Assembly (NCBI GenBank): GCA_903870145.1
Contig: CAIQBO010000036.1
Coordinates: 1-64,000 of the forward strand
Reading direction: 5' to 3'
DNA length: 64,000 nt
Source: an uncultured Burkholderiales bacterium
GTDB lineage: Bacteria; Pseudomonadota; Gammaproteobacteria; Burkholderiales; Burkholderiaceae_C
A model generated the notes under the pieces. It saw only the letters and a program-made list of their open reading frames with translations, was not told where the DNA came from and did no database searches. The translations under genes and the position numbers were made by a program. This document shows positions 1 to 64,000 of this stretch, piece by piece (within the stretch, counting starts at the first letter, position 1; each line of letters starts with the position of its first letter).

Positions 1-90
1 ATTGAAGGCTTCTACAATCCAGTTCGGCGTCACAAACATCTTGACCAACTCAGCCCCCTTGAGTTCGAGAGACGTCAAATTGCGTTATGA
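1..90 (+). CDS. IS3-family transposase (OrfB), C-terminal end, partial
   Basis: Reading from base 1 gives IEGFYNPVRRHKHLDQLSPL followed by EFERRQIAL and a TGA stop at 88-90. This is the typical C-terminus of the IS3-family DDE integrase-type transposase (pattern FYN-x-RRH-x-x-L-x-x-LSP-x-E-[FY]-E). Only the last 29 codons are in the window, so the catalytic DDE residues cannot be checked. The frame is intact up to the stop. The residues are seen directly; the family assignment rests on the well known C-terminal pattern. Confidence 0.82.
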   Translation: MEGFYNPVRRHKHLDQLSPLEFERRQIAL

Positions 91-119
91 AGAGTGTCTA
101 CAAAATTGGGGGAATGCCA
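1..119 (+). mobile_element. Right end of an IS3-family insertion sequence
   Basis: The transposase stop at 88-90 is followed at once by a short tail, GTGTCTACAAAATTGGGGGA, running to a terminal CA near base 119. A tail of this sort with a ...CA end is expected for the right inverted repeat of an IS3-type element. The exact boundary (about 119) is inferred because the left end and the target duplication lie outside the window. The end falls inside the 3' part of the oppositely oriented gene at 98-820. Confidence 0.65.
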
Positions 120-820
120 TAAAGCGGCTGTTGAGTTGGTTTAGATTTTGCTATGAAAATATCGTGTTCAATATACCAGTGCAATCCTAAGCTATCTGCA
201 AAGGCAACAAGCTCGCTTAAAGAGGGATAACTCCCGTAGATGTGATGCCTACCGCAATACCGAATGTCGTCAATTAATACTGCGATGTTGTCGAAGCGAC
301 TTATGTTTTTGCGAATCGCCTCAAGTTCTTCACGAAGAGGAGTGTCGTTGGGGCCTGCAAATGTTTCACCTGCCGAATAGTGTCCATCGAGCCAGAGGCA
401 TACATTTCCAGATAGCGTAGGTAATATCCTCGGAAGGAATACTTCACTTATTTCGTTGTGCACCATTATATTTTTATGTTGTCCGAATTTTTCTTTTGCT
501 AATTGAAAAAGTTTGGGTTCAGGTTCGGTGGTGTGTACAAAAGTTGCGTGATGAGATAGAAAGTCCGAGGTGTCACCGTAAAGAGTTCCTGTTTCAATCC
601 AGGTGGCATCACTAAAATTGTTGCGAAGAAAAACGTGTTTTTTAACAGCATAAGGCGCGGGTGCCGCGTACGATCTCGCTGCCCAATCAAGCAAATCTGG
701 ATCAGAAATATCGCCGTGAATCGACTGCGTAATTTTCGATACGTGAGGAGCGAGGTTTGGATGCTGGCGAATTGCGTGGTCGAGAAGCTCGAGCATGGTT
801 TGTAATGGGTCTTTTGGCAT
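98..820 (-). CDS. Methyltransferase-fold protein, 3' end altered by IS insertion
   Basis: The 240-residue protein has the signature of a family of SAM-methyltransferase-fold proteins often found in glycan or capsule loci: ETGTLYGDTSDFL (76-88, glycine-rich loop), WLDGHYSAG (143-151) and VLIDDIR (181-187). The substrate is unknown and methyl transfer has not been shown for most members. The last six or seven residues (GIPPIL) and the stop codon are encoded by the terminal repeat of the adjacent IS3 element, so the native C-terminus has been replaced. The core fold looks complete. It stands alone on its strand, with about 400 bases of non-coding DNA upstream. The frame is certain; the function is only a fold-level call. 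Confidence 0.7.
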   Translation of the reverse strand: MPKDPLQTMLELLDHAIRQHPNLAPHVSKITQSIHGDISDPDLLDWAARSYAAPAPYAVKKHVFLRNNFSDATWIETGTLYGDTSDFLSHHATFVHTTEPEPKLFQLAKEKFGQHKNIMVHNEISEVFLPRILPTLSGNVCLWLDGHYSAGETFAGPNDTPLREELEAIRKNISRFDNIAVLIDDIRYCGRHHIYGSYPSLSELVAFADSLGLHWYIEHDIFIAKSKPTQQPLYGIPPIL

Positions 821-1228
821 ATCAAAACTCGGAATTGATTTATAAAAAAGTTTCGCTAAGTTGAGGAGTCACGTGCGAACTATAACAATTCTCAGCGCAA
901 TAGGGTAGAGTTTGGACTGGTCGCAGAGTATTACTTAAGTGATGCATTGCGTTTGTGTCGAGTGTGCCATTGTTTAGCAGTGCAGTGGATATTTCTTACA
1001 CACTTTGCTACACACCAAAAATGAGCACGCCGTAAGCCCCGTAGATGCTTAAAAGATTTTTAGTGTCTTTTCTCATAAACGATTGTAATACTTTTGTTTC
1101 TGAAATTCTCTCAATGATATCAACAGGTTACAGCGCCACAGTTGTCAAAATTTGCTTCCACACCGCTTCCACACTTTGCTGAAAATTTAAGCGGCATTTT
1201 TGGGATGAAAACAGCTTTTTCAAAGCAG
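821..1228. other. AT-rich non-coding stretch with short tandem repeats
   Basis: No convincing gene is seen in these 408 bases. The DNA is AT-rich compared with the rest of the window. It contains an 11-bp tandem repeat GCTTCCACACC/T at 1154-1175 and a related pair TACACAC-TTTGC-TACACACC at 998-1016. The promoter of the 98-820 gene should lie near 821-900. Nothing else can be assigned. Confidence 0.5.
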
Positions 1229-1858
1229 TTAAGTCGCTGTTTTGTTGCGAAAATTTTCCATAGCTCCTGCCAATAATTCACCAGCTTCTTGAGCAAGATC
1301 TAGTCGATTTCCCTCTGCGGCTATTTGTTGGAATGACAGGAGGGCAAACGATCCTGAGATCTTAAGAACCTCTATGACTTCAGCGTCTGTGTAGGTGGGT
1401 TCTATAAGTTCTTTCCCAAAGCGACGACTGGCTTGCTGAAAGCCAGTGTGGGTATAGCTGTTCATGGCTGTCCAAGCTTGTTCTTTTAGTCGACTAAGCA
1501 TTCCCGATCGAAAACCCTCTAATGACTCAATTGCTTCGAGTAATTCCCAAAACTGTAGCTTCAGTTTGTCGGTTTCAAATTTCTGCAACTGGCTTTCAGT
1601 TGCGCAATTCTTAAGCCAAACTCCCCTGACAAAACTTTCAAAAATAAGTCGAACAAGAGCAAAAGCTGAACCATTGATCTTGCATTTGAGGAGTTGACAG
1701 ATTGCAACATGATGTTCGATGGCCTGGTCTAAACAGCCAAGTGATAGAAGTACTCGCTCACCTTTTTTGATTTCAAGCCCATCAAGTCTTGGTGTCATCC
1801 AGTTGTAGAGGTCGAAACCTTTTGCTATCAAAATTTCTTTGTGTGTCATGGTAAGCAT
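1229..1858 (-). CDS. Hypothetical all-helical protein
   Basis: This 209-residue protein is not firmly recognised. It is predicted mostly helical, with no signal peptide or membrane segment. A central segment, ALVRLIFESFVRGVWLKNCA (about 68-87), followed by a conserved-looking YTHTGFQQ (about 134-141), resembles small stand-alone DUF-type proteins found near mobile elements and in abortive-infection-like genes. Two starts are possible, at 1858 and three codons later (MTHKEIL). It sits between an IS-truncated gene and a regulator remnant, in AT-rich accessory DNA. The frame is probably real; no function is proposed. Confidence 0.6.
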   Translation of the reverse strand: MLTMTHKEILIAKGFDLYNWMTPRLDGLEIKKGERVLLSLGCLDQAIEHHVAICQLLKCKINGSAFALVRLIFESFVRGVWLKNCATESQLQKFETDKLKLQFWELLEAIESLEGFRSGMLSRLKEQAWTAMNSYTHTGFQQASRRFGKELIEPTYTDAEVIEVLKISGSFALLSFQQIAAEGNRLDLAQEAGELLAGAMENFRNKTAT

Positions 1859-1877
1859 GGATGTTGGAAGGATGAGT

Positions 1878-2096
1878 TCAGGCTATTTCTAGAGGAGGGG
1901 CGAGAGAATTCCAAAGAATGACCAAGGAATGCATGAGTCCAAAAGTTGTAGATTGGAATGTATCTTCAAGGCCGGACAAAGTACAATCAGTATTTTTCGG
2001 GCCAATTTCGAGCTTCTTCAGAATCTCGGATTTGGGCACGGCCGTGCGGCCAGTGAACAAGGACTGGTAGGCGTAGTAGCGGTCAATTTCTGCCAT
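1878..2096 (-). pseudogene. Remnant of a WYL-domain transcription regulator (N-terminus only)
   Basis: The first 32 codons (MAEIDRYYAYQSLFTGRTAV then PKSEILKKLEI) look like the start of proteobacterial WYL regulators, whose winged helix begins with a similar residue run and continues with a recognition helix of the type SPATFKRDL. Here the sequence departs from that pattern after KKLEI (near base 2000), and the remaining 40 codons match nothing. The recognition helix and the whole WYL domain are missing. The gene is therefore read as a decayed 5' fragment, probably left by a recombination event in this accessory region. Confidence 0.55.
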
Positions 2097-2110
2097 GGTG
2101 GTGTCTCTGC

Positions 2111-2386
2111 TTAATTGGTTGTTGTTTTTGTAATTTGTGTCAGTTTAAGAGCAATTTTTTCTCTGCGGCTGATTCTTTGGGGTTCTGGTGAAGTTCCGTA
2201 GTCCAATTTGATGTTTAAAGCTTGGAATTCGCTGGGTTTAAACGTTGCTGGGTGTTTAAACATGCTGCTCTGCTGTTTAAACACGGTGCCCAACTGTGTA
2301 AACGCAATCTCTGGGTCGGTCAGGTGTGTGTAAACGGTACCTAGGGGTACCCAGAGCGAGGCGGAAAGTAGGAATGGCAAGATCAT
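2111..2386 (-). CDS. Doubtful small ORF overlapping a repeat array
   Basis: A 91-codon open frame is present, but no ribosome-binding site is visible and the protein is not recognised. Its middle part is a series of short in-frame F-K or Y-T units (VYT, AFT, VFK, MFK, TFK) that simply translate the GTTTAAAC-like repeats at 2213-2335. A hydrophobic start (ILPFLLSASLWVPLG) could be a signal or membrane segment. It may be a real small protein, a leftover gene piece, or only a by-product of the repeats. Confidence 0.25.
   Translation of the reverse strand: MILPFLLSASLWVPLGTVYTHLTDPEIAFTQLGTVFKQQSSMFKHPATFKPSEFQALNIKLDYGTSPEPQRISRREKIALKLTQITKTTTN
2213..2335. repeat. Array of six GTTTAAAC-like octamers
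   Basis: Perfect GTTTAAAC palindromes occur at 2236-2243, 2254-2261 and 2275-2282. One-base variants occur at 2213-2220 (GTTTAAAG), 2296-2303 and 2328-2335 (both GTGTAAAC). Start-to-start spacings are 23, 18, 21, 21 (counted to the first GTGTAAAC) and 32 bases, so several are about two helical turns apart. Such phased palindromes can be operators or iterons. No replication gene or regulator that would bind them is evident nearby. Confidence 0.6.
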
Positions 2387-2456
2387 TGATTGGGTGGGTT
2401 TCAGTGCAGAAGCCCTTACTGTGAGCCACCCCAGGCTCAGCCCTTGAGCCAGTCAG

Positions 2457-2473
2457 ACTGATCGTTTGTACAG
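2457..2473 (+). repeat. Direct repeat copy 1, upstream of hicA
   Basis: ACTGATCGTTTGTACAG here matches 3837-3853 with a single mismatch. The match extends leftward: both copies are preceded by GAGCCA plus five unlike bases. The two copies bracket hicAB and the SprT-like gene, about 1.4 kb apart. Confidence 0.7.
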
Positions 2474-2569
2474 GTGATTCTTCGGCAAGTGAATGGCAGA
2501 CACTTGCAAACTTTTTTGACCCAAAGTAAGTGACTCAATGTTCATGGAGTCGCTTGAAATGTATTTGGA

Positions 2570-2581
2570 TTTGATATCAAA
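2570..2581. promoter_or_regulatory. Palindromic candidate operator of hicAB
   Basis: TTTGATATCAAA is a perfect 12-bp palindrome ending 14 bases before the hicA start codon. HicB antitoxins with a ribbon-helix-helix domain commonly repress their own promoter at such short palindromes. The position is suggestive; binding is inferred. Confidence 0.45.
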
Positions 2582-2595
2582 AGTGATACTATTCA

Positions 2596-2850
2596 ATGAG
2601 TAGTATTTTGAAGTTGTTAGCTCAAATGAGCGACGAGCCAGCCAATGTGAAATTCACGGATTTGCAAAAGGTTTGTATTTACTATTTTGGAAAGCCTCGA
2701 CTTGCTTCAGGAAGTCATGTCGTTTTCAAAATGCCTTGGATGGGCGATCCCAGAATCAATATTCAAAATTTTCAAGGCAAAGCCAAGCCATACCAAGTTC
2801 GACAAGCCTTAAGCGCCATTGATAAATTGTTAAAACAAAATGAACACTGA
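2596..2850 (+). CDS. hicA: HicA-family mRNA interferase toxin
   Basis: The 84-residue protein has the compact HicA double-stranded RNA-binding-like fold. The hallmark is a glycine-serine-histidine turn (SGSHVVFKMP), whose histidine is the catalytic residue of HicA toxins, followed by NIQNFQGKAKPYQVRQ. The family cleaves mRNA and stops growth when its antitoxin is lost. The start has no clear Shine-Dalgarno sequence. The gene overlaps hicB by 11 bases, the usual toxin-first order for this system, which suggests translational coupling. Length is normal for the subgroup with a longer N-terminal extension. Confidence 0.85.
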   Translation: MSSILKLLAQMSDEPANVKFTDLQKVCIYYFGKPRLASGSHVVFKMPWMGDPRINIQNFQGKAKPYQVRQALSAIDKLLKQNEH

Positions 2851-3163
2851 TCGATATACCTACCGCGTCACTTGGTCTGCAGTCAATAAGGCGCACATAG
2901 GCTTATGCGCTGAATTTCCCTCTTTGTCTTGGATAGCAACTTCGCCAGAAAAAGCGCTCAAAGGTATCAGAAAAGTGGTTGACGATGTGGTTGTTGAAAT
3001 GTTGCAAGCCAATGAAACAGTGCCCGAGGCGCTGTCAGAGAAAGTATTCAGTGGCAAGTTTGTGGTTCGTGTGCCGGCAGATGTGCACCGATTGCTGGCC
3101 ATACAGGCAGCAGAGCAGGGTGTCAGCATGAACCGACTGGTATCTGCGAAGCTCGCTGCTTAA
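2840..3163 (+). CDS. hicB: HicB-family antitoxin with ribbon-helix-helix DNA-binding domain
   Basis: The 107-residue protein shows the partially degenerate RNase H-like HicB domain in its first 60 residues (YRVTWSAVNKAHIGLCAEFP, then SPEKALKGI). It ends with a ribbon-helix-helix segment (GKFVVRVPADVHRLLAIQAA, then GVSMNRLVSAKL), which would bind the operator upstream of hicA. HicB neutralises HicA by covering its active site. The gene starts inside hicA and both are intact, so the module should be functional. It lies in the accessory segment near tRNA-Ser. Confidence 0.87.
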   Translation: MNTDRYTYRVTWSAVNKAHIGLCAEFPSLSWIATSPEKALKGIRKVVDDVVVEMLQANETVPEALSEKVFSGKFVVRVPADVHRLLAIQAAEQGVSMNRLVSAKLAA

Positions 3164-3189
3164 TTCAATTGGGATCAGAGCAAAATAAA

Positions 3190-3768
3190 TTATTCCCACT
3201 CGCCGAGGGGTTCCATTTCGGTTTTGTGTTTGGGACACAAGGGTGGGCCGAAGGCTAGGAACTTTTTGTACATGGGGACTTCGAAGCCGCAAGATTTGCA
3301 TTTGGCGCGCGGGCGTGGTGAGCGTTTGGATAGGCGAGTGGAGATGTGTAAGCCGCCATGGGGGTAAGGGCCCAGTTGGGCGGACAGCTCTGCTAACTTC
3401 GCTTTCAAAGCGGGTCCTGCACCTGCGCTTCTCATTGGGCCAATCATGCCCAAACTCAGGGCAATCTTTTTGAACTCCTTGCCGTGTTTGTGTTCGCAGT
3501 CGTCTACGGCGTGGACCAGCTCATGCGCCAAGGTGTCTAAAACCAGAACAGGGTCTAGCAGGGCAGGTGACACGAAGATTTGGTTGCTGTCGTGCACGCT
3601 GCTTTTGCGTGACCAGCATTGCCCAATGTGATGCTTGCTGCCAGTGCTGGCAAAGCCGCAAGACACTTGGCAGTTGTTGGGGATGATGTGTTGTTTTGCT
3701 TGAAAGATGGGGCGCAGGAGTTCAACAGCTGCAAGCAGCCAGGATTCGCGGGTGGTGTGGTTTGTCAT
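3190..3768 (-). CDS. SprT-like zinc metallopeptidase domain protein
   Basis: The 192-residue protein has a zincin motif HELVH at 82-86, a nearby histidine (93 or 95) that can complete the metal site, and a C-terminal zinc ribbon with C157, C160, C178 and H181. This arrangement fits the SprT/Spartan-like family, which in eukaryotes degrades DNA-protein crosslinks; bacterial roles are poorly known. The gene converges on hicB with a 26-base gap. It may belong to the same transferred block, because direct repeats flank hicAB and this gene together. The family call is firm; the biological role is not. Confidence 0.82.
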   Translation of the reverse strand: MTNHTTRESWLLAAVELLRPIFQAKQHIIPNNCQVSCGFASTGSKHHIGQCWSRKSSVHDSNQIFVSPALLDPVLVLDTLAHELVHAVDDCEHKHGKEFKKIALSLGMIGPMRSAGAGPALKAKLAELSAQLGPYPHGGLHISTRLSKRSPRPRAKCKSCGFEVPMYKKFLAFGPPLCPKHKTEMEPLGEWE

Positions 3769-3836
3769 GTCGCATTAATTTGCACTTTGGAAGAGTCACT
3801 ATGCGAAATGGAAAGCTCAAGGGGTGAGCCATACGA

Positions 3837-3853
3837 ACTGATCGTTTTTACAG
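3837..3853 (+). repeat. Direct repeat copy 2, beyond the SprT-like gene
   Basis: ACTGATCGTTTTTACAG repeats 2457-2473 with one G-to-T change and shares the upstream GAGCCA hexamer. It closes the block that holds hicA, hicB and the SprT-like gene. Confidence 0.7.
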
Positions 3854-4126
3854 TTCTCTGAGTACTGCTTCTGTTAAGCCCAATATGCTTCCAACTTCAC
3901 GCTTATCAAAATAAGCTATGACTTGATACCTAAGGTGTGTATGTCCTCTAAAATTGGTCCTGCGGTAAGAGCAACTCCAACTGATGGCCCCGCCCCCACA
4001 CCCCCTTGGGGGTCCTCTGGGGGGTAGCAACTCAGCCATTAGTGATGGGGATGTTTGACTGGACTGTAGGTTGCTGTATCGGTCCACAACGTCAAAAGTA
4101 AATGGCATACGCAGTGGTATACAGAA

Positions 4127-4151
4127 ACGAAAAAAGCCCCGTAAGGGGCTT
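4127..4151 (-). terminator. Rho-independent terminator of tRNA-Ser
   Basis: On the minus strand a perfect 7-bp stem AAGCCCC/GGGGCTT with a four-base loop is followed by a run of T. It lies 14 bases past the tRNA 3' end. Confidence 0.8.
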
Positions 4152-4165
4152 ATTCATTGGTGTCT

Positions 4166-4253
4166 TGGCGGAAGCGGTGAGATTCGAACTCACGGACCCT
4201 TGCGAGTCGCCGGTTTTCAAGACCGGTGCAATCGACCACTCTGCCACGCTTCC
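4166..4253 (-). tRNA. tRNA-Ser (anticodon TGA)
   Basis: The minus strand begins GGAAGCG and ends CGCTTCC-G-CCA, giving a seven-pair acceptor stem and an encoded CCA end. The anticodon loop reads CTTGAAA with anticodon TGA, which reads UCA serine codons. A T-arm with GTTCGAATC and a long class II variable arm are present, as expected for tRNA-Ser. A terminator follows. The accessory DNA lies on the 3' side, the usual side for integration at a tRNA. Confidence 0.95.
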
Positions 4254-4301
4254 TGCGGGCCTCATTCTAACTGAGTTAGGCCCTTGAATTTAATTGTGCT
4301 C

Positions 4302-4331
4302 TGACCCCAATTTCTGTGACCCCAATTTCTG
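4302..4331. repeat. 15-bp tandem duplication, REP/RAYT-like sequence
   Basis: TGACCCCAATTTCTG occurs twice, head to tail, at 4302-4316 and 4317-4331. With the preceding AATTGTGCTC it resembles the 'AATTGGGGTCAGAGCACAATT' type repeats that often accompany REP-associated tyrosine transposases in Proteobacteria. No such transposase is in the window. It lies between tRNA-Ser and the ureG stop. Confidence 0.5.
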
Positions 4332-4334
4332 ATT

Positions 4335-4985
4335 TCACAATTTCAATTGGATTTCAATGAAGTCGATGACTTGTTCTAGGCCGGCTTGGGTTTTCAGGTT
4401 GGTCATGACGAAGGGTTTGAGGCCTTTGGGGCTGCTTCGCATGCGGATGGTGTCGGCTTGCATCACGGCAAGGTCAGCGCCAACATAAGGGGCAAGGTCG
4501 GTTTTGTTGATGACGAAGAGGTCGCTTTTGGTGATGCCGGGGCCGCCTTTGCGGGGTATTTTTTCACCGGCGGCCACATCAATCACATAAATGGTCAGGT
4601 CAGACAGCTCGGGGCTGAAGGTGGCGGCCAAGTTGTCGCCGCCGCTTTCTATGAAGACCACATCGGCATTTGGGAATTTCTCCAACATGCGGTCAATTGC
4701 TTCTAAATTGATAGAAGCGTCTTCGCGAATGGCTGTGTGTGGGCAACCACCAGTTTCCACGCCCATGATACGCTCAGCCTCCAGCGCCCCGCTGACTGTG
4801 AGCAGACGTTGGTCTTCCTTGGTGTAGATGTCGTTGGTGATGGCCACCAGGTCCCAGTTTTGTCGCATGCTTTTACACAGCATTTCAAGCAAGGTGGTTT
4901 TGCCAGAGCCCACGGGCCCGCCGATGCCAACGCGCAGTGGAGGAAATTTTTGAGTTCGATTTGGAATGTGGTGCAGTGCGCTCAT
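4335..4985 (-). CDS. ureG: Urease accessory GTPase UreG
   Basis: UreG is the SIMIBI-class GTPase that drives nickel delivery to apo-urease with UreD, UreF and UreE. The 216-residue protein has the P-loop [10 protein letters not shown], the nickel-binding Cys-Pro-His in [11 protein letters not shown], and [17 protein letters not shown], all diagnostic. An upstream in-frame ATG at 5048 exists, but the start at 4985 (MSALHHIP) is preferred. It gives the normal family length and a four-base ATGA overlap with the ureF stop. It is the last gene of the ureABCEFG operon. Confidence 0.96.
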
Positions 4986-5656
4986 GATCGGAACAGTCTG
5001 GAGTATTGGGTTTCGTGGCGGGCTGACATCACGGCCAGCATCGGGCAAAAGGCTTGTCGGTCTTCGTCATTCAATGACATGGCGTGCGCCACTGCATCTG
5101 GAATTTCTTGGGCCAATCGGCCCAAGATGCGCTGGCCTGAACTTTGCCCTAGGGGCACAGATTTGAGAGCGGCTTGAACCATGTTTTCTGCCCAACCAAA
5201 GGCATAGGCTTGCAGGGCTTTATGCAATGGGGCATGGGCCAGGGACAAGGCCAAAGACATGCTCAATGGGTAGGTGGGTTGGAGTTGATTGCACAAGTCC
5301 AAAGCAGGCGCACTGGCTTTGCCTTGGTTGCGAAGCCAATCTAAAAGAGAGCGTCCCATTTGTTCAGTTTGTAAACGCATTTCTTGCGTTTCACGTGATG
5401 CATGCACCCAAGCGCTCAGCGCCATCAATCGCTCGCGCTGCATGTGTTGCCAAGCTGGAATGGCTTGCGCCATCAAGGCCATGTCACCTCGCGCCTGCGA
5501 TAAATGCAGTTGATCTGAAATCCACTCAGCGCAAGAGGCTTCGTCATGCACCCAACCGTGGTCGATGGCCGCTTCTAAGCCTTCCGAATAAGAAAAACCA
5601 CCCACTGGCAATGCCGGTGAGGCCAGCCAAATCAGTTGCAATAATTCAGTGGGCAT
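4982..5656 (-). CDS. ureF: Urease accessory protein UreF
   Basis: UreF is an all-helical chaperone that joins UreD and UreG on apo-urease and gates GTP hydrolysis. The family signature [20 protein letters not shown] is at the N-terminus, followed by [12 protein letters not shown]. The frame is open to 5746, but a start at 5656 (MPTELLQL) gives the normal length of 224 residues and an 11-base overlap with ureE. A start at 5674 (MVTKADMP) is also possible. It is translationally coupled to ureG. Confidence 0.93.
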
Positions 5657-6158
5657 GTCCGCTTTCGTGACCATGGTCATGCCCGTGCCCATGACTGTCG
5701 TGACGCGTTGCATAAGCCCCGCCTTCAGGCTCAAAAGCTTCTTCAACTGTGCGCACAGTCATGTGCATGGCACGCATCAAGTCAGCCAACACCGAGTCGG
5801 GCTCGATCTTCAAGTGATCAGGTTTTAACTCAATGGGCACATGCCGGTTGCCCAAGTGATACGCCGCGCGCGTCAAATCAAATGGGCTGCCATGTTCAGT
5901 GCAAGCTTCAATGCGCAGCAAAGTTTGAGGCGCTGCGAGCACGCAGACCAAACTGCCGTCTTCGGCCAAGAGCACATCACCACCGCGCACGACTTGGCCG
6001 CGCTGCAAAAAAATGGCCAAGTGGCGGCCCGTGCTGTCTTGCGCTTGGAAGCGACTTTTTTGGCGGATGTCCCAGTCCAAAGACAGGGTTGGCGCGCGCG
6101 CAAGAAGCACTTTGGCCAAGCCGTGGCCTTGTTCAATGAGCTTGGAGCAAGTCAACAT
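5646..6158 (-). CDS. ureE: Urease nickel metallochaperone UreE
   Basis: UreE is the dimeric nickel carrier for urease maturation. The 170-residue protein has an N-terminal peptide-binding domain, a ferredoxin-like metal domain with a [12 protein letters not shown] segment that supplies a conserved metal histidine, and a histidine-rich tail ([15 protein letters not shown]) able to store several nickel ions. It starts on the last base of the ureC stop and overlaps ureF by 11 bases, in the standard C-E-F order. A histidine-rich tail of this kind is common but not universal. Confidence 0.95.
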
Positions 6159-7900
6159 CAGAATAAAAAATAACGCTGGGTCATGGGCAAACTCACTGCT
6201 GGCTCACACGTGAGCAAGAGCCCATCGGCGCGCACTGAATAAGTTTGCGCATCGATCTCCATTTGGGGGGTGTAGTCGTTGTGAATCATATGGCGTTTGC
6301 CCAGACCTCGAATGCCTTTGACGGCTGACAATGTTTTTTGCAGACCATAGCGCTGGCCAATGCCAGCGGCCAAACCAGCTTGAGAGACAAAGGTCAACGA
6401 ACTGCGCGCCAAGGCGCCGCCAAAGCTGCCAAACATGGGCCGGTAATGCACCGGTTGCGGCGTGGGAATAGAGGCATTGGGGTCGCCCATGGCGGCCATG
6501 GCAATGAAGCCACCTTTCAAAATCAATGAGGGTTTAACACCAAAGAAGGCAGGCTTCCAGACCACCAAGTCAGCCCATTTGCCCACTTTAATGCTGCCCA
6601 CTTCGTGGCTGATGCCATGCGCAATGGCGGGGTTGATGCACAGCTTGGCGATGTAGCGCTTGACGCGCGCATTGTCGTGGCGATCGGTATCGCCCGGTAA
6701 TTTGCCTCGCTGCATTTTCATTTTATGCGCGGTTTGCCAACACCGAATGATCACCTCGCCTACGCGGCCCATGGCTTGGCTGTCGGAGCTGAACATGCTG
6801 ATGGCGCCCAGGTCGTGCAAGATGTCTTCGGCCGCAATGGTTTCTTTGCGAATGCGGCTCTCGGCAAAGGCCAAGTCTTCAGGAATAGATGGGTCCAAGT
6901 GGTGGCAGACCATCAGCATGTCCACGTGCTCGTCCAGGGTGTTGATGGTGTAGGGGCGCGTGGGGTTGGTAGAGGAGGGCAGCACATTGGCTTGGCCCAC
7001 CACTTTCAAAATATCGGGTGCATGGCCACCACCAGCCCCTTCGGTGTGAAACGTGTGGATGGTGCGACCTTTGAAGGCGGCCACGGTGTCTTCAACAAAA
7101 CCTGATTCGTTCAAAGTATCAGAGTGGATGGCCACTTGCACATCTGTTTCTTCTGCCACATTCAAACAGTTGTCAATGGCTGCGGGGGTGGTGCCCCAGT
7201 CTTCGTGTAATTTCAAACCCAGCGCGCCTGCGTTGACTTGTTCGTGCAAAGCAGCGGGCAAGGCCGCATTGCCTTTGCCTAAAAACCCCAGGTTCATGGG
7301 GAAGGCGTCTGCCGCTTGCAGCATGCGCTCAATGTTCCAAGGCCCGGGTGTGCAGGTGGTGGCAAACGTGCCTGTGGCAGGGCCTGTGCCGCCGCCGATC
7401 ATGGTGGTCACGCCGCTGACCAAGGCCTCTTCAATTTGCTGAGGTGCAATGAAGTGGATGTGTGTGTCAACCCCGCCTGCTGTGACGATGTTGCCCTCGC
7501 AGCTGATGACTTCGGTGCCCGGGCCAATCACGATGTCAATGCCAGCTTGTGTATCGGGGTTGCCAGCTTTGCCAATGGCCACAATGCGGCCACCTAGAAG
7601 GCCAATGTCGGCCTTGACAATGCCCCAGTGGTCAATGATCAAGGCATTGGTCATGACCGTGTCCACAGCGCCGCCGGCTTGGGCGCCTGTGCTTGCGCCA
7701 TCGCGCGTTCTTTGGGATTGCGCCATGCCATCGCGTATGGTTTTGCCGCCGCCAAACTTGGCCTCTTCACCATACCCGCCGGCGTGCAGCGTGAAGTCTT
7801 GCTCAACTTCAATTACCAGGTCGGTGTCTGCCAAGCGAACCCGATCGCCCACAGTGGGGCCGAACATCTCTGCGTAAGCACGTTTGCCAATGGTTGCCAT
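6158..7900 (-). CDS. ureC: Urease alpha subunit (catalytic, nickel)
   Basis: This is the catalytic subunit that hydrolyses urea to ammonia and carbamate. All eight active-site residues are present at a constant offset of 13 from the Klebsiella numbering: H147, H149, carbamylated K230 in LKLHEDWG, H232, H259, H285, H333 and D373. The offset includes a short alanine/glycine-rich insertion near 68-80 ([13 protein letters not shown]). Length is 580 residues, close to the usual 567-570. It shares one base with ureB and one with ureE. The enzyme should be active when assembled with UreA and UreB and loaded with nickel. Confidence 0.98.
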
Positions 7901-8256
7901 TATTTTTTTCCTTCCAATGCCGCGGGTGCTGCAGGCGGCAATGCGCCGTTGACCAAAGCCCGAAAGCCATAGACCTGGCGCAGGCCGCTGTAGTCCACCA
8001 ACTCCACGGTGCGCTGCTGGCCGGGCTCAAACCGCACCGCGGTGCCAGCTGCAATGTTCAAGCGCATTCCGTTTGCTGCTGTGCGGTCAAATAGCAATGC
8101 ACTATTGGTTTCAGCAAAGTGGTAGTGCGAGCCCACTTGAATGGGGCGGTCGCCAGCATTTTTTACAATCATGGTGGTCGTTCTGCGGCCGGGGTTCAGG
8201 GTGTGCACCCCGTCGTCAATGAGTAATTCACCTGGAATCATGTTCGGCTCCGTCAA
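7900..8256 (-). CDS. ureB: Urease beta subunit
   Basis: The 118-residue protein is the small structural beta subunit of the three-subunit bacterial urease. It has the characteristic MIPGELLI start, [10 protein letters not shown] and [19 protein letters not shown]. It overlaps ureA by four bases (ATGA) and ureC by one, so the three subunits should be made in equal amounts. The C-terminal alanine/proline/lysine tail is slightly longer than in the shortest homologues. Confidence 0.97.
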
Positions 8257-8555
8257 ACAATCGGTTGATGCACGGTCACCAGTTTGGTTCCGTCTGGGAA
8301 GGTGGCTTCAACTTGGATATCGGGGATCATCTCGGCAATCCCGTCCATCACGTCGCTGCGCGTGAGCACACTGCGCCCCTCACTCATGAGTTGCGCCACG
8401 GTTTTGCCATCGCGCGCGCCTTCCATGACGGCGGCACTGATGAAGGCCACGGCTTCAGGGTAATTGAGCTTGAGGCCACGCGCCTTGCGCCGCTCGGCCA
8501 GCAGGGCGGCCGTGAAGATCAAAAGCTTGTCTTTTTCGCGAGGGGTCAGTTCCAT
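8253..8555 (-). CDS. ureA: Urease gamma subunit
   Basis: The 100-residue gamma subunit starts with [20 protein letters not shown] and carries [19 protein letters not shown] and the closing VTVHQPI, all typical. It is the first gene of ureABCEFG. A GG-N10-GC sigma-54-type promoter lies about 65-80 bases upstream on the same strand, and an NtrC-like site lies further up, so expression should rise under nitrogen limitation. ureD is not in front of it, unlike many enterobacterial and some Burkholderiales operons. Confidence 0.97.
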
Positions 8556-8617
8556 GGTGGGCTCGATTCGGTCTCAACAAGGTGGCTTTGGAAGAAATAA
8601 GTTTCTAGCTTACCTCA

Positions 8618-8634
8618 TGCAACATGCATGCCCC
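8618..8634 (-). promoter_or_regulatory. Sigma-54-type promoter of ureABCEFG
   Basis: On the minus strand GGGGCATGCATGTTGCA has GG and GC separated by exactly 10 bases, with a strong -12 element TTGCA and a fair -24 element GGGCAT. A start point near 8607 would leave a leader of about 50 bases before ureA. The motif is seen; activity is inferred. Confidence 0.6.
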
Positions 8635-8693
8635 GCCTGCTCGTGTGTGCTGCATCAATGCGCTTCTATTTTGGTGCGCTACATCAAAAAAAT

Positions 8694-8708
8694 GCACAAA
8701 AATGGTTC
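8694..8708. promoter_or_regulatory. NtrC-like enhancer site between ureA and urtA
   Basis: GCAC-AAAAATG-GTTC fits the NtrC pattern GCAC-N7-GTGC with one mismatch. It lies about 87-100 bases upstream of the expected ureA start point and about 112-126 upstream of the urtA start point. It could therefore serve both divergent sigma-54-type promoters. Confidence 0.5.
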
Positions 8709-8792
8709 ACGATGATGATCCCTCGTGCGTCCATCAGTGCCCAGGCAGGCCGTATGAAGCCGAAATTCAAGTGATCGGAGGATTCAGGTGAG

Positions 8793-8808
8793 TTGGCACA
8801 AGGCTTGC
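8793..8808 (+). promoter_or_regulatory. Sigma-54-type promoter of urtABCDE
   Basis: TTGGCACAAGGCTTGC matches the sigma-54 consensus TGGCAC-N5-TTGC, with GG and GC 10 bases apart. Transcription would start near 8820, about 58 bases before the urtA start codon. This is the best promoter match in the window. Confidence 0.75.
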
Positions 8809-8877
8809 GAAAGAAGCAGCAGCGTTGCAGAACTTCGCTTGTTTAACAAACCTTCTTAAATTGATTGGAGTGATCTC

Positions 8878-10152
8878 ATGATGAACCGTCGTGGCAATCT
8901 CAAAGCATTGGCACTTGCCAGTGCGCTGGCAGCCGGAACTTTGACTTTTTCAATCCAAGCACTTGCAGCTGACACCATCAAGGTGGGCATCTTGCACAGC
9001 TTGTCTGGCACCATGGCCATTTCTGAAACTGTGTTGAAAGACACAGTGCTGATGGCCATTGACGAGATCAACGCCAAGGGCGGCATCTTAGGAAAAAAAT
9101 TAGAACCTGTGGTGGTTGACCCTGCATCGAACTGGCCCTTGTTCGCTGAAAAAACCAAACAGCTGCTGACCCAAGACAAAGTCTCGGTCATCTTCGGTTG
9201 CTGGACTTCGGTCAGCCGTAAATCTGTGCTGCCTGTTGTGGAAGAATTGAATGGCTTGCTGTTTTACCCCGTGCAATACGAAGGTGAAGAGCTGTCGAAA
9301 AATGTGTTCTACACCGGCGCAGCGCCCAATCAACAAGCTATTCCAGCCGTTGACTATTTGATGAGCAAAGACGGCGGCGCTGCCAAGCGCTGGGTCTTGC
9401 TGGGCACTGATTACGTGTACCCCCGCACCACCAACAAAATTTTGCGCGCTTACCTCAAAAGCAAAGGCGTGAAAGATACCGACATTGATGAAAAATACAC
9501 GCCGTTTGGCCACTCCGACTACCAAACCATCGTGGCTGATGTAAAGAAATTCGCTGCTGGAGGCAAGACCGCTGTGGTCTCCACCATCAACGGTGACTCC
9601 AATGTGCCCTTCTACAAAGAATTGGGCAACGCAGGCTTGAAAGCCAAAGATGTGCCCGTAGTGGCTTTCTCTGTGGGCGAGGAAGAGTTGCGTGGTGTCG
9701 ACACCAAGCCTCTGGTGGGACACTTGGCCGCATGGAATTATTTCATGAGCATCAAGAACCCCACCAACGACGAGTTCACCAAAAAGTGGGCAGCCTATGC
9801 CAAGGCTAAAAATATCGCTGGCCACAAAGACAAAGCTTTGACCAATGACCCCATGGAAGCCACTTACATTGGCATCAACATGTGGAAGCAAGCGGTTGAA
9901 AAAGCGAAGTCCACCGATGTGGACAAAGTCATTGCCGCCATGTCAGGTCAAACTTTCAAAGCTCCCAGCGGCATCACATCGAAGATGGATGAGAAAAATC
10001 ACCACTTGCACAAGTCGGTGTTCATTGGCGAGATCAAAGCCGATGGCCAGTTCAACGTGGTTTGGAAAACACCTGGCCCCGTCAAAGCCAAGCCATGGAG
10101 CCCCTATATTCCGGGCAACGACGTCAAGCCTGACGAACCCGCTAAGAAGTAA
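8878..10152 (+). CDS. urtA: Urea ABC transporter, periplasmic binding protein UrtA
   Basis: UrtA captures urea in the periplasm for the high-affinity UrtABCDE importer. The 424-residue protein starts with a signal peptide (about 1-30, ending ALAA). A type I periplasmic-binding fold of the branched-chain amino acid family follows, with the UrtA-typical KVGILHSLSGTMAISE and GCWTSVSRKSVLPVVEELNG. A good ribosome-binding site (GGAG) precedes tandem ATG codons. A sigma-54-type promoter lies upstream, and divergent ureABC shares the regulatory spacer. Confidence 0.97.
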   Translation: MMNRRGNLKALALASALAAGTLTFSIQALAADTIKVGILHSLSGTMAISETVLKDTVLMAIDEINAKGGILGKKLEPVVVDPASNWPLFAEKTKQLLTQDKVSVIFGCWTSVSRKSVLPVVEELNGLLFYPVQYEGEELSKNVFYTGAAPNQQAIPAVDYLMSKDGGAAKRWVLLGTDYVYPRTTNKILRAYLKSKGVKDTDIDEKYTPFGHSDYQTIVADVKKFAAGGKTAVVSTINGDSNVPFYKELGNAGLKAKDVPVVAFSVGEEELRGVDTKPLVGHLAAWNYFMSIKNPTNDEFTKKWAAYAKAKNIAGHKDKALTNDPMEATYIGINMWKQAVEKAKSTDVDKVIAAMSGQTFKAPSGITSKMDEKNHHLHKSVFIGEIKADGQFNVVWKTPGPVKAKPWSPYIPGNDVKPDEPAKK

Positions 10153-10170
10153 TTTGCTTTGAGCAAACCC

Positions 10171-10203
10171 GAGGAAGGGCGCGATGCCCTTCCTCATTTT
10201 CTA
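10171..10203 (+). terminator. Stem-loop between urtA and urtB (attenuator or mRNA stabiliser)
   Basis: GAGGAAGGGC and GCCCTTCCTC form a perfect 10-bp stem around a five-base loop, followed by ATTTTCT. Such partial terminators after a binding-protein gene usually lower expression of the membrane genes relative to the abundant binding protein. Confidence 0.75.
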
Positions 10204-10255
10204 AATAGTTCAAAGCAGACGAGCCTTTTTGAAAGGCCGCTCAAGGAAGCCAGAC

Positions 10256-11866
10256 ATGAATCGATTGCGAGTTTGGCCAGTGGTATTTGCGCTGGTGGTT
10301 TGTTTGGGTTTGAGCTTGATGGCCGTGCCCGCCAAGGCCATGACCTCGGCGCAGATGAGAGGTTTGGTCGATGGTGAAACAGATTCCCGGATCGAAGTGT
10401 TAGGGCGTGTGGTCGCACAAGGCGATGAGCAGACCTTGATTTTTTTGCAGGCTTTGGCCGATGATGCCGTCAAAGTGGCTGGCGATAAAATTTGGATTGT
10501 GCGCGAGAGTTTCGGCGCTGGCAAAGCGCTCGATCCATTGACAGGCAACATGCAAGATTTGCCCGCTGACGCACAAGATGTGGTCAGCAACAACCGATTC
10601 AGAGGTGAAATTGAAACTGCATTGGCAGCTTTGAAGTTGTTCAGCGCGCAAACAACCATGCGCCTTCAAGCTGTTCGTGCCTTGCTCAAAGAGCCTGACT
10701 CAGCCAAAGTTCCTTTGCTGGAAAAAGCTTTGCAGCAAGAGCAAGACACCAGCGTCAAAGCCTTGCTGCAACTGGCCATTTCCGCAGCGCAATTGAGCGA
10801 TGCACAAGCCAGCGTGCGCCTGCATGCCGCACAGACATTGGCGCAAAGCCAAACTCCTGAAACGCAGCTACTACTGAACCAGCGTTTTGCAGAAGAGACT
10901 GACCCTCAAGTCAAGTTGCAATTGCAAAAGTCTTTGAAAACCATTGCAGACGCTTTGAAAACCGGAGAGCGTTTGGGCGCCTTTTTCACCGGCGTGAGTT
11001 TAGGATCTATTTTGTTGCTGGTGGCACTGGGCTTGGCCATTACCTATGGTTTGATGGGCGTGATCAACATGGCGCACGGCGAATTGATGATGATCGGCGC
11101 CTATGCCACCTATGTGGTGCAAGTGCTCTTCAGGCAATATTTGCCAGGCGCATTCGATGCTTACTTGCTGCTGGCGGTGCCCTTGTCATTTTTGGCGTCA
11201 GCCTTGGTCGGGGCCTTGTTAGAGAGAAGTGTTTTGCGCCACCTGTATGGCCGCCCTTTGGAGTCACTGCTGGCCACCTGGGGCATCAGTTTGATTTTGA
11301 TGCAAAGCGTGCGCAGTTTGTTTGGTGCGCAAAACGTGGGCGTTGAAAACCCCTCGTGGATGAGTGGTGGGATTCAAGTGCTGGCCAATTTGTCTTTGCC
11401 CTACAACCGTTTGGTGATCATTGGATTCGCTGCCTTCGTGTTGCTTGCCATGGCCTTGGTGATTGGCAAAACCCGTTTGGGTTTGTTTGTGCGCGGTGTC
11501 ACGCAAAACAGGCCCATGGCTTCGTGCATGGGTGTCAACACTGCGCGCATTGACACGTATGCTTTTTCGCTGGGCTCAGGCATTGCGGGCTTGGCCGGTT
11601 GTGCCTTGAGTCAAGTGGGCAATGTGGGCCCAGACTTGGGCCAAAGCTACATCGTTGACGCCTTCATGGTGGTGGTCTTGGGCGGTGTGGGGCAATTGGC
11701 AGGCACTGTTTACGCGGCCTTGGGTTTGGGCTTGGTCAACAAATTATTAGAAGGCGTGACAGGCGCTGTGCTGGCCAAAATATGTGTGCTGGTGTTCATC
11801 ATCATCTTCATTCAAAAAAGGCCTCAAGGCATTTTTGCAATGAAGGGCCGCAGTGCAGAGGCTTGA
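10256..11866 (+). CDS. urtB: Urea ABC transporter permease UrtB
   Basis: UrtB is one of the two membrane subunits of the urea importer. The 536-residue protein begins with a signal-like segment (about 1-28). It then has a soluble helical region rich in alanine, leucine and glutamine (about 30-235), as seen in UrtB proteins, and a LivH-type permease domain with about eight membrane segments (GLAITYGLMGVINMAHGELM). The start at 10256 is chosen because AAGGA lies just upstream; an in-frame ATG at 10229 lacks this. urtC follows after one base. Confidence 0.95.
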   Translation: MNRLRVWPVVFALVVCLGLSLMAVPAKAMTSAQMRGLVDGETDSRIEVLGRVVAQGDEQTLIFLQALADDAVKVAGDKIWIVRESFGAGKALDPLTGNMQDLPADAQDVVSNNRFRGEIETALAALKLFSAQTTMRLQAVRALLKEPDSAKVPLLEKALQQEQDTSVKALLQLAISAAQLSDAQASVRLHAAQTLAQSQTPETQLLLNQRFAEETDPQVKLQLQKSLKTIADALKTGERLGAFFTGVSLGSILLLVALGLAITYGLMGVINMAHGELMMIGAYATYVVQVLFRQYLPGAFDAYLLLAVPLSFLASALVGALLERSVLRHLYGRPLESLLATWGISLILMQSVRSLFGAQNVGVENPSWMSGGIQVLANLSLPYNRLVIIGFAAFVLLAMALVIGKTRLGLFVRGVTQNRPMASCMGVNTARIDTYAFSLGSGIAGLAGCALSQVGNVGPDLGQSYIVDAFMVVVLGGVGQLAGTVYAALGLGLVNKLLEGVTGAVLAKICVLVFIIIFIQKRPQGIFAMKGRSAEA

Positions 11867-11867
11867 G

Positions 11868-12983
11868 ATGAAAACCAAACCAACATTGTCATTGCCCCAG
11901 CGTGGGCCCTTGTTTTCCCGAGCAAGCGGGTCTGCTTTCGTCTTGGCCTTGCTTGCAGTTTGCATGCTGGTGCCGGTTTTGAACTTGATGGTGCCAGCAG
12001 GCCACGTTCTTCACATGAGTGACTTTGCTGTGGCTTTGGTGGGCAAGATCATGTGCTACGCCATTTGCGCATTGGCCATGGATTTGATTTGGGGTTACAC
12101 CGGAATTTTGTCTCTCGGGCATGGCTTGTTTTTTGCCATTGGTGGTTATGCCATGGGCATGTACCTGATGCGCCAGATAGGTCAAGACGGCAATTACAAA
12201 AGCCACTTGCCAGATTTCATGGTGTTTTTAGATTGGAAAGAATTGCCGTGGCATTGGGCTTTGTCAGACAGTTTTGTGGCCACACTGTGTTTGGTAGTGT
12301 TGGTGCCTGCCGTGGTCTCTGGGGTGTTTGGTTATTTTGCATTTCGCTCCCGCATCAAGGGCGTTTACTTTTCCATCATCACGCAGGCCATGACCTTCGC
12401 GGCCATGCTGTTGTTCTTTCGAAACGAGACAGGTTTTGGCGGCAACAACGGCTTTACCGATTTCAAACGCATTCTGAACATGCCTTTGGCAACGCCGAGC
12501 ATGCGCATGGTTTTATTTGTGCTGACAGGCTTATTCTTATTGGGCTTTTATGCCATGGCACTTGCTTTGGTGAAAAGCAAGTATGGCCGTGTGCTTCAAG
12601 CCATACGCGACGCTGAAACGCGGGTGATGTTCTCGGGCTACTCACCGCTGCCCTACAAGCTGAGCATCTGGGTGATCTCGGCGGTCATGTGTGGTGTGGC
12701 TGGCGCATTGTATGTGCCGCAAGTGGGCATCATCAACCCGGGTGAGATGAGCCCTGCCAACGCCATTGAAATCGCAGTGTGGGCCGCTGTGGGTGGGCGT
12801 GGCAGTTTGATTGGCCCCATCATTGGCGCGTTCTTGGTCAATGGCGCCAAGAGTTGGCTCACGGTCACAGCACCTGAAATTTGGCTGTATTTTTTAGGCG
12901 CTTTGTTCATTGCCGTCACACTGTATTTGCCCCAAGGTGTGGTCGGCTTGATCCAACGCCTGAGACAAGGGGTTGGCAAATGA
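11868..12983 (+). CDS. urtC: Urea ABC transporter permease UrtC
   Basis: UrtC is the LivM-type partner permease of UrtB. The 371-residue protein has about nine hydrophobic segments and the family hallmarks DLIWGYTGILSLGHGLFFAI and VWAAVGGRGSLIGPIIGAFL. The start at 11868 sits one base after the urtB stop and has an AGAGG site. An ATG at 11853 inside urtB is less likely. The stop overlaps the urtD start by four bases. Confidence 0.96.
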   Translation: MKTKPTLSLPQRGPLFSRASGSAFVLALLAVCMLVPVLNLMVPAGHVLHMSDFAVALVGKIMCYAICALAMDLIWGYTGILSLGHGLFFAIGGYAMGMYLMRQIGQDGNYKSHLPDFMVFLDWKELPWHWALSDSFVATLCLVVLVPAVVSGVFGYFAFRSRIKGVYFSIITQAMTFAAMLLFFRNETGFGGNNGFTDFKRILNMPLATPSMRMVLFVLTGLFLLGFYAMALALVKSKYGRVLQAIRDAETRVMFSGYSPLPYKLSIWVISAVMCGVAGALYVPQVGIINPGEMSPANAIEIAVWAAVGGRGSLIGPIIGAFLVNGAKSWLTVTAPEIWLYFLGALFIAVTLYLPQGVVGLIQRLRQGVGK

Positions 12984-13852
12984 CCCCCGAATTATTGGCC
13001 CAGGGTGCGCGCCGAGTCGCCAAGCGCCTAGATGAAAAACCAGCTTCAACCGATTCAGGTGGACGTGATGCGAGCTATGGGCGCATCCACAAGCAAGACG
13101 AACTTGATCTTGCGCACGGTCGTATTTTGTACTTGGAAGATGTCAGCGTGAGCTTTGATGGCTTCAAGGCCATCAACAATCTGTCCTTGGACATTGCACC
13201 AGGTGAATTGCGTTGCATCATTGGTCCCAATGGCGCTGGCAAGACCACCTTGATGGACATCATCACAGGCAAAACACGCCCTGACGCGGGCCGTGTTTTC
13301 TTTGGCAGCACGATCGATTTGCTTCGCCACAATGAACCTGAAATTGCGCAACTGGGCATTGGCCGCAAGTTTCAAAAACCCACCGTGTTTGAAAACCTGA
13401 GTGTGTTTGAGAATTTGGAGCTTGCGCTGAAAACGCCCAAAAGCGTTCGCGCCTCTGTGTTTTTTCGATTGGATTCAGCCCAGTCTGATCGGCTGGCCCA
13501 CGTCCTTGACACCATCCATTTGGCGGACAGCATGCGCACGCAAGCAGGCCAGCTCAGTCACGGTCAGAAGCAGTGGCTTGAAATTGGCATGCTCTTGATG
13601 CAAGACCCCAAACTGCTCTTGCTGGACGAGCCCGTCGCGGGCATGACCGATCTTGAAACCGAGCGCACTGCCGAACTTTTTTTGAGCCTCAAGGGGCAGC
13701 ATTCGTTGATGGTGGTCGAGCACGACATGGGGTTCATCCAAACCATCTCAGACATAGTCACCGTGCTGTGTGATGGCGCAGTCTTGGCACAAGGCACGCT
13801 AGAGCAGGTGCAGTCCGATGAGCGTGTGATTGAAGTTTATTTAGGGCGCTGA
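12980..13852 (+). CDS. urtD: Urea ABC transporter ATP-binding protein UrtD
   Basis: UrtD is the LivG-type ATPase of the urea importer. The 290-residue protein carries an N-terminal extension of about 45 residues, then Walker A GPNGAGKTT, the signature-region LSHGQKQWLEIGMLL and Walker B LLLLDEPVAGM, followed by a switch histidine in VVEHDMGF. The start at 12980 overlaps the urtC stop (ATGA); frames opening further upstream would overlap urtC. It is followed by urtE after one base. Confidence 0.96.
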   Translation: MTPELLAQGARRVAKRLDEKPASTDSGGRDASYGRIHKQDELDLAHGRILYLEDVSVSFDGFKAINNLSLDIAPGELRCIIGPNGAGKTTLMDIITGKTRPDAGRVFFGSTIDLLRHNEPEIAQLGIGRKFQKPTVFENLSVFENLELALKTPKSVRASVFFRLDSAQSDRLAHVLDTIHLADSMRTQAGQLSHGQKQWLEIGMLLMQDPKLLLLDEPVAGMTDLETERTAELFLSLKGQHSLMVVEHDMGFIQTISDIVTVLCDGAVLAQGTLEQVQSDERVIEVYLGR

Positions 13853-13853
13853 A

Positions 13854-14561
13854 ATGGATTTGACTGTTCACAATATTCAGCAGTTCTATGGCGGCTCGCA
13901 CATTTTGCGCAACGTCAGTCTACAGGCCAAGCAAGGCCAGGTCACAGTGCTGCTCGGGCGCAATGGCGTAGGCAAATCCACTTTACTCAAATCACTCATG
14001 GGTGTGGTGCCCATTCGCAGTGGCAGCGTGCATTTGGACGCACACGACTTGAGCACTGCTCCCCCCTACGAGCGTGCGCGTGCCGGCATTGGTTATGTGC
14101 CCCAAGGCCGAGAAATATTTGCCCGCTTGACGGTGCAAGAAAATTTGCAAATGGGTTTGGCCTCCCAAAAAAGGGGTACGCCCATTCCGCCGGAGTTGTT
14201 CGAGTTGTTTCCGGTGCTCCAGCAAATGCTGCACCGCAGAGGTGGCGATTTATCGGGCGGGCAGCAGCAGCAACTGGCCATTGCCCGCGCCTTGGCCGCA
14301 CGCCCTCAAGTGTTGATTTTGGATGAGCCCACGGAAGGCATTCAGCCCAGCATCATCAAAGACATTGGCCGCGTGCTGCGCCGATTGGCCAACCTAGGCA
14401 TGCAAGGCCAACGCATGGCGGTTCTTTTGTGTGAACAGTATTATGATTTTGCGCAAGAGCTGGCCGATGCTTATTGCGTGATGGAGCGTGGCGAGGTGAT
14501 CGCCCACGGGCCAGGCCACGAAATGAAAGCAAAGGGCATCCGCCAGCTGGTGGCGATTTAA
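13854..14561 (+). CDS. urtE: Urea ABC transporter ATP-binding protein UrtE
   Basis: UrtE is the LivF-type second ATPase. The 235-residue protein has Walker A GRNGVGKST, signature LSGGQQQQLAIARAL and Walker B LILDEPTEGIQPS. The UrtE-typical LLCEQYYDFAQELADAYCVM, where an acidic-glutamine pair replaces the usual E-H-D, is present. It ends the urtABCDE operon and converges on ureD with only four bases between stop codons, leaving no room for a dedicated terminator. Confidence 0.96.
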   Translation: MDLTVHNIQQFYGGSHILRNVSLQAKQGQVTVLLGRNGVGKSTLLKSLMGVVPIRSGSVHLDAHDLSTAPPYERARAGIGYVPQGREIFARLTVQENLQMGLASQKRGTPIPPELFELFPVLQQMLHRRGGDLSGGQQQQLAIARALAARPQVLILDEPTEGIQPSIIKDIGRVLRRLANLGMQGQRMAVLLCEQYYDFAQELADAYCVMERGEVIAHGPGHEMKAKGIRQLVAI

Positions 14562-14565
14562 GCAG

Positions 14566-15396
14566 TCAAACATTCCAAATTCGGGGTGGCGTGCCGGGCA
14601 AAGCCCAAAGGGAATGGCGCCACTCAGCCCAGACTTGGCGCAGTAAATCCATCGCAGGCTCGACCAAAGGGGCCACCACGCGCAGCACCAAAACTTGCGG
14701 GTGAGCCAAGCTTGCGCCTGATTGCAGCTTCAAATCATGCGCCTCTAACACCGCACGCGCCACCGCCAAAGCAGGCTCAGTGCGGTCAGCGGCCAAATCA
14801 GAGCCGGCTGCAAATATCAAAGTGGCCATGCACTTGTGCCCTGCCAAACCGATGGGGCTGTTGAGCCAACGTGTGTCATGGCCTTGCAAAGTGGCGCGCT
14901 CTAACCAGGCGCCCGGAATTTCCAAATGCTGTTTGAAATGCCCTTGCTCGAAGGCCAAATCAGAGCTGGGCATGCCCAGCGCCGTGACGTCCCAAGCCAT
15001 CAACTCTGCGCCCGGTGCCAAATGAAACACAGCGCGGTTGGTCGCTTCGCAGCCGTTGTAGGCAATGGCCTCTAGAGGCAGCCATTCAAGTCGAGCGTCT
15101 GCTGCGACGTGCGCTTGAACTTGCTGGACAGCCGCGTGCCCCCCCGATTTGTAAAAACGTGTGGCGCCGGGTGTGCTGACCAAGCCGTGAGCACCAGGCG
15201 CTACGCTGACCTGAATGTCCAGTGTGTCGCCGCCAACCAAACCACCGGGGGGGTGGACCAAAACATTGTGGCAAATGCCGTCGCCTTCGGGGTAGAGGCT
15301 TTGCAGTATGCGCAAAGGCCCACTGTGCAAGTAGCGCGCAACACTGCGGTTTGATTCGCAGGTGTAATCAAGTTTCAGGTCTGCGCGCCACGCCAT
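14566..15396 (-). CDS. ureD: Urease accessory protein UreD, separated from the ure operon
   Basis: UreD (UreH) is the scaffold that recruits UreF-UreG to apo-urease for nickel insertion. The 276-residue protein has LHPPGGLVGGD-type residues (VHPPGGLVGGDTL), TPGATRFYKSGG and MAWDVTALGMP, all typical. It is not with ureABCEFG: it lies beyond urtABCDE on the minus strand, five bases downstream of the potassium-channel gene. It would thus be expressed from the channel-gene promoter or a weak internal one. Its own ribosome-binding site is poor, which hints at coupling to the gene upstream. Confidence 0.95.
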   Translation of the reverse strand: MAWRADLKLDYTCESNRSVARYLHSGPLRILQSLYPEGDGICHNVLVHPPGGLVGGDTLDIQVSVAPGAHGLVSTPGATRFYKSGGHAAVQQVQAHVAADARLEWLPLEAIAYNGCEATNRAVFHLAPGAELMAWDVTALGMPSSDLAFEQGHFKQHLEIPGAWLERATLQGHDTRWLNSPIGLAGHKCMATLIFAAGSDLAADRTEPALAVARAVLEAHDLKLQSGASLAHPQVLVLRVVAPLVEPAMDLLRQVWAEWRHSLWALPGTPPRIWNV

Positions 15397-15401
15397 AAAT
15401 A

Positions 15402-17042
15402 TCAGGCGTCAGCGGGCGGCGCTTCCTGTCGGTTGATCAGCCGCCACATTTTTTTATCTGTGTCTGTCAGCTGATCCTCTTGGTTGGCCAAGGCGTTGAA
15501 TTTTTCGGGGTCGGCCAGCAAACTCAATTGCCTGATCTGACCAATTAAAAATTTGTAGTGCTCAATCGCGTGTTTGGGGTTGCTTGCGATTTTATGCAGC
15601 GGCAAGGTGGAGACATCGTCCATCAACTGTCGCTCTCGTTTGGCGCGTTCAACCAAGCGCCTGACCTCTTCGTCACTCAAGTGCAGTCGTTTGGTCTCCG
15701 CTTGAATGTAGGCGGCTTCTTCTTCATCGATGACGCCATCGGAGAGCATTTCAAACAACTTGTTGACCAAGGTTTCTCGCTCGATGCGCAGTTGATCGCT
15801 GAAGGCCGAGGACAACAAGGCCGCAGGAATGGCAAAAATACCGATGCCCATCAAAGCCAAAATGATGGTCATGATCCGGCCCATGGGCGTGACAGGCGAG
15901 ATGTCGCCATAGCCTACTGAGGCCAGCGTGATCACAGCCCAGTAAATAGACTGCGGAATGTTTTCAAACTTTTCAGGCTGAGCTTCGTGTTCAAACAAAT
16001 AGCCCAAACTGGCAGTCAAAATCACCAACAACAGCATCACGAAACCCGAGGCAGCCATCACAGGCCATTCGCGTTTGAGCACTTTGGCCAATGATGCGGT
16101 AGCGCCTGTGTGGCGCGTGAGTTTAAGCAATCGCATCAGCCGGAACACTCGCAAGAAGCGAAGGTCAAACAAGTGATGCAAAAAGACTTCTAAGAAGAAC
16201 GGAAGAATGGCCAAGAAATCGATCATCGAGGAGGTGGTTTTAGCCTGTTTCAAGCGCCCAGTCAGGGCCTTTTGAAAGCCAGGTTCTTCAACGCAACAGT
16301 AAATCCGCAAACAATATTCGATCGAGAAAATGCCAACTGCTACGGCATCCAAGACTAAAAATTCGACGTTCAGCAAATAGTGGATGCTTTGCACCGACTC
16401 TAAAACCACAGCGATCACAGAGACCACCACCCACACCACAATGAAGCCATCAAATAAATTGTGCAGTGTGCCGCCATACTCGCTGGGGAACACCAGCGCA
16501 TGTATTTTTTGACGGAAAGTGCGGCCCTTGTTGGCCAGAACAAACTCTTTGTAGGCCGGAATCAAGACGCGGAATAATTTCAGTATCCGCAACAACCTCA
16601 GGGACCGCAAAAAGCGCAAATCGATGGCAATGAAGGCTTGCAAGAAGAAGGGGATGATGGCCAGAAAGTCAATGATGGCGAAGGGGCTGCCGACATAGCG
16701 CAGCCTTGGGAGGCTGGATTTTTTGAACTCTTCATCTTCAGGGGCCAAATAAAGTCGAAGTATGTATTCAACAGAAAACACGATCACCGAGATCAAATCA
16801 AAAAAGTGAAACAGGTGTTTATAGGGCTCAAAAATGGCAGGGACTTGCTCAAAAACCAGCGCAAACAAATTGCCAACAATCAAAAAGCCAATCCAGCGGT
16901 CCACCGTTTTTTGGTGGTTGCCTTCGATGTTGGGGTTCAATAACCATGCATACAACCAAGCTCGCATGGGCAGGGTGTGAGAAATATCAGCAGGCCTGGA
17001 TTTGCCCAGCAGCTTGGCTTCGAGTTCGGATGTGCTTTCCAT
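15402..17042 (-). CDS. Potassium channel with two voltage-sensor domains and one pore
   Basis: The 546-residue protein has two tandem voltage-sensor-like units followed by a single pore. The first unit has S1 near 50-67, S2 near 80-99, S3 near 122-138 and S4 with R143, R146, R149, R152, K155 and R158. The second has S1 near 198-217, S2 near 228-248, S3 near 273-289 and S4 with R295, R298, R301, R304, K307 and R310. The pore has S5 near 327-349, a filter SVGYGD at 375-380 and S6 near 387-411. The two units repeat each other closely (IDFLAIIPFF and IDFLAILPFF; FSVEYILRLY and FSIEYCLRIY). A helical, charged cytoplasmic tail (about 415-546) includes DGVIDEEEAAYI. Bacterial Kv channels normally have one sensor per subunit. 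Potassium selectivity is inferred from the filter. Confidence 0.85.
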   Translation of the reverse strand: MESTSELEAKLLGKSRPADISHTLPMRAWLYAWLLNPNIEGNHQKTVDRWIGFLIVGNLFALVFEQVPAIFEPYKHLFHFFDLISVIVFSVEYILRLYLAPEDEEFKKSSLPRLRYVGSPFAIIDFLAIIPFFLQAFIAIDLRFLRSLRLLRILKLFRVLIPAYKEFVLANKGRTFRQKIHALVFPSEYGGTLHNLFDGFIVVWVVVSVIAVVLESVQSIHYLLNVEFLVLDAVAVGIFSIEYCLRIYCCVEEPGFQKALTGRLKQAKTTSSMIDFLAILPFFLEVFLHHLFDLRFLRVFRLMRLLKLTRHTGATASLAKVLKREWPVMAASGFVMLLLVILTASLGYLFEHEAQPEKFENIPQSIYWAVITLASVGYGDISPVTPMGRIMTIILALMGIGIFAIPAALLSSAFSDQLRIERETLVNKLFEMLSDGVIDEEEAAYIQAETKRLHLSDEEVRRLVERAKRERQLMDDVSTLPLHKIASNPKHAIEHYKFLIGQIRQLSLLADPEKFNALANQEDQLTDTDKKMWRLINRQEAPPADA

Positions 17043-17051
17043 GATGCCGCC

Positions 17052-17633
17052 TTAAAATTCGAATTCTTCAATCTTGATGGCATAGCCACCCCGGTCACAA
17101 ACAGTGATGCGCATGGACACGAGCGAGTCTATGGGGTCGTTGTCCACCAATTGTGTGGCCACCATGGGAATAGCCGAGCCTGCAGGTGTGGGAGATAGTT
17201 TTTCTAAAAATATCCCGCCAATGGAGCTGTGGTCTTTGGTGTCGCACTTGGCCACAAACTGGGGCAGCTCACCGGTAAAGGGGTTGCGCAAATCTTTCAT
17301 CGGTGTATCGCCAGTTTGCAGCGCTGCAAAGCACTCGCCCCAGCGCTTGCGCTCCGTGGCGCTGCCAATGCAGGCTTCAATCGGGAAGCCTTCTTTGAAA
17401 CGTGCGGCGCTGTTTTCCTTGAACCACTTGCTCCAAGCCTCGCCATTTTGCTTGGTCACTTCGTTTTTCATGCCCTCTTGGTAGGACAGTTGACCGACCC
17501 AGCCCACACCTAACAAAATGCACAGCAACATCACTAAAAACATGATGTCTGTGGCGGTTGGTAACCCGTTGCTGGGCTTAGCCGGGACCTCTTCTTCGGG
17601 CGAAGTGTGGGTGTCTGAGACGTTTTGACTCAT
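17052..17633 (-). CDS. Hypothetical single-pass membrane protein
   Basis: The 193-residue protein is not recognised. It has a short acidic cytoplasmic-looking N-terminus, one membrane segment (about TATDIMFLVMLLCILLGVGWVG, near 29-50) and a soluble region with several cysteines. The start at 17633 (MSQNVSD) is chosen over 17687, because AGAAAG lies upstream and the extra residues look non-coding. It lies nine bases upstream of the channel gene on the same strand, so it may be an auxiliary subunit or merely a co-transcribed neighbour. Confidence 0.65.
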   Translation of the reverse strand: MSQNVSDTHTSPEEEVPAKPSNGLPTATDIMFLVMLLCILLGVGWVGQLSYQEGMKNEVTKQNGEAWSKWFKENSAARFKEGFPIEACIGSATERKRWGECFAALQTGDTPMKDLRNPFTGELPQFVAKCDTKDHSSIGGIFLEKLSPTPAGSAIPMVATQLVDNDPIDSLVSMRITVCDRGGYAIKIEEFEF

Positions 17634-17693
17634 AAAAGAACTTTCTGGGTTTGAGCACAGGTGCGCATGGCCTACATTTCCAAACAAAGGCCG

Positions 17694-17721
17694 ATATTAG
17701 GCAATTAGCTCAAAAGGTCAA
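17694..17721 (-). promoter_or_regulatory. Candidate sigma-70 promoter of the channel-ureD unit
   Basis: On the minus strand TTGACC (17716-17721) and TAATAT (17694-17699) are 16 bases apart, about 60 bases before the start of the small membrane-protein gene. This is the only promoter-like pair noticed for the three-gene unit ending in ureD. Confidence 0.35.
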
Positions 17722-17748
17722 GCATTTTGCGCTAGTTTGGCTAGCACT

Positions 17749-18516
17749 TTATTCGTTGTTTGTCCCGCGATGGGCCCAAGCAGTGGTGTGTTTTTCAATG
17801 TAACTGAACAATTCGTACATGGCCATGGCCATGGCGCCCACCACGACCAAGCCCGAAAAGGCCAAGCCCATTTGCATGGCGGACCCTGCTGAAATCAGCA
17901 GGTAGCCAATCCCTTCATTGGAGGCTGTCATCTCGGAGACAGTAGTTCCGACAAAAGCCAGAGTGATGGCCACTTTCAATGAGCCGTAAAAGTAGGGCAT
18001 CGAGCGGGGCAGGCCCACTTTGATCAGCACATCCCATCGTTTGGCGCCCAAAACACGCAGCACGTCTTCCAGCTCGGGCTCCAAGGTGGCCAGCCCAGTG
18101 GCAATGTTGACCATGATGGGGAAAAAGCTGATCAAAAAGGCCGTCAAGATGGCCGGGCCAATGCCGATGCCAAACCAGACCACCAAAATAGGCACAAAGG
18201 CCGCTTTGGGCAGCGCATTAAAGGCTGTCATGAGGGGATAGACAGCGGCATATGCCAAGCGCGAACTGCCGATCACAAAGCCCAGCATGACGCCCACCAC
18301 AATGGCAATGCCAAAGCCCACCATGGTGACCCAATACGTGCGCCAAGCGTGTGCGGCAATCACATCGCTGTATTCAATGGTTTGCTGCAAGATGCGCCAA
18401 GGGCTTGGAAAAATAAATTCAGAAACCTGCAAGCCCGAACACAGGGCTTGCCAAATGAGCAGGGTCAGGGCCAATAAAATCCAGGGTGACCAACGTTCTA
18501 GTGTTTTTTTGTTCAC
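17749..18516 (-). CDS. ABC transporter permease (SsuC/TauC/NMT1-associated type)
   Basis: The 255-residue membrane subunit belongs to the family that transports nitrate, taurine, sulfonates or pyrimidine-like compounds. It has about six membrane segments and the coupling-helix EAA-type segment VLRVLGAKRWDVLIKVGLPR. Its start overlaps the ATPase stop by four bases. Together with the ATPase and NMT1-type binding protein upstream it forms one importer at the end of the allantoin-degradation operon. That suggests a purine- or ureide-derived nitrogen substrate, but the sequence cannot tell which. Confidence 0.88.
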   Translation of the reverse strand: MNKKTLERWSPWILLALTLLIWQALCSGLQVSEFIFPSPWRILQQTIEYSDVIAAHAWRTYWVTMVGFGIAIVVGVMLGFVIGSSRLAYAAVYPLMTAFNALPKAAFVPILVVWFGIGIGPAILTAFLISFFPIMVNIATGLATLEPELEDVLRVLGAKRWDVLIKVGLPRSMPYFYGSLKVAITLAFVGTTVSEMTASNEGIGYLLISAGSAMQMGLAFSGLVVVGAMAMAMYELFSYIEKHTTAWAHRGTNNE

Positions 18517-19349
18517 AGGGCACCTGCGGATGAGGGGATGATTGCACCGGTTTGTCGCATGGCACCAATGTGGCCACGCAGTTCGTGCACGATATCGGTG
18601 AATTGCGGCGTGTAGGTGATTTCAAGGTCACGCGGCCTGGGCAAATCAATCTCTCGCTTGAGCACAAAGCGGCCAGGGCTTTTGCTCATGACATAAACCG
18701 TGTCGGCCAAGAACACCGATTCGCGCAAATCGTGTGTGACCAAGATCACATTGAAGTGCTGCTCGGTCCACAGGTCGCGCAAGATGCACCACAACTCTTC
18801 ACGTGTGAAAGCGTCGAGCGCGCCAAAGGGCTCGTCCAGCAAGAGCATTTTGGGCTCGTGAATCAAGGCGCGGCACAGGCTGGCGCGTTGCTGCATGCCC
18901 CCAGAAAGCTGCCACGGAAATTTGTTTTCATAACCGGCCAAGCCTACAGTTTTGAGCAAACGGCACGCGCGCTGGGCGTACTCTTGCTTTTTTTGTTTGA
19001 ACTGAGAGCGAAATGGTTCGACAATTTCCAGCGGCAAGAGCACGTTGTCCAAGGTGGTTCGCCAAGGCAACAGAGACGGTGCTTGAAATGCCATGCCACT
19101 GATTTTCAAAGGCCCCGTGACGGGCTGGCCGTCCACCAAAATTTGACCTTTGCTGGGGCGTTTGAGGCCCGTGGTCAGCTTCATGAAGGTGGACTTGCCG
19201 CAGCCCGAGGGCCCCACGATGGCGATGAATTCACCCTGGCGAACTTGCAGGTTGATGTCTTCGACAGCAAAGTGGTTTTGGGCCAGCAACTCGTCGTTGT
19301 AGGCCAGCCAAACATTTTGGAAATCTACAAAATTTTCAGTGGAAGCCAC
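18513..19349 (-). CDS. ABC transporter ATP-binding protein (SsuB/TauB type)
   Basis: The 278-residue ATPase has Walker A GPSGCGKST, signature LSGGMQQRASLCRAL, Walker B LLLDEPFGALD and a switch-histidine segment VTHDLRESVFLAD. The GMAFQAPSLLPWRT segment (Q-loop) is typical of the nitrate/taurine/NMT1 subfamily. It lies eight bases after the binding-protein gene and overlaps the permease gene by four bases. It powers the same importer. Confidence 0.9.
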   Translation of the reverse strand: MASTENFVDFQNVWLAYNDELLAQNHFAVEDINLQVRQGEFIAIVGPSGCGKSTFMKLTTGLKRPSKGQILVDGQPVTGPLKISGMAFQAPSLLPWRTTLDNVLLPLEIVEPFRSQFKQKKQEYAQRACRLLKTVGLAGYENKFPWQLSGGMQQRASLCRALIHEPKMLLLDEPFGALDAFTREELWCILRDLWTEQHFNVILVTHDLRESVFLADTVYVMSKSPGRFVLKREIDLPRPRDLEITYTPQFTDIVHELRGHIGAMRQTGAIIPSSAGAL

Positions 19350-19357
19350 GCGCAGCC

Positions 19358-20392
19358 TTACTTTTTAGGCCTGGGCAAAATGTCCAATTCTTTGGCGCTG
19401 GGCAAGAACGATCCATTCCAGATTGCTTCAGAGTTCACGCGTGTTTTGGTGCTGAATGCATCAGAGACTTGTGAGGCCATCAAAGTCAGGCGAGGTGCTT
19501 TGATTTGGCCAAAGCCTTCTTCTCGGGCCGATGGGCTGTTGATCACGGTGTCAATGGCCAACTGCAAGCGGCGAGTTTCCAACTCGGTGTTGATGATGCC
19601 GTCGCGGGCTTTGACATCGGCAATGGCTGCTGCGGGGTTGTTGATCACGTCTTTGGCGCCTTTGGTGAAGGCGGCCAGAAAGGCTTTCACAGCAGCGGGG
19701 TTTTCCTTGATGATTTTGGGTGAAGCAATGATGACGTTGCCATACAACTTCACGCCAAAGTCAGGGTATTGCATGACCACCACTTCGTCAGCTTTGACGC
19801 CGCGCGCTTCAATGTTCAACAGGGAGGTGAAGGTGAAGCCGGTGATGGCGTCCACATCGCCGCGCACCAACATGGTTTCACGCAGTGGGGGGTCCATCGC
19901 GGTCCAGGCCACGTTGCCAATGTTGTTGGCTTTTTGGAAGATGGGGAACGCGCGGCGGCCTGCGTCAAACACGGGGGCGCCAAGTTTTTTGCCAGCCAAA
20001 TCGGCAGGTGTTTTAATGCCCGATTTTTTCAGCGCCATGACCGAAGCAGGCGTGTTGTTGTAGACCATCATGATGGCCACAGGCTTGTTCGGTGCATCAG
20101 GGTTGTTGGCGTGGAATTCCATCAAGGCGGCCAAATCGGCAAAGCCCAAGTCGTAAGTGCCAGAGGCCACGCGCGTGACGGCGCCGCCCGAGCCGTTGCC
20201 GGCGTCCACAGTCACGTCCAGCTTGGCGTCTTTGAAGTAGCCCTTGGCCACAGGTGTGAGGAACAGGGCCGCAGGGCCTTCAAAGCGCCAGTCGAGTTGG
20301 AACTTGATGGGCGTGACTTGAGCGCTGAGTTGCCCCATGCTCAGGGCGGTTAAAACGGCTACGCTGGCCTTGAGGAAAAAACGAAGGGTCAT
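19358..20392 (-). CDS. NMT1/THI5-like ABC transporter substrate-binding protein
   Basis: The 344-residue periplasmic protein has a signal peptide (about 1-25, ending LSAQ) and the NMT1/THI5-like pattern IKFQLDWRFEGPAALFLTPV, GYFKDAKLDVTVDAGNGSGG and YDLGFADLAAL. The family binds pyrimidine precursors, nitrate, sulfonates or other small N-compounds. The start at 20392 has GGAG eight bases upstream; the frame is open further, but without such a site. A sigma-54-type promoter (20444-20459) lies just upstream. That supports nitrogen-regulated uptake, plausibly of allantoin, urate or another ureide. Confidence 0.88.
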   Translation of the reverse strand: MTLRFFLKASVAVLTALSMGQLSAQVTPIKFQLDWRFEGPAALFLTPVAKGYFKDAKLDVTVDAGNGSGGAVTRVASGTYDLGFADLAALMEFHANNPDAPNKPVAIMMVYNNTPASVMALKKSGIKTPADLAGKKLGAPVFDAGRRAFPIFQKANNIGNVAWTAMDPPLRETMLVRGDVDAITGFTFTSLLNIEARGVKADEVVVMQYPDFGVKLYGNVIIASPKIIKENPAAVKAFLAAFTKGAKDVINNPAAAIADVKARDGIINTELETRRLQLAIDTVINSPSAREEGFGQIKAPRLTLMASQVSDAFSTKTRVNSEAIWNGSFLPSAKELDILPRPKK

Positions 20393-20443
20393 GAGGGCAT
20401 CTCCAAAGTAGGAATGGTGGTGAAAAGAATTCATGAAGATCAA

Positions 20444-20459
20444 AGCAATAACAATGCCA
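20444..20459 (-). promoter_or_regulatory. Sigma-54-type promoter of the NMT1-type importer
   Basis: On the minus strand TGGCATTGTTATTGCT fits TGGCAY-N5-TTGCW, with GG and GC 10 bases apart. Transcription would start near 20433, about 40 bases before the binding-protein gene. It lies within the 100-base gap after the M20 hydrolase gene. No clear NtrC site was found nearby. Confidence 0.6.
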
Positions 20460-20492
20460 TTATGACCGGCCAAAATGCATGGTTTTCAAACT

Positions 20493-21758
20493 TCAGCTCA
20501 ACAAGTCGAGCAAGCTGCGGGCGATAACCTGCGTGGCTCGGCGCAGGTCTTCTAAATTCAATCGCTCGTCGGCCCGCTTGGCGTGAGATTCTAAAACGGT
20601 GCGAGGCCCGGCGCCATAGATCACGCCGGGTATGCCGTGCTCGCCGTACAAACGCACATCGGTGTACAAAGGCGTGCCCATGGCGGGAATGGCTTGGCCA
20701 AACACATGGCCTGCGTGTTGCTGCAGTGCTGTGACCAAGGGCACGTTGCCGGGCAGGGGCTTCATGGCGTGGGCCATGAGCATGCGCTTGATTTCAATGT
20801 GAGCTTGCGCATCGGCAGGCCGGCCTTGGTTGAAGGTGTCGGTAGCCTGCTGGATCACTTGGCGAATGTTGGCTTCAACTTCGATCGGGTTTTCCTCAGG
20901 AATCATGCGCCGATCGAGCTTGAACATGACGCTGCCTGGCACTACATTGGTGTTGGTGCCGCCCTCAATGAGGCCCACATTCAAGTAGGGGTGGTCAATC
21001 CCTTGAACTCTGGAATGCACCTGCTGGTAGAGCGTGTTTTGTGCGTAAAGCGCATTGAGCACTTGCACTGCGGCTTGCATGGCGTCAACACCCGTGTGCG
21101 GAATCGCAGCGTGCGCCATTTTGCCGTGCACTGTCACTTGCATTTGCAGGCAGCCATTGTGGGCCGTGATCACTTGGTAGCTAAAGCCTGCGGCAATCAT
21201 CAAATCGGGCTTGGTCAAGCCCTTGGCGAGCAACCAGCCTGGGCCATATTCGCCGCCAAATTCTTCGTCGTAAGTGAAGTGCAACTCAACAGCCCCTTTG
21301 AGCGGGGTTTGGAGGGCTTCTAAGGCGCGCACCGCAAAAGTGAAGGTGGAAAAATCACATTTGCTCACGGCAGTGGCGCGGCCATACATGTGGCCATCGT
21401 GAATCTCTGCGCCGTAGGGCGGGTAGGTCCAGCCTTCGCCAGGCGGCACCACATCGCCGTGGGCATTCAAGGCGATGGTTTTGCCGCCTGCACCGTAGGG
21501 CCGGCGAACAATCAAATTGGTCAAGGAGGTCAGGCCATAGTCTTTGACTTGTGCCTCTGGCACGGGGTGCTGCTCAGCTTCAAAACCCATCTCGTGCAAC
21601 AAGGCGGCAGTGCGCAAAGCGTGCGGCGTGTTGTTGCCGGGTGGCGTGTCAGTGGGCACTTTGACCAACTCTTGGAGAAAGCCCACTTGCTCGTCAAAGT
21701 GGGCATTGATCCAAGCGTCAAGTTGGGCGTACAGGGTGGATTTTTCAGTGTGGGTCAT
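20493..21758 (-). CDS. M20-family amidohydrolase (ArgE/DapE type), atypical metal motif
   Basis: The 421-residue protein belongs to the M20 di-zinc hydrolases. It shows the first ligand motif NAHGDVVPPG, the catalytic and ligand glutamates in TYDEEFGGEYG, and a late histidine in LESHAKRADE. The bridging-aspartate motif, usually GRG-x-x-D-x-KG, reads GRATAVSKCDF here, with valine at the usual aspartate position and an aspartate four residues later. It lies three bases downstream of the UraD-AllC gene and just upstream of the importer. It may act on a ureide such as ureidoglycolate or on another N-acyl compound; the substrate cannot be read from the sequence. Confidence 0.8.
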   Translation of the reverse strand: MTHTEKSTLYAQLDAWINAHFDEQVGFLQELVKVPTDTPPGNNTPHALRTAALLHEMGFEAEQHPVPEAQVKDYGLTSLTNLIVRRPYGAGGKTIALNAHGDVVPPGEGWTYPPYGAEIHDGHMYGRATAVSKCDFSTFTFAVRALEALQTPLKGAVELHFTYDEEFGGEYGPGWLLAKGLTKPDLMIAAGFSYQVITAHNGCLQMQVTVHGKMAHAAIPHTGVDAMQAAVQVLNALYAQNTLYQQVHSRVQGIDHPYLNVGLIEGGTNTNVVPGSVMFKLDRRMIPEENPIEVEANIRQVIQQATDTFNQGRPADAQAHIEIKRMLMAHAMKPLPGNVPLVTALQQHAGHVFGQAIPAMGTPLYTDVRLYGEHGIPGVIYGAGPRTVLESHAKRADERLNLEDLRRATQVIARSLLDLLS

Positions 21759-21761
21759 ACA

Positions 21762-23546
21762 TCAAGCTTCTTGCGTCAATTGTTCAAGCAAGTGGGAGAA
21801 GGCCTGCACGCAAAGTTGCATGTCGTCGCAGGTCGTGGATTCAAGAGGGTTGTGGCTGATGCCGCTGTTTTCACCGCGCACAAAGAGCATAGCTTGGGGC
21901 ATGATTTCGTGCAGCTTCATGGCGTCGTGGCCGGCGCCGCTGGGCATCACGAACAAAGGTGCACCCAAGGCTTGCACGGCATTTTCCCAGCGCTGTTGCC
22001 ATGCGCTGGCGCTGGGCGCTGCGGCGGCTCGAAGGGTGGCTTCGCGGTGACACACGAGGCCGCGGCGTTGGCAAATTTCATCGAGTTTTTCTAGCACGTC
22101 GTGCTCCAGCGCATCACGCTGCGCATCATGGGGTGCGCGCACATCGATCGAGAACACACAGCGCCCTGGCACCACATTGATCGAGCCGTTGGGCACACTC
22201 CATTGGCCGATGGTGGCCACAGAGTCGCCGTCTTGCGCGGCGCGTTGTTCCATGAACAGCGCCAACTCGGCCACTGCACAGGCAGCATCACGGCGCCGCC
22301 CCATGGGCGTGGTGCCAGCGTGACTGGCCATGCCCACCATCTCGCACAAATAGCGCACACTGCCGTTGATGGAGCTGACCACGCCCAATGGCAGGTTCAA
22401 CTCGTTGAGCACGGGGCCTTGCTCAATGTGCACTTCCACAAAGCCCAAGTAATCACTGGCTTGGCGTTTGATTTTGTCAATGTCTTGAATGGCCAAGCCC
22501 GCATGCAGCATGGCTTGGCGCATGGTGATGCCTTGGGCATCTTGCTGCTCTAACCAAGCCGGATTGAACTGACCGACCAATGCGCCTGAGCCTAAAAAAG
22601 TGGCTTTGTAGCGCTGGCCTTCTTCTTCCGCAAAGGCCACAACTTCGATGCCAAAGGGCAAGCGCATTTGCGCGCGGGTAAGTTTTTGGACGCAGGCCAT
22701 GGGCGCAAAAATTCCTAGGCGGCCATCATATTTCCCGCCATTGCGCACGGTGTCGTAGTGGCTTCCGGTGAGCAAATACACAGGCGGTTTTCCATCGGCA
22801 TTTTGGCTGGGGTGATAGCGCCCCACCACATTGCCAACAGCGTCAATGTGCACTTCGTCAAAGCCAACTTCGTGCATGGTTTTTTCAATGCTGGCGCTGC
22901 AAGCGCGGTGGGCATCGGTCAGGTAGGTCACGGTCAATTGGCCGGCCTGCGCAAACTCGGGGTCGCTGAATTGGGCCAAGTCTTCTTGCCAGTCCCAGAC
23001 TTGTTGGCCTTGTTCCGGGTGACACCCGGTTTTGTCATTCAAGCGCAGCTCGGCAATGCGGTGAACATGGCGCAAACATTCTTGCAATTCAAATTCGGGG
23101 TGACTGTTCAAACGCCGCTCAAAGGTGGTCAAGATTTGCTGCTTGCTCAAGCCCGTTCCGCGCGGGCCACGCACGGCCAAAATAAAAGGCCAAGTGAATT
23201 TGGCGTTGTAGTCTGCGTTGAGTTGTTGAATGCGAGCAAATTCTTCGGGGCTGCAATCGGTCAAGCCTGCTTTGCTTTGCTCAAGGTGAGATTCTGTGGT
23301 CAATTCTTGGCGCAGCATGGCCTTGCCGGCCAACTCCGGGTGGGCCCGAATCAAAGCCAGTTGTGCGTCTGGGCTCGCGTTCGCCACAACCTGCGCCATG
23401 CAGTGTTTTAGATGCGTCCACGATACAAAGGGGCGATGTTTCAGGGCTTGCTCGGCGATCCAAGGTGAGTGCTCGTACAAGCCCTCTAAGCTTTGCATGG
23501 CCAGGGCGTGCGAGGCGGTATTGAGCTGGTCTAGGTTCAAATTCAT
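21762..23546 (-). CDS. uraD-allC: Bifunctional OHCU decarboxylase - allantoate amidohydrolase fusion
   Basis: Two enzymes of purine breakdown are joined in one 594-residue chain. Residues 1-170 are UraD-like, with the catalytic histidine in RAHPELAG (H69) and FTWPFILAVRG. UraD decarboxylates OHCU to S-allantoin. Residues from about 186 are an M20 allantoate amidohydrolase, with GSHYDTVRNGGKYDG (H263, D274), FAEEEGQRY and a late histidine in GAGHDAMKL. AllC converts allantoate to ureidoglycine, ammonia and CO2. The start at 23546 overlaps the puuE stop (ATGA). The frame is open to 23684, but the extra residues are unlike UraD. The intermediate allantoinase step is done by the neighbour PuuE. 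Confidence 0.92.
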   Translation of the reverse strand: MNLNLDQLNTASHALAMQSLEGLYEHSPWIAEQALKHRPFVSWTHLKHCMAQVVANASPDAQLALIRAHPELAGKAMLRQELTTESHLEQSKAGLTDCSPEEFARIQQLNADYNAKFTWPFILAVRGPRGTGLSKQQILTTFERRLNSHPEFELQECLRHVHRIAELRLNDKTGCHPEQGQQVWDWQEDLAQFSDPEFAQAGQLTVTYLTDAHRACSASIEKTMHEVGFDEVHIDAVGNVVGRYHPSQNADGKPPVYLLTGSHYDTVRNGGKYDGRLGIFAPMACVQKLTRAQMRLPFGIEVVAFAEEEGQRYKATFLGSGALVGQFNPAWLEQQDAQGITMRQAMLHAGLAIQDIDKIKRQASDYLGFVEVHIEQGPVLNELNLPLGVVSSINGSVRYLCEMVGMASHAGTTPMGRRRDAACAVAELALFMEQRAAQDGDSVATIGQWSVPNGSINVVPGRCVFSIDVRAPHDAQRDALEHDVLEKLDEICQRRGLVCHREATLRAAAAPSASAWQQRWENAVQALGAPLFVMPSGAGHDAMKLHEIMPQAMLFVRGENSGISHNPLESTTCDDMQLCVQAFSHLLEQLTQEA

Positions 23547-24499
23547 GGTGTACAGGGGTGGGTCAAAGTCCAGTGCCGTGCCAAGTCCAGGCGGCGGCAA
23601 ATCCAGACATGTTCGTGCGCTTGAATGTGGTCTAAAAAGCGTTGCAAGGCACTGATGCGGCCGGGACGACCGAGCAGTCTGCAATGCATGCCAATGCTCA
23701 TCATTTTGGGTTGGTTCAAGCCTTGCGGATCGCCTTCTGCATACAAGGCATCAAAGCTGTCTTTCAAGTAGTGAAAGAACGGGTCGGCGTGCGAGAAACC
23801 TTGGGGCAAAGCAAAGCGCATGTCGTTGCAGTCCAAGGTGTAAGGCACGATCAATTGGGGGGCGGTGCTGCCATCAGATTTTTGCACGGCCATCCAAAAG
23901 GGCAGGTCGTCGCCGTAGTAGTCGCTGTCGTATGCAAAGCCGCCAAAGTCAGCCACCAGTTGGCGTGTGCGCGGGCTGTCACGCCCGGTGTACCACCCCA
24001 AGGGGCGCTCACCCATCAAGGCTTGCATGATCTGCATGGCCTCTTGCATGTGCGCTTGCTCGGTGGCTTTGTCGATGTTTTGGTAATGAACCCACTTCAA
24101 GCCGTGGCAAGCGATGTCGTGCCCCAATGCTTGGAAGGCGGCAAGCACATCGGAGTTTCTTTGCAGCGCCGTGGCCACGCCAAAAACCGTCAATGGCAGG
24201 GCGCGTTTTTCAAACTCGCGCAGCAAGCGCCAAACCCCTGCGCGCGAGCCGTATTCGTAAATTCCCTCCATGCTGATGTGCCGATCGGGGTAAGCGGCGG
24301 GGTTGAACATTTCCGATAAAAATTGCTCGGAGCCCGCATCGCCATGCAACACCGAGTTTTCACCGCCCTCTTCGTAGTTCAAAACAAATTGCACTGCAAT
24401 GCGCGCTTGACCTGGCCATTGGGCGTGCGGGGGGTGTTTGGCGTAGCCCACCAAATCGCGGGGGTAGGGCGCCGTGCTGTCGTAAATCGATGAGGTCAT
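23543..24499 (-). CDS. puuE: Allantoinase PuuE (polysaccharide-deacetylase fold)
   Basis: PuuE opens allantoin to allantoate with a metal-independent variant of the carbohydrate-esterase-4 fold. The 318-residue protein has PRDLVGYAKHPPHAQWPGQA, then VNYEEGGENSVLHGD-type residues (LNYEEGGENSVLHGD), SMEGIYEYGSRAGVWR and CHGLKWVHYQ, which are diagnostic. It is unrelated to the amidohydrolase-type AllB. It is coupled by ATGA overlaps to gntR upstream and to the UraD-AllC gene downstream. Confidence 0.95.
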   Translation of the reverse strand: MTSSIYDSTAPYPRDLVGYAKHPPHAQWPGQARIAVQFVLNYEEGGENSVLHGDAGSEQFLSEMFNPAAYPDRHISMEGIYEYGSRAGVWRLLREFEKRALPLTVFGVATALQRNSDVLAAFQALGHDIACHGLKWVHYQNIDKATEQAHMQEAMQIMQALMGERPLGWYTGRDSPRTRQLVADFGGFAYDSDYYGDDLPFWMAVQKSDGSTAPQLIVPYTLDCNDMRFALPQGFSHADPFFHYLKDSFDALYAEGDPQGLNQPKMMSIGMHCRLLGRPGRISALQRFLDHIQAHEHVWICRRLDLARHWTLTHPCTP

Positions 24500-25161
24500 G
24501 ACAAAGCCAGAGAGATGTCTTGGGTGGGGACTTTTCGATCGAAGCGCAAGCTGCTTTCAACAAAAACCAAGTGCTCGTTCATCAGGCGCACGGCCAAGTC
24601 TTCGTCTTTGTCGGCCAAGGCTTGAACGATGGCGTCGTGCTCGTGTGCCGAGTGCTGGGCAGCGCTGCGCGACTGGTACATCAAGGTGATCAAGGCGCAG
24701 CGCGAGATCAATTCACCCAAAATTTGGGCGAGCACTTGATTGCCCATCAACTCGGCCATGCGCACATGAAAATCGCCTAGCAACTCTGTGCGTCCGTGCA
24801 CATCTTCTTTGGCCACCGCATCGCGTTCGTGGCGCGTGTGGGCCTTTAAAGCGCGAATTTTGGCGGGCGTGACTGAGCGCACAAAAGCGCGCGTCATCTC
24901 ACTCTCGAGCATGCGACGCACGGCAAAAACTTGTTTGGCCTCTTCGGCCGAAGGGGCGGCTACAAAGGCGCCGCGCGCAGGCTCCATTCGGATCAAACCA
25001 TTTTGGGAAAGTTGAAACAAAGCTTGTCGAACCAGGGTGCGAGAGACACCAAAATGGGTGGCCAGCTTTTGTTCGGCCAATTTGGTGCCCGGCATCAGGC
25101 GGTGCTCCACAATGGCCTGTGTGAGCGCGGTGACAATGGCGTGCGTTGAGGAGGTGTCCAT
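24496..25161 (-). CDS. GntR-family regulator (FCD type), probable regulator of purine catabolism
   Basis: The 221-residue protein has an N-terminal winged helix (about 5-75, with GTKLAEQKLATHFGVSRTLV) and a C-terminal all-helical FCD ligand domain with conserved acidic and histidine residues (DFHVRMAELMGN, HEHDAIVQAL). The start at 25161 (MDTSSTHA) is chosen because the longer frame reads through the promoter and operator. A perfect palindrome AAGTGTATACACTT lies 29-42 bases upstream, between this gene and uraH, with a partial copy before puuD. It probably responds to a purine intermediate; the effector is unknown. Confidence 0.88.
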   Translation of the reverse strand: MDTSSTHAIVTALTQAIVEHRLMPGTKLAEQKLATHFGVSRTLVRQALFQLSQNGLIRMEPARGAFVAAPSAEEAKQVFAVRRMLESEMTRAFVRSVTPAKIRALKAHTRHERDAVAKEDVHGRTELLGDFHVRMAELMGNQVLAQILGELISRCALITLMYQSRSAAQHSAHEHDAIVQALADKDEDLAVRLMNEHLVFVESSLRFDRKVPTQDISLALS

Positions 25162-25189
25162 ACCTTCGCATGATAGCTTTAAAAAGTAA

Positions 25190-25203
25190 AAGTGTATACA
25201 CTT
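25190..25203. promoter_or_regulatory. GTATAC palindrome, candidate GntR operator
   Basis: AAGTGTATACACTT is a perfect 14-bp palindrome in the 70-base divergent spacer between gntR and uraH. FCD-type GntR proteins commonly bind palindromes with this kind of TGTATACA core. Binding here would control both the allantoin operon and uraH. Confidence 0.6.
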
Positions 25204-25231
25204 ACAGTCGACCATTTTGAAAGACAAGACC

Positions 25232-25585
25232 ATGGGTTTGAGCACACATGTTTTAGACACCATGCACGGTTGCCCGGCAGCCGGCATGAAGGTCAGCCTG
25301 TTCACCACGGCGGACGGGGTGGCCACTTTGGCGCAGAGTTTTGAGCTCAATGCCGATGGGCGCAACCCCAGCGGCCCGCTTTACGACACCGCCAGTTTGC
25401 GCGCTGGCACGTACCGGCTGGTCTTTGATGCGGCGGCTTATTTCAAAGCGCGTGGCGTGGTTTTGCCCGATCCGCCCTTCCTGAATTTAGTGAGCGTGGA
25501 CTTTGGCGTGGCCGATGTGAATCAGCATTACCACGTGCCTTTGTTGGTCAGCCCGTGGAGTTATTCCACCTACCGCGGTTCTTGA
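25232..25585 (+). CDS. uraH: 5-hydroxyisourate hydrolase
   Basis: This transthyretin-like enzyme hydrolyses 5-hydroxyisourate, the product of urate oxidation, to OHCU. The 117-residue protein has the two signatures: STHVLDTMHGCPAAGM at the N-terminus with the catalytic histidine, and HYHVPLLVSPWSYSTYRGS at the C-terminus, ending in the diagnostic YRGS. The start at 25232 (MGLSTHV) is preferred over 25217. It reads away from gntR across the palindromic operator and feeds OHCU to the UraD domain encoded on the other strand. Confidence 0.96.
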   Translation: MGLSTHVLDTMHGCPAAGMKVSLFTTADGVATLAQSFELNADGRNPSGPLYDTASLRAGTYRLVFDAAAYFKARGVVLPDPPFLNLVSVDFGVADVNQHYHVPLLVSPWSYSTYRGS

Positions 25586-25704
25586 GCGGCACGAGACCCG
25601 TTGGTGGGCCTGAACTATATTTTTGGTTCGCAACCCAAGGGGTGAGGAAATCCATAAAATCTGTTTTCATTGCTTAGACCTTTTCTCCTTACCCATTTTT
25701 GACC

Positions 25705-27180
25705 ATGAGCCAAGTTACCAACACTGTGCGCTTTGTGCTTGACGGCCAGATCGTCGAAGCCCAAGGCGCTCGCCGCACCACCACTGTTTTGGACTACCTG
25801 CGTGAGCAGATGCACCGCACGGGCACCAAGGAGGGCTGCGCTGAGGGCGATTGCGGCGCTTGTGTGGTCATGGTGGGTTCATTGAACGCAGCAGGCACCG
25901 GTGTGGATTACTTGCCGGTCAACAGTTGTATACAACTGCTGCCGACGCTGGACGGCAAGTCAGTCAAAACTGTGGAGAGCCTGCAAAACGCCGACGGCAC
26001 TTTGCACCCGGTGCAAGAAGCCATGGTGGCGTGCCACGGATCGCAATGCGGTTTTTGCACGCCGGGCATTGTCATGAGCTTGGTCAACTTGGTGCAAGTC
26101 AACACCAGCCCTTCGCGCCAAGTGATCAGCGACACTTTGAGTGGCAACTTGTGCCGCTGCACGGGTTACACGCCCATCTTGGAGGCTGCTGCGCAGGCCT
26201 GCCAAAACAAAGCCGCCTTGAAATTGCAAGACAGCGCCGATGTGCCCTTGCTGAAAAAAATTGAGCGCTCAGGCGTGCCCACACTGAGCTTGGAGGGTGA
26301 TCTGATTGTGCAACCGGTGGTGCGCACGCGCAAAGGCCATGAATTTGTATCGCCCGCGACCTTGGCTGAAGTGGCTGATTATTTGGTCAAACACCCTGGC
26401 GCCACTTTGCTGGCTGGCAGCACCGAAGTAGGCTTGCAAGTGAACAAAAAATTCACTCGCCCTGACCACATTGTGTATTTGGGCAATGTGGCTGAACTCA
26501 AGAAAATCCATGACACCCCCCAAGCTTGGCACATTGGTGCGGTGGTGTCACTGACCGAAGTGGAAAGTTTGGTGGCCAAGGCCTACCCCGATTTGGCCGA
26601 AGTGATGCGCCGCTTTGGCTCACCGCCCATCCGCTCAACCGCCACCTTGGCGGGCAATATCGCCAATGGCTCGCCCATTGGAGACTCCATGCCTTGCCTG
26701 ATGGCCTTGGGCAGCACCTTGACTTTGCGACGAGGTGATCAAACCCGCACTGTTGCTTTGGACAAGTTCTACACAGGGCAAAAACAAACGGTTTTGCAAG
26801 CGGGCGAATTCATTGAGGCCGTGATCTTGCCCAAGCCGCAAGCTGGCCAAATTTTTCGCGCGCACAAAATCAGCAAACGATTTGAGCAAGACATCTCGGC
26901 CACTTGCGCGGCCATCTCATACAAGCTCACAGGCGGCAAACTCACGGGCGTGAAATTGGCCTACAACGGCTTGGCCCCATCGCCTTGCCGTGCGCCTAAG
27001 TTGGAGGCTGTGCTCGAAGGCAAAGTGCCGGCCGATGTGCAAGCAGCCGACCTGGACGCCGCCATCACCGCCAGCTTTGTGGCCCGTGATGGCCTGCGCG
27101 CCACCTGGGCTTACCGCTCTTTGGTGGCACGCAATTTGGTCATGCAATTCATTGAAGAACCTACCGTGGAGGCCGCGTAA
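25705..27180 (+). CDS. xdhA: Xanthine dehydrogenase small subunit (2Fe-2S and FAD)
   Basis: XdhA passes electrons from the molybdenum subunit to NAD. The 491-residue protein has two 2Fe-2S sites: C45, C50, C53 and C75, then C115, C118, C150 and C152 (QCGFCTPGIVMSL and LCRCTGYTPI). A FAD-binding domain follows (about 200-370, TLLAGSTEVGLQVN and TLAGNIANGSPIGD), then the CO-dehydrogenase flavoprotein C-terminal domain. The start at 25705 has no good Shine-Dalgarno sequence; the preceding bases ATTTTTGACC recur before the glycerate-kinase gene. A perfect 16-bp palindrome with a GTATAC core lies within codons 73-78. xdhB follows after two bases. Confidence 0.96.
   Translation: MSQVTNTVRFVLDGQIVEAQGARRTTTVLDYLREQMHRTGTKEGCAEGDCGACVVMVGSLNAAGTGVDYLPVNSCIQLLPTLDGKSVKTVESLQNADGTLHPVQEAMVACHGSQCGFCTPGIVMSLVNLVQVNTSPSRQVISDTLSGNLCRCTGYTPILEAAAQACQNKAALKLQDSADVPLLKKIERSGVPTLSLEGDLIVQPVVRTRKGHEFVSPATLAEVADYLVKHPGATLLAGSTEVGLQVNKKFTRPDHIVYLGNVAELKKIHDTPQAWHIGAVVSLTEVESLVAKAYPDLAEVMRRFGSPPIRSTATLAGNIANGSPIGDSMPCLMALGSTLTLRRGDQTRTVALDKFYTGQKQTVLQAGEFIEAVILPKPQAGQIFRAHKISKRFEQDISATCAAISYKLTGGKLTGVKLAYNGLAPSPCRAPKLEAVLEGKVPADVQAADLDAAITASFVARDGLRATWAYRSLVARNLVMQFIEEPTVEAA
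25923..25938. promoter_or_regulatory. GTATAC palindrome inside xdhA
   Basis: CAGTTGTATACAACTG is a perfect 16-bp palindrome about 220 bases into xdhA. It shares the TGTATACA core with the gntR-uraH spacer and the puuD upstream region. It could be an internal operator or a chance result of the codons around C75. Confidence 0.35.
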
Positions 27181-27182
27181 CC

Positions 27183-29546
27183 ATGAACGCTCCCAGCTCA
27201 CTGCAAGCCCTGTTGCCAGCAGCGCAACAAGGTCAAGAATTGGTCCACGAATCGGCGCATTTGCACGTCACAGGTCAAGCCATTTACACCGACGACATGC
27301 CCGAGCTCAGTGGCACTTTGTACGCCGCACTGGTGCTCTCGCCTGTGGCGCATGGCGAATTGATTGGCGAAGGCATTGACCGCGCCGCTCTGCTCCAGGC
27401 GCACGGCGTGGTGGCCGTGTTCACCGCCAAAGACATTCCGGGTGAAAACAACTGCGGGCCGATTGTTCACGATGACCCCTTCTTGGCCGATGGCAAGGTG
27501 CAGTTCATTGGCCAGCCAGTGGCCGTGGTGGTGGCGCGTGAAATGCTTTATGCGCGAGAGGCTGCCAGCCATGCCATCGTGGCCGTGAAAGAGCTCACCC
27601 CCATATTGACCATCGAGCAAGCCATGGCGGCACAAAGTTTTGTCATGCCGTCCAAGGGCATCACACGCGGGGCGCCCGCGCAAGCCATTGCGGCTGCACC
27701 ACACAAAATCAAAGGCAGCACCGAGTGCGGGCAGCAAGAACAATTTTATTTAGAAGGCCAGATCACCTACGCGGTGCCGCGAGAAGATGGCCAGTTGACT
27801 TTGTACGTCTCGACCCAGCACCCCGACGGTAACCAACGCGAAGCTGCCGCGGCATTGAATTTGTCCACCCACGATGTGGAAGTCATTTGCCGGCGCATGG
27901 GCGGGGCTTTTGGCGGCAAAGAAGGCAACGCCAGCATCTTCAGTCAAAGCGCTGCTTTGGCTGCGTTCAAATTGCAAAAGCCTGTGAAGTTGCGCGTGAA
28001 CCGTGACGACGACATGACCATCACAGGCAAGCGTCACGATTTCCGTTTGGACTACGAAGCAGGCTTTGACAACGAAGGCCGTATTTTGGGTGTCGACTTC
28101 ACACTGTACTCACGCTGTGGTTACAGCACCGATTTTTCGGGGCCCGTGAACGACCGCGCGGTCTTGCACATTGACAATTGCTACCACTTGCCCCATTTGC
28201 ACATCATCAGCCACCGCTGCAAAACCAACATGCAAAGCGCCACCGCGTTTCGCGGCTTTGGCGGCCCGCAAGGCATGTTTGGCATCGAAACGGTGATCGA
28301 GCAAATTGCCAACACTTTGGGCAAAGACGCGCTCGATGTGCGCCGCATCAACTTGTACAAAGACCCCGCTATTTCGGGTGATGCCTCGAGCATGGTCACG
28401 CAATACGGCCAAACCATTGAAGACTGGATTGGCGACCAGGTGATCGACCAAGTCGATGCCCAGGCGGGCTACCGCGCGCGCCGTGAAAGCGTCAACGCCT
28501 TCAATGCAGCGCACAAGCACAAGAAACGCGGCTTGGCCTTGGTGCCATTGAAGTTTGGCATCAGTTTCACGGCCACCATGCTCAACCAAGGCGGCGCATT
28601 GCTCCATATTTACATGGACGGCTCGGTCAGTGTCAATCACGGCGGCACCGAGATGGGACAGGGCCTGAACACCAAGATGGCGCAAGTGGCAGCCGATGGT
28701 TTGGGCATTGCCACAAAGTGGGTGCGAGTCACTGGCACCGACACGCAAAAGGTTCCCAATGCCTCGGCCACAGCCGCCTCCAGCGGGGCTGACATCAATG
28801 GTGCAGCGATCAACCACGCATGCGATCAAATGCGCGCGCGCTTGGCCCCTGTGGCCGCTCGCATGCTGAACTGTGAAGCGGCCGATGTTCGGTTCGCAGA
28901 CAACAAAGCGTTCGATGGCAAAAATGCTGGTGGCTCTTCGGTAGCGTGGACCAACTTGATCAAACAAGCCTGGCTCGACCGTGTTGGCTTGAGCGTGACG
29001 GGTTTTTACAAGACCCCAGAAATTGAGTATGACTTCATGACTTTGCAAGGCCGTGCGTTTTATTATTTTTGCTACGGCGCAGCTGTCAGTGAAGTTGAAA
29101 TCGACACACGCACAGGCGAATGGTGGCTCAAGGCAGTGGACATTGTTCACGATGCTGGCAAGAGCATCAACCCTGCCATTGACAAAGGTCAGATCGAAGG
29201 CGGCTACGTGCAAGGCATGGGCTGGTTGACCATGGAGGAGTGCATTTGGGACAAGAAGGGTAAATTTCTCACGCACGGCCCGAGCACTTACAAAATACCG
29301 GTGGCTGGCGACATTCCGGCGCACTTGAAAATCAGCTTGTTTGATGGCGGCAACATCAAGGCCACGCCGTTCAACAGCAAGGCCGTGGGAGAGCCGCCCT
29401 TGATGCTGGCTTTGTCAACTTACTTTGCCTTGCGCGATGCGGTCGGCGCCAGTGCTGATCATGCGGCGGTGGTGCATATGAATGCACCGGCCACGCCGGA
29501 GCGAATTTTATTGGCGTGCGAGAAGCTCAAGAGGGTTCAGTCTTGA
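27183..29546 (+). CDS. xdhB: Xanthine dehydrogenase molybdopterin-binding subunit
   Basis: XdhB hydroxylates hypoxanthine to xanthine and xanthine to urate at a molybdenum centre. The 787-residue protein has the aldehyde-oxidase/xanthine-dehydrogenase a/b-hammerhead domain (about 20-130) followed by molybdopterin-binding domains. Motifs include MGGAFGGKEGN, TAFRGFGGPQGMFGIE and the C-terminal AVGEPPLMLA, whose glutamate is the catalytic base. Length matches XdhB of the separate-subunit bacterial enzymes. It converges with the small lipoprotein gene; xdhC, which inserts the sulfurated cofactor, is beyond it. Confidence 0.97.
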   Translation: MNAPSSLQALLPAAQQGQELVHESAHLHVTGQAIYTDDMPELSGTLYAALVLSPVAHGELIGEGIDRAALLQAHGVVAVFTAKDIPGENNCGPIVHDDPFLADGKVQFIGQPVAVVVAREMLYAREAASHAIVAVKELTPILTIEQAMAAQSFVMPSKGITRGAPAQAIAAAPHKIKGSTECGQQEQFYLEGQITYAVPREDGQLTLYVSTQHPDGNQREAAAALNLSTHDVEVICRRMGGAFGGKEGNASIFSQSAALAAFKLQKPVKLRVNRDDDMTITGKRHDFRLDYEAGFDNEGRILGVDFTLYSRCGYSTDFSGPVNDRAVLHIDNCYHLPHLHIISHRCKTNMQSATAFRGFGGPQGMFGIETVIEQIANTLGKDALDVRRINLYKDPAISGDASSMVTQYGQTIEDWIGDQVIDQVDAQAGYRARRESVNAFNAAHKHKKRGLALVPLKFGISFTATMLNQGGALLHIYMDGSVSVNHGGTEMGQGLNTKMAQVAADGLGIATKWVRVTGTDTQKVPNASATAASSGADINGAAINHACDQMRARLAPVAARMLNCEAADVRFADNKAFDGKNAGGSSVAWTNLIKQAWLDRVGLSVTGFYKTPEIEYDFMTLQGRAFYYFCYGAAVSEVEIDTRTGEWWLKAVDIVHDAGKSINPAIDKGQIEGGYVQGMGWLTMEECIWDKKGKFLTHGPSTYKIPVAGDIPAHLKISLFDGGNIKATPFNSKAVGEPPLMLALSTYFALRDAVGASADHAAVVHMNAPATPERILLACEKLKRVQS

Positions 29547-29562
29547 GCTTCGGTTGGGCTTG

Positions 29563-30171
29563 TCAGTCTTGACCTTCGGTCAAGGTGTCCAGCTGAAATT
29601 GGCCATTTTTGTGCCACAGCCAAACGTCGGTGTAGACCACTTTGCCTAGATGCGTAGGCACGGGGTAGGGCGCTGCTGTGCGAACTGTTTTTTCAATCTC
29701 TGCCATCACTTCGGGTGCGTGGCGGGGTGCACGGCTCCAATGCGTTTTGACCACTTGGCCTTGCCGGTCGAGCTCGACATCGAGCACGCCAATGGCGTAG
29801 AGCATGGGCGGCATGCGGCCTTTGAAAATGCGTTGGGGGTTGAGCTGGTACAAGTGTTTGGCAGCGTCAGCGCGGTAGTCGTGGGCGCTGCGCGCTGCGG
29901 AAACTGCCCGCGGGGCAGCTGCAACTTCCGTGGGTTTGGGCACAATGACCGGGGGTGCGGGCTGCGTGATCACGGTGGGTGGGCGCGGCGCGGGCGGTGC
30001 AGGAGGGGGCTGCGGCGGCGGTGTGCTGCAGCCAGCCACGATGGCGGCGCTTGCGGCCACAACCCAGTGCCCGATTTTGCGAGCGAGCACATCTGCACAG
30101 CGCGCCAGGCCATGCCAGCGGACAATGGCAGCCATGGACGGTGCGACAGGAGTGGCTTGACAAGCTTTCAT
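29563..30171 (-). CDS. Proline-rich lipoprotein with a TonB-like C-terminal domain
   Basis: The 202-residue product has a hydrophobic signal ending in a lipobox (IVAGC, cysteine about 48). A proline-rich stretch (about 50-85) follows, then a C-terminal domain with a pattern like TonB C-terminal domains (IGVLDVELDRQGQVVKTHWS). It is probably anchored in a membrane and spans part of the periplasm. The true start may be a later one (for example 30135), because the signal begins late. It sits antisense between xdhB and xdhC, so it interrupts an otherwise plus-strand purine block. Its role is unknown. Confidence 0.6.
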   Translation of the reverse strand: MKACQATPVAPSMAAIVRWHGLARCADVLARKIGHWVVAASAAIVAGCSTPPPQPPPAPPAPRPPTVITQPAPPVIVPKPTEVAAAPRAVSAARSAHDYRADAAKHLYQLNPQRIFKGRMPPMLYAIGVLDVELDRQGQVVKTHWSRAPRHAPEVMAEIEKTVRTAAPYPVPTHLGKVVYTDVWLWHKNGQFQLDTLTEGQD

Positions 30172-30234
30172 GCCAGCATTTTGGCACTGTAAAGTCTGGT
30201 TTGAAGAGTTCTCCTTAATTGAAAGTCAAAGTCA

Positions 30235-31062
30235 GTGCATTGGACCGAATCATTTTTAGACAAGTTGGCGCAAGCACCGGCAGTGTGGATCACGGTGGAG
30301 GCGGCGCAAGGCTCTGTGCCGCGCGAAGCCGGGACCGTGATGGCCGTCTTTGCGGACACCGCCATGGGCAGCATAGGCGGAGGGCATCTGGAGTTTGAAG
30401 CCATGAACTATGCCCGCGTTTGCTTGCAAGACAGCCAAGCCTGTGCAGACTTGCCCGCTCAAAAGCGCTTTGCCTTGGGCCCGAGTTTGGGGCAGTGCTG
30501 CGGTGGCGCTCTGCAGTTGAATTTTGAATTTGTACAGGCGACTGACAGCCCTCGCCTGCGCGCAGTGCTGCAAGCACAAAAGCTGTCTTCGTTTCAACCT
30601 CTGGCTTTGTTTGGGGGGGGGCATGTGGGCCAGGCCTTGGTCACAGTGCTGGCGCCTTTGCCATTTGATGTTCGCTGGATCGACAGCCGTGATGAAATTT
30701 TTCCCTCCGACGTGCCCGCCCAAGTGGTCTGTGAACACTCCAACCCGGTGCATGCCGCAGTGCCCGATTTGCTGCCTCACAGCCGCGTGTTGATCATGAG
30801 CTTCAGCCATGCCGAAGATTTGGACATCGTCGCAGCGTGTTTATGGCGCCAACGACAAGCCCGGGATTTGCCTTTTGTGGGCCTGATTGGCAGTGCCACC
30901 AAGTGGGCTACATTCAAGCGCCGCTTGGGTGAGCGCGGGTTTTCTCAGGCCGAGTGCGAGCATGTGACCTGCCCTATCGGGGTGCCTGGCATTGCAGGCA
31001 AAGAGCCGCATGTGATTGCTGTGGCGGTGGCGGCACAGCTCTTGCAGTTGCCTGTGATTTAA
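30235..31062 (+). CDS. xdhC: Xanthine dehydrogenase accessory protein XdhC
   Basis: XdhC binds molybdenum cofactor, promotes its sulfuration and inserts it into XdhB. The 275-residue protein has an N-terminal XdhC domain (AQGSVPREAGTVMAVF, GSIGGGHLEFEA, SLGQCCGGALQL) and a C-terminal Rossmann-like domain (LALFGGGHVGQAL, PFVGLIGSATKWATFKRRL). The start is a GTG at 30235. It is parted from xdhAB only by the opposing lipoprotein gene. puuD follows after 72 bases. Confidence 0.95.
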   Translation: MHWTESFLDKLAQAPAVWITVEAAQGSVPREAGTVMAVFADTAMGSIGGGHLEFEAMNYARVCLQDSQACADLPAQKRFALGPSLGQCCGGALQLNFEFVQATDSPRLRAVLQAQKLSSFQPLALFGGGHVGQALVTVLAPLPFDVRWIDSRDEIFPSDVPAQVVCEHSNPVHAAVPDLLPHSRVLIMSFSHAEDLDIVAACLWRQRQARDLPFVGLIGSATKWATFKRRLGERGFSQAECEHVTCPIGVPGIAGKEPHVIAVAVAAQLLQLPVI

Positions 31063-31099
31063 GTTCTTGCGGGGTCTGCGCGGAGCATGACCAAAATTT

Positions 31100-31110
31100 T
31101 GTATACACTT
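31100..31110. promoter_or_regulatory. GTATAC half-operator upstream of puuD
   Basis: TGTATACACTT here is identical to 11 bases of the palindrome in the gntR-uraH spacer. It ends 24 bases before the puuD start, a place where a bound repressor would block transcription. This links puuD to the same regulator. Confidence 0.45.
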
Positions 31111-31134
31111 CGGTGAACAATTTGGAGCTGTGGG

Positions 31135-32364
31135 ATGGAAGCGTATCTGCTCGATTGGGCCAATTTACTGCTCAGGTGGGTCCATGTGATCACCGTGATT
31201 GCATGGATCGGCTCGTCCTTTTACTTTGTCTTTTTAGACAACAATTTGCTCAAACCCACTTCGCCTGACTTGCTGGAAAAAGGTGTTGACGGTGCCATGT
31301 GGGCGGTGCACGGCGGGGGTTTTTACAACCCCCAAAAATACATGATGGCACCGCAAAAAATCCACACCAAACTACATTGGTTTTATTGGGAAAGTTATTC
31401 CTCCTGGCTCAGTGGGTTTGCGCTGTTCACGGTTTTGTATTTGTACAACGCCAGCAGTTTTTTGATCGACAAATCCTTGATGGACTGGGCGCCCTCAACG
31501 GCCATTGCCGTGGCCTTGGCGTTTCTCGTGGCATTTTGGGTGGTTTATGACACGGTCTGCCGTTTGTTTGGTTTTAGAAAAAATGGCGAACTGATCGTTG
31601 CAGCTTTGATGTTGCTGGTGGTGGCCTTTTCGGCATGGTTGGCGTGCCATTGGTTTGCTGGGCGTGCGGCATTTTTGTTGGTGGGCGCGATGATCGCCAC
31701 GGCCATGAGTGCCAATGTGTTTGTTTGGATCATTCCCGGCCAGCGCAAAGTGGTGGCTGCCATGACCTCCGGCGAAAAGTACGATGCCGCCTCCTTGGCC
31801 GTTCATGGCAAACGCGGCAAGCAGCGCAGCGTGCACAACACCTACTTCACCCTGCCCGTGATTTTTGCCATGATGAGCAATCACTACAGTTTCTTGTATA
31901 CACACCCGCAGCGCTGGCTGATTTTGTTTGTGATGATGTTTGCGGGCGCTTTGATCCGGCAGTTTTTTGTGCAGCGCCACGGCTACCACTTGGGTCGCGC
32001 CCGAAACCCTTGGCCGTTTGCTGCCGTGGGTGTGGTTTTGATTTTGGCGGTGATATTGGCCATGGCCCCCAATCCAAGCGCTGCGAAGGCCTCGTCCAGC
32101 AGCGCTTCAAAGGAGCAGACGCTGGTGACTTTTCCGCAGGTCCAAGCTGTCGTTGCACAGCGCTGCTTGATGTGCCATGGCGAGGTGGTTCAGATGAAAA
32201 ATGTCCGACTCGATTCTGTTGAGGGCATTCGGGTGCAAGCTCAAAACATGTACCAACAAGTTGCTGTGATGCGCCAAATGCCCATGAACAATGCCACGGG
32301 CATCACCGAGGAGGAGCGCGCTTTGATTGCACGCTGGTACCAAGCTGGGGCCAAATTAGAGTAA
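31135..32364 (+). CDS. puuD: Membrane urate oxidase PuuD with cytochrome c domain
   Basis: PuuD oxidises urate to 5-hydroxyisourate and passes electrons to the respiratory chain instead of oxygen. The 409-residue protein has about eight membrane segments, starting WVHVITVIAWIGSSFYFVFL. Motifs HGGGFYNPQKY, KLHWFYWESYSSWLSG and SVHNTYFTLPVIFAMMSNHY supply conserved histidines. The C-terminal tail (about 320-409) is a periplasmic cytochrome c domain with one CLMCHG haem site. It feeds UraH. The start at 31135 has GGAG upstream. A GTATAC half-operator lies before it. Its stop overlaps the convergent deaminase gene by nine bases. Confidence 0.95.
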   Translation: MEAYLLDWANLLLRWVHVITVIAWIGSSFYFVFLDNNLLKPTSPDLLEKGVDGAMWAVHGGGFYNPQKYMMAPQKIHTKLHWFYWESYSSWLSGFALFTVLYLYNASSFLIDKSLMDWAPSTAIAVALAFLVAFWVVYDTVCRLFGFRKNGELIVAALMLLVVAFSAWLACHWFAGRAAFLLVGAMIATAMSANVFVWIIPGQRKVVAAMTSGEKYDAASLAVHGKRGKQRSVHNTYFTLPVIFAMMSNHYSFLYTHPQRWLILFVMMFAGALIRQFFVQRHGYHLGRARNPWPFAAVGVVLILAVILAMAPNPSAAKASSSSASKEQTLVTFPQVQAVVAQRCLMCHGEVVQMKNVRLDSVEGIRVQAQNMYQQVAVMRQMPMNNATGITEEERALIARWYQAGAKLE

Positions 32365-33768
32365 GGCCAGGCGCTTTGCCATGTGGTTGTGCCGCTCGAT
32401 CAAAGGCCCCGCATCCACCGTGGTCAACTGACCTTGACTGACCACCACCCGGCCGTTGACAACCGTGTAGGCCGCAGGGGCACTGGCACACAACATCAAA
32501 CTGCCGATGGCGTCATGCACAGCGCCGCCGGCAAAACTCAAGTTGCGCAAATCAAACATGGCGATGTCGGCGCAAAAGCCGAGGCTTAACTGCCCAATGT
32601 CGTGCCGCCCTAAAACTTCGGCGCCTGCGCGCGTGGCCAAGCGCAGTGCATCGCGCGCAGTCATCTCCGTGGGGGCCGTGTCGCAGCCAAACTCGGTGTG
32701 CCCTTGCGCGTTGACGCTGGGCGCTTGCAAAGATTTTCGCAAACGTGCCAAGAGCATGGCCTGGCGTGCTTCGTTGAGCATGTGCGCCGCATCGTTGCTG
32801 GCGCTGCCGTCCACACCCAAGCCAAGGGGCACACCGGCATCGATCATTTTTCGAATGGGTGCAATGCCACTGGCCAAGCGCATGTTGCTGCAGGGGCAGT
32901 GAGCCACGCCAGTGCGTGTGGCAGCAAACAGGCTGATGCCTTCGTCGTCTAATTTCACGCAGTGGGCGTGCCACACATCATGGCCAAGCCAGCCCAAATC
33001 TTGCGCGTATTGTGTCGGTGTGCAGTTGAATTTTTCCTGTGTATAAGCTATGTCATGGTCGTTTTCTGCCAAGTGGGTGTGCAGACGCACGCCATAGTGG
33101 CGTGCCATTTGCGCAGACAGCTTCATCAGGTCACGGCTCACGCTAAAGGGCGAGCAGGGCGCCACCGCCACTTGCGTCATGGCGCCATGTTCAGCGCTGT
33201 GGTAGCGCTCGATCAAGCGCTGTGTGTCTTTCAAAATGGCATCTTCGTTTTCGACCACGTGGTCGGGGGGCAGGCCGCCTTTGGATTGGCCCACGCTCAT
33301 GCTGCCCCGGGAGGCTACAAATCGCATGCCTATTTCACGCGCAGCTTCAATGCTGTCGTCCAAGCGAACGCCATTGGGGTAGATGTACAAATGGTCGCTG
33401 CTGCTGGTGCAGCCTGAGAGCAGCAACTCGGCCATGGCGGTTTGCGTGCTGGTGTAAATCATCTCCGGTTGCAGCCCTGCCCAGATCGGATACAAGCCCC
33501 TTAACCAACCGAACAACTCGGCGTTTTGCACGGCAGGAATAGCCCGCGTCAGGCTTTGCGACATGTGGTGGTGCGTGTTGACCATGCCGGGGATCACCAC
33601 ATGGTGGCGCGCGTCAATCACGCGGTCTGCGGTTTGCGGTAAATCGGCAGCAGGCCCGATGGCCTCGATCAAGTTGTCTTTGACCCAAATGGATGCGTTT
33701 TGGAGTTCATCACCAGCGTCGTTGAGCGTGGCGATGGTGTGGGCGTTGTGGATCAGCAGGGTGGTCAT
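32356..33768 (-). CDS. 8-oxoguanine/guanine deaminase-like amidohydrolase
   Basis: The 470-residue protein belongs to the TRZ/ATZ branch of the amidohydrolase superfamily. Metal and active-site residues are visible in VNTHHHMSQSL, RLHTHLAEND, WHAHCVKLD and GVDGSASND. The sequence agrees best with bacterial 8-oxoguanine deaminases, and its purine context supports deamination of 8-oxoguanine or guanine to urate or xanthine. The related atrazine-pathway hydrolase AtzB is the main alternative. The start at 33768 (MTTLLIHN) is preferred to 33909, because the extension is non-homologous. It diverges from the glycerate-kinase gene. Confidence 0.88.
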   Translation of the reverse strand: MTTLLIHNAHTIATLNDAGDELQNASIWVKDNLIEAIGPAADLPQTADRVIDARHHVVIPGMVNTHHHMSQSLTRAIPAVQNAELFGWLRGLYPIWAGLQPEMIYTSTQTAMAELLLSGCTSSSDHLYIYPNGVRLDDSIEAAREIGMRFVASRGSMSVGQSKGGLPPDHVVENEDAILKDTQRLIERYHSAEHGAMTQVAVAPCSPFSVSRDLMKLSAQMARHYGVRLHTHLAENDHDIAYTQEKFNCTPTQYAQDLGWLGHDVWHAHCVKLDDEGISLFAATRTGVAHCPCSNMRLASGIAPIRKMIDAGVPLGLGVDGSASNDAAHMLNEARQAMLLARLRKSLQAPSVNAQGHTEFGCDTAPTEMTARDALRLATRAGAEVLGRHDIGQLSLGFCADIAMFDLRNLSFAGGAVHDAIGSLMLCASAPAAYTVVNGRVVVSQGQLTTVDAGPLIERHNHMAKRLALL

Positions 33769-33882
33769 GTGCAGGTGATTCTGCCTCAAGCGTGCAGATG
33801 GCGGGCTTGCCCAGCCGCAGGCATGCTGGGCTTGTTCCTGTGAACTAAACTCTGACGCACTGCGATAGGAAAATTTTTGACC

Positions 33883-35205
33883 ATGAATCCTGTATCTGAC
33901 CCGGCTCAATTTTTACGTCAACTGTTTGACGTGGCTGTGGCGCGTGCACTGCCATTGCAAAACACAGCCGCTTTTTTGCCCGCTGTCCCCAAGGGGCGCA
34001 CGCTGGTTCTGGGCGCGGGCAAAGCCGGTGGTGCCATGGCCCATGCCGTGGAGGCTTTGTGGCCAGCTCAGGCGCCCTTGACGGGCTTGGTGGTCACGCG
34101 CTATGGCCACACCCCCCCAAGGCCCGATGGCGTGATGCCGCGCATTGAAGTGCTGGAAGCAGCGCACCCTGTGCCTGACGCTGCGGGCCTGGCGGCGGCT
34201 GAGAAAATTTTGGCTTTGGCCCAAGGTTTGAGCGCAGACGATTTGGTTTTGTGTTTGATCTCGGGTGGTGGCTCGGCCCTCTTGACTTTGCCGGCCCTTG
34301 GCCTGAGCCTGGCAGACAAACAAGCCATCAACCAAGCCTTGCTCAGGAGCGGCGCCAACATCACCGAGATGAACTGCGTGCGCAAGCACCTCAGCCGCAT
34401 CAAGGGCGGCCGCTTGGCTGCGGCCTGCGCGCCGGCCAAGGTGGTGACCTTGGCGATCAGCGATGTGCCAGGCGACGACCCCTCGGTCATTGCCAGTGGC
34501 CCCACGGTGCCCGACAGCACGACGTGTGAGGACGCTTGGGCAATCTTGCAGCGCTATGCCATTGCTGTGCCATCCGCGGTGGAGCAGGCCTTGAAAAGTG
34601 GGCAATGGGAGTCCCCCAAACCGGGGCACAGTGCATTTGAGAGCACCTCGACTCATTTGATTGCTACGCCTTTGCAGTCTTTGCAAGCAGCTGCGGCATG
34701 GGCGCAAGCGCAGGGCCTGAAAGCCTATATTCTGAGCGATGAAATTGAAGGCGAATCAACGGAAGTGGGCAAGGTTCATGGTGCCTTGGCCAGGGCCGTC
34801 GCAAAGGGCAAAGGGCCGTTTGAAAAGCCCTGCGTGATTTTGAGTGGTGGTGAGACCACGGTGACGGTGCGAAGCCCACCCTCGGGCATCAAAGCGCAAA
34901 GCAGCGCACCAGGTCGAGGTGGGCGCGCAGGCGAATTTTGCATGGGCTTGGCGCAAGCCCTGCAGGGTCAAGCTGGGGTCTGGGCCTTGGCCGCAGACAC
35001 CGATGGCATCGACGGTGTGCAAGACAATGCAGGTGCACGGGTCAGCCCTGACACCTTGCAGCGCGCAAGGCAGGCGGGCTTGAATTTAGAAGATCACATG
35101 CAGCGCAATGACGCTTATGGTTATTTTGCGGGCCTGGCAGATTTGATCATGACGGGCCCCACGCACACCAACGTCAATGATTTTCGGGCCTTGTTGGTGC
35201 TTTGA
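33883..35205 (+). CDS. gckA: Glycerate 2-kinase (MOFRL family)
   Basis: The 440-residue enzyme phosphorylates glycerate, formed from glyoxylate by carboligation and reduction, to 2-phosphoglycerate. It has GRTLVLGAGKAGGAMAHAVE, CLISGGGSALLTLP, CVRKHLSRIKGG and the C-terminal MOFRL motif with ALAADTDGIDG and GPTHTNVNDFRALL. This is the carbon-recovery end of purine degradation. The start at 33883 is preceded by ATTTTTGACC, exactly as in xdhA, with no clear Shine-Dalgarno sequence. It may also serve tartrate or hydroxypyruvate metabolism (TtuD). Confidence 0.93.
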   Translation: MNPVSDPAQFLRQLFDVAVARALPLQNTAAFLPAVPKGRTLVLGAGKAGGAMAHAVEALWPAQAPLTGLVVTRYGHTPPRPDGVMPRIEVLEAAHPVPDAAGLAAAEKILALAQGLSADDLVLCLISGGGSALLTLPALGLSLADKQAINQALLRSGANITEMNCVRKHLSRIKGGRLAAACAPAKVVTLAISDVPGDDPSVIASGPTVPDSTTCEDAWAILQRYAIAVPSAVEQALKSGQWESPKPGHSAFESTSTHLIATPLQSLQAAAAWAQAQGLKAYILSDEIEGESTEVGKVHGALARAVAKGKGPFEKPCVILSGGETTVTVRSPPSGIKAQSSAPGRGGRAGEFCMGLAQALQGQAGVWALAADTDGIDGVQDNAGARVSPDTLQRARQAGLNLEDHMQRNDAYGYFAGLADLIMTGPTHTNVNDFRALLVL

Positions 35206-35261
35206 CAAAGTTTTGATGTGGGTCAACTTGCAAGGGCTAGAGCTCTGGCACAGTTGTCTTC

Positions 35262-35888
35262 ATGTTGCACCGAGTTTTCACTGATCTGCCCGTTCAAGCC
35301 CAAACTGCCGAAGCTGGGGCCGTGTTGTTGCGCCGTGGCCAGCGCGCACGACAGGCCATGCATTTGATCAGTGGCCGTGTGGCGCTGGGCGTGATTGAAG
35401 AGGGTGTGATGGCACACCAACTGGCCGTGGTCAATGGGCCATTTTGGCTTGAAGCCGCTTCGGCTTTGTTAGACCTGCCCCATGCCGTAGACGCTGTGGC
35501 CGAGGGGCCTGTGACTTTGCAGCATTTGCCCTTGGCGCAGTTTCGCGCCAGCGTCAAAGCCATGGCCGAGCCGTCACAAACTTTGATGCTGGATTTGGCC
35601 CGCGCGCAGCGCCAACAAACAGAGTTGGCCGTGAGCCGCTTGGCCAAAGATGCCGACGCCCGGTTTGCAGAGTGGTTGCTTCGCCACGCTGAGCCCGCCG
35701 ATAGCAAAGGCAGCTTGGCCGTGGTCTTGCACGATCGCAAGCGCTTGATTGCAGCGCAATTGGGCATTGCACCCGAGACTTTCTCGCGTGTGCTGCGCCA
35801 TTTGCGTGAGCGCAATCTGATCAGTGGGGGAGGACGCGTGCTCAACTTGCTCGACCCCAGCGGTTTGCAGTCTTTGGCCGGCGTTTAA
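35262..35888 (+). CDS. Crp/Fnr-family transcription regulator
   Basis: The 208-residue protein has an N-terminal cyclic-nucleotide-binding-like beta-barrel (about 10-115) and a C-terminal winged helix (RLIAAQLGIAPETFSRVLRH and LRERNLISGGG). No Fnr-type cysteine cluster is seen, and the phosphate-binding cassette of Crp is not obvious, so the effector may differ from cAMP. It lies between the glycerate kinase and the BMP-type importer, both on the same strand, and may control one or both. Confidence 0.87.
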   Translation: MLHRVFTDLPVQAQTAEAGAVLLRRGQRARQAMHLISGRVALGVIEEGVMAHQLAVVNGPFWLEAASALLDLPHAVDAVAEGPVTLQHLPLAQFRASVKAMAEPSQTLMLDLARAQRQQTELAVSRLAKDADARFAEWLLRHAEPADSKGSLAVVLHDRKRLIAAQLGIAPETFSRVLRHLRERNLISGGGRVLNLLDPSGLQSLAGV

Positions 35889-35981
35889 TCGCATCGGGCA
35901 GAACCCCAACAAGGGCCCCGTATAGGCCCAAATCAGGCATGTCGCAAAGCTCGATAGAATTTGTCGAACTTTGAGACCCTC

Positions 35982-37502
35982 ATGCATTCTTCACAGCCTG
36001 CGCGCTTGTCGCTGACCCAGATCACCAAACGCTACCCTGGCGTGGTGGCCAATCGGGCTGTTTCCCTGACCGTTATGCCCGGCCAAGCCCATGCCGTTCT
36101 AGGTGAAAACGGTGCTGGCAAGTCGACGTTGATGAAAATCATTTATGGGTCGGTCAAGCCAGATGAAGGGCAAATGGCTTACAACGGGCAAACGGTTCAC
36201 ATCAAAAATCCCCAGCAAGCACGGGCCTTGGGCATCAGCATGGTGTTCCAGCATTTCAGTTTGTTTGATACCTTGAGCGTGGCAGAAAATGTGTGGCTGG
36301 GCTTAGACAAGTCCTTGAACTTGGCCCAAGTGACCCAGCGCATCACGGCCAAAGCCTCTGAATATGGCCTGGACATTGATCCGGCCCGCCCGGTGCACAC
36401 CTTGAGTGTGGGTGAAATGCAGCGCGTGGAAATCATCCGAGCTTTGCTGACAGAGCCTCAATTGTTGATTTTGGACGAGCCCACTTCGGTGCTCACGCCC
36501 CAAGCGGTGGACAAACTTTTTGTCGTGCTGAAAAAATTGGTAGACCAAGGCTGCAGCATTTTGTACATCAGCCACAAGCTGCATGAAATCAGAGAGCTTT
36601 GCACGGCCTGCACCGTTTTGCGCAGTGGGCAAGTCACGGGTGTGTGTGATCCGCGTGAAGAGTCCAACGCATCGCTCAGTCGCTTGATGATTGGTGCTGA
36701 GCCTCCTGCTTTGGCGCATCAAGAACGAGCCCCGGGCGCAGCGCTGCTTGAAGTCAAGGGCTTGTCATTGGTGCGAGAAGATCAGTTCGGCGTAGATTTG
36801 TCGGACGTGCAACTTCAAGTGCGTGCGGGCGAAGTGGTTGGCATTGCCGGTGTTTCTGGCAATGGACAGCGCGAGTTGATGTTTGCACTGTCAGGCGAAG
36901 ACCGCCGCGCAGCGCACGAATCCATTGCGCTGGCAGGCCAACCAGTAGGTCATACGGGCCCGCATGAGCGCCGTGCAGCAGGGCTGCATTTCGTGCCTGA
37001 AGAGCGCCTGGGGCGAGGCGCCGTGCCGGCCTTGAGTTTGGCGCACAACATGCTGCTCACGCGCAGTCAGGCAATGTCTGCAAGCGGTTGGATTGACACG
37101 CAAGCTTTGAAAAACCAAGCCCAGGGCGTGATCGAGCGATTCAATGTCAAAGCCGAAGGTCCGCATGCGCCGGCGCAGTCCTTGTCGGGCGGCAATTTGC
37201 AAAGATTCATTGTGGGCCGCGAAATCGATGCCAAGCCGCGGGTGCTCATGCTCTCGCAGCCCACGTGGGGCGTGGATGTGGGCGCTGCAGCGCAAATTCG
37301 CGGTGAAATTTTGGCCTTGCGAGATGCCGGCTGCGCTGTCTTGGTGGTCAGTGAAGAGCTTGAAGAATTATTTGAAATTTGCGACCGTTTGCATGTGATG
37401 GCCAATGGTAAATTGTCGCCTTCCATTGCAAGAAACCAAGCCACAGTTGCGCAAATTGGCGAGTGGATGAGTGGCTTATGGGAGCAACATGCTCCAGCTT
37501 GA
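35982..37502 (+). CDS. BMP-type nucleoside/purine ABC transporter, ATP-binding protein
   Basis: The 506-residue protein holds two ABC domains, as in the YufO/NupO family. The first has Walker A GENGAGKST, signature LSVGEMQRVEI and Walker B LILDEPTSVLTP. The second is degenerate, with GVSGNGQREL in place of Walker A and LMLSQPTWGVDVGAA in place of Walker B, though LSGGNLQRFIVGREI is kept; this asymmetry is normal for the family. The start at 35982 (MHSSQPAR) is chosen over a TTG at 35961. It overlaps the first permease gene. The purine-degradation neighbours suggest uptake of purine nucleosides or bases. Confidence 0.92.
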   Translation: MHSSQPARLSLTQITKRYPGVVANRAVSLTVMPGQAHAVLGENGAGKSTLMKIIYGSVKPDEGQMAYNGQTVHIKNPQQARALGISMVFQHFSLFDTLSVAENVWLGLDKSLNLAQVTQRITAKASEYGLDIDPARPVHTLSVGEMQRVEIIRALLTEPQLLILDEPTSVLTPQAVDKLFVVLKKLVDQGCSILYISHKLHEIRELCTACTVLRSGQVTGVCDPREESNASLSRLMIGAEPPALAHQERAPGAALLEVKGLSLVREDQFGVDLSDVQLQVRAGEVVGIAGVSGNGQRELMFALSGEDRRAAHESIALAGQPVGHTGPHERRAAGLHFVPEERLGRGAVPALSLAHNMLLTRSQAMSASGWIDTQALKNQAQGVIERFNVKAEGPHAPAQSLSGGNLQRFIVGREIDAKPRVLMLSQPTWGVDVGAAAQIRGEILALRDAGCAVLVVSEELEELFEICDRLHVMANGKLSPSIARNQATVAQIGEWMSGLWEQHAPA

Positions 37503-38553
37503 ACGCAGGCCTCAAGCCTCTGGTTTTTGGCGTTATGCCTCGCCTGTTTTGGCTTTGCTGCTCACGGTGTTGATCGGCATTGGCTTGTTCGTGATCTTGG
37601 GCAAAGACCCCTTGCGCGGTTTACAAATGTTTTTTTGGGAACCGCTTAAATCGGCATACGCCTTGGGTGAGTTGATGGTCAAAGCCACGCCTCTGTTGGT
37701 GATTGCTTTGGGCTTGGCTGTTTGTTACCGATCCAATGTTTGGAACATCGGCGCTGAAGGCCAATTTGTGATCGGTGCCGTGGCCGCTGGCGGCGTGGCC
37801 TTGTTGGCTGACAAAGAAACCGGTCGATGGATTGTGGTGGCTGTGGTGTTGGCCGGCGTGGCCGGCGGCATGGCTTGGGCCTCGATCACGGCGTGGTTGA
37901 AAGACCGCTTTCATGCGAATGAAATATTGGTCAGTTTGATGTTGGTTTATGTAGCCGACATGGTCTTGAGTTATTTGGTTTACGGCCCTTGGAAAGATCC
38001 GGCGGGCTACAACTTTCCGCAATCCAAAACTTTTGAGGCCGCCACGCAAATCCCGCGTTTGATGAGTGGCTCGCGCGTGAGTGTGGGCCTGTTGATCGCG
38101 CTGGCCGGTGTGGCCTTGGCCTGGGTTTTCTTGTTCAGAACGCGTGCCGGTTTTGCGCAGCAAGTGGGCGGCTTGGCGCCCGCAGCCGCACGCTACGCAG
38201 GATTTTCTTCGCGCAAAGCTTTGTGGGTGGCGCTGTTGACTTCGGGCGGCGCAGCAGGTTTGGCGGGCGCTTTGGAAGTGGCCGGGCCCTTGGGGCAGCT
38301 CACGCCCTATGTGCCTGCTGGTTATGGTTTTGCCGCCATCATCGTGGCCTATGTGGGGCGCTTGCACCCCGTGGGCATGGTGTTCTCGGCCATCTTGATG
38401 AGCATGTTCTACATTGGCGGGGAGCTGGCGCAGTCGCGCATGGGCTTGCCCAAATCGATCACGGGTGTGTTTCAAGGCTTGCTGCTGTTCAGCTTGTTGG
38501 CCTGTGACACTTTGGTGGCTTATCGCCTGCGTTGGCGAAGCAGGAGAATGTGA
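37489..38553 (+). CDS. BMP-type ABC transporter permease 1
   Basis: The 354-residue membrane subunit is of the BPD_transp_2 family (YufP/NupP type), with about nine hydrophobic segments and VCYRSNVWNIGAEGQFVIGAVA and FHANEILVSLMLVYVADMVLS. The start at 37489 has GGAG nine bases upstream and overlaps the ATPase gene by 14 bases. The stop shares one base with the next permease (TGATG). It pairs with the second permease in the importer. Confidence 0.92.
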   Translation: MLQLERRPQASGFWRYASPVLALLLTVLIGIGLFVILGKDPLRGLQMFFWEPLKSAYALGELMVKATPLLVIALGLAVCYRSNVWNIGAEGQFVIGAVAAGGVALLADKETGRWIVVAVVLAGVAGGMAWASITAWLKDRFHANEILVSLMLVYVADMVLSYLVYGPWKDPAGYNFPQSKTFEAATQIPRLMSGSRVSVGLLIALAGVALAWVFLFRTRAGFAQQVGGLAPAAARYAGFSSRKALWVALLTSGGAAGLAGALEVAGPLGQLTPYVPAGYGFAAIIVAYVGRLHPVGMVFSAILMSMFYIGGELAQSRMGLPKSITGVFQGLLLFSLLACDTLVAYRLRWRSRRM

Positions 38554-39473
38554 TGGAACCCTATGCCTTGTTGGTAGCCGCCACGCTGAATGCGGGCACG
38601 GTTTTGGCGCTGGCCGCGCTAGGTTTGTTGATCAACGAGAAAGCGGGCATCGTCAATTTAGGCGCCGAAGGCATGATGCTGTGCGCCGCCATCGCAGGGT
38701 TTGCCACTGTGGTGCACACGGGCAGCGACTTGTTGGGGTTTGCTGCCGGCATGGCCGCAGGCGCGCTGCTGGCGGGCATTTTCGGCCTGTTGGTGATCGG
38801 CTTGGGCACCAACCAATACGCCACAGGCTTGGCCATCAGTTTGTTTGGTGTGGGCTTTTCGGCCTTTGCGGGCATCTCCTATGTGCAAGAAAAATTGCCG
38901 GCACGTCCGCACTTTGAAATTCCTTTTTTAAGCGACATTCCATGGCTTGGCCCCGCCTTGTTCAAACAACACCCCTTGGTCTATGGTGTCGTGGCCTTTG
39001 TGCTTGCCTTGATGTGGTTTTTGTACCGCACGCGCACCGGCTTGGTGCTGCGTTCAGTGGGGGAATCCCCTGAATCAGCGCATGCTTTGGGCTATTCGGT
39101 GCGCCGCATCCGTTTCGTGGCGGTGCTCGTGGGGGGCGCTTTGTGCGGTTTGTCGGGGGCCTACATCTCGGTGGTTTACACCCCCTTGTGGGTGGAGGGC
39201 ATGGTGGCTGGCAAAGGCTGGATCGCATTGGCTTTGACCACCTTTGCCACTTGGCGGCCGGCCCGTATTTTGCTTGGTGCTTATCTGTTTGGGGGGGTCA
39301 CCATGCTGCAGTTTCACTTGCAAGGCTTGGGGGTGCAGGTTTCCAGTCAGTTGCTGACAGCGCTGCCCTATGTGGCCACCATCGTGGTGCTGGCCTTGAT
39401 CTCGCGAAATCCGGCCTGGATTCGCATCAACATGCCCGCATCTTTAGGCAAACCCTTTCATCCCAGTTCATAA
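38553..39473 (+). CDS. BMP-type ABC transporter permease 2
   Basis: The 306-residue permease (YufQ/NupQ type) has about eight hydrophobic segments and LLINEKAGIVNLGAEGMMLC and GLGTNQYATGLAISLFGVGF. It starts on the last base of the previous stop codon, with AGGAGAA upstream as ribosome-binding site. The binding-protein gene follows after 44 bases. Confidence 0.93.
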   Translation: MEPYALLVAATLNAGTVLALAALGLLINEKAGIVNLGAEGMMLCAAIAGFATVVHTGSDLLGFAAGMAAGALLAGIFGLLVIGLGTNQYATGLAISLFGVGFSAFAGISYVQEKLPARPHFEIPFLSDIPWLGPALFKQHPLVYGVVAFVLALMWFLYRTRTGLVLRSVGESPESAHALGYSVRRIRFVAVLVGGALCGLSGAYISVVYTPLWVEGMVAGKGWIALALTTFATWRPARILLGAYLFGGVTMLQFHLQGLGVQVSSQLLTALPYVATIVVLALISRNPAWIRINMPASLGKPFHPSS

Positions 39474-39517
39474 TAGATTTTTTTCGCGCAACCCTGTTCA
39501 CCTACAAAGGAATTTTC

Positions 39518-40636
39518 ATGACAGACTTGACCAAGCGTTCGGTTCTCAAAATCGCTGCGATCTCCGTGGTGGCTGCGGCCACTTTGGTGGCTTGCGGTAA
39601 AAAAGAAGAGGCGCCCAAAGCGGCTGCCAAAGCAGAGCCTTTGAAGGTGGCTTTTGCCTATGTGGGCCCGGTTGGCGACGGTGGTTGGACCTTCGCCCAT
39701 GACAACGCGCGCAAAGCTGTTGAAAAGCAATTTGGCGACAAAATCGTCACCAGCTTTGTTGAGAAAGTGCCAGAAAGCGCTGACGCAGAGCGCGTTTTCC
39801 GTGACATGGCCGCCCAAGGCAATAAACTGATTTTTGGCACCACCTTTGGCTACATGGAGCCCATGCTCAAAGTCGCCGCTGACAGCAAAGACATCAAGTT
39901 TGAACATGCCACCGGCTACAAAACGGCCGAGAACCTGCGCACCTATGACAGCCGCACCTATGAGGGCGCGTACATGGCCGGTGTGATCGCTGGCAAGATG
40001 ACCAAAACCAACACCTTGGGTGTGGTGGCCTCGATCCCAATTCCTGAAGTGATTCGCAACATCAACACTTTCACATTGGGCGCGCAATCGGTGAACCCGA
40101 AAGTCAAAACCAAAGTGGTGTGGGTCAACGAGTGGTTCAACCCGCCGAAAGAAACAGAAGCTGCAACGGCTTTGATCAATGGTGGTGCTGACGTGCTCAT
40201 GCAAAACACAGACTCACCTGCTGTTTTGCAAACTGCCGAGAAAATGGGCAAGCGCGCCTTTGGTTGGGACTCTGACATGACAGCCTACGGCCCTAAAGCG
40301 CACTTGGGCTCGGCTGTGATCAATTGGACGCCTTACTACATCAAGGCTGTGGGCGAGGCCTTGGAAGGCAAGTGGGCCACGGGCCAAAGCTGGTGGGGCG
40401 TGAAAGAGGGCGCGATCGACATGGTCTCGGTGGCTGCTGATGTGCCAGAAGATGCCAAGAAAAAAGTGGACGAAATCAAAGCTGGCTTGAAAGACGGCAG
40501 CTTCGTGATCTGGAAAGGTCCTATCGTTGGTTCAGACGGTAAAGAAATTCTGGCCAAAGATGCTGTCGCTGACGATAAATTCTTGGGCGGTATCAAGTTC
40601 TACGTCAAAGGCGTGGAAGGCAAAGTGCCGAACTGA
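39518..40636 (+). CDS. BMP/PnrA-family substrate-binding lipoprotein
   Basis: The 372-residue protein has a signal with a lipobox (TLVACG, cysteine at about 26), preceded by KRS. Its BMP/PnrA fold carries KVAFAYVGPVGDGGWTFAHD, FGTTFGYMEPMLKVA, HATGYKTAENL and YEGAYMAGVIAGKMT. This family binds purine nucleosides or nucleobases. The start at 39518 has AAAGG upstream; the long open frame before it is inside the permease gene. A strong terminator follows at 40661. A paralogue lies at 47904-48998. Confidence 0.93.
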   Translation: MTDLTKRSVLKIAAISVVAAATLVACGKKEEAPKAAAKAEPLKVAFAYVGPVGDGGWTFAHDNARKAVEKQFGDKIVTSFVEKVPESADAERVFRDMAAQGNKLIFGTTFGYMEPMLKVAADSKDIKFEHATGYKTAENLRTYDSRTYEGAYMAGVIAGKMTKTNTLGVVASIPIPEVIRNINTFTLGAQSVNPKVKTKVVWVNEWFNPPKETEAATALINGGADVLMQNTDSPAVLQTAEKMGKRAFGWDSDMTAYGPKAHLGSAVINWTPYYIKAVGEALEGKWATGQSWWGVKEGAIDMVSVAADVPEDAKKKVDEIKAGLKDGSFVIWKGPIVGSDGKEILAKDAVADDKFLGGIKFYVKGVEGKVPN

Positions 40637-40660
40637 TCAGCCCCTGGTTGAAGCAGCCAA

Positions 40661-40693
40661 AGCCGCCCTCTCGAAAGAGGGGCGGCTTTTTTT
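40661..40693 (+). terminator. Rho-independent terminator after the BMP importer operon
   Basis: AGCCGCCCTCT and AGAGGGGCGGCT form a stem of 10 or more pairs with one bulged base around a CGAA loop, followed by seven T. It lies 24 bases past the binding-protein stop. Confidence 0.9.
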
Positions 40694-40793
40694 CGTGGTG
40701 CGCCCGGCAGGGCAAATGCCTGCGGGTGCGTTTCAAGTGAGATGGGGGTGATCTCTTCAGAATGGCTTCAGATGGCATGGTCAATATCAGGCC

Positions 40794-41210
40794 ATGACTT
40801 CATTTACCTACTTGTTTGCAACTCGCTTTGTTTGGACGGGTTTGATCGGCCTGCTCAGCACGACCCATGGCTTTGCAGCAGACACAAGCCCCGATGCACT
40901 CTTGACTCAGTACCAGCAGGCTGTGGCTCAAAAGGCTGATCGCGTGCGTGGGCAAAAGTTTTTCACATCCACGCATGCCAATGAGTTGAGTTGCGCCTCT
41001 TGTCATGGCAACCCACCCGTCACGCCGGGCAAGCATGCCAGCACAGGCAAAACCATTGCGCCACTGGCGCCGTTGGTCCATGCCGAGCGTTTCACCGACT
41101 CAGCCAAAGTTGAAAAATGGTTCAGGCGAAATTGCAAAGATGTATTGAGTCGCGAATGCACGGCTTTGGAAAAAGCCGATGTTCTTTTTTACCTGAAGGA
41201 TTTGAAATGA
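40794..41210 (+). CDS. shp: SHP-type monohaem cytochrome c (DUF1924)
   Basis: The 138-residue periplasmic protein has a signal peptide (about 1-29) and one CASCH haem site at 67-71. It matches the sphaeroides haem protein family, a high-spin oxygen-binding cytochrome whose sixth ligand is an asparagine. N113, followed by C114 and C122 in RNCKDVLSREC, fits the known Asn-Cys...Cys disulfide loop of SHP. Its stop overlaps the diheme cytochrome gene by four bases. Together with that gene and the cytochrome b gene it forms the known SHP-DHC-cytochrome b module. The physiological role is unsettled; oxygen or nitric oxide handling has been proposed. Confidence 0.88.
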   Translation: MTSFTYLFATRFVWTGLIGLLSTTHGFAADTSPDALLTQYQQAVAQKADRVRGQKFFTSTHANELSCASCHGNPPVTPGKHASTGKTIAPLAPLVHAERFTDSAKVEKWFRRNCKDVLSRECTALEKADVLFYLKDLK

Positions 41211-41674
41211 AATTGATTCACCGCAGTGCCGTTGGTCTATGGATGTTCGGTTGGTTGTTGTCGCCTGCGCTTGCCGATAAGCCGCTCATGCCTGCCAATG
41301 TATTGCCAGCCTATAAAACCGAATGTGCTTCTTGCCACATGGCCTATCCCCCAGCCATGTTGCCCAAAGCGGCTTGGCAACGGATCATGAATGGCTTAGA
41401 AAAGCATTACGGCACCGATGCTTCACTGGATGCTGCGACGACTCGGCAAATTGGTGTCTGGTTGCAAGCCCAAGGCGGCATCTACAAACGGGTAGAGGCA
41501 TCGTCCCCCCAAGACAGGTTGAGCACCACACAGTGGTTTGAGAAAAAACATCAAAAAATTGAAAAGAATGTTTGGACTCGAAAGTCAATTAATGGCAAAG
41601 CGCAGTGTCAAGCCTGTCACCAAGGCGCAGACATCGGTGATTTTGAAGATGACCGAGTACGCATTCCTTCTTGA
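41207..41674 (+). CDS. Diheme cytochrome c (DHC), SHP partner
   Basis: The 155-residue protein has a signal peptide (about 1-23) and two haem sites, CASCH at 40-44 and CQACH at 134-138. It fits DHC, the electron donor to SHP. It is coupled to shp by an ATGA overlap; an ATG at 41117 in the same frame lies within shp and is rejected. The cytochrome b gene follows after 17 bases and would link it to the quinone pool. Confidence 0.9.
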   Translation: MKLIHRSAVGLWMFGWLLSPALADKPLMPANVLPAYKTECASCHMAYPPAMLPKAAWQRIMNGLEKHYGTDASLDAATTRQIGVWLQAQGGIYKRVEASSPQDRLSTTQWFEKKHQKIEKNVWTRKSINGKAQCQACHQGADIGDFEDDRVRIPS

Positions 41675-41691
41675 AGATTGGAAATTCCACC

Positions 41692-42372
41692 ATGTCACAG
41701 AACACACTCAACCCGCTTTCCAAATCGCAGGACGCAGTTGCTGCGCCCAGTAGAAGAATTGTGGAGTTGCCGATGCGTTTGTTTCACACCTTCTTGGCAT
41801 TGTCATTTGCTGGCGCCTATGTCACATCAGAGAGTGAACGATTTCGAATCGTGCATGTCAGTCTGGGCTACACCTTGGTAGGCTTGATTGTGTTTCGCAT
41901 ACTTTGGGGTTTGATCGGGCCAAGGCAATCTCGCTTGAGTGCAATCTGGCGTAAATTCCAAGGCATCCAAGACTTTAAAGATGATTTCAAAACGTTCCCG
42001 GCCTCACTGCTGCAATGGAATGGCCAGACGCTGCGCAAGTTGGCCAGTGTGGTTTTGTCAGCTGCCGCTTTGCTGACTTTCGGCGTTTCATTCTTCATCG
42101 CCGCGACAGGCTATGCCGTCTACAATGAAATGACGGGCGACTGGATGGCCGAAGTGCATGAGTTTTTTGGAAATTCATTTTTGATCTTGGTTCTGGTGCA
42201 TGTGGCCGTGGTTGCCCTCTTGGTGGTTGGCAAGAAATCTCAAGGACTGCGCCCCATGTGGTCAGGGCGGCGTGAGGGCCTTGGCCCTGATGTGGCCAAA
42301 ACCAATCATCTTGTGGTGGGTTGGATGTTGGCGCTCGGTGTACTGGCTTTTCTGGTGTTCCAACTGGCTTAA
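41692..42372 (+). CDS. Cytochrome b561-type membrane cytochrome
   Basis: The 226-residue protein has four or five membrane segments with histidines suited to two b haems: MRLFHTFLAL, FRIVHVSLGY, AEVHEFFGN and LVLVHVAVV. It is of the small bacterial cytochrome b561 group that passes quinol electrons to periplasmic cytochromes, here DHC and SHP. The start at 41692 has GGAA upstream and removes seven spurious residues that would start at a TTG. The response-regulator gene follows after 25 bases. Confidence 0.9.
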   Translation: MSQNTLNPLSKSQDAVAAPSRRIVELPMRLFHTFLALSFAGAYVTSESERFRIVHVSLGYTLVGLIVFRILWGLIGPRQSRLSAIWRKFQGIQDFKDDFKTFPASLLQWNGQTLRKLASVVLSAAALLTFGVSFFIAATGYAVYNEMTGDWMAEVHEFFGNSFLILVLVHVAVVALLVVGKKSQGLRPMWSGRREGLGPDVAKTNHLVVGWMLALGVLAFLVFQLA

Positions 42373-42397
42373 CAGCTTGCCAAAGGGTTGACTGAAG

Positions 42398-43054
42398 ATG
42401 CGTGTTCTACTGGCTGAAGACGACGAGACTTTGGGTTCTGGACTCAAGGCTGGCTTGGCGCAGCATGGGTTTCAGGTGGACTGGGTGCGTGACGGGGTTG
42501 CGGCAGAGCGAGAAATGTTGACCCAGGTGCATGAAGTCGTCATTTTGGACATGGGATTGCCGCGTCAAAATGGCCTGATCAGCCTGCAAAAAATAAGGCA
42601 AAAAAATATCAAAACCCCCGTCTTGATATTGACGGCGCAAGATGCCATTCCCATGCGCATTGAGGGCCTGGATGCAGGTGCCGATGATTACTTGGTCAAG
42701 CCGGTAGACCTGCTGGAGTTGGCGGCCAGACTGCGGGCTTTGGTCAGACGTTCGCATGGTGAAATTCACAGCTCGATCACAGTCAAAGACGTCCGCTTGA
42801 ATTCAAGCACGCGGTCGGTGGAGCTGCACGGCAAACCGGTGGATTTGTCGGTCAGAGAGTTTGACTTGCTTCTGACCTTCATGATGCATGCGGGGCATGT
42901 TCTGACAAGAGATCAATTGGAAAAACATCTTTACAGCTGGGGCACCGAAGTCAGCAGCAACACCGTGGAGGTGCACATCTACCATCTTCGCAAAAAATTT
43001 GGCAATGAAGTGATCCAAACCATCAGAGGTGTGGGTTATGTCATGCCCAAATAA
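42398..43054 (+). CDS. OmpR-family response regulator (QseB-like)
   Basis: The 218-residue regulator has a receiver domain with an acidic pocket (EDDE at 7-10), a phospho-acceptor D51 in ILDMGLP and the conserved lysine in LVKPVD near 101. A winged helix (about 125-218) with LSVREFDLLLTFMMHAGHVL and TVEVHIYHLRKKFG follows. It overlaps the kinase gene. The pair is inserted in the SHP cytochrome cluster and presumably controls it in response to a redox or metabolite cue. Confidence 0.93.
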   Translation: MRVLLAEDDETLGSGLKAGLAQHGFQVDWVRDGVAAEREMLTQVHEVVILDMGLPRQNGLISLQKIRQKNIKTPVLILTAQDAIPMRIEGLDAGADDYLVKPVDLLELAARLRALVRRSHGEIHSSITVKDVRLNSSTRSVELHGKPVDLSVREFDLLLTFMMHAGHVLTRDQLEKHLYSWGTEVSSNTVEVHIYHLRKKFGNEVIQTIRGVGYVMPK

Positions 43055-44417
43055 ACCCATGGCAACATCTCTTAAGCGACCTTCTTTGCAATCGCGCTTG
43101 CTCATCTCGTTGATGGCCGTGACTGCTGCAGCATGGGTGCTGGTGCTGGGCTTGACATGGTATGAAACTGACCATGAGCTCAATGAATTGCTCGACGCGC
43201 ATTTGGCACAAACCGCATCATTTTTAGTCTTCCAATCGGGGAACGGCCATGATGACGATGCCGATTTCACCACCAGCCCAACCTTGCACAAGTACCAGCC
43301 TAGAGTGGCTTATCAAATTTGGCATGAAGGAGAGTTGGTGGTTCGCTCTGAAAAAGCCCCCGCAACGCCCTTCAGAACCGATGGCCAAAGTGGCTTAACC
43401 GATCGGTCAGTGGGCGGACAAAATTGGCGAATTTTCAGCACCCCAGGGCAAGAGAAGGACGTTTGGATTCATGTCGCTGAGCTGGGCAAATACCGTCAAG
43501 ACATTTTGTATGCTGGCCTTGAGAGTGCCATTGTTCCGCTGTTATTTGGTTTTCCATTCTTGGCCTTGTTCATTTGGTGGTCGATTCGCGTTTCTCTTGC
43601 GCCTTTGCGCAGCTTGAGTCAAGAAATTGGTTTGCGCAAGGCTTCTTCGCTGGTGCCTTTGCAAGCGGTCCATGCTGTTCAAGAAGTGCAGCCCTTGGTT
43701 CAAGCTTTGAATCAATTGTTCCAACGCGTAGAGGTACAAATGGCCAGCGAAAGGCACTTCACTTCCGATGCTGCACATGAGTTGAGAACGCCGGTGGCAG
43801 CCATTCGCATGCAGGCACAGGTTGCGCAGGGCGCGACAGACCTCGCGGACCAACAGCAAGCCCTGCGCGCGGTGCTGGAAGCTTGCGACCGAGCAACCCG
43901 TTTGATTGCACAGCTCTTGGAATTGTCCAGATTGGATGCGGCAGCGCAAATTGACGATGCTTTAACAATTGAACCTGTGGATGTCATTGCATTGACACGC
44001 CAGCAGTTGGCAGAATCAGGCCATGCTTGGATTGCCAAAAAGCAAACATTGACCTTTGATGCACCAGATGCCTTGATGCTCCAAATCAAACCTGAATGGT
44101 TCGGCATCTTGGTTAGAAATTTGATTGACAACGCAAGCCGTTACAGCCCTGAAGGCGCTTTCTTGCAAGTGACTTGGCAAGCAAGCCCCCAACCCATGTT
44201 GACAGTTCAAGACAGCGGCCCTGGCATGTCTGCAGCGGATCAAGCCAGGTTGGGCGATCGATTCTTCAGAGTGCTTGGCAACGATGCCTCAGGTTGTGGT
44301 CTTGGCTGGTCCATTGTGCGCAGAATTGCCAAGCTGAACCGAGTCAAAATCAAATTGAGCAGCAGTCAAGCTTTGGGTGGTCTGCGGGTCGACTTGGTCT
44401 GGCCTTCAATGTCGTGA
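43041..44417 (+). CDS. Sensor histidine kinase (QseC-like)
   Basis: The 458-residue kinase has a first membrane segment (about 20-41), a periplasmic sensor of about 110 residues, a second membrane segment (about 163-183), a dimerisation domain with phospho-acceptor H247 in HFTSDAAHELRTP, and an ATPase domain with NLIDNASRYSP, DSGPGMS and GCGLGWSIV. The start at 43041 has AGAGGTG upstream and overlaps the regulator gene; 43059 is an alternative. The signal is not known. Histidine and aspartate residues in the sensor (HDDDADF) could bind metal. Confidence 0.92.
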   Translation, partial: SCPNKPMATSLKRPSLQSRLLISLMAVTAAAWVLVLGLTWYETDHELNELLDAHLAQTASFLVFQSGNGHDDDADFTTSPTLHKYQPRVAYQIWHEGELVVRSEKAPATPFRTDGQSGLTDRSVGGQNWRIFSTPGQEKDVWIHVAELGKYRQDILYAGLESAIVPLLFGFPFLALFIWWSIRVSLAPLRSLSQEIGLRKASSLVPLQAVHAVQEVQPLVQALNQLFQRVEVQMASERHFTSDAAHELRTPVAAIRMQAQVAQGATDLADQQQALRAVLEACDRATRLIAQLLELSRLDAAAQIDDALTIEPVDVIALTRQQLAESGHAWIAKKQTLTFDAPDALMLQIKPEWFGILVRNLIDNASRYSPEGAFLQVTWQASPQPMLTVQDSGPGMSAADQARLGDRFFRVLGNDASGCGLGWSIVRRIAKLNRVKIKLSSSQALGGLRVDLVWPSMS

Positions 44418-44509
44418 ATGTTCCAACCTTTGTTGAGGCACATCAAGTCATTGGACACCATGAAAATCAAGCAAAGCGTAGTATGGAGTTGATCGGACCT
44501 GAAGGAGAA

Positions 44510-44998
44510 ATGATGAAAAAAAACTGCATGCATAACTTGGCTTACACGTCTTTTGCGTTGGCTTTGTCGTTGGCAAGCGCCGGTGCCATGGCTCAAACTT
44601 ACCGCGTCAATGTGCAGCCACTCATCAAAGCCCAATGTGCCGACTGCCATGGCGCTTTGGCGCCAACGCTGGCTGAATTCAAATTAGCCGAAGAGAAATA
44701 CAAAAAAGAAAAGCTGGGGCCACGCACTGACACCTACGAAAACTTGTTGCAAATAGTTGTATACCCCGACTCGGGCGCTTTCATGCGCCGCATGGACGAC
44801 GGCTCCAATACGGGTGATAAAAAGCCCGGCAACATGTACAAGTACTTGGGGGATACAGATTCGGAGCGCCAAGCGAACCTCACCATGCTCAAAGCCTGGG
44901 TGGGTGAGGGCGGCTGGAACTTGAATCGATGGGGTGCCCGCGGCGACGTTGCGGGCATTACCAAAGAGCAGATGGACAAAGTCAAAGTGAAGTATTAA
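44510..44998 (+). CDS. Monohaem c-type cytochrome of the SHP cluster
   Basis: The 162-residue protein has a signal peptide (about 1-29, ending AMAQ) and one CADCH haem site at 43-47, near the N-terminus of the mature protein. The rest is polar, with MYKYLGDTDSERQ and WVGEGGWNLNRWGARGD near the end. It is not assigned to a named cytochrome, though similar proteins occur with quinol-linked respiratory clusters. It follows the kinase gene after 92 bases with its own AAGGAG site and may be the final member of this redox unit. Confidence 0.8.
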   Translation: MMKKNCMHNLAYTSFALALSLASAGAMAQTYRVNVQPLIKAQCADCHGALAPTLAEFKLAEEKYKKEKLGPRTDTYENLLQIVVYPDSGAFMRRMDDGSNTGDKKPGNMYKYLGDTDSERQANLTMLKAWVGEGGWNLNRWGARGDVAGITKEQMDKVKVKY

Positions 44999-45025
44999 GT
45001 TGCCAGCTGCCCCGCTGCATTGATC

Positions 45026-47785
45026 CTACTTTTTGGAGGCTGCCACAAAGTCTCCTGCATACACATTCAAAAATTTCGCAGGGTCGAATGACTTGCGAAT
45101 GGCGGCATTCACCTCCTCCAGAGTGGCCGCTTCAATCTGTGCATCAATTTTTTCCACGAACGCCAGTGTCCGATTGGCTGCAGCTCGTGCCACATGGCCT
45201 GCCGCCAATTCGCTATCTTGCGCGCGGTCGATTTTGCGCTCCTCTTGCAAGCCTTTTTTGGCGTCGACCAACTCTTCAGCGGTGACCCCGTCTTTGACAA
45301 AGCGTGCCAATTCTTCTTGCACTGCAGTTTTGAGCTTGCTTAAATTTTGCGGTGCGTAGATGGCGTACATCACCCACATGCCAGAGGGCTCAAACGAGCT
45401 GGCACTCAACTGGCTGAGTGCGCCGTAGCTCAGCCCATCCTTTTGGCGCAAGCGATCTAACAGGCGTGATTTAAATCCGCCACCCAAGACGCGGTTGGCC
45501 AATTGCAGGGGGACAAAATCAGCTTGCGTGTCTTGCAAGGCCAAAGGCAAAGCTGCCACGAAAAAGGCATTGGCTTTGTCGGGGGCTTCCAGCTGAATGA
45601 CTTCAGGCTTGGCAGGCTTGGGCTCGGCTTTCAGGCGGACATAATTTTGATTGCTTTTCCAATCCCCAAAGAGATTCTCTATTTGCGCTTTGACAGTGGC
45701 ACTGTCGAAATCACCTACCAAGGCAAATTCACTGTGATTGATGCCGTAGAAAGCGCTGTGAAATTGCTGAACTTGTTGCAGCTTGGCGTCTTTCAGTGCG
45801 GCAATGGATTCGTCCAGCGTGCGGGCCGCACGAACATCCCCTTTTTTGTAGACATCCAGCGCCAACAACATGGCTTGAGAGCCCATGGCGTTGGGTTCAC
45901 TGCGTCGGCTTTCAAGTCCTGCCGTGCTCTCTTGTACCAGGAGATCAAACTCTTTGGGCGTGAAGGTGGGCTTGCGCAAGATGTCACGGATGAGGTTCAG
46001 GACTTCTGGCAAATTCTTGCGCAGAGAATCAAAGCGCACTGTGACAGTTTGACCGCCACCCATGACTACAACTTGTGTTTTCAATTCGTCCAGCTTGGCA
46101 GAGATATCGGAGCGTTGTAAATTGGCGGCTCCCCGCAGTAATAAATTCGCTGTGAGGTTGGAAGTGGTGGCTTGATTGAACAGCGAAGCTTCATCACCAA
46201 AGCGCAGCGTGAAGTAGCCGCTGACTGTTTCGCCTCGCGTTTTCTTGGGCGTGAAAATAAGCTTCATGCCGCTGGCCAGGGCCAGGCGCTGCGTGCGCTT
46301 TTCAATGTTGGCAGGGCTGATGTCAAAGACTTCACCCTCGCTGGCAGCGGCCTTGCCTTTGTAATCTGCCACCAGTTTGGGGATGTCAACGGCGGCAGGC
46401 ATCTTGGTGCGATCGGGTGCGGCGGTCGGAATGAATTGACCCAAGGTGCGATTGCTTTCCTTGAAGTAGTTCAACCCTGCGGATTGGAGGTCTGAGACCT
46501 TCAAGTTCTCAATGCGATCACGTTGCAAGAAGAATAAGCGCCAGTCGCCATTGGCAATCGACTCTGAAAGCTGAACAGCCAATCTTTGCGGGTCGTTGAT
46601 GGTCTTGTCGATGTCGCCCAAGAGGCTGGCTTTGGCACGCTTTAATTCTTCTTCGGTGATGGGATTTTTTTGCAAGCCTTCGACTTCCTCCAGTAGAACG
46701 CTGCGCGCTTGGGCCAAGTTTTGAGTTTTGCCCAATTCAGCCATGAAGATCACATAGCCAGCCTCGGCCAGGTCAAAATTCCAGGGGCCTACGTTCACAG
46801 CCAACTTCTTTTCCACCAAGTTTTTATGCAATCTGCCGTTGGGGGTTCCAGCCAAAATTTCACTCAAAGCCGCCATGGCCGCGGCGTCCACATGGCTGCC
46901 TGCGGAGGTGTGATAGAGCACTGCTGAGAGTTGTGTGTCGCCCGTTTTGCGCACCGTGATTTCACGGCCACCTTCTTGCACGGGGTCTTGCGTGTAGGTG
47001 GGCTCCAGGGTGCGCGTTGGTTTGGCGATGCTGCCAAATGTTTGGGTGATCAAGTTCAATGTGGCAGCAACATCCAACTTGCCAGCCACCAGCAGCACCG
47101 CGTTGTCGGGTTGGTAGTACTTGCGGTAGAAGTTTTGAAGATTTTCAATCTTGACATTTTCAACGTCGGTGCGCGCGCCAATGGTTGACTTGCCGTAGTT
47201 GTGCCAGTCGAAAGCGGTGGATGCCATGCGCTGCCACAGCGATCTGTGGGGGCTGTTCTCGCCGCTTTCCATTTCATTGCGAACCACAGAAAATTCGGTG
47301 TCCAAATCTTTGCGGGAAATCAAGCTGTTGACCATGCGATCGGCTTCCATTTCCAGAGCCCATTTTAAATTTTCCGGATTGGCGGGAAAGGTCTCGTAGT
47401 AATTGGTGCGGTCGTAAAACGTGCTGCCGTTGGAATCCATGCCGCGCTTGCCAAGCTCTTGCATGATGTTGCCCCGTGTAGGTGTGCCCTTGAACACCAT
47501 GTGCTCAAGCAAATGCGCCATGCCGGTTTCACCATAGTTTTCATGACGACTGCCAACCAAATATGTGATGTTGACGGTGGTGGTGGGTTTGGATGCATCG
47601 GGCGCGAGCAACACCCGCAGGCCATTGGGCAGGCGGTACTCGCTGATGCCTTCGACCTGCACCAGCACCTTCAAGGCGTGTGAGTTGGTGTTGGTTGGGG
47701 CGTTGGCCGTGTTTTGAGCGTGGCTCCATGAGGGGGTCAGTAAAACTGAAGCAATCAATGTCAGCTGAATAAGTTGTGTGCGCAT
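45026..47785 (-). CDS. M16-family zinc metallopeptidase
   Basis: The 919-residue protein has a signal peptide (about 1-24) and two tandem M16 (pitrilysin/insulinase) halves. The inverted zinc motif HLLEH is at 91-95, in GETGMAHLLEHMVFKGT, and a downstream ligand glutamate in SVVRNEMESGEN completes it. The second half is catalytically silent, as usual. It is exported and probably degrades peptides in the periplasm. It converges with the cytochrome gene and diverges from the second BMP protein gene. The substrate is unknown. Confidence 0.92.
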   Translation of the reverse strand: MRTQLIQLTLIASVLLTPSWSHAQNTANAPTNTNSHALKVLVQVEGISEYRLPNGLRVLLAPDASKPTTTVNITYLVGSRHENYGETGMAHLLEHMVFKGTPTRGNIMQELGKRGMDSNGSTFYDRTNYYETFPANPENLKWALEMEADRMVNSLISRKDLDTEFSVVRNEMESGENSPHRSLWQRMASTAFDWHNYGKSTIGARTDVENVKIENLQNFYRKYYQPDNAVLLVAGKLDVAATLNLITQTFGSIAKPTRTLEPTYTQDPVQEGGREITVRKTGDTQLSAVLYHTSAGSHVDAAAMAALSEILAGTPNGRLHKNLVEKKLAVNVGPWNFDLAEAGYVIFMAELGKTQNLAQARSVLLEEVEGLQKNPITEEELKRAKASLLGDIDKTINDPQRLAVQLSESIANGDWRLFFLQRDRIENLKVSDLQSAGLNYFKESNRTLGQFIPTAAPDRTKMPAAVDIPKLVADYKGKAAASEGEVFDISPANIEKRTQRLALASGMKLIFTPKKTRGETVSGYFTLRFGDEASLFNQATTSNLTANLLLRGAANLQRSDISAKLDELKTQVVVMGGGQTVTVRFDSLRKNLPEVLNLIRDILRKPTFTPKEFDLLVQESTAGLESRRSEPNAMGSQAMLLALDVYKKGDVRAARTLDESIAALKDAKLQQVQQFHSAFYGINHSEFALVGDFDSATVKAQIENLFGDWKSNQNYVRLKAEPKPAKPEVIQLEAPDKANAFFVAALPLALQDTQADFVPLQLANRVLGGGFKSRLLDRLRQKDGLSYGALSQLSASSFEPSGMWVMYAIYAPQNLSKLKTAVQEELARFVKDGVTAEELVDAKKGLQEERKIDRAQDSELAAGHVARAAANRTLAFVEKIDAQIEAATLEEVNAAIRKSFDPAKFLNVYAGDFVAASKK

Positions 47786-47903
47786 GAATCTTTTGGCGAA
47801 TGAGAAAAATGCAGTTTATACACCTGCTTTAGAATAAGGACGAAATGCCTGCGCTGCGGCGGGTATTTATTTTGCTCAACCCGCAGCCATGTAGAGGACT
47901 ACC

Positions 47904-48998
47904 ATGTATAAAAACCTCGCAGCCGTGTTCGCGGCCGCCTGCTTTTTGCCGCCCCTTTCAAGCCTTGCCGCAGAGCCTGCACAACAAGCAGTCAAAAGCC
48001 CTGTCAAAGCCGCTTTCGTTTACGTCACACCCGTTTTTGAAGCAGGTTGGACCCATCAGCATGACGAAGGCAGAAAGGCTGTAGAAAAAGCTTTAGGCGC
48101 GTCGGTCAAAACCACCTTGGTTGAAAATGTGGCGGAGGGCGCAGATGCAGAGCGCGTGGTGCGCGACTTGGCCCAGCAAGGCCACGACATCATCTTCACC
48201 ACCAGTTTTGGCTACATGGAGCCCACTTTGAAAGTGGCCCATGATTTTCCCAATGTGAAGTTTGAATCCATTACAGGCTACAAAACTCAGGCTAATGTTT
48301 CGACGGCCAATGCACGTTATTACGAAGGGCGCTATCTGGCAGGTGTGGCAGCAGGGCGCATGACGCAAAGTCATGTGGCAGGCTACGTGGCGGGCTTTCC
48401 CATTCCAGAGGTGCTGCAAGGCTTGAATGCATTCACCTTGGGCATGCGCTCAGTTAATCCTCAGGCCCAAGTCAAGGTGCTGTGGCTTAACACCTGGTTT
48501 GATCCTGCCAAAGAGCGCGACGCTGCCATGACCTTGTTCAACCAATCGGCCGATGTGATTGCGTTTCACACCGCGTCGTCGGCCGTGATGGCCGCAGCCC
48601 AAGAGCGTGGCAAGATGGCCATTGCCTACCATTCGGACATGCGAAAAGTTGCCCCCGATGCACAACTCTTGGCTGTGACGCACGAGTGGGGTGCCTACTA
48701 CACGCAGCGTGTGCGCCAGGTGCAGCAAGGCCAGTGGCGCTCAGGCAATGTCTGGGGTGGGACGAAAGAGGGCATGGTGCGCGTGGGTGACTTTGGCCCC
48801 AAATTGCCGCTCAAAGTGCGTGAAGAAATTTTGCAATTGCAAAAAGAAATTGCGCTTGGCAAACGCCATCCGTTCACAGGCCCCATGCTGGACAACGAAG
48901 GCAAAACGATGGTGGCTGCAGGTCAAACATTGAGTGACCTTCAAATCTTGAACATGAACTACGCGGTCATGGGTGTGGTGGGCAAAGTTACGCCCTGA
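47904..48998 (+). CDS. Second BMP-family periplasmic substrate-binding protein
   Basis: The 364-residue protein is a clear paralogue of the BMP protein at 39518-40636. Shared segments include FVYVTPVFEAGWTHQHDEGR, TTSFGYMEPTLKVAHDF, ITGYKTQANV and GFPIPEVLQGLNAFTLGMRS. It has an ordinary cleavable signal (ending SLAAE) without a lipobox, so it should be soluble in the periplasm. No permease or ATPase genes lie next to it. It may feed the importer at 35982-39473 with a different ligand, or serve another system. Confidence 0.88.
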   Translation: MYKNLAAVFAAACFLPPLSSLAAEPAQQAVKSPVKAAFVYVTPVFEAGWTHQHDEGRKAVEKALGASVKTTLVENVAEGADAERVVRDLAQQGHDIIFTTSFGYMEPTLKVAHDFPNVKFESITGYKTQANVSTANARYYEGRYLAGVAAGRMTQSHVAGYVAGFPIPEVLQGLNAFTLGMRSVNPQAQVKVLWLNTWFDPAKERDAAMTLFNQSADVIAFHTASSAVMAAAQERGKMAIAYHSDMRKVAPDAQLLAVTHEWGAYYTQRVRQVQQGQWRSGNVWGGTKEGMVRVGDFGPKLPLKVREEILQLQKEIALGKRHPFTGPMLDNEGKTMVAAGQTLSDLQILNMNYAVMGVVGKVTP

Positions 48999-49011
48999 TG
49001 CACGGGCCTTT

Positions 49012-49983
49012 TCAATTGTCCAACTGAATGTTGCGGGCCTTGGCCAACTGGCTCCAGCGCGCCAAGTCGGCTTTCATGTACGCGGCAAATTCCACGGGCT
49101 TCATGGGCATCAATTCAACGGCCTCGGAGCTCAATTTTTCTTTGAAGTCGGGTTGGGCGAGCACGGCCAGCATGGCGTCGTTGAGTACTTTCACAATGGC
49201 TGCAGGTATGTTGGCTGGGCCCACCACGCCATACCACTGCTGGGCGTCAAAGCCTTTCAAGCCGGCCTCTTCCAAGGTGGGCACGTCTTTGACCTGCGGG
49301 TGGCGTTTGCTGCCTGTCACGGCAATGGCGCGAATGCGCCCACTGCGGATGTGCGGCAGGGCTGCTGCCAAACCCGGGAACATCATCTGCGTTTGGCCGC
49401 CAATCAAATCGGTGATGGCCGGTGCAATGCCCCGATAGGGAATGTGCACCATGAAGCTGTTGGTTTGCAGTTTGAACAGCTCCGCGGTCAAGTGGGTCAA
49501 TGAGCCGGCCCCAGCTGAGCCGTAAGACAAGCGGCCAGGGTTTTGTTTGACGTAATCTAAAAAAGCTTGGATGTTCTGCGGTGGCAAACTGGTGTTGATG
49601 CACAAGACATTGGGGGTTGAGCCAATCATGCCAATGGGCGTGAAGTCGTTCACGGCGTCATAGGGCAGTTTGCGCGTGGCAGGCGCGGTGCCGTGGGTGG
49701 CCACGTAGCCTTGCATCAAGGTGTAGCCATCTGCTGGCGCGCGCGCGGTGTTTTGCGAGGCAATCACGCCCCCACCACCGCCTATGTTGTCCACCACGAG
49801 GCTTTGCCCTAGCACTTTGGACCAGCGCTCGCACAGTGCTCGCCCAACCATGTCCGAGCCCCCGCCTGCTGCCACAGGCACGATGTAACGTATAGGCTTG
49901 TTGGGGAAGGCGCTTTGTGCGGAACTCACGCTGGGCAGGCTCCACAGCAAAGGGCTGGCTTGCAGCAGGGTGCGTCGTTTCAT
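49012..49983 (-). CDS. Bug/TctC-family periplasmic binding protein
   Basis: The 323-residue protein is of the Bug family, which is strongly expanded in Burkholderiales and usually binds carboxylates. It has a signal peptide (about 1-22), then FPNKPIRYIVPVAAGGGSDM and YGSAGAGSLTHLTAELFKL. The start at 49983 (MKRRTLLQ) is chosen over 50058. It stands alone between the second BMP gene and dcd, with no TctAB membrane genes. The ligand is unknown. Confidence 0.9.
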   Translation of the reverse strand: MKRRTLLQASPLLWSLPSVSSAQSAFPNKPIRYIVPVAAGGGSDMVGRALCERWSKVLGQSLVVDNIGGGGGVIASQNTARAPADGYTLMQGYVATHGTAPATRKLPYDAVNDFTPIGMIGSTPNVLCINTSLPPQNIQAFLDYVKQNPGRLSYGSAGAGSLTHLTAELFKLQTNSFMVHIPYRGIAPAITDLIGGQTQMMFPGLAAALPHIRSGRIRAIAVTGSKRHPQVKDVPTLEEAGLKGFDAQQWYGVVGPANIPAAIVKVLNDAMLAVLAQPDFKEKLSSEAVELMPMKPVEFAAYMKADLARWSQLAKARNIQLDN

Positions 49984-50101
49984 GGTGGCTTGCCCTTTTT
50001 TGTTGGACCAGTGATCTTGCACAAAGTTTAGCCCACTGCTTGAAAATTCTTTGCCCACAGCGGCACTCTACAATGAGGCCATTCACCTGCAAGAGACTTT
50101 T

Positions 50102-50671
50102 ATGACGATCAAAAGCGACAAATGGATCCGCCGCATGGCACAAGAGCACGGCATGATCGAGCCCTTTGAACCTGGCCAAGTCAGGCAAAACGCTCAGGGC
50201 GAAAAAATTGTGAGTTATGGCACCAGCAGCTACGGCTACGACATTCGCTGCGCCCCCGAGTTCAAGGTCTTCACCAACATCTACAGCACGGTGGTGGACC
50301 CCAAAAATTTTGATGAAAAAAGCTTTGTCGATATTCACGCCGATGTGTGTGTGATCCCGCCCAACAGCTTTGCTTTGGCGCGCACTTTGGAGTACTTTCG
50401 TATTCCTCGCAATGTGTTGACCATTTGTTTGGGCAAAAGCACTTACGCGCGCTGCGGCATCATCGTCAACGTCACGCCCTTTGAGCCCGAATGGGAAGGC
50501 TATGTGACGCTGGAATTCAGCAACACCACACCGCTGCCTGCAAAGATCTACGCGGGTGAGGGCTGCGCCCAAGTCTTGTTCTTTGAAAGCGACGAAGTTT
50601 GTGAGACCAGCTACAAAGATCGGGGTGGAAAATACCAGGGTCAAGTCGGTGTTACCCTGCCCAAGACCTAA
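50102..50671 (+). CDS. dcd: dCTP deaminase
   Basis: The enzyme deaminates dCTP to dUTP for thymidylate synthesis. The 189-residue protein has [21 protein letters not shown]-type residues ([13 protein letters not shown]) and [20 protein letters not shown], with the catalytic glutamate. Length equals that of the homotrimeric bacterial enzyme. The start at 50102 is chosen because the upstream in-frame part is promoter-like. rhlE follows after 20 bases. Confidence 0.97.
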
Positions 50672-50691
50672 AGTGCGACAATAGCGGGTTA

Positions 50692-52176
50692 ATGACCGCC
50701 TCTTTCTCACAATTATCGCTGGCTGAACCGCTGGCACGTGCCGTAGCCGAAATGGGCTACGAAACCATGACCCCCATTCAAGCCGAGGCCATTCCTGTGG
50801 TTTTGACGGGACAAGACGTGATGGGAGCAGCGCAAACGGGCACCGGTAAAACGGCTGCGTTTTCATTGCCCTTGCTGCAGCGCTTGCTCAAGCACGAGAA
50901 CACCTCGACTTCGCCCGCGCGCCACCCGGTGCGCGCTTTGGTGCTGCTGCCCACGCGTGAATTGGCCGATCAAGTGGCCCAGCAAATCAAGCTGTATGCC
51001 AAATACACCCAGATGCGCAGCACGGTGGTGTTTGGCGGCATTGACATGAAGCCGCAAACCTTAGAGTTAAAACGCGGCGTTGAGATCTTGGTCGCTACGC
51101 CGGGTCGTTTGCTCGACCACATCGAGGCCAAAAATGCTGTGCTCAACCAGGTCGAATATGTGGTGCTGGACGAGGCCGACCGCATGCTGGACATTGGCTT
51201 TTTGCCGGACTTGCAGCGCATCCTGAGCTTTTTGCCCAAGCAGCGCACCACATTGCTTTTTTCAGCCACGTTTTCGCCTGAAATCAAACGCTTGGCCAGC
51301 AGTTATTTGAAGGACCCGATCACCATTGAAGTGGCGCGCCCCAATGAAACCGCCTCCACTGTGGAGCAACGTTTTTTCAGCGTGCAAGACGAAGACAAAC
51401 GCCGCTTGGTCAAACAAGTTTTGCAGCAGCGCGGGCTCAAGCAAGCCTTTGTTTTTGTCAACAGCAAACTCGGCTGCGCAAGATTGGCTCGCTCTTTGGA
51501 GCGGGAGGGGCTGAACACCACGGCACTGCATGGCGATAAGAGTCAAGACGAGCGTTTGAAGGCTTTGGAAGCTTTCAAAAAAGGCGAGGTTGATTTATTG
51601 GTTTGCACCGACGTTGCCGCTCGCGGCTTGGACATCAAAGATGTGCCGGCGGTGTTCAATTTTGACGTGCCTTTCAACGCAGAAGATTATGTTCACCGCA
51701 TTGGCCGAACCGGTCGTGCGGGTGCGGCGGGCTTGGCAGTGACTTTGGTCTCGCCGTCGGACACCCGTTTGGTCAGCGACATTGAAAAGCTCATCAAAAA
51801 CAAAATTGAAGTCGAGGCGTTTGAGTTTGAGGACGGCCGCCCGCGCGACCATTTCAACGATGGCCACCGCGCCGAGAGACACCCCGAGCGCAACATCGAG
51901 CAAGGCTCAGACCGGCATACAGAGCGCTACCCAAGGCGGCGTGACGATGCGCAGCCCCGTGCGGGTGCCGAGCCGCGTGAACGGCGTGGCGGCTTCAAGC
52001 CTGCGCAGCCCAGCCGTGACCCCTTCTTCGAGCAGCCCTATGAGGCGCCCAACGCCGAGCAAGCCCAAGCCGCCTCATGGGAGGCTTCGCCCAAGAGTGT
52101 GGCCACGCGCGGCAGTGTCTCGGCCAACATCAAGCCTAAGCGCAAGGTCGCGGCCCTGTTCAAAACGGCCGAATAA
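50692..52176 (+). CDS. rhlE: DEAD-box RNA helicase, RhlE type
   Basis: The 494-residue helicase has all core motifs: AAQTGTGKT (I), PTRELADQ (Ia), TPGRLLDH (Ib), LDEADRMLD (II), FSATF (III), ARGLDIK (V) and HRIGRTGRAG (VI). An arginine- and glutamate-rich tail (about 380-494) of low complexity ends in a basic KPKRKVAALFK. It remodels ribosomal or other RNAs, often in cold conditions. The position behind dcd appears incidental. Confidence 0.94.
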   Translation: MTASFSQLSLAEPLARAVAEMGYETMTPIQAEAIPVVLTGQDVMGAAQTGTGKTAAFSLPLLQRLLKHENTSTSPARHPVRALVLLPTRELADQVAQQIKLYAKYTQMRSTVVFGGIDMKPQTLELKRGVEILVATPGRLLDHIEAKNAVLNQVEYVVLDEADRMLDIGFLPDLQRILSFLPKQRTTLLFSATFSPEIKRLASSYLKDPITIEVARPNETASTVEQRFFSVQDEDKRRLVKQVLQQRGLKQAFVFVNSKLGCARLARSLEREGLNTTALHGDKSQDERLKALEAFKKGEVDLLVCTDVAARGLDIKDVPAVFNFDVPFNAEDYVHRIGRTGRAGAAGLAVTLVSPSDTRLVSDIEKLIKNKIEVEAFEFEDGRPRDHFNDGHRAERHPERNIEQGSDRHTERYPRRRDDAQPRAGAEPRERRGGFKPAQPSRDPFFEQPYEAPNAEQAQAASWEASPKSVATRGSVSANIKPKRKVAALFKTAE

Positions 52177-52247
52177 CTTTACCGGGACTTCATGCGGACT
52201 TTCGGTTGGGTTCGGCATTCTTCCCAATCCCCTGTCAAAATAGGGCA

Positions 52248-54506
52248 ATGAAAATCAAAGCAATTGCCCCTCTGCTCCGTGTACGACGGCCTTTTGCGCC
52301 ATGGTTCTCGCTCTGCGCTGCAAGTGCTGCAGGGCTCATGTTGACAACAAGTTGGGCGCAAACCACCCCACCACCCAACGGCCCAGTGCAAGACATGGGG
52401 CAAGTTGAGGTGCGAAGCAATCGCGACAACGACACCGAAGAGCGGCGTCAATCCACCGCTGCCAAAATCATCATTGGCCGAGAAGAAATTGAGCGCCAAG
52501 GTGATGCCAGTTTGGGCGAGGTGCTCAAGCGCTTGCCTGGCGTGACGATGCAAGGCGCTCCGGGACGGGGCGGTGCCATTCGCATGCGCGGTTTGGGCGG
52601 CGGCTACACCCAAATCTTGCTCGACGGACAGCGTGTGCCACCTGGTTTTTCAGTGGATTCATTGACCCCAGAGATGGTCGAAAAAATTGAAATCATGCGT
52701 GCACCCACAGCCGATACGGGGGCGCGCGCCATTGCGGGCACGATCAACATCGTGCTGCGTGAAGGTCAAAAGACCAACCCCGATGATTTGAAAATTGGCG
52801 GCTCATTTGAGCACGGCCAGGTCTCTGAGCAGGTCAATTGGGTCCACAACCTCAAGACTGAGGGCATGAGCGGCACCCTCACACTGCACGCCATGAATTC
52901 ATGGCGCCCTGAAGACAACAGCAGCTTGACCCAGGCTGCTGTGCAGGCGGCAGGCGCTGCCCCGGACGCTTTGCCCGCTTTGACTTCCGAGCGCGATCGC
53001 CAAGCCAACAGTTTGGGACATCGACAAGCGCTGCACGCCAACGCGCGTATGCAGTGGAAGGGGGAAGAGGGAAAAAGTTTGGTCTTGATGCCTTTTTTGA
53101 TGTATTCGCAATTCAACAGCAATGGTCAAATTGATTTGACTGAGAATAAAACGCTCAACGGCCTGACATTGGGCCCCAGCAGTGACAGCGCCACCAACAC
53201 CAATGCGAGTCGTTTTGTCATGACGCGTTTGAACGGGCAATGGAATCAACGTTTTTCTGCAGACAGTCGATTTGAGTTTAAATTTGGCTTGGGTCAGTCC
53301 AATTACAACTCCAATTTTGACCAAATTGCCGCGGCCAATGCAGGCTTGCTCAGCACACTGCAAGAGTCGCAAAGTTTTCGCGACTTGTCACAAACATGGA
53401 ATGGCAAACTGACTCAAGTTTTAGGCAATGGCCATCAGGTGGTCAGTGGCGTTGAGCTTGAGGGAGTGCGGCGCACAGAAGAGGCCAACGCCGAGGTCAC
53501 CGACGACACGGGCAACTTAAAGGCCAGTACCCAGCGCTGGGCCATTTTCACGCAAGACGAATGGACCATCAACCCCAATTGGTCGGCTTATGCAGGCTTG
53601 CGTTATGAAAATATTTTGACGCAGGGCAGCAACGAAGAAGGCGACAAGCGCAACAAGAGCGCCGTCTTGACGCCCTTGCTGCATGCGCTTTGGAAGCCTG
53701 TGCCTGGCAGCCGCGATCAGGTGCGCATGAGCCTGACAAAGAGCTATAAAACACCCACGCTGTACAACTTGGTTTCGCGCACCTATTTGTCCCGTGAGAG
53801 CAACAGCCCCACGCGGCCAGATCGCATGGGTAACCCAGGCCTCAAGCCCGAGTTGGCCAACGGCATTGATGTGGCCATGGAGCGTTATTTGAACGGCGGC
53901 GGCGTGCTCAGTGCCAACGTATTTAGGCGCAACATCAGCGACCTGATTCGCACTGTCACCTCGGAGCGTTTTGACACGATGTGGGCGCCTGGCCAGCGCC
54001 GTTTTGTCTCGAGCCCACAAAATGTGGGCGATGCCATCACGCAAGGTATTGAGTTAGAGGCGAAATTTCGCTTGAATCAAATTTGGGCTGATGCTGCGGC
54101 GGTTGATGTGCGCAGTAATTTGAGTTTCTTCAGCTCTCGTGTGTTGGATGTTTTAGGCCCCAACAACCGCCTGGACCAGCAGCCGAGCATGACTGCCAAT
54201 CTGGGGGCCGATTACCGTTTTCGCTCAAGCCCTTTGACCTTGGGGGGCAATGTCAATATCAACCCTGACTACACCACGCGAAGGACCGAGCAGCAATGGG
54301 CTTACCAAGGCGCCAAACGGGTCGTGGATGTTTATGGTCTGTGGCGTTTTTCACCCAACACCGCATTTCGCGTGACGGTGAGCAACTTGACACCGATCGA
54401 TTATTTGACGGGCAGCACCTACATCGGCAACGGATTTTCTGAAATAGCCAATACCACCACGCGCAATTGGCAAACTGTGCAGCTGCGCTTAGAGATGAAA
54501 ATTTAA
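52248..54506 (+). CDS. TonB-dependent outer-membrane receptor
   Basis: The 752-residue protein has a long signal peptide (about 1-38, ending SWAQ), a TonB box region (QDMGQVEVRSN), a plug domain (about 70-185, with LGEVLKRLPGVTMQG and LLDGQRVPPGFSVD) and a 22-strand barrel ending in LRLEMKI with an aromatic-poor last strand. It imports a scarce ligand such as a siderophore, metal complex or cobalamin; the ligand is not evident. The start at 52248 is preferred because the 14 upstream codons do not resemble a signal sequence. No partner uptake genes are adjacent. Confidence 0.9.
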   Translation: MKIKAIAPLLRVRRPFAPWFSLCAASAAGLMLTTSWAQTTPPPNGPVQDMGQVEVRSNRDNDTEERRQSTAAKIIIGREEIERQGDASLGEVLKRLPGVTMQGAPGRGGAIRMRGLGGGYTQILLDGQRVPPGFSVDSLTPEMVEKIEIMRAPTADTGARAIAGTINIVLREGQKTNPDDLKIGGSFEHGQVSEQVNWVHNLKTEGMSGTLTLHAMNSWRPEDNSSLTQAAVQAAGAAPDALPALTSERDRQANSLGHRQALHANARMQWKGEEGKSLVLMPFLMYSQFNSNGQIDLTENKTLNGLTLGPSSDSATNTNASRFVMTRLNGQWNQRFSADSRFEFKFGLGQSNYNSNFDQIAAANAGLLSTLQESQSFRDLSQTWNGKLTQVLGNGHQVVSGVELEGVRRTEEANAEVTDDTGNLKASTQRWAIFTQDEWTINPNWSAYAGLRYENILTQGSNEEGDKRNKSAVLTPLLHALWKPVPGSRDQVRMSLTKSYKTPTLYNLVSRTYLSRESNSPTRPDRMGNPGLKPELANGIDVAMERYLNGGGVLSANVFRRNISDLIRTVTSERFDTMWAPGQRRFVSSPQNVGDAITQGIELEAKFRLNQIWADAAAVDVRSNLSFFSSRVLDVLGPNNRLDQQPSMTANLGADYRFRSSPLTLGGNVNINPDYTTRRTEQQWAYQGAKRVVDVYGLWRFSPNTAFRVTVSNLTPIDYLTGSTYIGNGFSEIANTTTRNWQTVQLRLEMKI

Positions 54507-54565
54507 AAAAGTTCAGCTTCAGCGCGGCAATTCCAGCCTTAACATCAACATCAAAGCATCAAACT

Positions 54566-55432
54566 ATGGCCTCCAAAAACGCAGCGTGGTACGACAGCAT
54601 GTACAACAACCGGGTCTTGGTGCCCGACTACGCTGCGCACTTCGCGCATTGGGCGCAGTCCTCGGCGGCGGCCCGAAAAAATTTCAATGGCATGTTGGAT
54701 GTGCCCTATGGCACTGGCCCCAACGAATGTTTGGATATTTTCCCTGCCAAAAAAGCCCATGCGCCGGTGTTGGTGTTTGTGCACGGCGGCTATTGGCGCA
54801 GTTTGGACAAAGCCGACCAGACTTTCATCGTGCCGCCTTTGAACGACATGGGGGCCTGCGTGGTGCTGGTGAATTACGCTTTGTGCCCAGGCACGCCGCA
54901 GGTGCCTGTCACCGTGCCTGACATTGCATTGCAGATGACCCGAGCCATGGCCTGGGTTTACAAGCACATTGCAAAACTCGGTGGTGATCCCAGCAATGTG
55001 ACCGTGGCAGGGCATTCGGCAGGGGGGCATTTGGCGGCCATGCTCTTGGCGTGCGACTGGAAGGCGGTCGACCCTGGCATGCCTGCCCATTGGATTTCCA
55101 AGGCCATGTCCATTTCGGGTTTGTATGACTTAGAGCCAGTGCGCAAAACCGAGTTTTTGCAAACGTCTTTGAAGCTCACACCAGCCCAAGTGCGCCTGGC
55201 CAGCCCAGCCATGTGGCCGCGCCCACGCAAAGGTGTTTTGTACACCTTGGTGGGGGGTGATGAAAGTGCCGAGTTTTTGCGGCACAACCGTTTGATTCAC
55301 CAGACTTGGGGTCCGAAAACGGTGCCGGTGTGCGAGGTCCTGCCGGGCCTGAATCACTTCAGTGTGTTGTCGCAATTGACGCACAAGGGAAGTCGATTGA
55401 ACGAGTTGATGCGCCGCTTGCTCTTGGCCTGA
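54566..55432 (+). CDS. Alpha/beta hydrolase (esterase/kynurenine formamidase-like)
   Basis: The 288-residue protein has the oxyanion motif VFVHGGYWRSLDKA, the nucleophile serine in VAGHSAGGHLAAM and a late histidine in PGLNHFSV. HGGYW is typical of bacterial formamidase/carboxylesterase relatives of the HSL group. The start at 54566 is preferred, because the earlier frame overlaps the receptor gene. It follows the receptor on the same strand after 59 bases. Kynurenine formamidase activity is possible but other esters are as likely. Confidence 0.82.
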   Translation: MASKNAAWYDSMYNNRVLVPDYAAHFAHWAQSSAAARKNFNGMLDVPYGTGPNECLDIFPAKKAHAPVLVFVHGGYWRSLDKADQTFIVPPLNDMGACVVLVNYALCPGTPQVPVTVPDIALQMTRAMAWVYKHIAKLGGDPSNVTVAGHSAGGHLAAMLLACDWKAVDPGMPAHWISKAMSISGLYDLEPVRKTEFLQTSLKLTPAQVRLASPAMWPRPRKGVLYTLVGGDESAEFLRHNRLIHQTWGPKTVPVCEVLPGLNHFSVLSQLTHKGSRLNELMRRLLLA

Positions 55433-55482
55433 AAGGCCTGGTGCAGGGCAGCACAGGCCTGTGCTGCCCATCGTGTGCCCAA

Positions 55483-56454
55483 TTATTCAGGATCAATTTT
55501 GGCGTCGCGCACCACTTTGCCCCAGCGCGGCGCTTCACTTTTGATCAGTGCTGCGAATTGTTCAGGTGTGCCGCCGCCCATTTCATTGCCTTGGCTCAAA
55601 ATTTTCTCTTTCACCTCGGGGTCTTGCAGGGCTTTGTTGCAAGCGGCATTGAGCATCATGACCACATCGGCAGGCATTCCCTTGGGTCCGACCAAGCCTT
55701 GCCAGTTGAGCACTTCCACCGCAGGAAAGCCTTGCTCACCCATGGTGGGCAGATCGGGCAACAAGGGCGAGCGGTTTTTGCTGGTAATGGCCAAGGCCCG
55801 CAGGCGGCCGCCTTTGATGGCAGGCATGGCGGAGTACATTTGTTCAAACATCATGTGCACTTGGCCACCCATCAAATCTGTGGCGCCGGCAGCACCACTT
55901 TTGTAGGGTGCATGGATCATGTCAATGCCAGCAGAATGTTCAAATAATGCACCGCTTAAATGGTGTGAGCCGCCAATGCCGCCCGAGGCGTAGCTCAGCT
56001 TGCCAGGCGAGGCCTTGGCGGCTGCCACGATGTCTTTGACGGATTTGTAGGGCGAGTCGTTGCGCACCATCAGGATCAAGGGCCCGCGCTCAATCAAAGC
56101 GATGGGTGTGATGTCGTTGAAGGGGTCGAAGTTGAGTTTTTTGAACAAGGCATGGTTGACTGCCAAGGGGGCAAAGTTGCCCATGCCAATGGTGTAGCCG
56201 TCGGGTTTGCCGCGCGCTATGGCCTCGGTGCCAATATTGCCGCCGGCACCGGCCTTGTTGTCAATGATGATGGTCTGACCCATGATCGCACTCATGGCCT
56301 TGGCCACTTGGCGTGAGCGAGAGTCGGCGTTGCCGCCGGCTGCGTAGGGACAAATCCAGATGATGTTTTTGCTGGGGTATTTGTCTTGGGCATGAACCAG
56401 CGCAGGCGCCAAAGCGGCGCTGCCAGCGGCTTGCAGGAGTTGTCGACGTTTCAT
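55483..56454 (-). CDS. Bug/TctC-family periplasmic binding protein
   Basis: The 323-residue protein has a signal peptide (about 1-22) and the family features YPSKNIIWICPYAAGGNADS, YASGGIGGSHHLSGALFEHS and GAGGNIGTEAIARG. It is of the same family as 49012-49983 but clearly distinct. It is 109 bases downstream of the GMC oxidoreductase gene on the same strand and may be the last gene of the dpp-amidohydrolase-GMC series. The ligand is probably a carboxylate. Confidence 0.9.
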   Translation of the reverse strand: MKRRQLLQAAGSAALAPALVHAQDKYPSKNIIWICPYAAGGNADSRSRQVAKAMSAIMGQTIIIDNKAGAGGNIGTEAIARGKPDGYTIGMGNFAPLAVNHALFKKLNFDPFNDITPIALIERGPLILMVRNDSPYKSVKDIVAAAKASPGKLSYASGGIGGSHHLSGALFEHSAGIDMIHAPYKSGAAGATDLMGGQVHMMFEQMYSAMPAIKGGRLRALAITSKNRSPLLPDLPTMGEQGFPAVEVLNWQGLVGPKGMPADVVMMLNAACNKALQDPEVKEKILSQGNEMGGGTPEQFAALIKSEAPRWGKVVRDAKIDPE

Positions 56455-56563
56455 GTGAAAACCTGTCTAAAAGGGGTTAGGTGGGAAGATGCATTGTGCC
56501 ATCACTCAGGGCGTTTTTTTTTGCATCAGAATTGCGATGGCGCATCAAGTTAAGCTTGTGCCC

Positions 56564-58171
56564 TTAGGGCTTGCGTACGTCCTCTCGTATCATGTCTGCG
56601 GCCTTCTCAGCCATCATGATCACCGGTGCATTTGTATTGCCTGACACCAGCGTGGGCATGGCTGAGCAGTCAATCACACGAAGGCTTTGAATGCCATGCA
56701 CGCGAAGCCGATCGTCAACCACCGCTTGAGAGTCACGGCCCATCCGGCAAGTTCCGCAGGGGTGAAATATCGTTGCGCCGTTGTTTCGGGAAAAATCAAG
56801 AAGGGCAGCATCGTCATTCACATCAGGGCCTGGCTTGACTTCGCGCTTGACATAGGCCTGCATGGCGGGGGAGGCGGCAATGCCACGCGCGGCCTTCAAA
56901 GCGGCTAGCACCGCATGGCGATCGAGCTCGGTTGCAAGGTAGTTGGCGTGTATCTCAGGTGGCTGCAAAGGGTCGGCACTTCGAATTCGGATGTGGCCGC
57001 GAGACTCGGGCCGCAGTTGGCAGACTGACATGGTGAAACCTGAAAATGGGTGGACCTTGCCGCCAGCCATGTCAGCCGATAAGGTGGCCACATGGAACTG
57101 GGTATCGGGCCTCTTATCTGGATGGGGCAAGGCGCGCATGAAGCATCCGCCTTGGTTGATCCCAACGGCCAAGGGGCCGCTTCGATGCAGCAGCCACTGT
57201 AGGCCCATCTTAGCCTGGCCCCACCATGAATTCATGGCGTCATTGGTTGTGATGGGTTGGGTGCACTCGAAAATCAAGCGAATTTGCAAATGGTCTTGCA
57301 GGTTTTCGCCGACGCCGGGGAGATTGTGTAACACCGGAATTCCCAGATCGCTCAATAAGGGTGCGGGCCCAATGCCCGACAATTGCAGCAGTTGCGGCGA
57401 ATGAATGGCCCCGGCAGACAGCAGCACCTCAGCGCGTGATCGACAGGTTTTTTCCACGCCATTTTGGCGATAGCGCACACCGACCGCGCGTCCATTTTCG
57501 ATCAGAATCCCCGTGGCATGTGCATTGGTTTGAATTTTTAAATTCTGCCGTTTCCGAGCCGGGGCCAAATAGGCTGTGGCAGTGCTGCAGCGCCAACCTT
57601 TGTGGGTGTTGAGCTGGTAGTAGCCGGCGCCTTCTTGCTGCGCAGCATTGAAGTCGTCCGTGGTTGGCACCCCCATTTGCGCTGCCCCAGCGATGAATGC
57701 CTCGATCAATTCATTTTTCTCGCCTATGTCTGATACCGCCATGGGGCCGTTTGCGCCGTGGTATTTGCTGGCGCCGCGTTGGTTGCTTTCGGACTTGATG
57801 AAATAGGGCAAGACGTCGTCATAACTCCAGCCTGCATTGCCAAGCGCAGCCCAATGGTCATAGTCTTGGCGCTGGCCACGAATGTAAATCAGGCCGTTGA
57901 TCGAGCTTGAACCGCCCAGTGTTTTGCCGCGCGGCCAGTAAATACGTCGCCCGTTCATGTTCGGTTCGGGGTCGGTCTGCAGGCGCCAGTTGTATTTTTT
58001 GCTCCACATGGTTTTGCTGTAACCAATTGGCAGATGAATCCAAAAAGAGCGATCTGCAGGACCTGCTTCGAGAAGCAAAACGCTGGATTGCCCGTCTTCG
58101 CTTAAACGAGCAGCCAGCGTGCTGCCTGCCGAGCCGGCGCCTATGACGATGTAGTCAAATTCTTGTGTCAT
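56564..58171 (-). CDS. GMC-family FAD oxidoreductase (choline-dehydrogenase-like)
   Basis: The 535-residue flavoenzyme has the ADP-binding motif YIVIGAGSAGSTLAARLSE, GMC signature 1 (WPRGKTLGGSSSINGLIYIR) and signature 2 (GAIHSPQLLQLSGIGP). The C-terminal catalytic pair lies in FHPCGTCRMG and SGNTNAPVIMMAEKAAD. It oxidises a primary alcohol or a related group. Choline is only one possible substrate. Its place among the dpp-type importer, amidohydrolase and Bug genes suggests a linked catabolic path. Confidence 0.9.
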   Translation of the reverse strand: MTQEFDYIVIGAGSAGSTLAARLSEDGQSSVLLLEAGPADRSFWIHLPIGYSKTMWSKKYNWRLQTDPEPNMNGRRIYWPRGKTLGGSSSINGLIYIRGQRQDYDHWAALGNAGWSYDDVLPYFIKSESNQRGASKYHGANGPMAVSDIGEKNELIEAFIAGAAQMGVPTTDDFNAAQQEGAGYYQLNTHKGWRCSTATAYLAPARKRQNLKIQTNAHATGILIENGRAVGVRYRQNGVEKTCRSRAEVLLSAGAIHSPQLLQLSGIGPAPLLSDLGIPVLHNLPGVGENLQDHLQIRLIFECTQPITTNDAMNSWWGQAKMGLQWLLHRSGPLAVGINQGGCFMRALPHPDKRPDTQFHVATLSADMAGGKVHPFSGFTMSVCQLRPESRGHIRIRSADPLQPPEIHANYLATELDRHAVLAALKAARGIAASPAMQAYVKREVKPGPDVNDDAALLDFSRNNGATIFHPCGTCRMGRDSQAVVDDRLRVHGIQSLRVIDCSAMPTLVSGNTNAPVIMMAEKAADMIREDVRKP

Positions 58172-58284
58172 ATGAGAACCAGAGGCCTAAATTTCATTGA
58201 CATTACGAGCCGTGCTTGGATGCAGTGTCTGACGGTTTTCGCCAAATATCCCGGGGCGAAGGACGATGCCGCGCATGCTCTTAT

Positions 58285-59277
58285 TTAAACCGAAATTCGT
58301 TCAAAAAATTCAGACAGGCGCGCACGTGGCAAATGACCGCACAGTCCGATGGCCACCAATGCAGCGCCTGCAATGGGTGCAATGACTTGGCTGACAGAGT
58401 TGCAGCGACCGGCGAGCTGGATTTCGTGCCACTTGGTTTCTTGACCTGGTGAGCTGGTTTGAACAAAGCCTTTGAGACGCAATAGCCCTGGCGGTGGCGT
58501 TTTCAACCAACTGCGCAACTCAATCATCTCAAAAGTGGGTGTGGGGTGGCACGACCAAGTTTCAAAGACTTCGCCGTGCGCTGGGTTGCCCGGATGGTGA
58601 GGGTGCGAGTGCGCGGCAGCTTCATCACCACAGTCCATATGGCTATCATGCCCATCATGCACCGCTGCGTGTGAAGCTGGCAAGGACAGTCCACTGAGCA
58701 AGGGCAGGGGCACTTGGGCGTGACTTGTTTCGAACACGGCTACGCCGCCAGCAATGAGCGCGATGCGTTCACGCACTTGGGACACCCCATGGGGCAGCGC
58801 CAGGTCGCAGTGGTTTAACACGATCAGGCTGGCCGCTTTCAACTGCCGCGCCAAAGTGTCTGACAACAGCGGATCTTGCCAGTGCGCAAGAAAGCTGTCA
58901 GCGTTGACTGTGACCACCACCCCATCCAGAAACAAGCCGGGGTCAGCGCGGCCGAGTTGGGCGATGCGCCAGGGGTCGGATACACCGCTGGCTTCTACCA
59001 CCACACCATCAAACGATGGGGTGGACTCCAAGACGCTGATCAAGGCCATGCTGAGGTCGTCGCCGATTTGGCAGCAGACGCAGCCGTTGGTCAGCTCCAT
59101 GGTGCTGCCAGCGTTGGAGCGAATCAGGGCGGAGTCGATGTTCAAGGTGCCGAAATCATTGACCAAGATGGCCAGACGCTGCCCCCCTGCATGGCTCAGC
59201 CAATGGTTGACCAAAGTGGTCTTGCCAGAGCCCAAGAACCCACCAATGACGGTCAGGGGAAGGCGCTTTTCTTTCAT
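58285..59277 (-). CDS. COG0523 (CobW/ZNG1-like) metal-chaperone GTPase
   Basis: The 330-residue G3E GTPase has Walker A GGFLGSGKT (12-20), the metal-binding CVCC motif (66-69) after ELTNG, and a CobW C-terminal domain. The usual NKxD base-recognition motif reads NHCD here (LNHCDL). A histidine- and aspartate-rich insertion (about 200-235, HDGHDSHMDCGDEAAAHSHP) could hold zinc or another metal. It is nine or ten bases downstream of an amidohydrolase gene. That suggests it loads metal into that enzyme, as proposed for other COG0523 proteins with metal-dependent neighbours. Confidence 0.88.
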   Translation of the reverse strand: MKEKRLPLTVIGGFLGSGKTTLVNHWLSHAGGQRLAILVNDFGTLNIDSALIRSNAGSTMELTNGCVCCQIGDDLSMALISVLESTPSFDGVVVEASGVSDPWRIAQLGRADPGLFLDGVVVTVNADSFLAHWQDPLLSDTLARQLKAASLIVLNHCDLALPHGVSQVRERIALIAGGVAVFETSHAQVPLPLLSGLSLPASHAAVHDGHDSHMDCGDEAAAHSHPHHPGNPAHGEVFETWSCHPTPTFEMIELRSWLKTPPPGLLRLKGFVQTSSPGQETKWHEIQLAGRCNSVSQVIAPIAGAALVAIGLCGHLPRARLSEFFERISV

Positions 59278-59287
59278 GCGTTGCAGG

Positions 59288-60955
59288 TCACACTTTGCGA
59301 GCTTCGAAGACTTTTCCGGACAGCACGGTTCCCCACACCCGAACGTCCTTGAGCAGCGCAGGCTCCACGCTCAGTGGGTCATCTTCGAGCACGCAAAAAT
59401 CTGCACGCTTGCCACACTCAATGCTGCCAATTTCATGATCTAGCTTGAGTGTCCAAGCTGCGCCCAGTGTGATGGCACGCAGTGCTTGCGGCACGCTGAT
59501 GCATTCAGACTGTCCCAGAATACGGCCTTTGGGCGTGATGCGGTTGACTGCGCACCAGGCTGTAAAAAGTGGCCCCAGTGGCGTGACTGGGGCATCTGAA
59601 TGAATGGCCAACGCAACGCCCGCAGCCAAGGCGCTGGCACAAGCGTCGAGTCGGTTGGCGCGATCAGGGCCCATGGTCATTTCATAGTGCTGGTCACCCC
59701 AATACCAGAGATGGTTCGTGAACAAGTTGGCGCACAAGCCCAGTCGGGCCATGCGGCGAAAAAGAGGTGCATCTATCATTTGCCCGTGCTGCAAGGTGTG
59801 GCGATGGTCTGGCTGTGGTGAACGTGTCAGGACGCGTTCAATGGCGTTGACAGCAGCCAGGCTGGCTTCATCTCCGTTGGTATGGGTATGAATTTGCAGA
59901 CCGGCTTGGTGATAGGTCTCAAAATCGGCTTCGTATTGCGCGGGCGCTGTGACCCATATGCCATTGGGCGCACCATTGAAATGGCCAGGCCAGCGCAGGC
60001 GCGCCGAGAATCCTTGAATAGAGCCATCCAGCATCATCTTGACCAAGCCATAGCGCAGGCGATCGGTGTTGCGTGGCATCAGACTTTTAACGTGTTCAGC
60101 GCCCAGCGCGGCGCCATGTGTGCCGTGGAAGGCTTGGAAAGCGGGCAGGATGCGAATGCTGCACGCATCGTCCGCCAAGGCAGCTTCCAGCACATCGCAG
60201 TCCTGCTGTGTGAGTTTGTTGACCAGATCGGTGGCCGTGGTGACGCCCTGCATGCAAGCCAGTGAGGCAAAAGATTTAACACCCGCCTCGGTCATTGGGG
60301 CGAGCAGGCCCGCTGTGCCAATTTTGCGGATCACTAGAAACATTGCCGCAGGCTCCTGCAGTTCGCCCGTGGGTTGGCCGGCATGGCTGCCGCTGCTGAA
60401 CTTGACAACGCCTTCCACTTCGTTTTCGGCTGTGATTTCCGCCAATTGCAGCATGACTGTGTTGACGTTCATCAGGTGGCCGTTGGCGTGTGCGATCACT
60501 ATCGGGCGCGTGCTGCTGGCTCGGTCCAAGTGATCGACCGTCATGCGCTCGCCGCCAAAGTAAATGGGGTCAAATCCCCAGGCGATCAGGGGCTCGGTTG
60601 GGGACTTGCCCATTGCCGTCATGCTCGCATCCACCTGTGTCAGGCGCTCAACTACAGCTTGCATGGAGCGCAAGCCCTGCCAAACTTTACCCTGTGGGTC
60701 GCGCCGGTCAAACCAGCCAAGGTAGTGCATGTCCCACATGCTGCCCTCCTTGAGATGGCAGTGTCCTTCGATCAAGCCGGGCATTAACACCTTGTCCTTG
60801 AATTGCTCGTTCAGCGTGTAGGGCCCCCAACTGGCGAGCTCTTGCAGCGAACCCACCCCCAGCACACGGCCATCGCGCACAGCAACGTGGCTTGCCTCGG
60901 GTTGCATGGGGTTCATGGTGATAATTTTGCGTGCAGGGTAAATGGTGGTGTTCAT
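59288..60955 (-). CDS. YtcJ-like metal-dependent amidohydrolase
   Basis: The 555-residue protein is of the amidohydrolase 3/YtcJ family. It has LMPGLIEGHCHLKEGSMWDM with the HxH metal pair, a central LKSLMPRNTDRLRYGLVKMM-type region with DGSIQGFSA, IHTHTNGDEASLAAVNAIER, and a late aspartate in LAIHSDAPVTPLGP. No signal peptide is seen. It probably hydrolyses an amide brought in by the upstream dpp-type importer, whose dppF gene is 33 bases away. COG0523 follows immediately. Confidence 0.86.
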   Translation of the reverse strand: MNTTIYPARKIITMNPMQPEASHVAVRDGRVLGVGSLQELASWGPYTLNEQFKDKVLMPGLIEGHCHLKEGSMWDMHYLGWFDRRDPQGKVWQGLRSMQAVVERLTQVDASMTAMGKSPTEPLIAWGFDPIYFGGERMTVDHLDRASSTRPIVIAHANGHLMNVNTVMLQLAEITAENEVEGVVKFSSGSHAGQPTGELQEPAAMFLVIRKIGTAGLLAPMTEAGVKSFASLACMQGVTTATDLVNKLTQQDCDVLEAALADDACSIRILPAFQAFHGTHGAALGAEHVKSLMPRNTDRLRYGLVKMMLDGSIQGFSARLRWPGHFNGAPNGIWVTAPAQYEADFETYHQAGLQIHTHTNGDEASLAAVNAIERVLTRSPQPDHRHTLQHGQMIDAPLFRRMARLGLCANLFTNHLWYWGDQHYEMTMGPDRANRLDACASALAAGVALAIHSDAPVTPLGPLFTAWCAVNRITPKGRILGQSECISVPQALRAITLGAAWTLKLDHEIGSIECGKRADFCVLEDDPLSVEPALLKDVRVWGTVLSGKVFEARKV

Positions 60956-60988
60956 GTTGGAAATGGATCCGCAATACGGTGAAAGAAA

Positions 60989-62020
60989 TTAAAGAGGGGG
61001 GAGTTGGAGTGGCGCGTGAATGCGCCCGTCAATGATGTCTACCCGGCGGCATTGCACCCAGTGATTCGGTGCAATTTCACGCAGCGGCGGCGCCTGAATG
61101 CTGCAGGCGGGCTGGGCAACGGGGCATCGACTTGAAAAGCGGCAACCAGGGGGTGGGTTGATGGGACTTGGAGGGTCGCCGCTGAGTTTGATGCGGGCGC
61201 TCGCGCGTGAACGTCCTCCTGAAACAGTCGGCACGGCAGACATCAGAGCCACACTGTAGGGATGCAGTGGGTTGGCAAAAAATGCCTGACGGGGCGCTCT
61301 CTCGATGATTTGCCCCAAGTACATCACTGCAATCTCATCGCATATGTGCTCCACCACAGCCATGTCGTGCGAGATAAAAAGATAGGTCAAACCCAACTCG
61401 CGCTGAAGGCGCACCAGTAGATTGAGTATTTGGGCGCGAATGGCAATGTCCAGCGCTGAGACGGGCTCATCGCACACCACGAGTTCTGGATGGGTGGCCA
61501 ACGCGCGCGCGATGTTGATGCGCTGGCGTTGCCCGCCGGAAAACTGGTGCGGAAACAATTGCTGTTGCTCAGGACGCAAACCCACGGCCTTGAAGAGCTC
61601 GGCCACTTGGGCGTCTCGTTCTTCTGGTGTGCCGACGTTCATCAAGTCAAGAGGCGCACGAACGGCGGCGCCTGCCCTTTCGCGCGGATTGAGCGAGGAG
61701 AACGGGTCTTGGAAAATAATCTGAAATCGCCGCCTGGCTTCGCGCAGATCTTCCCCCTCGAGTGTGCTCAATTCGGTCTGGCCCAGTTGAATCTGGCCCG
61801 AAGTGATGGGGGTCAGACGCATGACTGCCATCGCTGTGGTGGTCTTGCCCGAGCCCGACTCGCCCACCAGCGCCATGGTGGTGCCTCGTTTGATTTTAAA
61901 ACTCACCCCGTCGACGGCCCGAACCACTTCGGATGGTGCAAACCAGCTCGACTTGGGACGTGGAAAGTGAACGTTGAGCGCTGTGACCTCTAGCAGATTG
62001 TCAGTTGGCAAGTGGTTCAT
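60989..62020 (-). CDS. dppF: Oligopeptide/dipeptide-type ABC transporter ATPase (DppF/OppF)
   Basis: The 343-residue ATPase has Walker A GESGSGKTT, signature SGGQRQRINIARALA, Walker B LVVCDEPVSALD and the Opp/Dpp C-terminal cysteine-containing region (GCRFSSRCPVAQPAC). The start at 62020 (MNHLPTDN) gives a four-base overlap with dppD; 62065 is inside dppD. It is the second ATPase of the importer. Substrate specificity of this family cannot be told from the ATPase. Confidence 0.93.
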   Translation of the reverse strand: MNHLPTDNLLEVTALNVHFPRPKSSWFAPSEVVRAVDGVSFKIKRGTTMALVGESGSGKTTTAMAVMRLTPITSGQIQLGQTELSTLEGEDLREARRRFQIIFQDPFSSLNPRERAGAAVRAPLDLMNVGTPEERDAQVAELFKAVGLRPEQQQLFPHQFSGGQRQRINIARALATHPELVVCDEPVSALDIAIRAQILNLLVRLQRELGLTYLFISHDMAVVEHICDEIAVMYLGQIIERAPRQAFFANPLHPYSVALMSAVPTVSGGRSRASARIKLSGDPPSPINPPPGCRFSSRCPVAQPACSIQAPPLREIAPNHWVQCRRVDIIDGRIHAPLQLPPL

Positions 62021-63045
62021 GCAGCGTGACCTCGAGCAGGCGCTTGATCGGCCTGCAACCAGCAAGCCGTCATGTGCGGTGCTGAGGGTGAGCTGTCTGC
62101 CATGTTGAACATGGGAGGCACATCATGCGCGCAGATGTCCATCGCTTGGGTGCAACGCTCGCGAAAGGCGCAACCTTTGCTCAACTCCCAGATAGAGGGG
62201 ACCATGCCCGCGATTTCAGCCAAATCTGTGCGCTCATTGTGGATGCTGCTGCCCAACTCAGGAAGGCAGTTGATCAGTCCCCGTGTGTAGGGGTGGCCAG
62301 CTTGCCTCAAAACTTGCGCAGTGTTGCCTTGCTCAATCACCCGCCCTGCGTACATCACCATCACGCGATCGGCCATCTCAGCAACGGCGCCCATGTCGTG
62401 GGTGATCAGCAAGATGGCCGTTCCTCTTTCGCGCTGAAGGTCGCGCAGCAGATCGAAAATCTGAGCCTGCACTGTGACATCCAAGGCGGTGGTAGGTTCG
62501 TCGGCAATCAGGATGTCGGGTCGGCAGGCCAGTGCGATGGCGATCATCACGCGTTGGCGCATGCCGCCGGAGAGTTGGTGTGGGTACTCATCGACGCGCC
62601 GCTCTGGCGCTGGGATGCCAACTTGCTTGAGCATCTCGATGGCTTGCAGGCGAGCCGCTGCGGGGTCAAGTCCCGCATGCAGTCGCAGTGACTCAGCCAC
62701 CTGATCGCCTACAGAAAAAACCGGGTTGAGCGAGGTCATGGGTTCTTGAAAAATCATGGAGATGCGATTGCCTCGCACCTCTTGCATGCGCTCTTGGGTA
62801 GCGCGCAAAAGATCTTCACCGTGGAAAAAAACTTGGCCCCCACTGATTTTTCCGGGGGGTGATGGAATCAGTTGCAGCAATGCCAGCGCGGTCATGCTTT
62901 TGCCGCAACCCGACTCGCCCACCAAGCACAGCGTTTGACCTTGGTGGATTTCAAGATCAACCCCATTGAGGACCATGGCCTTACCGCGCCGAGAATTGAA
63001 CTCGACTTGCAGGCCCTGCACCTTGAGCAAGCTGTCCTGCATCAT
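62017..63045 (-). CDS. dppD: Oligopeptide/dipeptide-type ABC transporter ATPase (DppD/OppD)
   Basis: The 342-residue ATPase has Walker [10 protein letters not shown], signature [16 protein letters not shown], Walker [14 protein letters not shown] and a C-terminal Opp/Dpp extension with [15 protein letters not shown]. The Walker A threonine/serine position carries methionine after the serine (GKSM), where GKS-T or GKS-V is also common. It overlaps dppC and dppF by four bases each, so the operon is tightly coupled. Confidence 0.94.
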
Positions 63046-63902
63046 CGTTCCCTCAACTTAGGGTTGAGTGCGTCATTGAGTCCGTCGCCAATCAGGCTGA
63101 CTGCCAGCACCGTGATGAAAATGGCTGTGCCAGGAAATGCCACGGCCCACCAGCATGAAAAAATATACTGCCGGCTCGATCCAATCATCAGACCCCAGCT
63201 CATCTGATTTGGATCGCCCAGACCCAAAAAAGACAGTCCCGCTTCAAACAAAATTGCAGCCCCGATGGCCAAAGTGGCCGAGACGATCAAAGGTGGCAAG
63301 GCATTGGGCAAAATAACTCTCCAAATGATACGGGCGTGACTGGCGCCGATGGAGCGCTGGGCACGGACAAAATCCAAGTTGCGGTATTTCATGAATTCGG
63401 CACGGGTCAGGCGTGCCGTGCCCGTCCAGCTGACAACGCCAATGGCCAGCGTGATGGTCACCAAGGAGGGCGAAAAAAGGGTGACCACCACCATGGCAAA
63501 CAACAGGGCAGGAAGTACTTGAAAGAACTCGGTGATGCGCATCAAAATAGCGTCAACGCGCCCACCGTAATAGCCCGCAAAGGCACCCAGTGTGATGCCA
63601 ATCGTGACGCTCAGCAGTGCCGCGATTGCACCGACCAAAAGCGTGGCCCGGCCCCCGTAGACCAAGGTCGTGAGGACATCGCGGCCCAGGTAGTCGGTGC
63701 CCAAGAAAGCGTCTTCTGACAAGGGGGGTGTCAAGGGGGCTGCGCGAATTTCAAAAGGATCTGCCCCGAGAACCCAGGGCCCAGCAATGGCCACCAACAG
63801 CACCAGTCCGAGCATCACGATGCCGGCAATCGCTGAGCGGTTGCGCATGAACATGTGCATCGCCTCGCGCCAAGGGCCTTGCACTTGATCAATTTCTTTC
63901 AT
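63042..63902 (-). CDS. dppC: Dipeptide-type ABC transporter permease (DppC)
   Basis: The 286-residue permease has about six membrane segments and the cytoplasmic loop motif RSIGASHARIIWRVILPNALPP, with EDAFLGTDYLGRDVLTTLVYGGR near the start. These are typical of DppC/OppC. The start at 63902 (MKEIDQVQ) overlaps the dppB stop (ATGA); 63938 is less likely because it lies within dppB. It pairs with the DppB-type permease partly visible at the window edge. Confidence 0.92.
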   Translation of the reverse strand: MKEIDQVQGPWREAMHMFMRNRSAIAGIVMLGLVLLVAIAGPWVLGADPFEIRAAPLTPPLSEDAFLGTDYLGRDVLTTLVYGGRATLLVGAIAALLSVTIGITLGAFAGYYGGRVDAILMRITEFFQVLPALLFAMVVVTLFSPSLVTITLAIGVVSWTGTARLTRAEFMKYRNLDFVRAQRSIGASHARIIWRVILPNALPPLIVSATLAIGAAILFEAGLSFLGLGDPNQMSWGLMIGSSRQYIFSCWWAVAFPGTAIFITVLAVSLIGDGLNDALNPKLRER

Positions 63903-64000
63903 GAAGATTTGATTCTCGGGTCGATCAGTCGGTAGCACAAATCGGTGAGCTGGTTCATGACAACGACCACCACCGCGGAGAAAAGAAGCACGCCCAGAAT
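63899..64000 (-). CDS. dppB: Dipeptide-type ABC transporter permease (DppB), C-terminal end, partial
   Basis: The last 33 codons are in the window: a hydrophobic segment ILGVLLFSAVVVVVMNQLTD followed by LCYRLIDPRIKSS and a TGA stop at 63899-63901. The ending Y-x-x-IDPRI is the hallmark of the DppB/OppB C-terminus. It overlaps dppC by four bases, in the normal B-C-D-F order. The rest of the gene lies beyond base 64000. Confidence 0.88.
   Translation of the reverse strand: MLGVLLFSAVVVVVMNQLTDLCYRLIDPRIKSS

Follow-up and report, generated by a model that had tools for sequence, protein, structure and literature searches.

Kv channels follow a ground plan with one sensor per pore-forming subunit, and their K+ filter carries the motif TxxTVGYG. 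In NavBac channels, the filter is of the TLESW type. Each chain of a two-pore channel (TPC) contains two pores, and the channel is a dimer with four sensors in all. KCNE, Nav beta and BK gamma are one-helix auxiliary subunits of animal channels. Two-pore channels are among the subjects of PMC4879148, and KCNE and a BK one-helix subunit are among those of PMC13095418.

The window analysed here, 64,000 nucleotides of a contig from an uncultured Burkholderiales bacterium that is a relative of freshwater species, encodes a channel subunit with a different plan. From its ATG start, the ORF encodes two S1-S4 units (VSD1 and VSD2) ahead of one S5-P-S6 (Table 1). In Pfam searches, two stretches of the protein matched PF00520 (Ion_trans; whole-protein E 1.7e-45) and a single stretch matched PF07885, with no other domain above the cut-off; matches of the C-terminus (416-546) to TerB/DUF533 were all sub-threshold. 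The S4 motif R..R..R..[RK]..[KR]..R is present twice, at residues 143 and 295, and in 0 of 20000 shuffled versions of the protein. GYGD occurs once, within the filter. A preliminary description of this DNA had proposed two S4-bearing sensor units at R143-R158 and R295-R310, one K+ pore, and a first unit without a pore of its own. All of this was borne out: the motif scan and Pfam agree with both positions, there is one PF07885 stretch and one SVGYGD, and this sole filter (375-380) comes after VSD2.

In the AlphaFold2 model of the channel (55-row alignment, mean pLDDT 82, pTM 0.69), VSD1 consists of four helices at 43-64, 74-101, 119-136 and 141-169 (model numbering, which is protein numbering minus 1, the first Met being absent from the reference). 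The concern that the first set of segments might not form a four-helix sensor is thereby answered. The rest of the chain follows as the four helices of VSD2, an S4-S5 linker, S5, a pore helix and S6. When VSD1 alone was compared with PDB sequences, it matched Kv and Nav sensors (best E 2.8e-5; 33 sequences at E <= 0.01). The protein shares with Kv channels the order S1-S4 then S5-P-S6 and, in both sensors, the S4 basic residues at every third position and the S2/S3 charge-transfer residues. Its wider filter, TLASVGYGD, is a close variant of TxxTVGYG with S for the second T. It departs from them in having two VSDs per chain instead of one sensor per subunit.

Table 1. Features of the aux and channel genes. 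Positions are those of the window; residue numbers are those of the encoded protein.
Feature	Position	Strand	Basis
Tandem-sensor K+ channel gene, 546 aa	15402..17042	(-)	ORF, Pfam, homologues
VSD1, S1-S4, residues 49-160	16563..16898	(-)	Ion_trans stretch, model helices, charge conservation in 74 ORFs
S4 of VSD1, D141-R158: R143, R146, R149, R152, K155, R158	16569..16622	(-)	motif, alignment
VSD1-VSD2 linker and pre-S1 helix of VSD2, residues 161-194, N..RTFRQK..AL	16461..16562	(-)	column conservation
VSD2, S1-S4, residues 195-312	16107..16460	(-)	Pfam, alignment, fold match
S4 of VSD2, D293-R310: R295, R298, R301, R304, K307, R310	16113..16166	(-)	motif, alignment
Pore module S5-P-S6, residues 329-415	15798..16058	(-)	PF07885, Kv4.2 fold match
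Selectivity filter SVGYGD, residues 375-380	15903..15920	(-)	same in 74/74 aligned ORFs
Helical C-terminus, presumed cytoplasmic, residues 416-546	15405..15797	(-)	model helices
aux, 211 aa from TTG start	17052..17687	(-)	directly upstream of channel
aux single transmembrane helix, residues 47-66	17490..17549	(-)	hydropathy, alignment
Spacer between aux stop and channel start, 9 nt	17043..17051	(-)	sequence

Channel homologues numbered 4819 at E <= 0.001; the best 120, among them the window's own protein, measure 541-550 aa and show 72-99% identity. Scanning 84,980 species genomes with a pattern yielded 78 loci, of which L105-L110 have a single sensor and a few carry broken or cut genes. They come from Limnohabitans strains, many Burkholderiales and Comamonadaceae metagenome bins, and records titled Rhizobiales TNE-4 and Beijerinckiaceae; some titles are doubtful, for example that of a bin titled Bordetella parapertussis. 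We aligned 74 two-sensor ORFs, including five of type B (paralogues described below), with second copies and broken genes excluded and with one row (L065) shortened inside VSD1. The search for proteins with two sensors and one pore that the preliminary description proposed was thus positive, all 74 ORFs having this layout. Two apparently broken channel copies were also seen, one with much of VSD1 gone (L048, 5992-7446) and one split into two ORFs (L070, 5920-7578).

The same description had named an artefactual duplication as its possible undoing. This is excluded, because the layout is shared by the other 73 ORFs of the 74-row alignment, all from other records. We regard the chance of an assembly, sequencing or gene-call artefact as negligible, and nothing was found in its favour. 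Some of the channel records are titled as strains rather than MAGs (Limnohabitans sp. Rim11, MMS-10A-178 and Jir61).

Among the matches listed for 398 genomes of the phylum, both sensors were covered only in the window's genome and G381; the remaining listed matches start at residue 137 or later, except for the second stretch of one single-sensor gene. The full channel was found in 4 of 399 genomes of the order at E <= 1e-60 (G000, G591, G381 and G735).

The charged residues of both sensors are strictly conserved. In VSD1, R146, R149, R152, K155, R158 and D125 are unchanged in 74/74 ORFs, R143 is the same in all 71 rows having a letter there, and F89 and E92 in all 73 such rows. In VSD2, the six S4 charges, F239, E242 and D275 are unchanged in all 74. 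We take residues of the F89/E92/D125 and F239/E242/D275 type to make up the charge-transfer centre. The term follows its use in PMC13095418. For every helix, conserved columns are fewer in VSD1 than in VSD2 (S1, 4/20 versus 7/22; S4, 10/22 versus 12/22). In the linker (residues 161-178), 7 of 18 columns are conserved in at least 95% of the 74 rows, and the conserved linker positions include N171, R174, F176, R177 and A182. The median dN/dS was 0.046 for VSD1, 0.049 for VSD2, 0.010 for the pore and 0.054 for the C-terminus in 92 of 118 close pairs, the other 26 being excluded for a saturated or tiny dS. The low dN/dS and the unchanged charges therefore argue that the constraint keeping VSD1 a sensor is about as strict as that on VSD2.

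VSD1 and VSD2 resemble each other (39 of 83 residues identical by BLASTP, E 2e-20; local score 204 as against at most 56 in 1000 shuffles), and this internal similarity had earlier been read as suggesting a duplication of the sensor. Comparison with other channels does not support that reading. In each of 26 representatives, VSD1 found its best BLAST partner in the sensor of a single-sensor channel, at 91-113 bits versus 67-96 for any VSD2 and 44-88 for its own VSD2, although the pools are unequal (best of 36 single-sensor rows versus best of 26 VSD2 rows). In a tree of 89 sensors (two from each of 26 proteins and 37 from single-sensor proteins), the VSD1 clade (support 100/100) and the VSD2 clade (96/85), type B included, are not sisters, while a tree constrained to make them sisters was not rejected (AU p = 0.43). 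Since single-sensor partners score best in every case, while the joining of VSD1 and VSD2 is not rejected, their similarity goes no further than the general likeness of such sensors. The inclusion of type B in the VSD1 clade would fit an origin of VSD1 before the split of types A and B. Acquisition of VSD1 by fusion with the sensor of a neighbouring channel is at the least a credible alternative to internal duplication; tandem single-sensor genes adjoin the two-sensor channel in 25 of 67 loci, which bears on such an origin.

The strongest functional lead at the locus is a gene absent from the preliminary description. It lies directly upstream of the channel gene, and we call it aux. A database copy of the protein (P0121) has 193 aa, consistent with a start at M19 (17633). 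The sequence AAGGCGG lies near the channel start and begins inside the aux stop codon. The transmembrane helix is followed by a predicted helix-sheet domain, probably periplasmic, with the cysteines C106, C119, C148 and C197, which are kept in 66/67, 67/67, 67/67 and 66/67 rows, respectively. The model (mean pLDDT 83) shows a single long helix (45-92) together with a small domain of helix and sheet.

Of 68 type-A loci that allow a decision, 67 have aux immediately upstream of the channel. For this count, 77 two-sensor ORFs were considered: 67 with aux, six of type B without it, L084 without it, and three that could not be judged. L084 is of type A, though just 425 nt separate it from the contig end. 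The six type-B paralogues, in Limnohabitans-type clusters, carry VSD1 and have no aux directly upstream. The commonest spacings between aux and channel are 8 nt (24 loci) and 11 nt (13 loci), and the genes overlap by 4 nt in 7 loci. The two stay paired while the neighbouring genes vary by lineage. There were 78 aux matches in the examined loci, 67 of them next to an intact channel, 3 next to a broken or cut one and 8 as second copies of loci counted before, counts that are biased in that most loci were chosen for the channel.

The genome surveys and the single-sensor loci are free of this bias. No aux was found in 28 single-sensor loci (L005-L032). It was found in 2 of the 398 phylum genomes, the same two that have the full channel (the window's genome and G381). 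In the 399 order genomes, there were six matches at E 0.001; the four strong ones (<= 2.1e-18) are in the four full-channel genomes, and the other two (E 1.7e-4 and 2.6e-4) are weak and partial, in genomes with no channel at E <= 1e-60. Strong aux matches were confined to full-channel genomes in both samples. Aux matched no Pfam family at E <= 1, and 47 members gave scattered weak Pfam matches, none of them to KCNE, BK beta/gamma or Nav beta. Against the PDB, sequence comparison gave no match to known auxiliary subunits, and fold searches gave nothing convincing. The 92 listed homologues are free of Pfam domains and, where named, are called 'hypothetical protein'.

Relatives with other numbers of sensors were also found. 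Two VSD units are present in 196 of the 198 channel homologues listed and three in the other two, figures that are no census of sensor number as the retrieval used two-sensor queries. In the two exceptions, P0262 (751 aa) and P0277 (764 aa; contig of 1.76 Mb), a single TSIGYGD pore follows three VSDs whose S4 segments all bear six charges; their first two sensors are identical at 91/133 and 84/133 positions, respectively. Among 376 genomes from the class to which G287 belongs (same phylum, other class), no three-sensor relative was found at E <= 1e-75, except one match to VSD3 and the pore. Viral contigs gave no close relative of the three-sensor protein, and plasmids gave two records at E <= 1e-30 with query coverage of 69% and 35%.

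Paralogues without VSD1 were found in 3 of the 399 order genomes at E <= 1e-60 (G381, G735 and G619), as L111 1541-2734 (-), L122 3834-5012 and L120 943-2148 (-). Their N-terminus resembles the VSD1-VSD2 linker, and no VSD1 is encoded upstream of L111. In a tree that includes them, the clade of types A and B, on which an ancestral or a derived status of these paralogues turns, has support of 61/51.

A distant channel with two sensors and one pore, annotated 'ion transporter', is on a plasmid of Gemmobacter aquarius (NZ_CP028919.1, L132 3815-5290). Visual inspection shows R1 and K5 missing from its first S4, where His takes the place of the sixth charge, and R1 and R2 missing from its second. 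Aux was not recognised in the upstream same-strand frames searched. The extra sensors of the three-sensor protein and of Gemmobacter fell outside the VSD1 clade of an extended tree in which Gemmobacter VSD1 is a very long branch, and their grouping inside it was not rejected (AU p 0.22), which is compatible with a single gain of sensors as well as with several. With depleted S4 segments and no aux seen in Gemmobacter, VSD1 therefore need not sense voltage across the wider family.

For the channel of the window, we consider it reasonably probable that it is a tetrameric K+ channel with eight sensors, a plausible number also put forward in the preliminary description, in which VSD2 gates the pore, VSD1 is a second voltage input and aux is a dedicated auxiliary subunit. 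Judging from the Kv fold, four subunits would build one K+ pore. VSD2 is in the position of a Kv sensor, coupled to S5 by a normal S4-S5 linker, and therefore should gate the pore in the Kv manner. VSD1 would be a working second sensor. Its S4 is predicted to lead, by way of the conserved linker, to the pre-S1 helix of VSD2, which would leave VSD1 only VSD2, a neighbouring subunit or aux as a route to the pore. VSD1 would then act as a serial voltage input biasing VSD2; each pore would have up to eight sensors, and aux would most simply touch VSD1. Besides the Gemmobacter channel, the six type-B paralogues without aux, the lower number of conserved columns in VSD1 and the two weak aux matches in genomes with no channel match weigh against this reading. 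It is also possible that VSD1 is a sensor for some other partner.

The weakest step of this mechanism is the movement of VSD1, and the main rival is a scaffold role. VSD1 might be a structural or docking module that anchors aux or neighbouring subunits and is immobile under voltage, with sensing by VSD2 alone and sensor residues retained in VSD1 because the fold needs them. In plant TPC1, one of the two sensors does the sensing. This alternative is helped by the lack of a pore after VSD1, by the long linker to VSD2 and by the distribution of aux, which goes with VSD1-bearing type-A channels and is missing beside the three VSD1-less paralogues (L111, L120 and L122). We nevertheless consider it unlikely: the six S4 charges and the charge-transfer Phe, Glu and Asp are unchanged (gaps aside) in 74 ORFs, and a scaffold should have lost some charges, as VSD1 of Gemmobacter has. 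Far less probable still is permeation through VSD1 itself, for instance as a proton pore of the Hv1 type joined to a K+ channel. A poreless S1-S4 unit is the layout of Hv1, but the sequence of VSD1 is like that of Kv and Nav sensors and its charge pattern is the same as that of VSD2.

In Limnohabitans sp. Jir61 (L098 5357-14031), the following genes form a cluster: aux, the two-sensor channel, two single-sensor channels, a DUF4337 protein, an opposite-strand Kv gene, a Nav-type channel and a second two-sensor channel. The same cluster was seen in L059, L060, L066 and L069, and Limnohabitans sp. Rim11 does not have it. The Nav-type gene (TLESW filter) and the second two-sensor gene overlap by 4 nt in all five, and no Nav-type ORF was seen in the sixth type-B locus, L067. 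The adjacent single-sensor channels (7678-9553 in L098, with 25 more loci) have unusual filters, TIT[SA]GYGN in 26 ORFs and TI[IV][SA]GWGN in 25, the latter with Trp for the filter Tyr.

This arrangement raises the question of whether the tandem-sensor subunit is mixed with others in a heteromer, at least where the SGYGN and SGWGN single-sensor genes follow. The GYGN gene starts -4 to 113 nt past the channel in 25 of 67 aux-channel loci, and the GYGN and GWGN genes overlap by 4 nt in 17 of the 25 pairs. Against mixing, the GYGN gene is absent in 39 of the 67 loci, the window included, in which at least 700 nt downstream was examined (3 are undecidable), and the window's genome has no second Ion_trans gene at E <= 0.001. 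The channel there must therefore function without GYGN or GWGN subunits, and we regard a heteromer as distinctly improbable.

In the window (8878-27180), aux and the channel are between urea ABC transporter/UreD genes and a purine-breakdown cluster; the neighbours are UreD, UrtA, UrtD, allantoinase PuuE, XdhA and an allantoate amidohydrolase-like fusion under most of its cut-offs. Any tie to the balance of ammonium or K+ is no more than a guess, because the pair stands in other surroundings elsewhere. A promoter scan gave 3 sites versus 3.1 expected, and there were 17 terminator-like sites versus 9.5 expected.

Returning to the reading of VSD1 as a second voltage input, we are evenly divided on whether it extends to stacked sensors in general. 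Each subunit would then have two or three sensors (eight or twelve per pore), all voltage-active, with at least the outer one read via a dedicated one-helix partner in a two-gene unit. If so, sensor number would be an evolvable trait of the channel. Natural relatives with one, two and three sensors offer a direct test of sensor number versus gating charge, steepness and cooperativity. As a bacterial system, the locus may provide a simple channel together with a candidate for a dedicated auxiliary subunit. In some Limnohabitans, aux and channel genes stand beside a Nav-type channel gene, so that bacterial excitability is testable there.

A full-text literature search, with little coverage of subscription journals and preprints, found no description of two sensors and one pore per chain in the titles and abstract openings of the papers listed, although names such as 'ion transporter' could conceal such channels; nor did it find a paper joining prokaryotic voltage-gated potassium channel, auxiliary subunit and operon. 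New here are the aux partner, the three-sensor relatives, the paralogues without VSD1 and aux, and the further Limnohabitans channel genes.

Aux resembles KCNE, Nav beta and BK gamma in its plan, one helix beside a voltage-gated channel, without a Pfam or PDB sequence match to them. The channel resembles TPCs in having two sensors per chain but has a single pore module per chain. As in Hv1 and the voltage-sensing phosphatases, VSD1 has no pore directly after it; here, however, the VSD is fused to a Kv subunit, with a Kv-type S4 and a K+ pore in the chain. NavBac differs in its TLESW-type filter, as opposed to SVGYGD. Human Kv4.2 and KCNQ4 (PDB 7f0j and 7byl), unlike this channel, have no second complete VSD before S1. 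The single-sensor bacterial relatives L005, L020 and L023 have the same order of VSD, pore and short C-terminus, with 34-37% identity over VSD2 and the pore. They differ in having one sensor, TTVGYGD or TTLGYGD filters in place of ASVGYGD and, unlike tandem-sensor type A, no aux match in the stretches examined. By fold and filter, the channel is of the Kv type, and not a TPC, Hv1 or NavBac.
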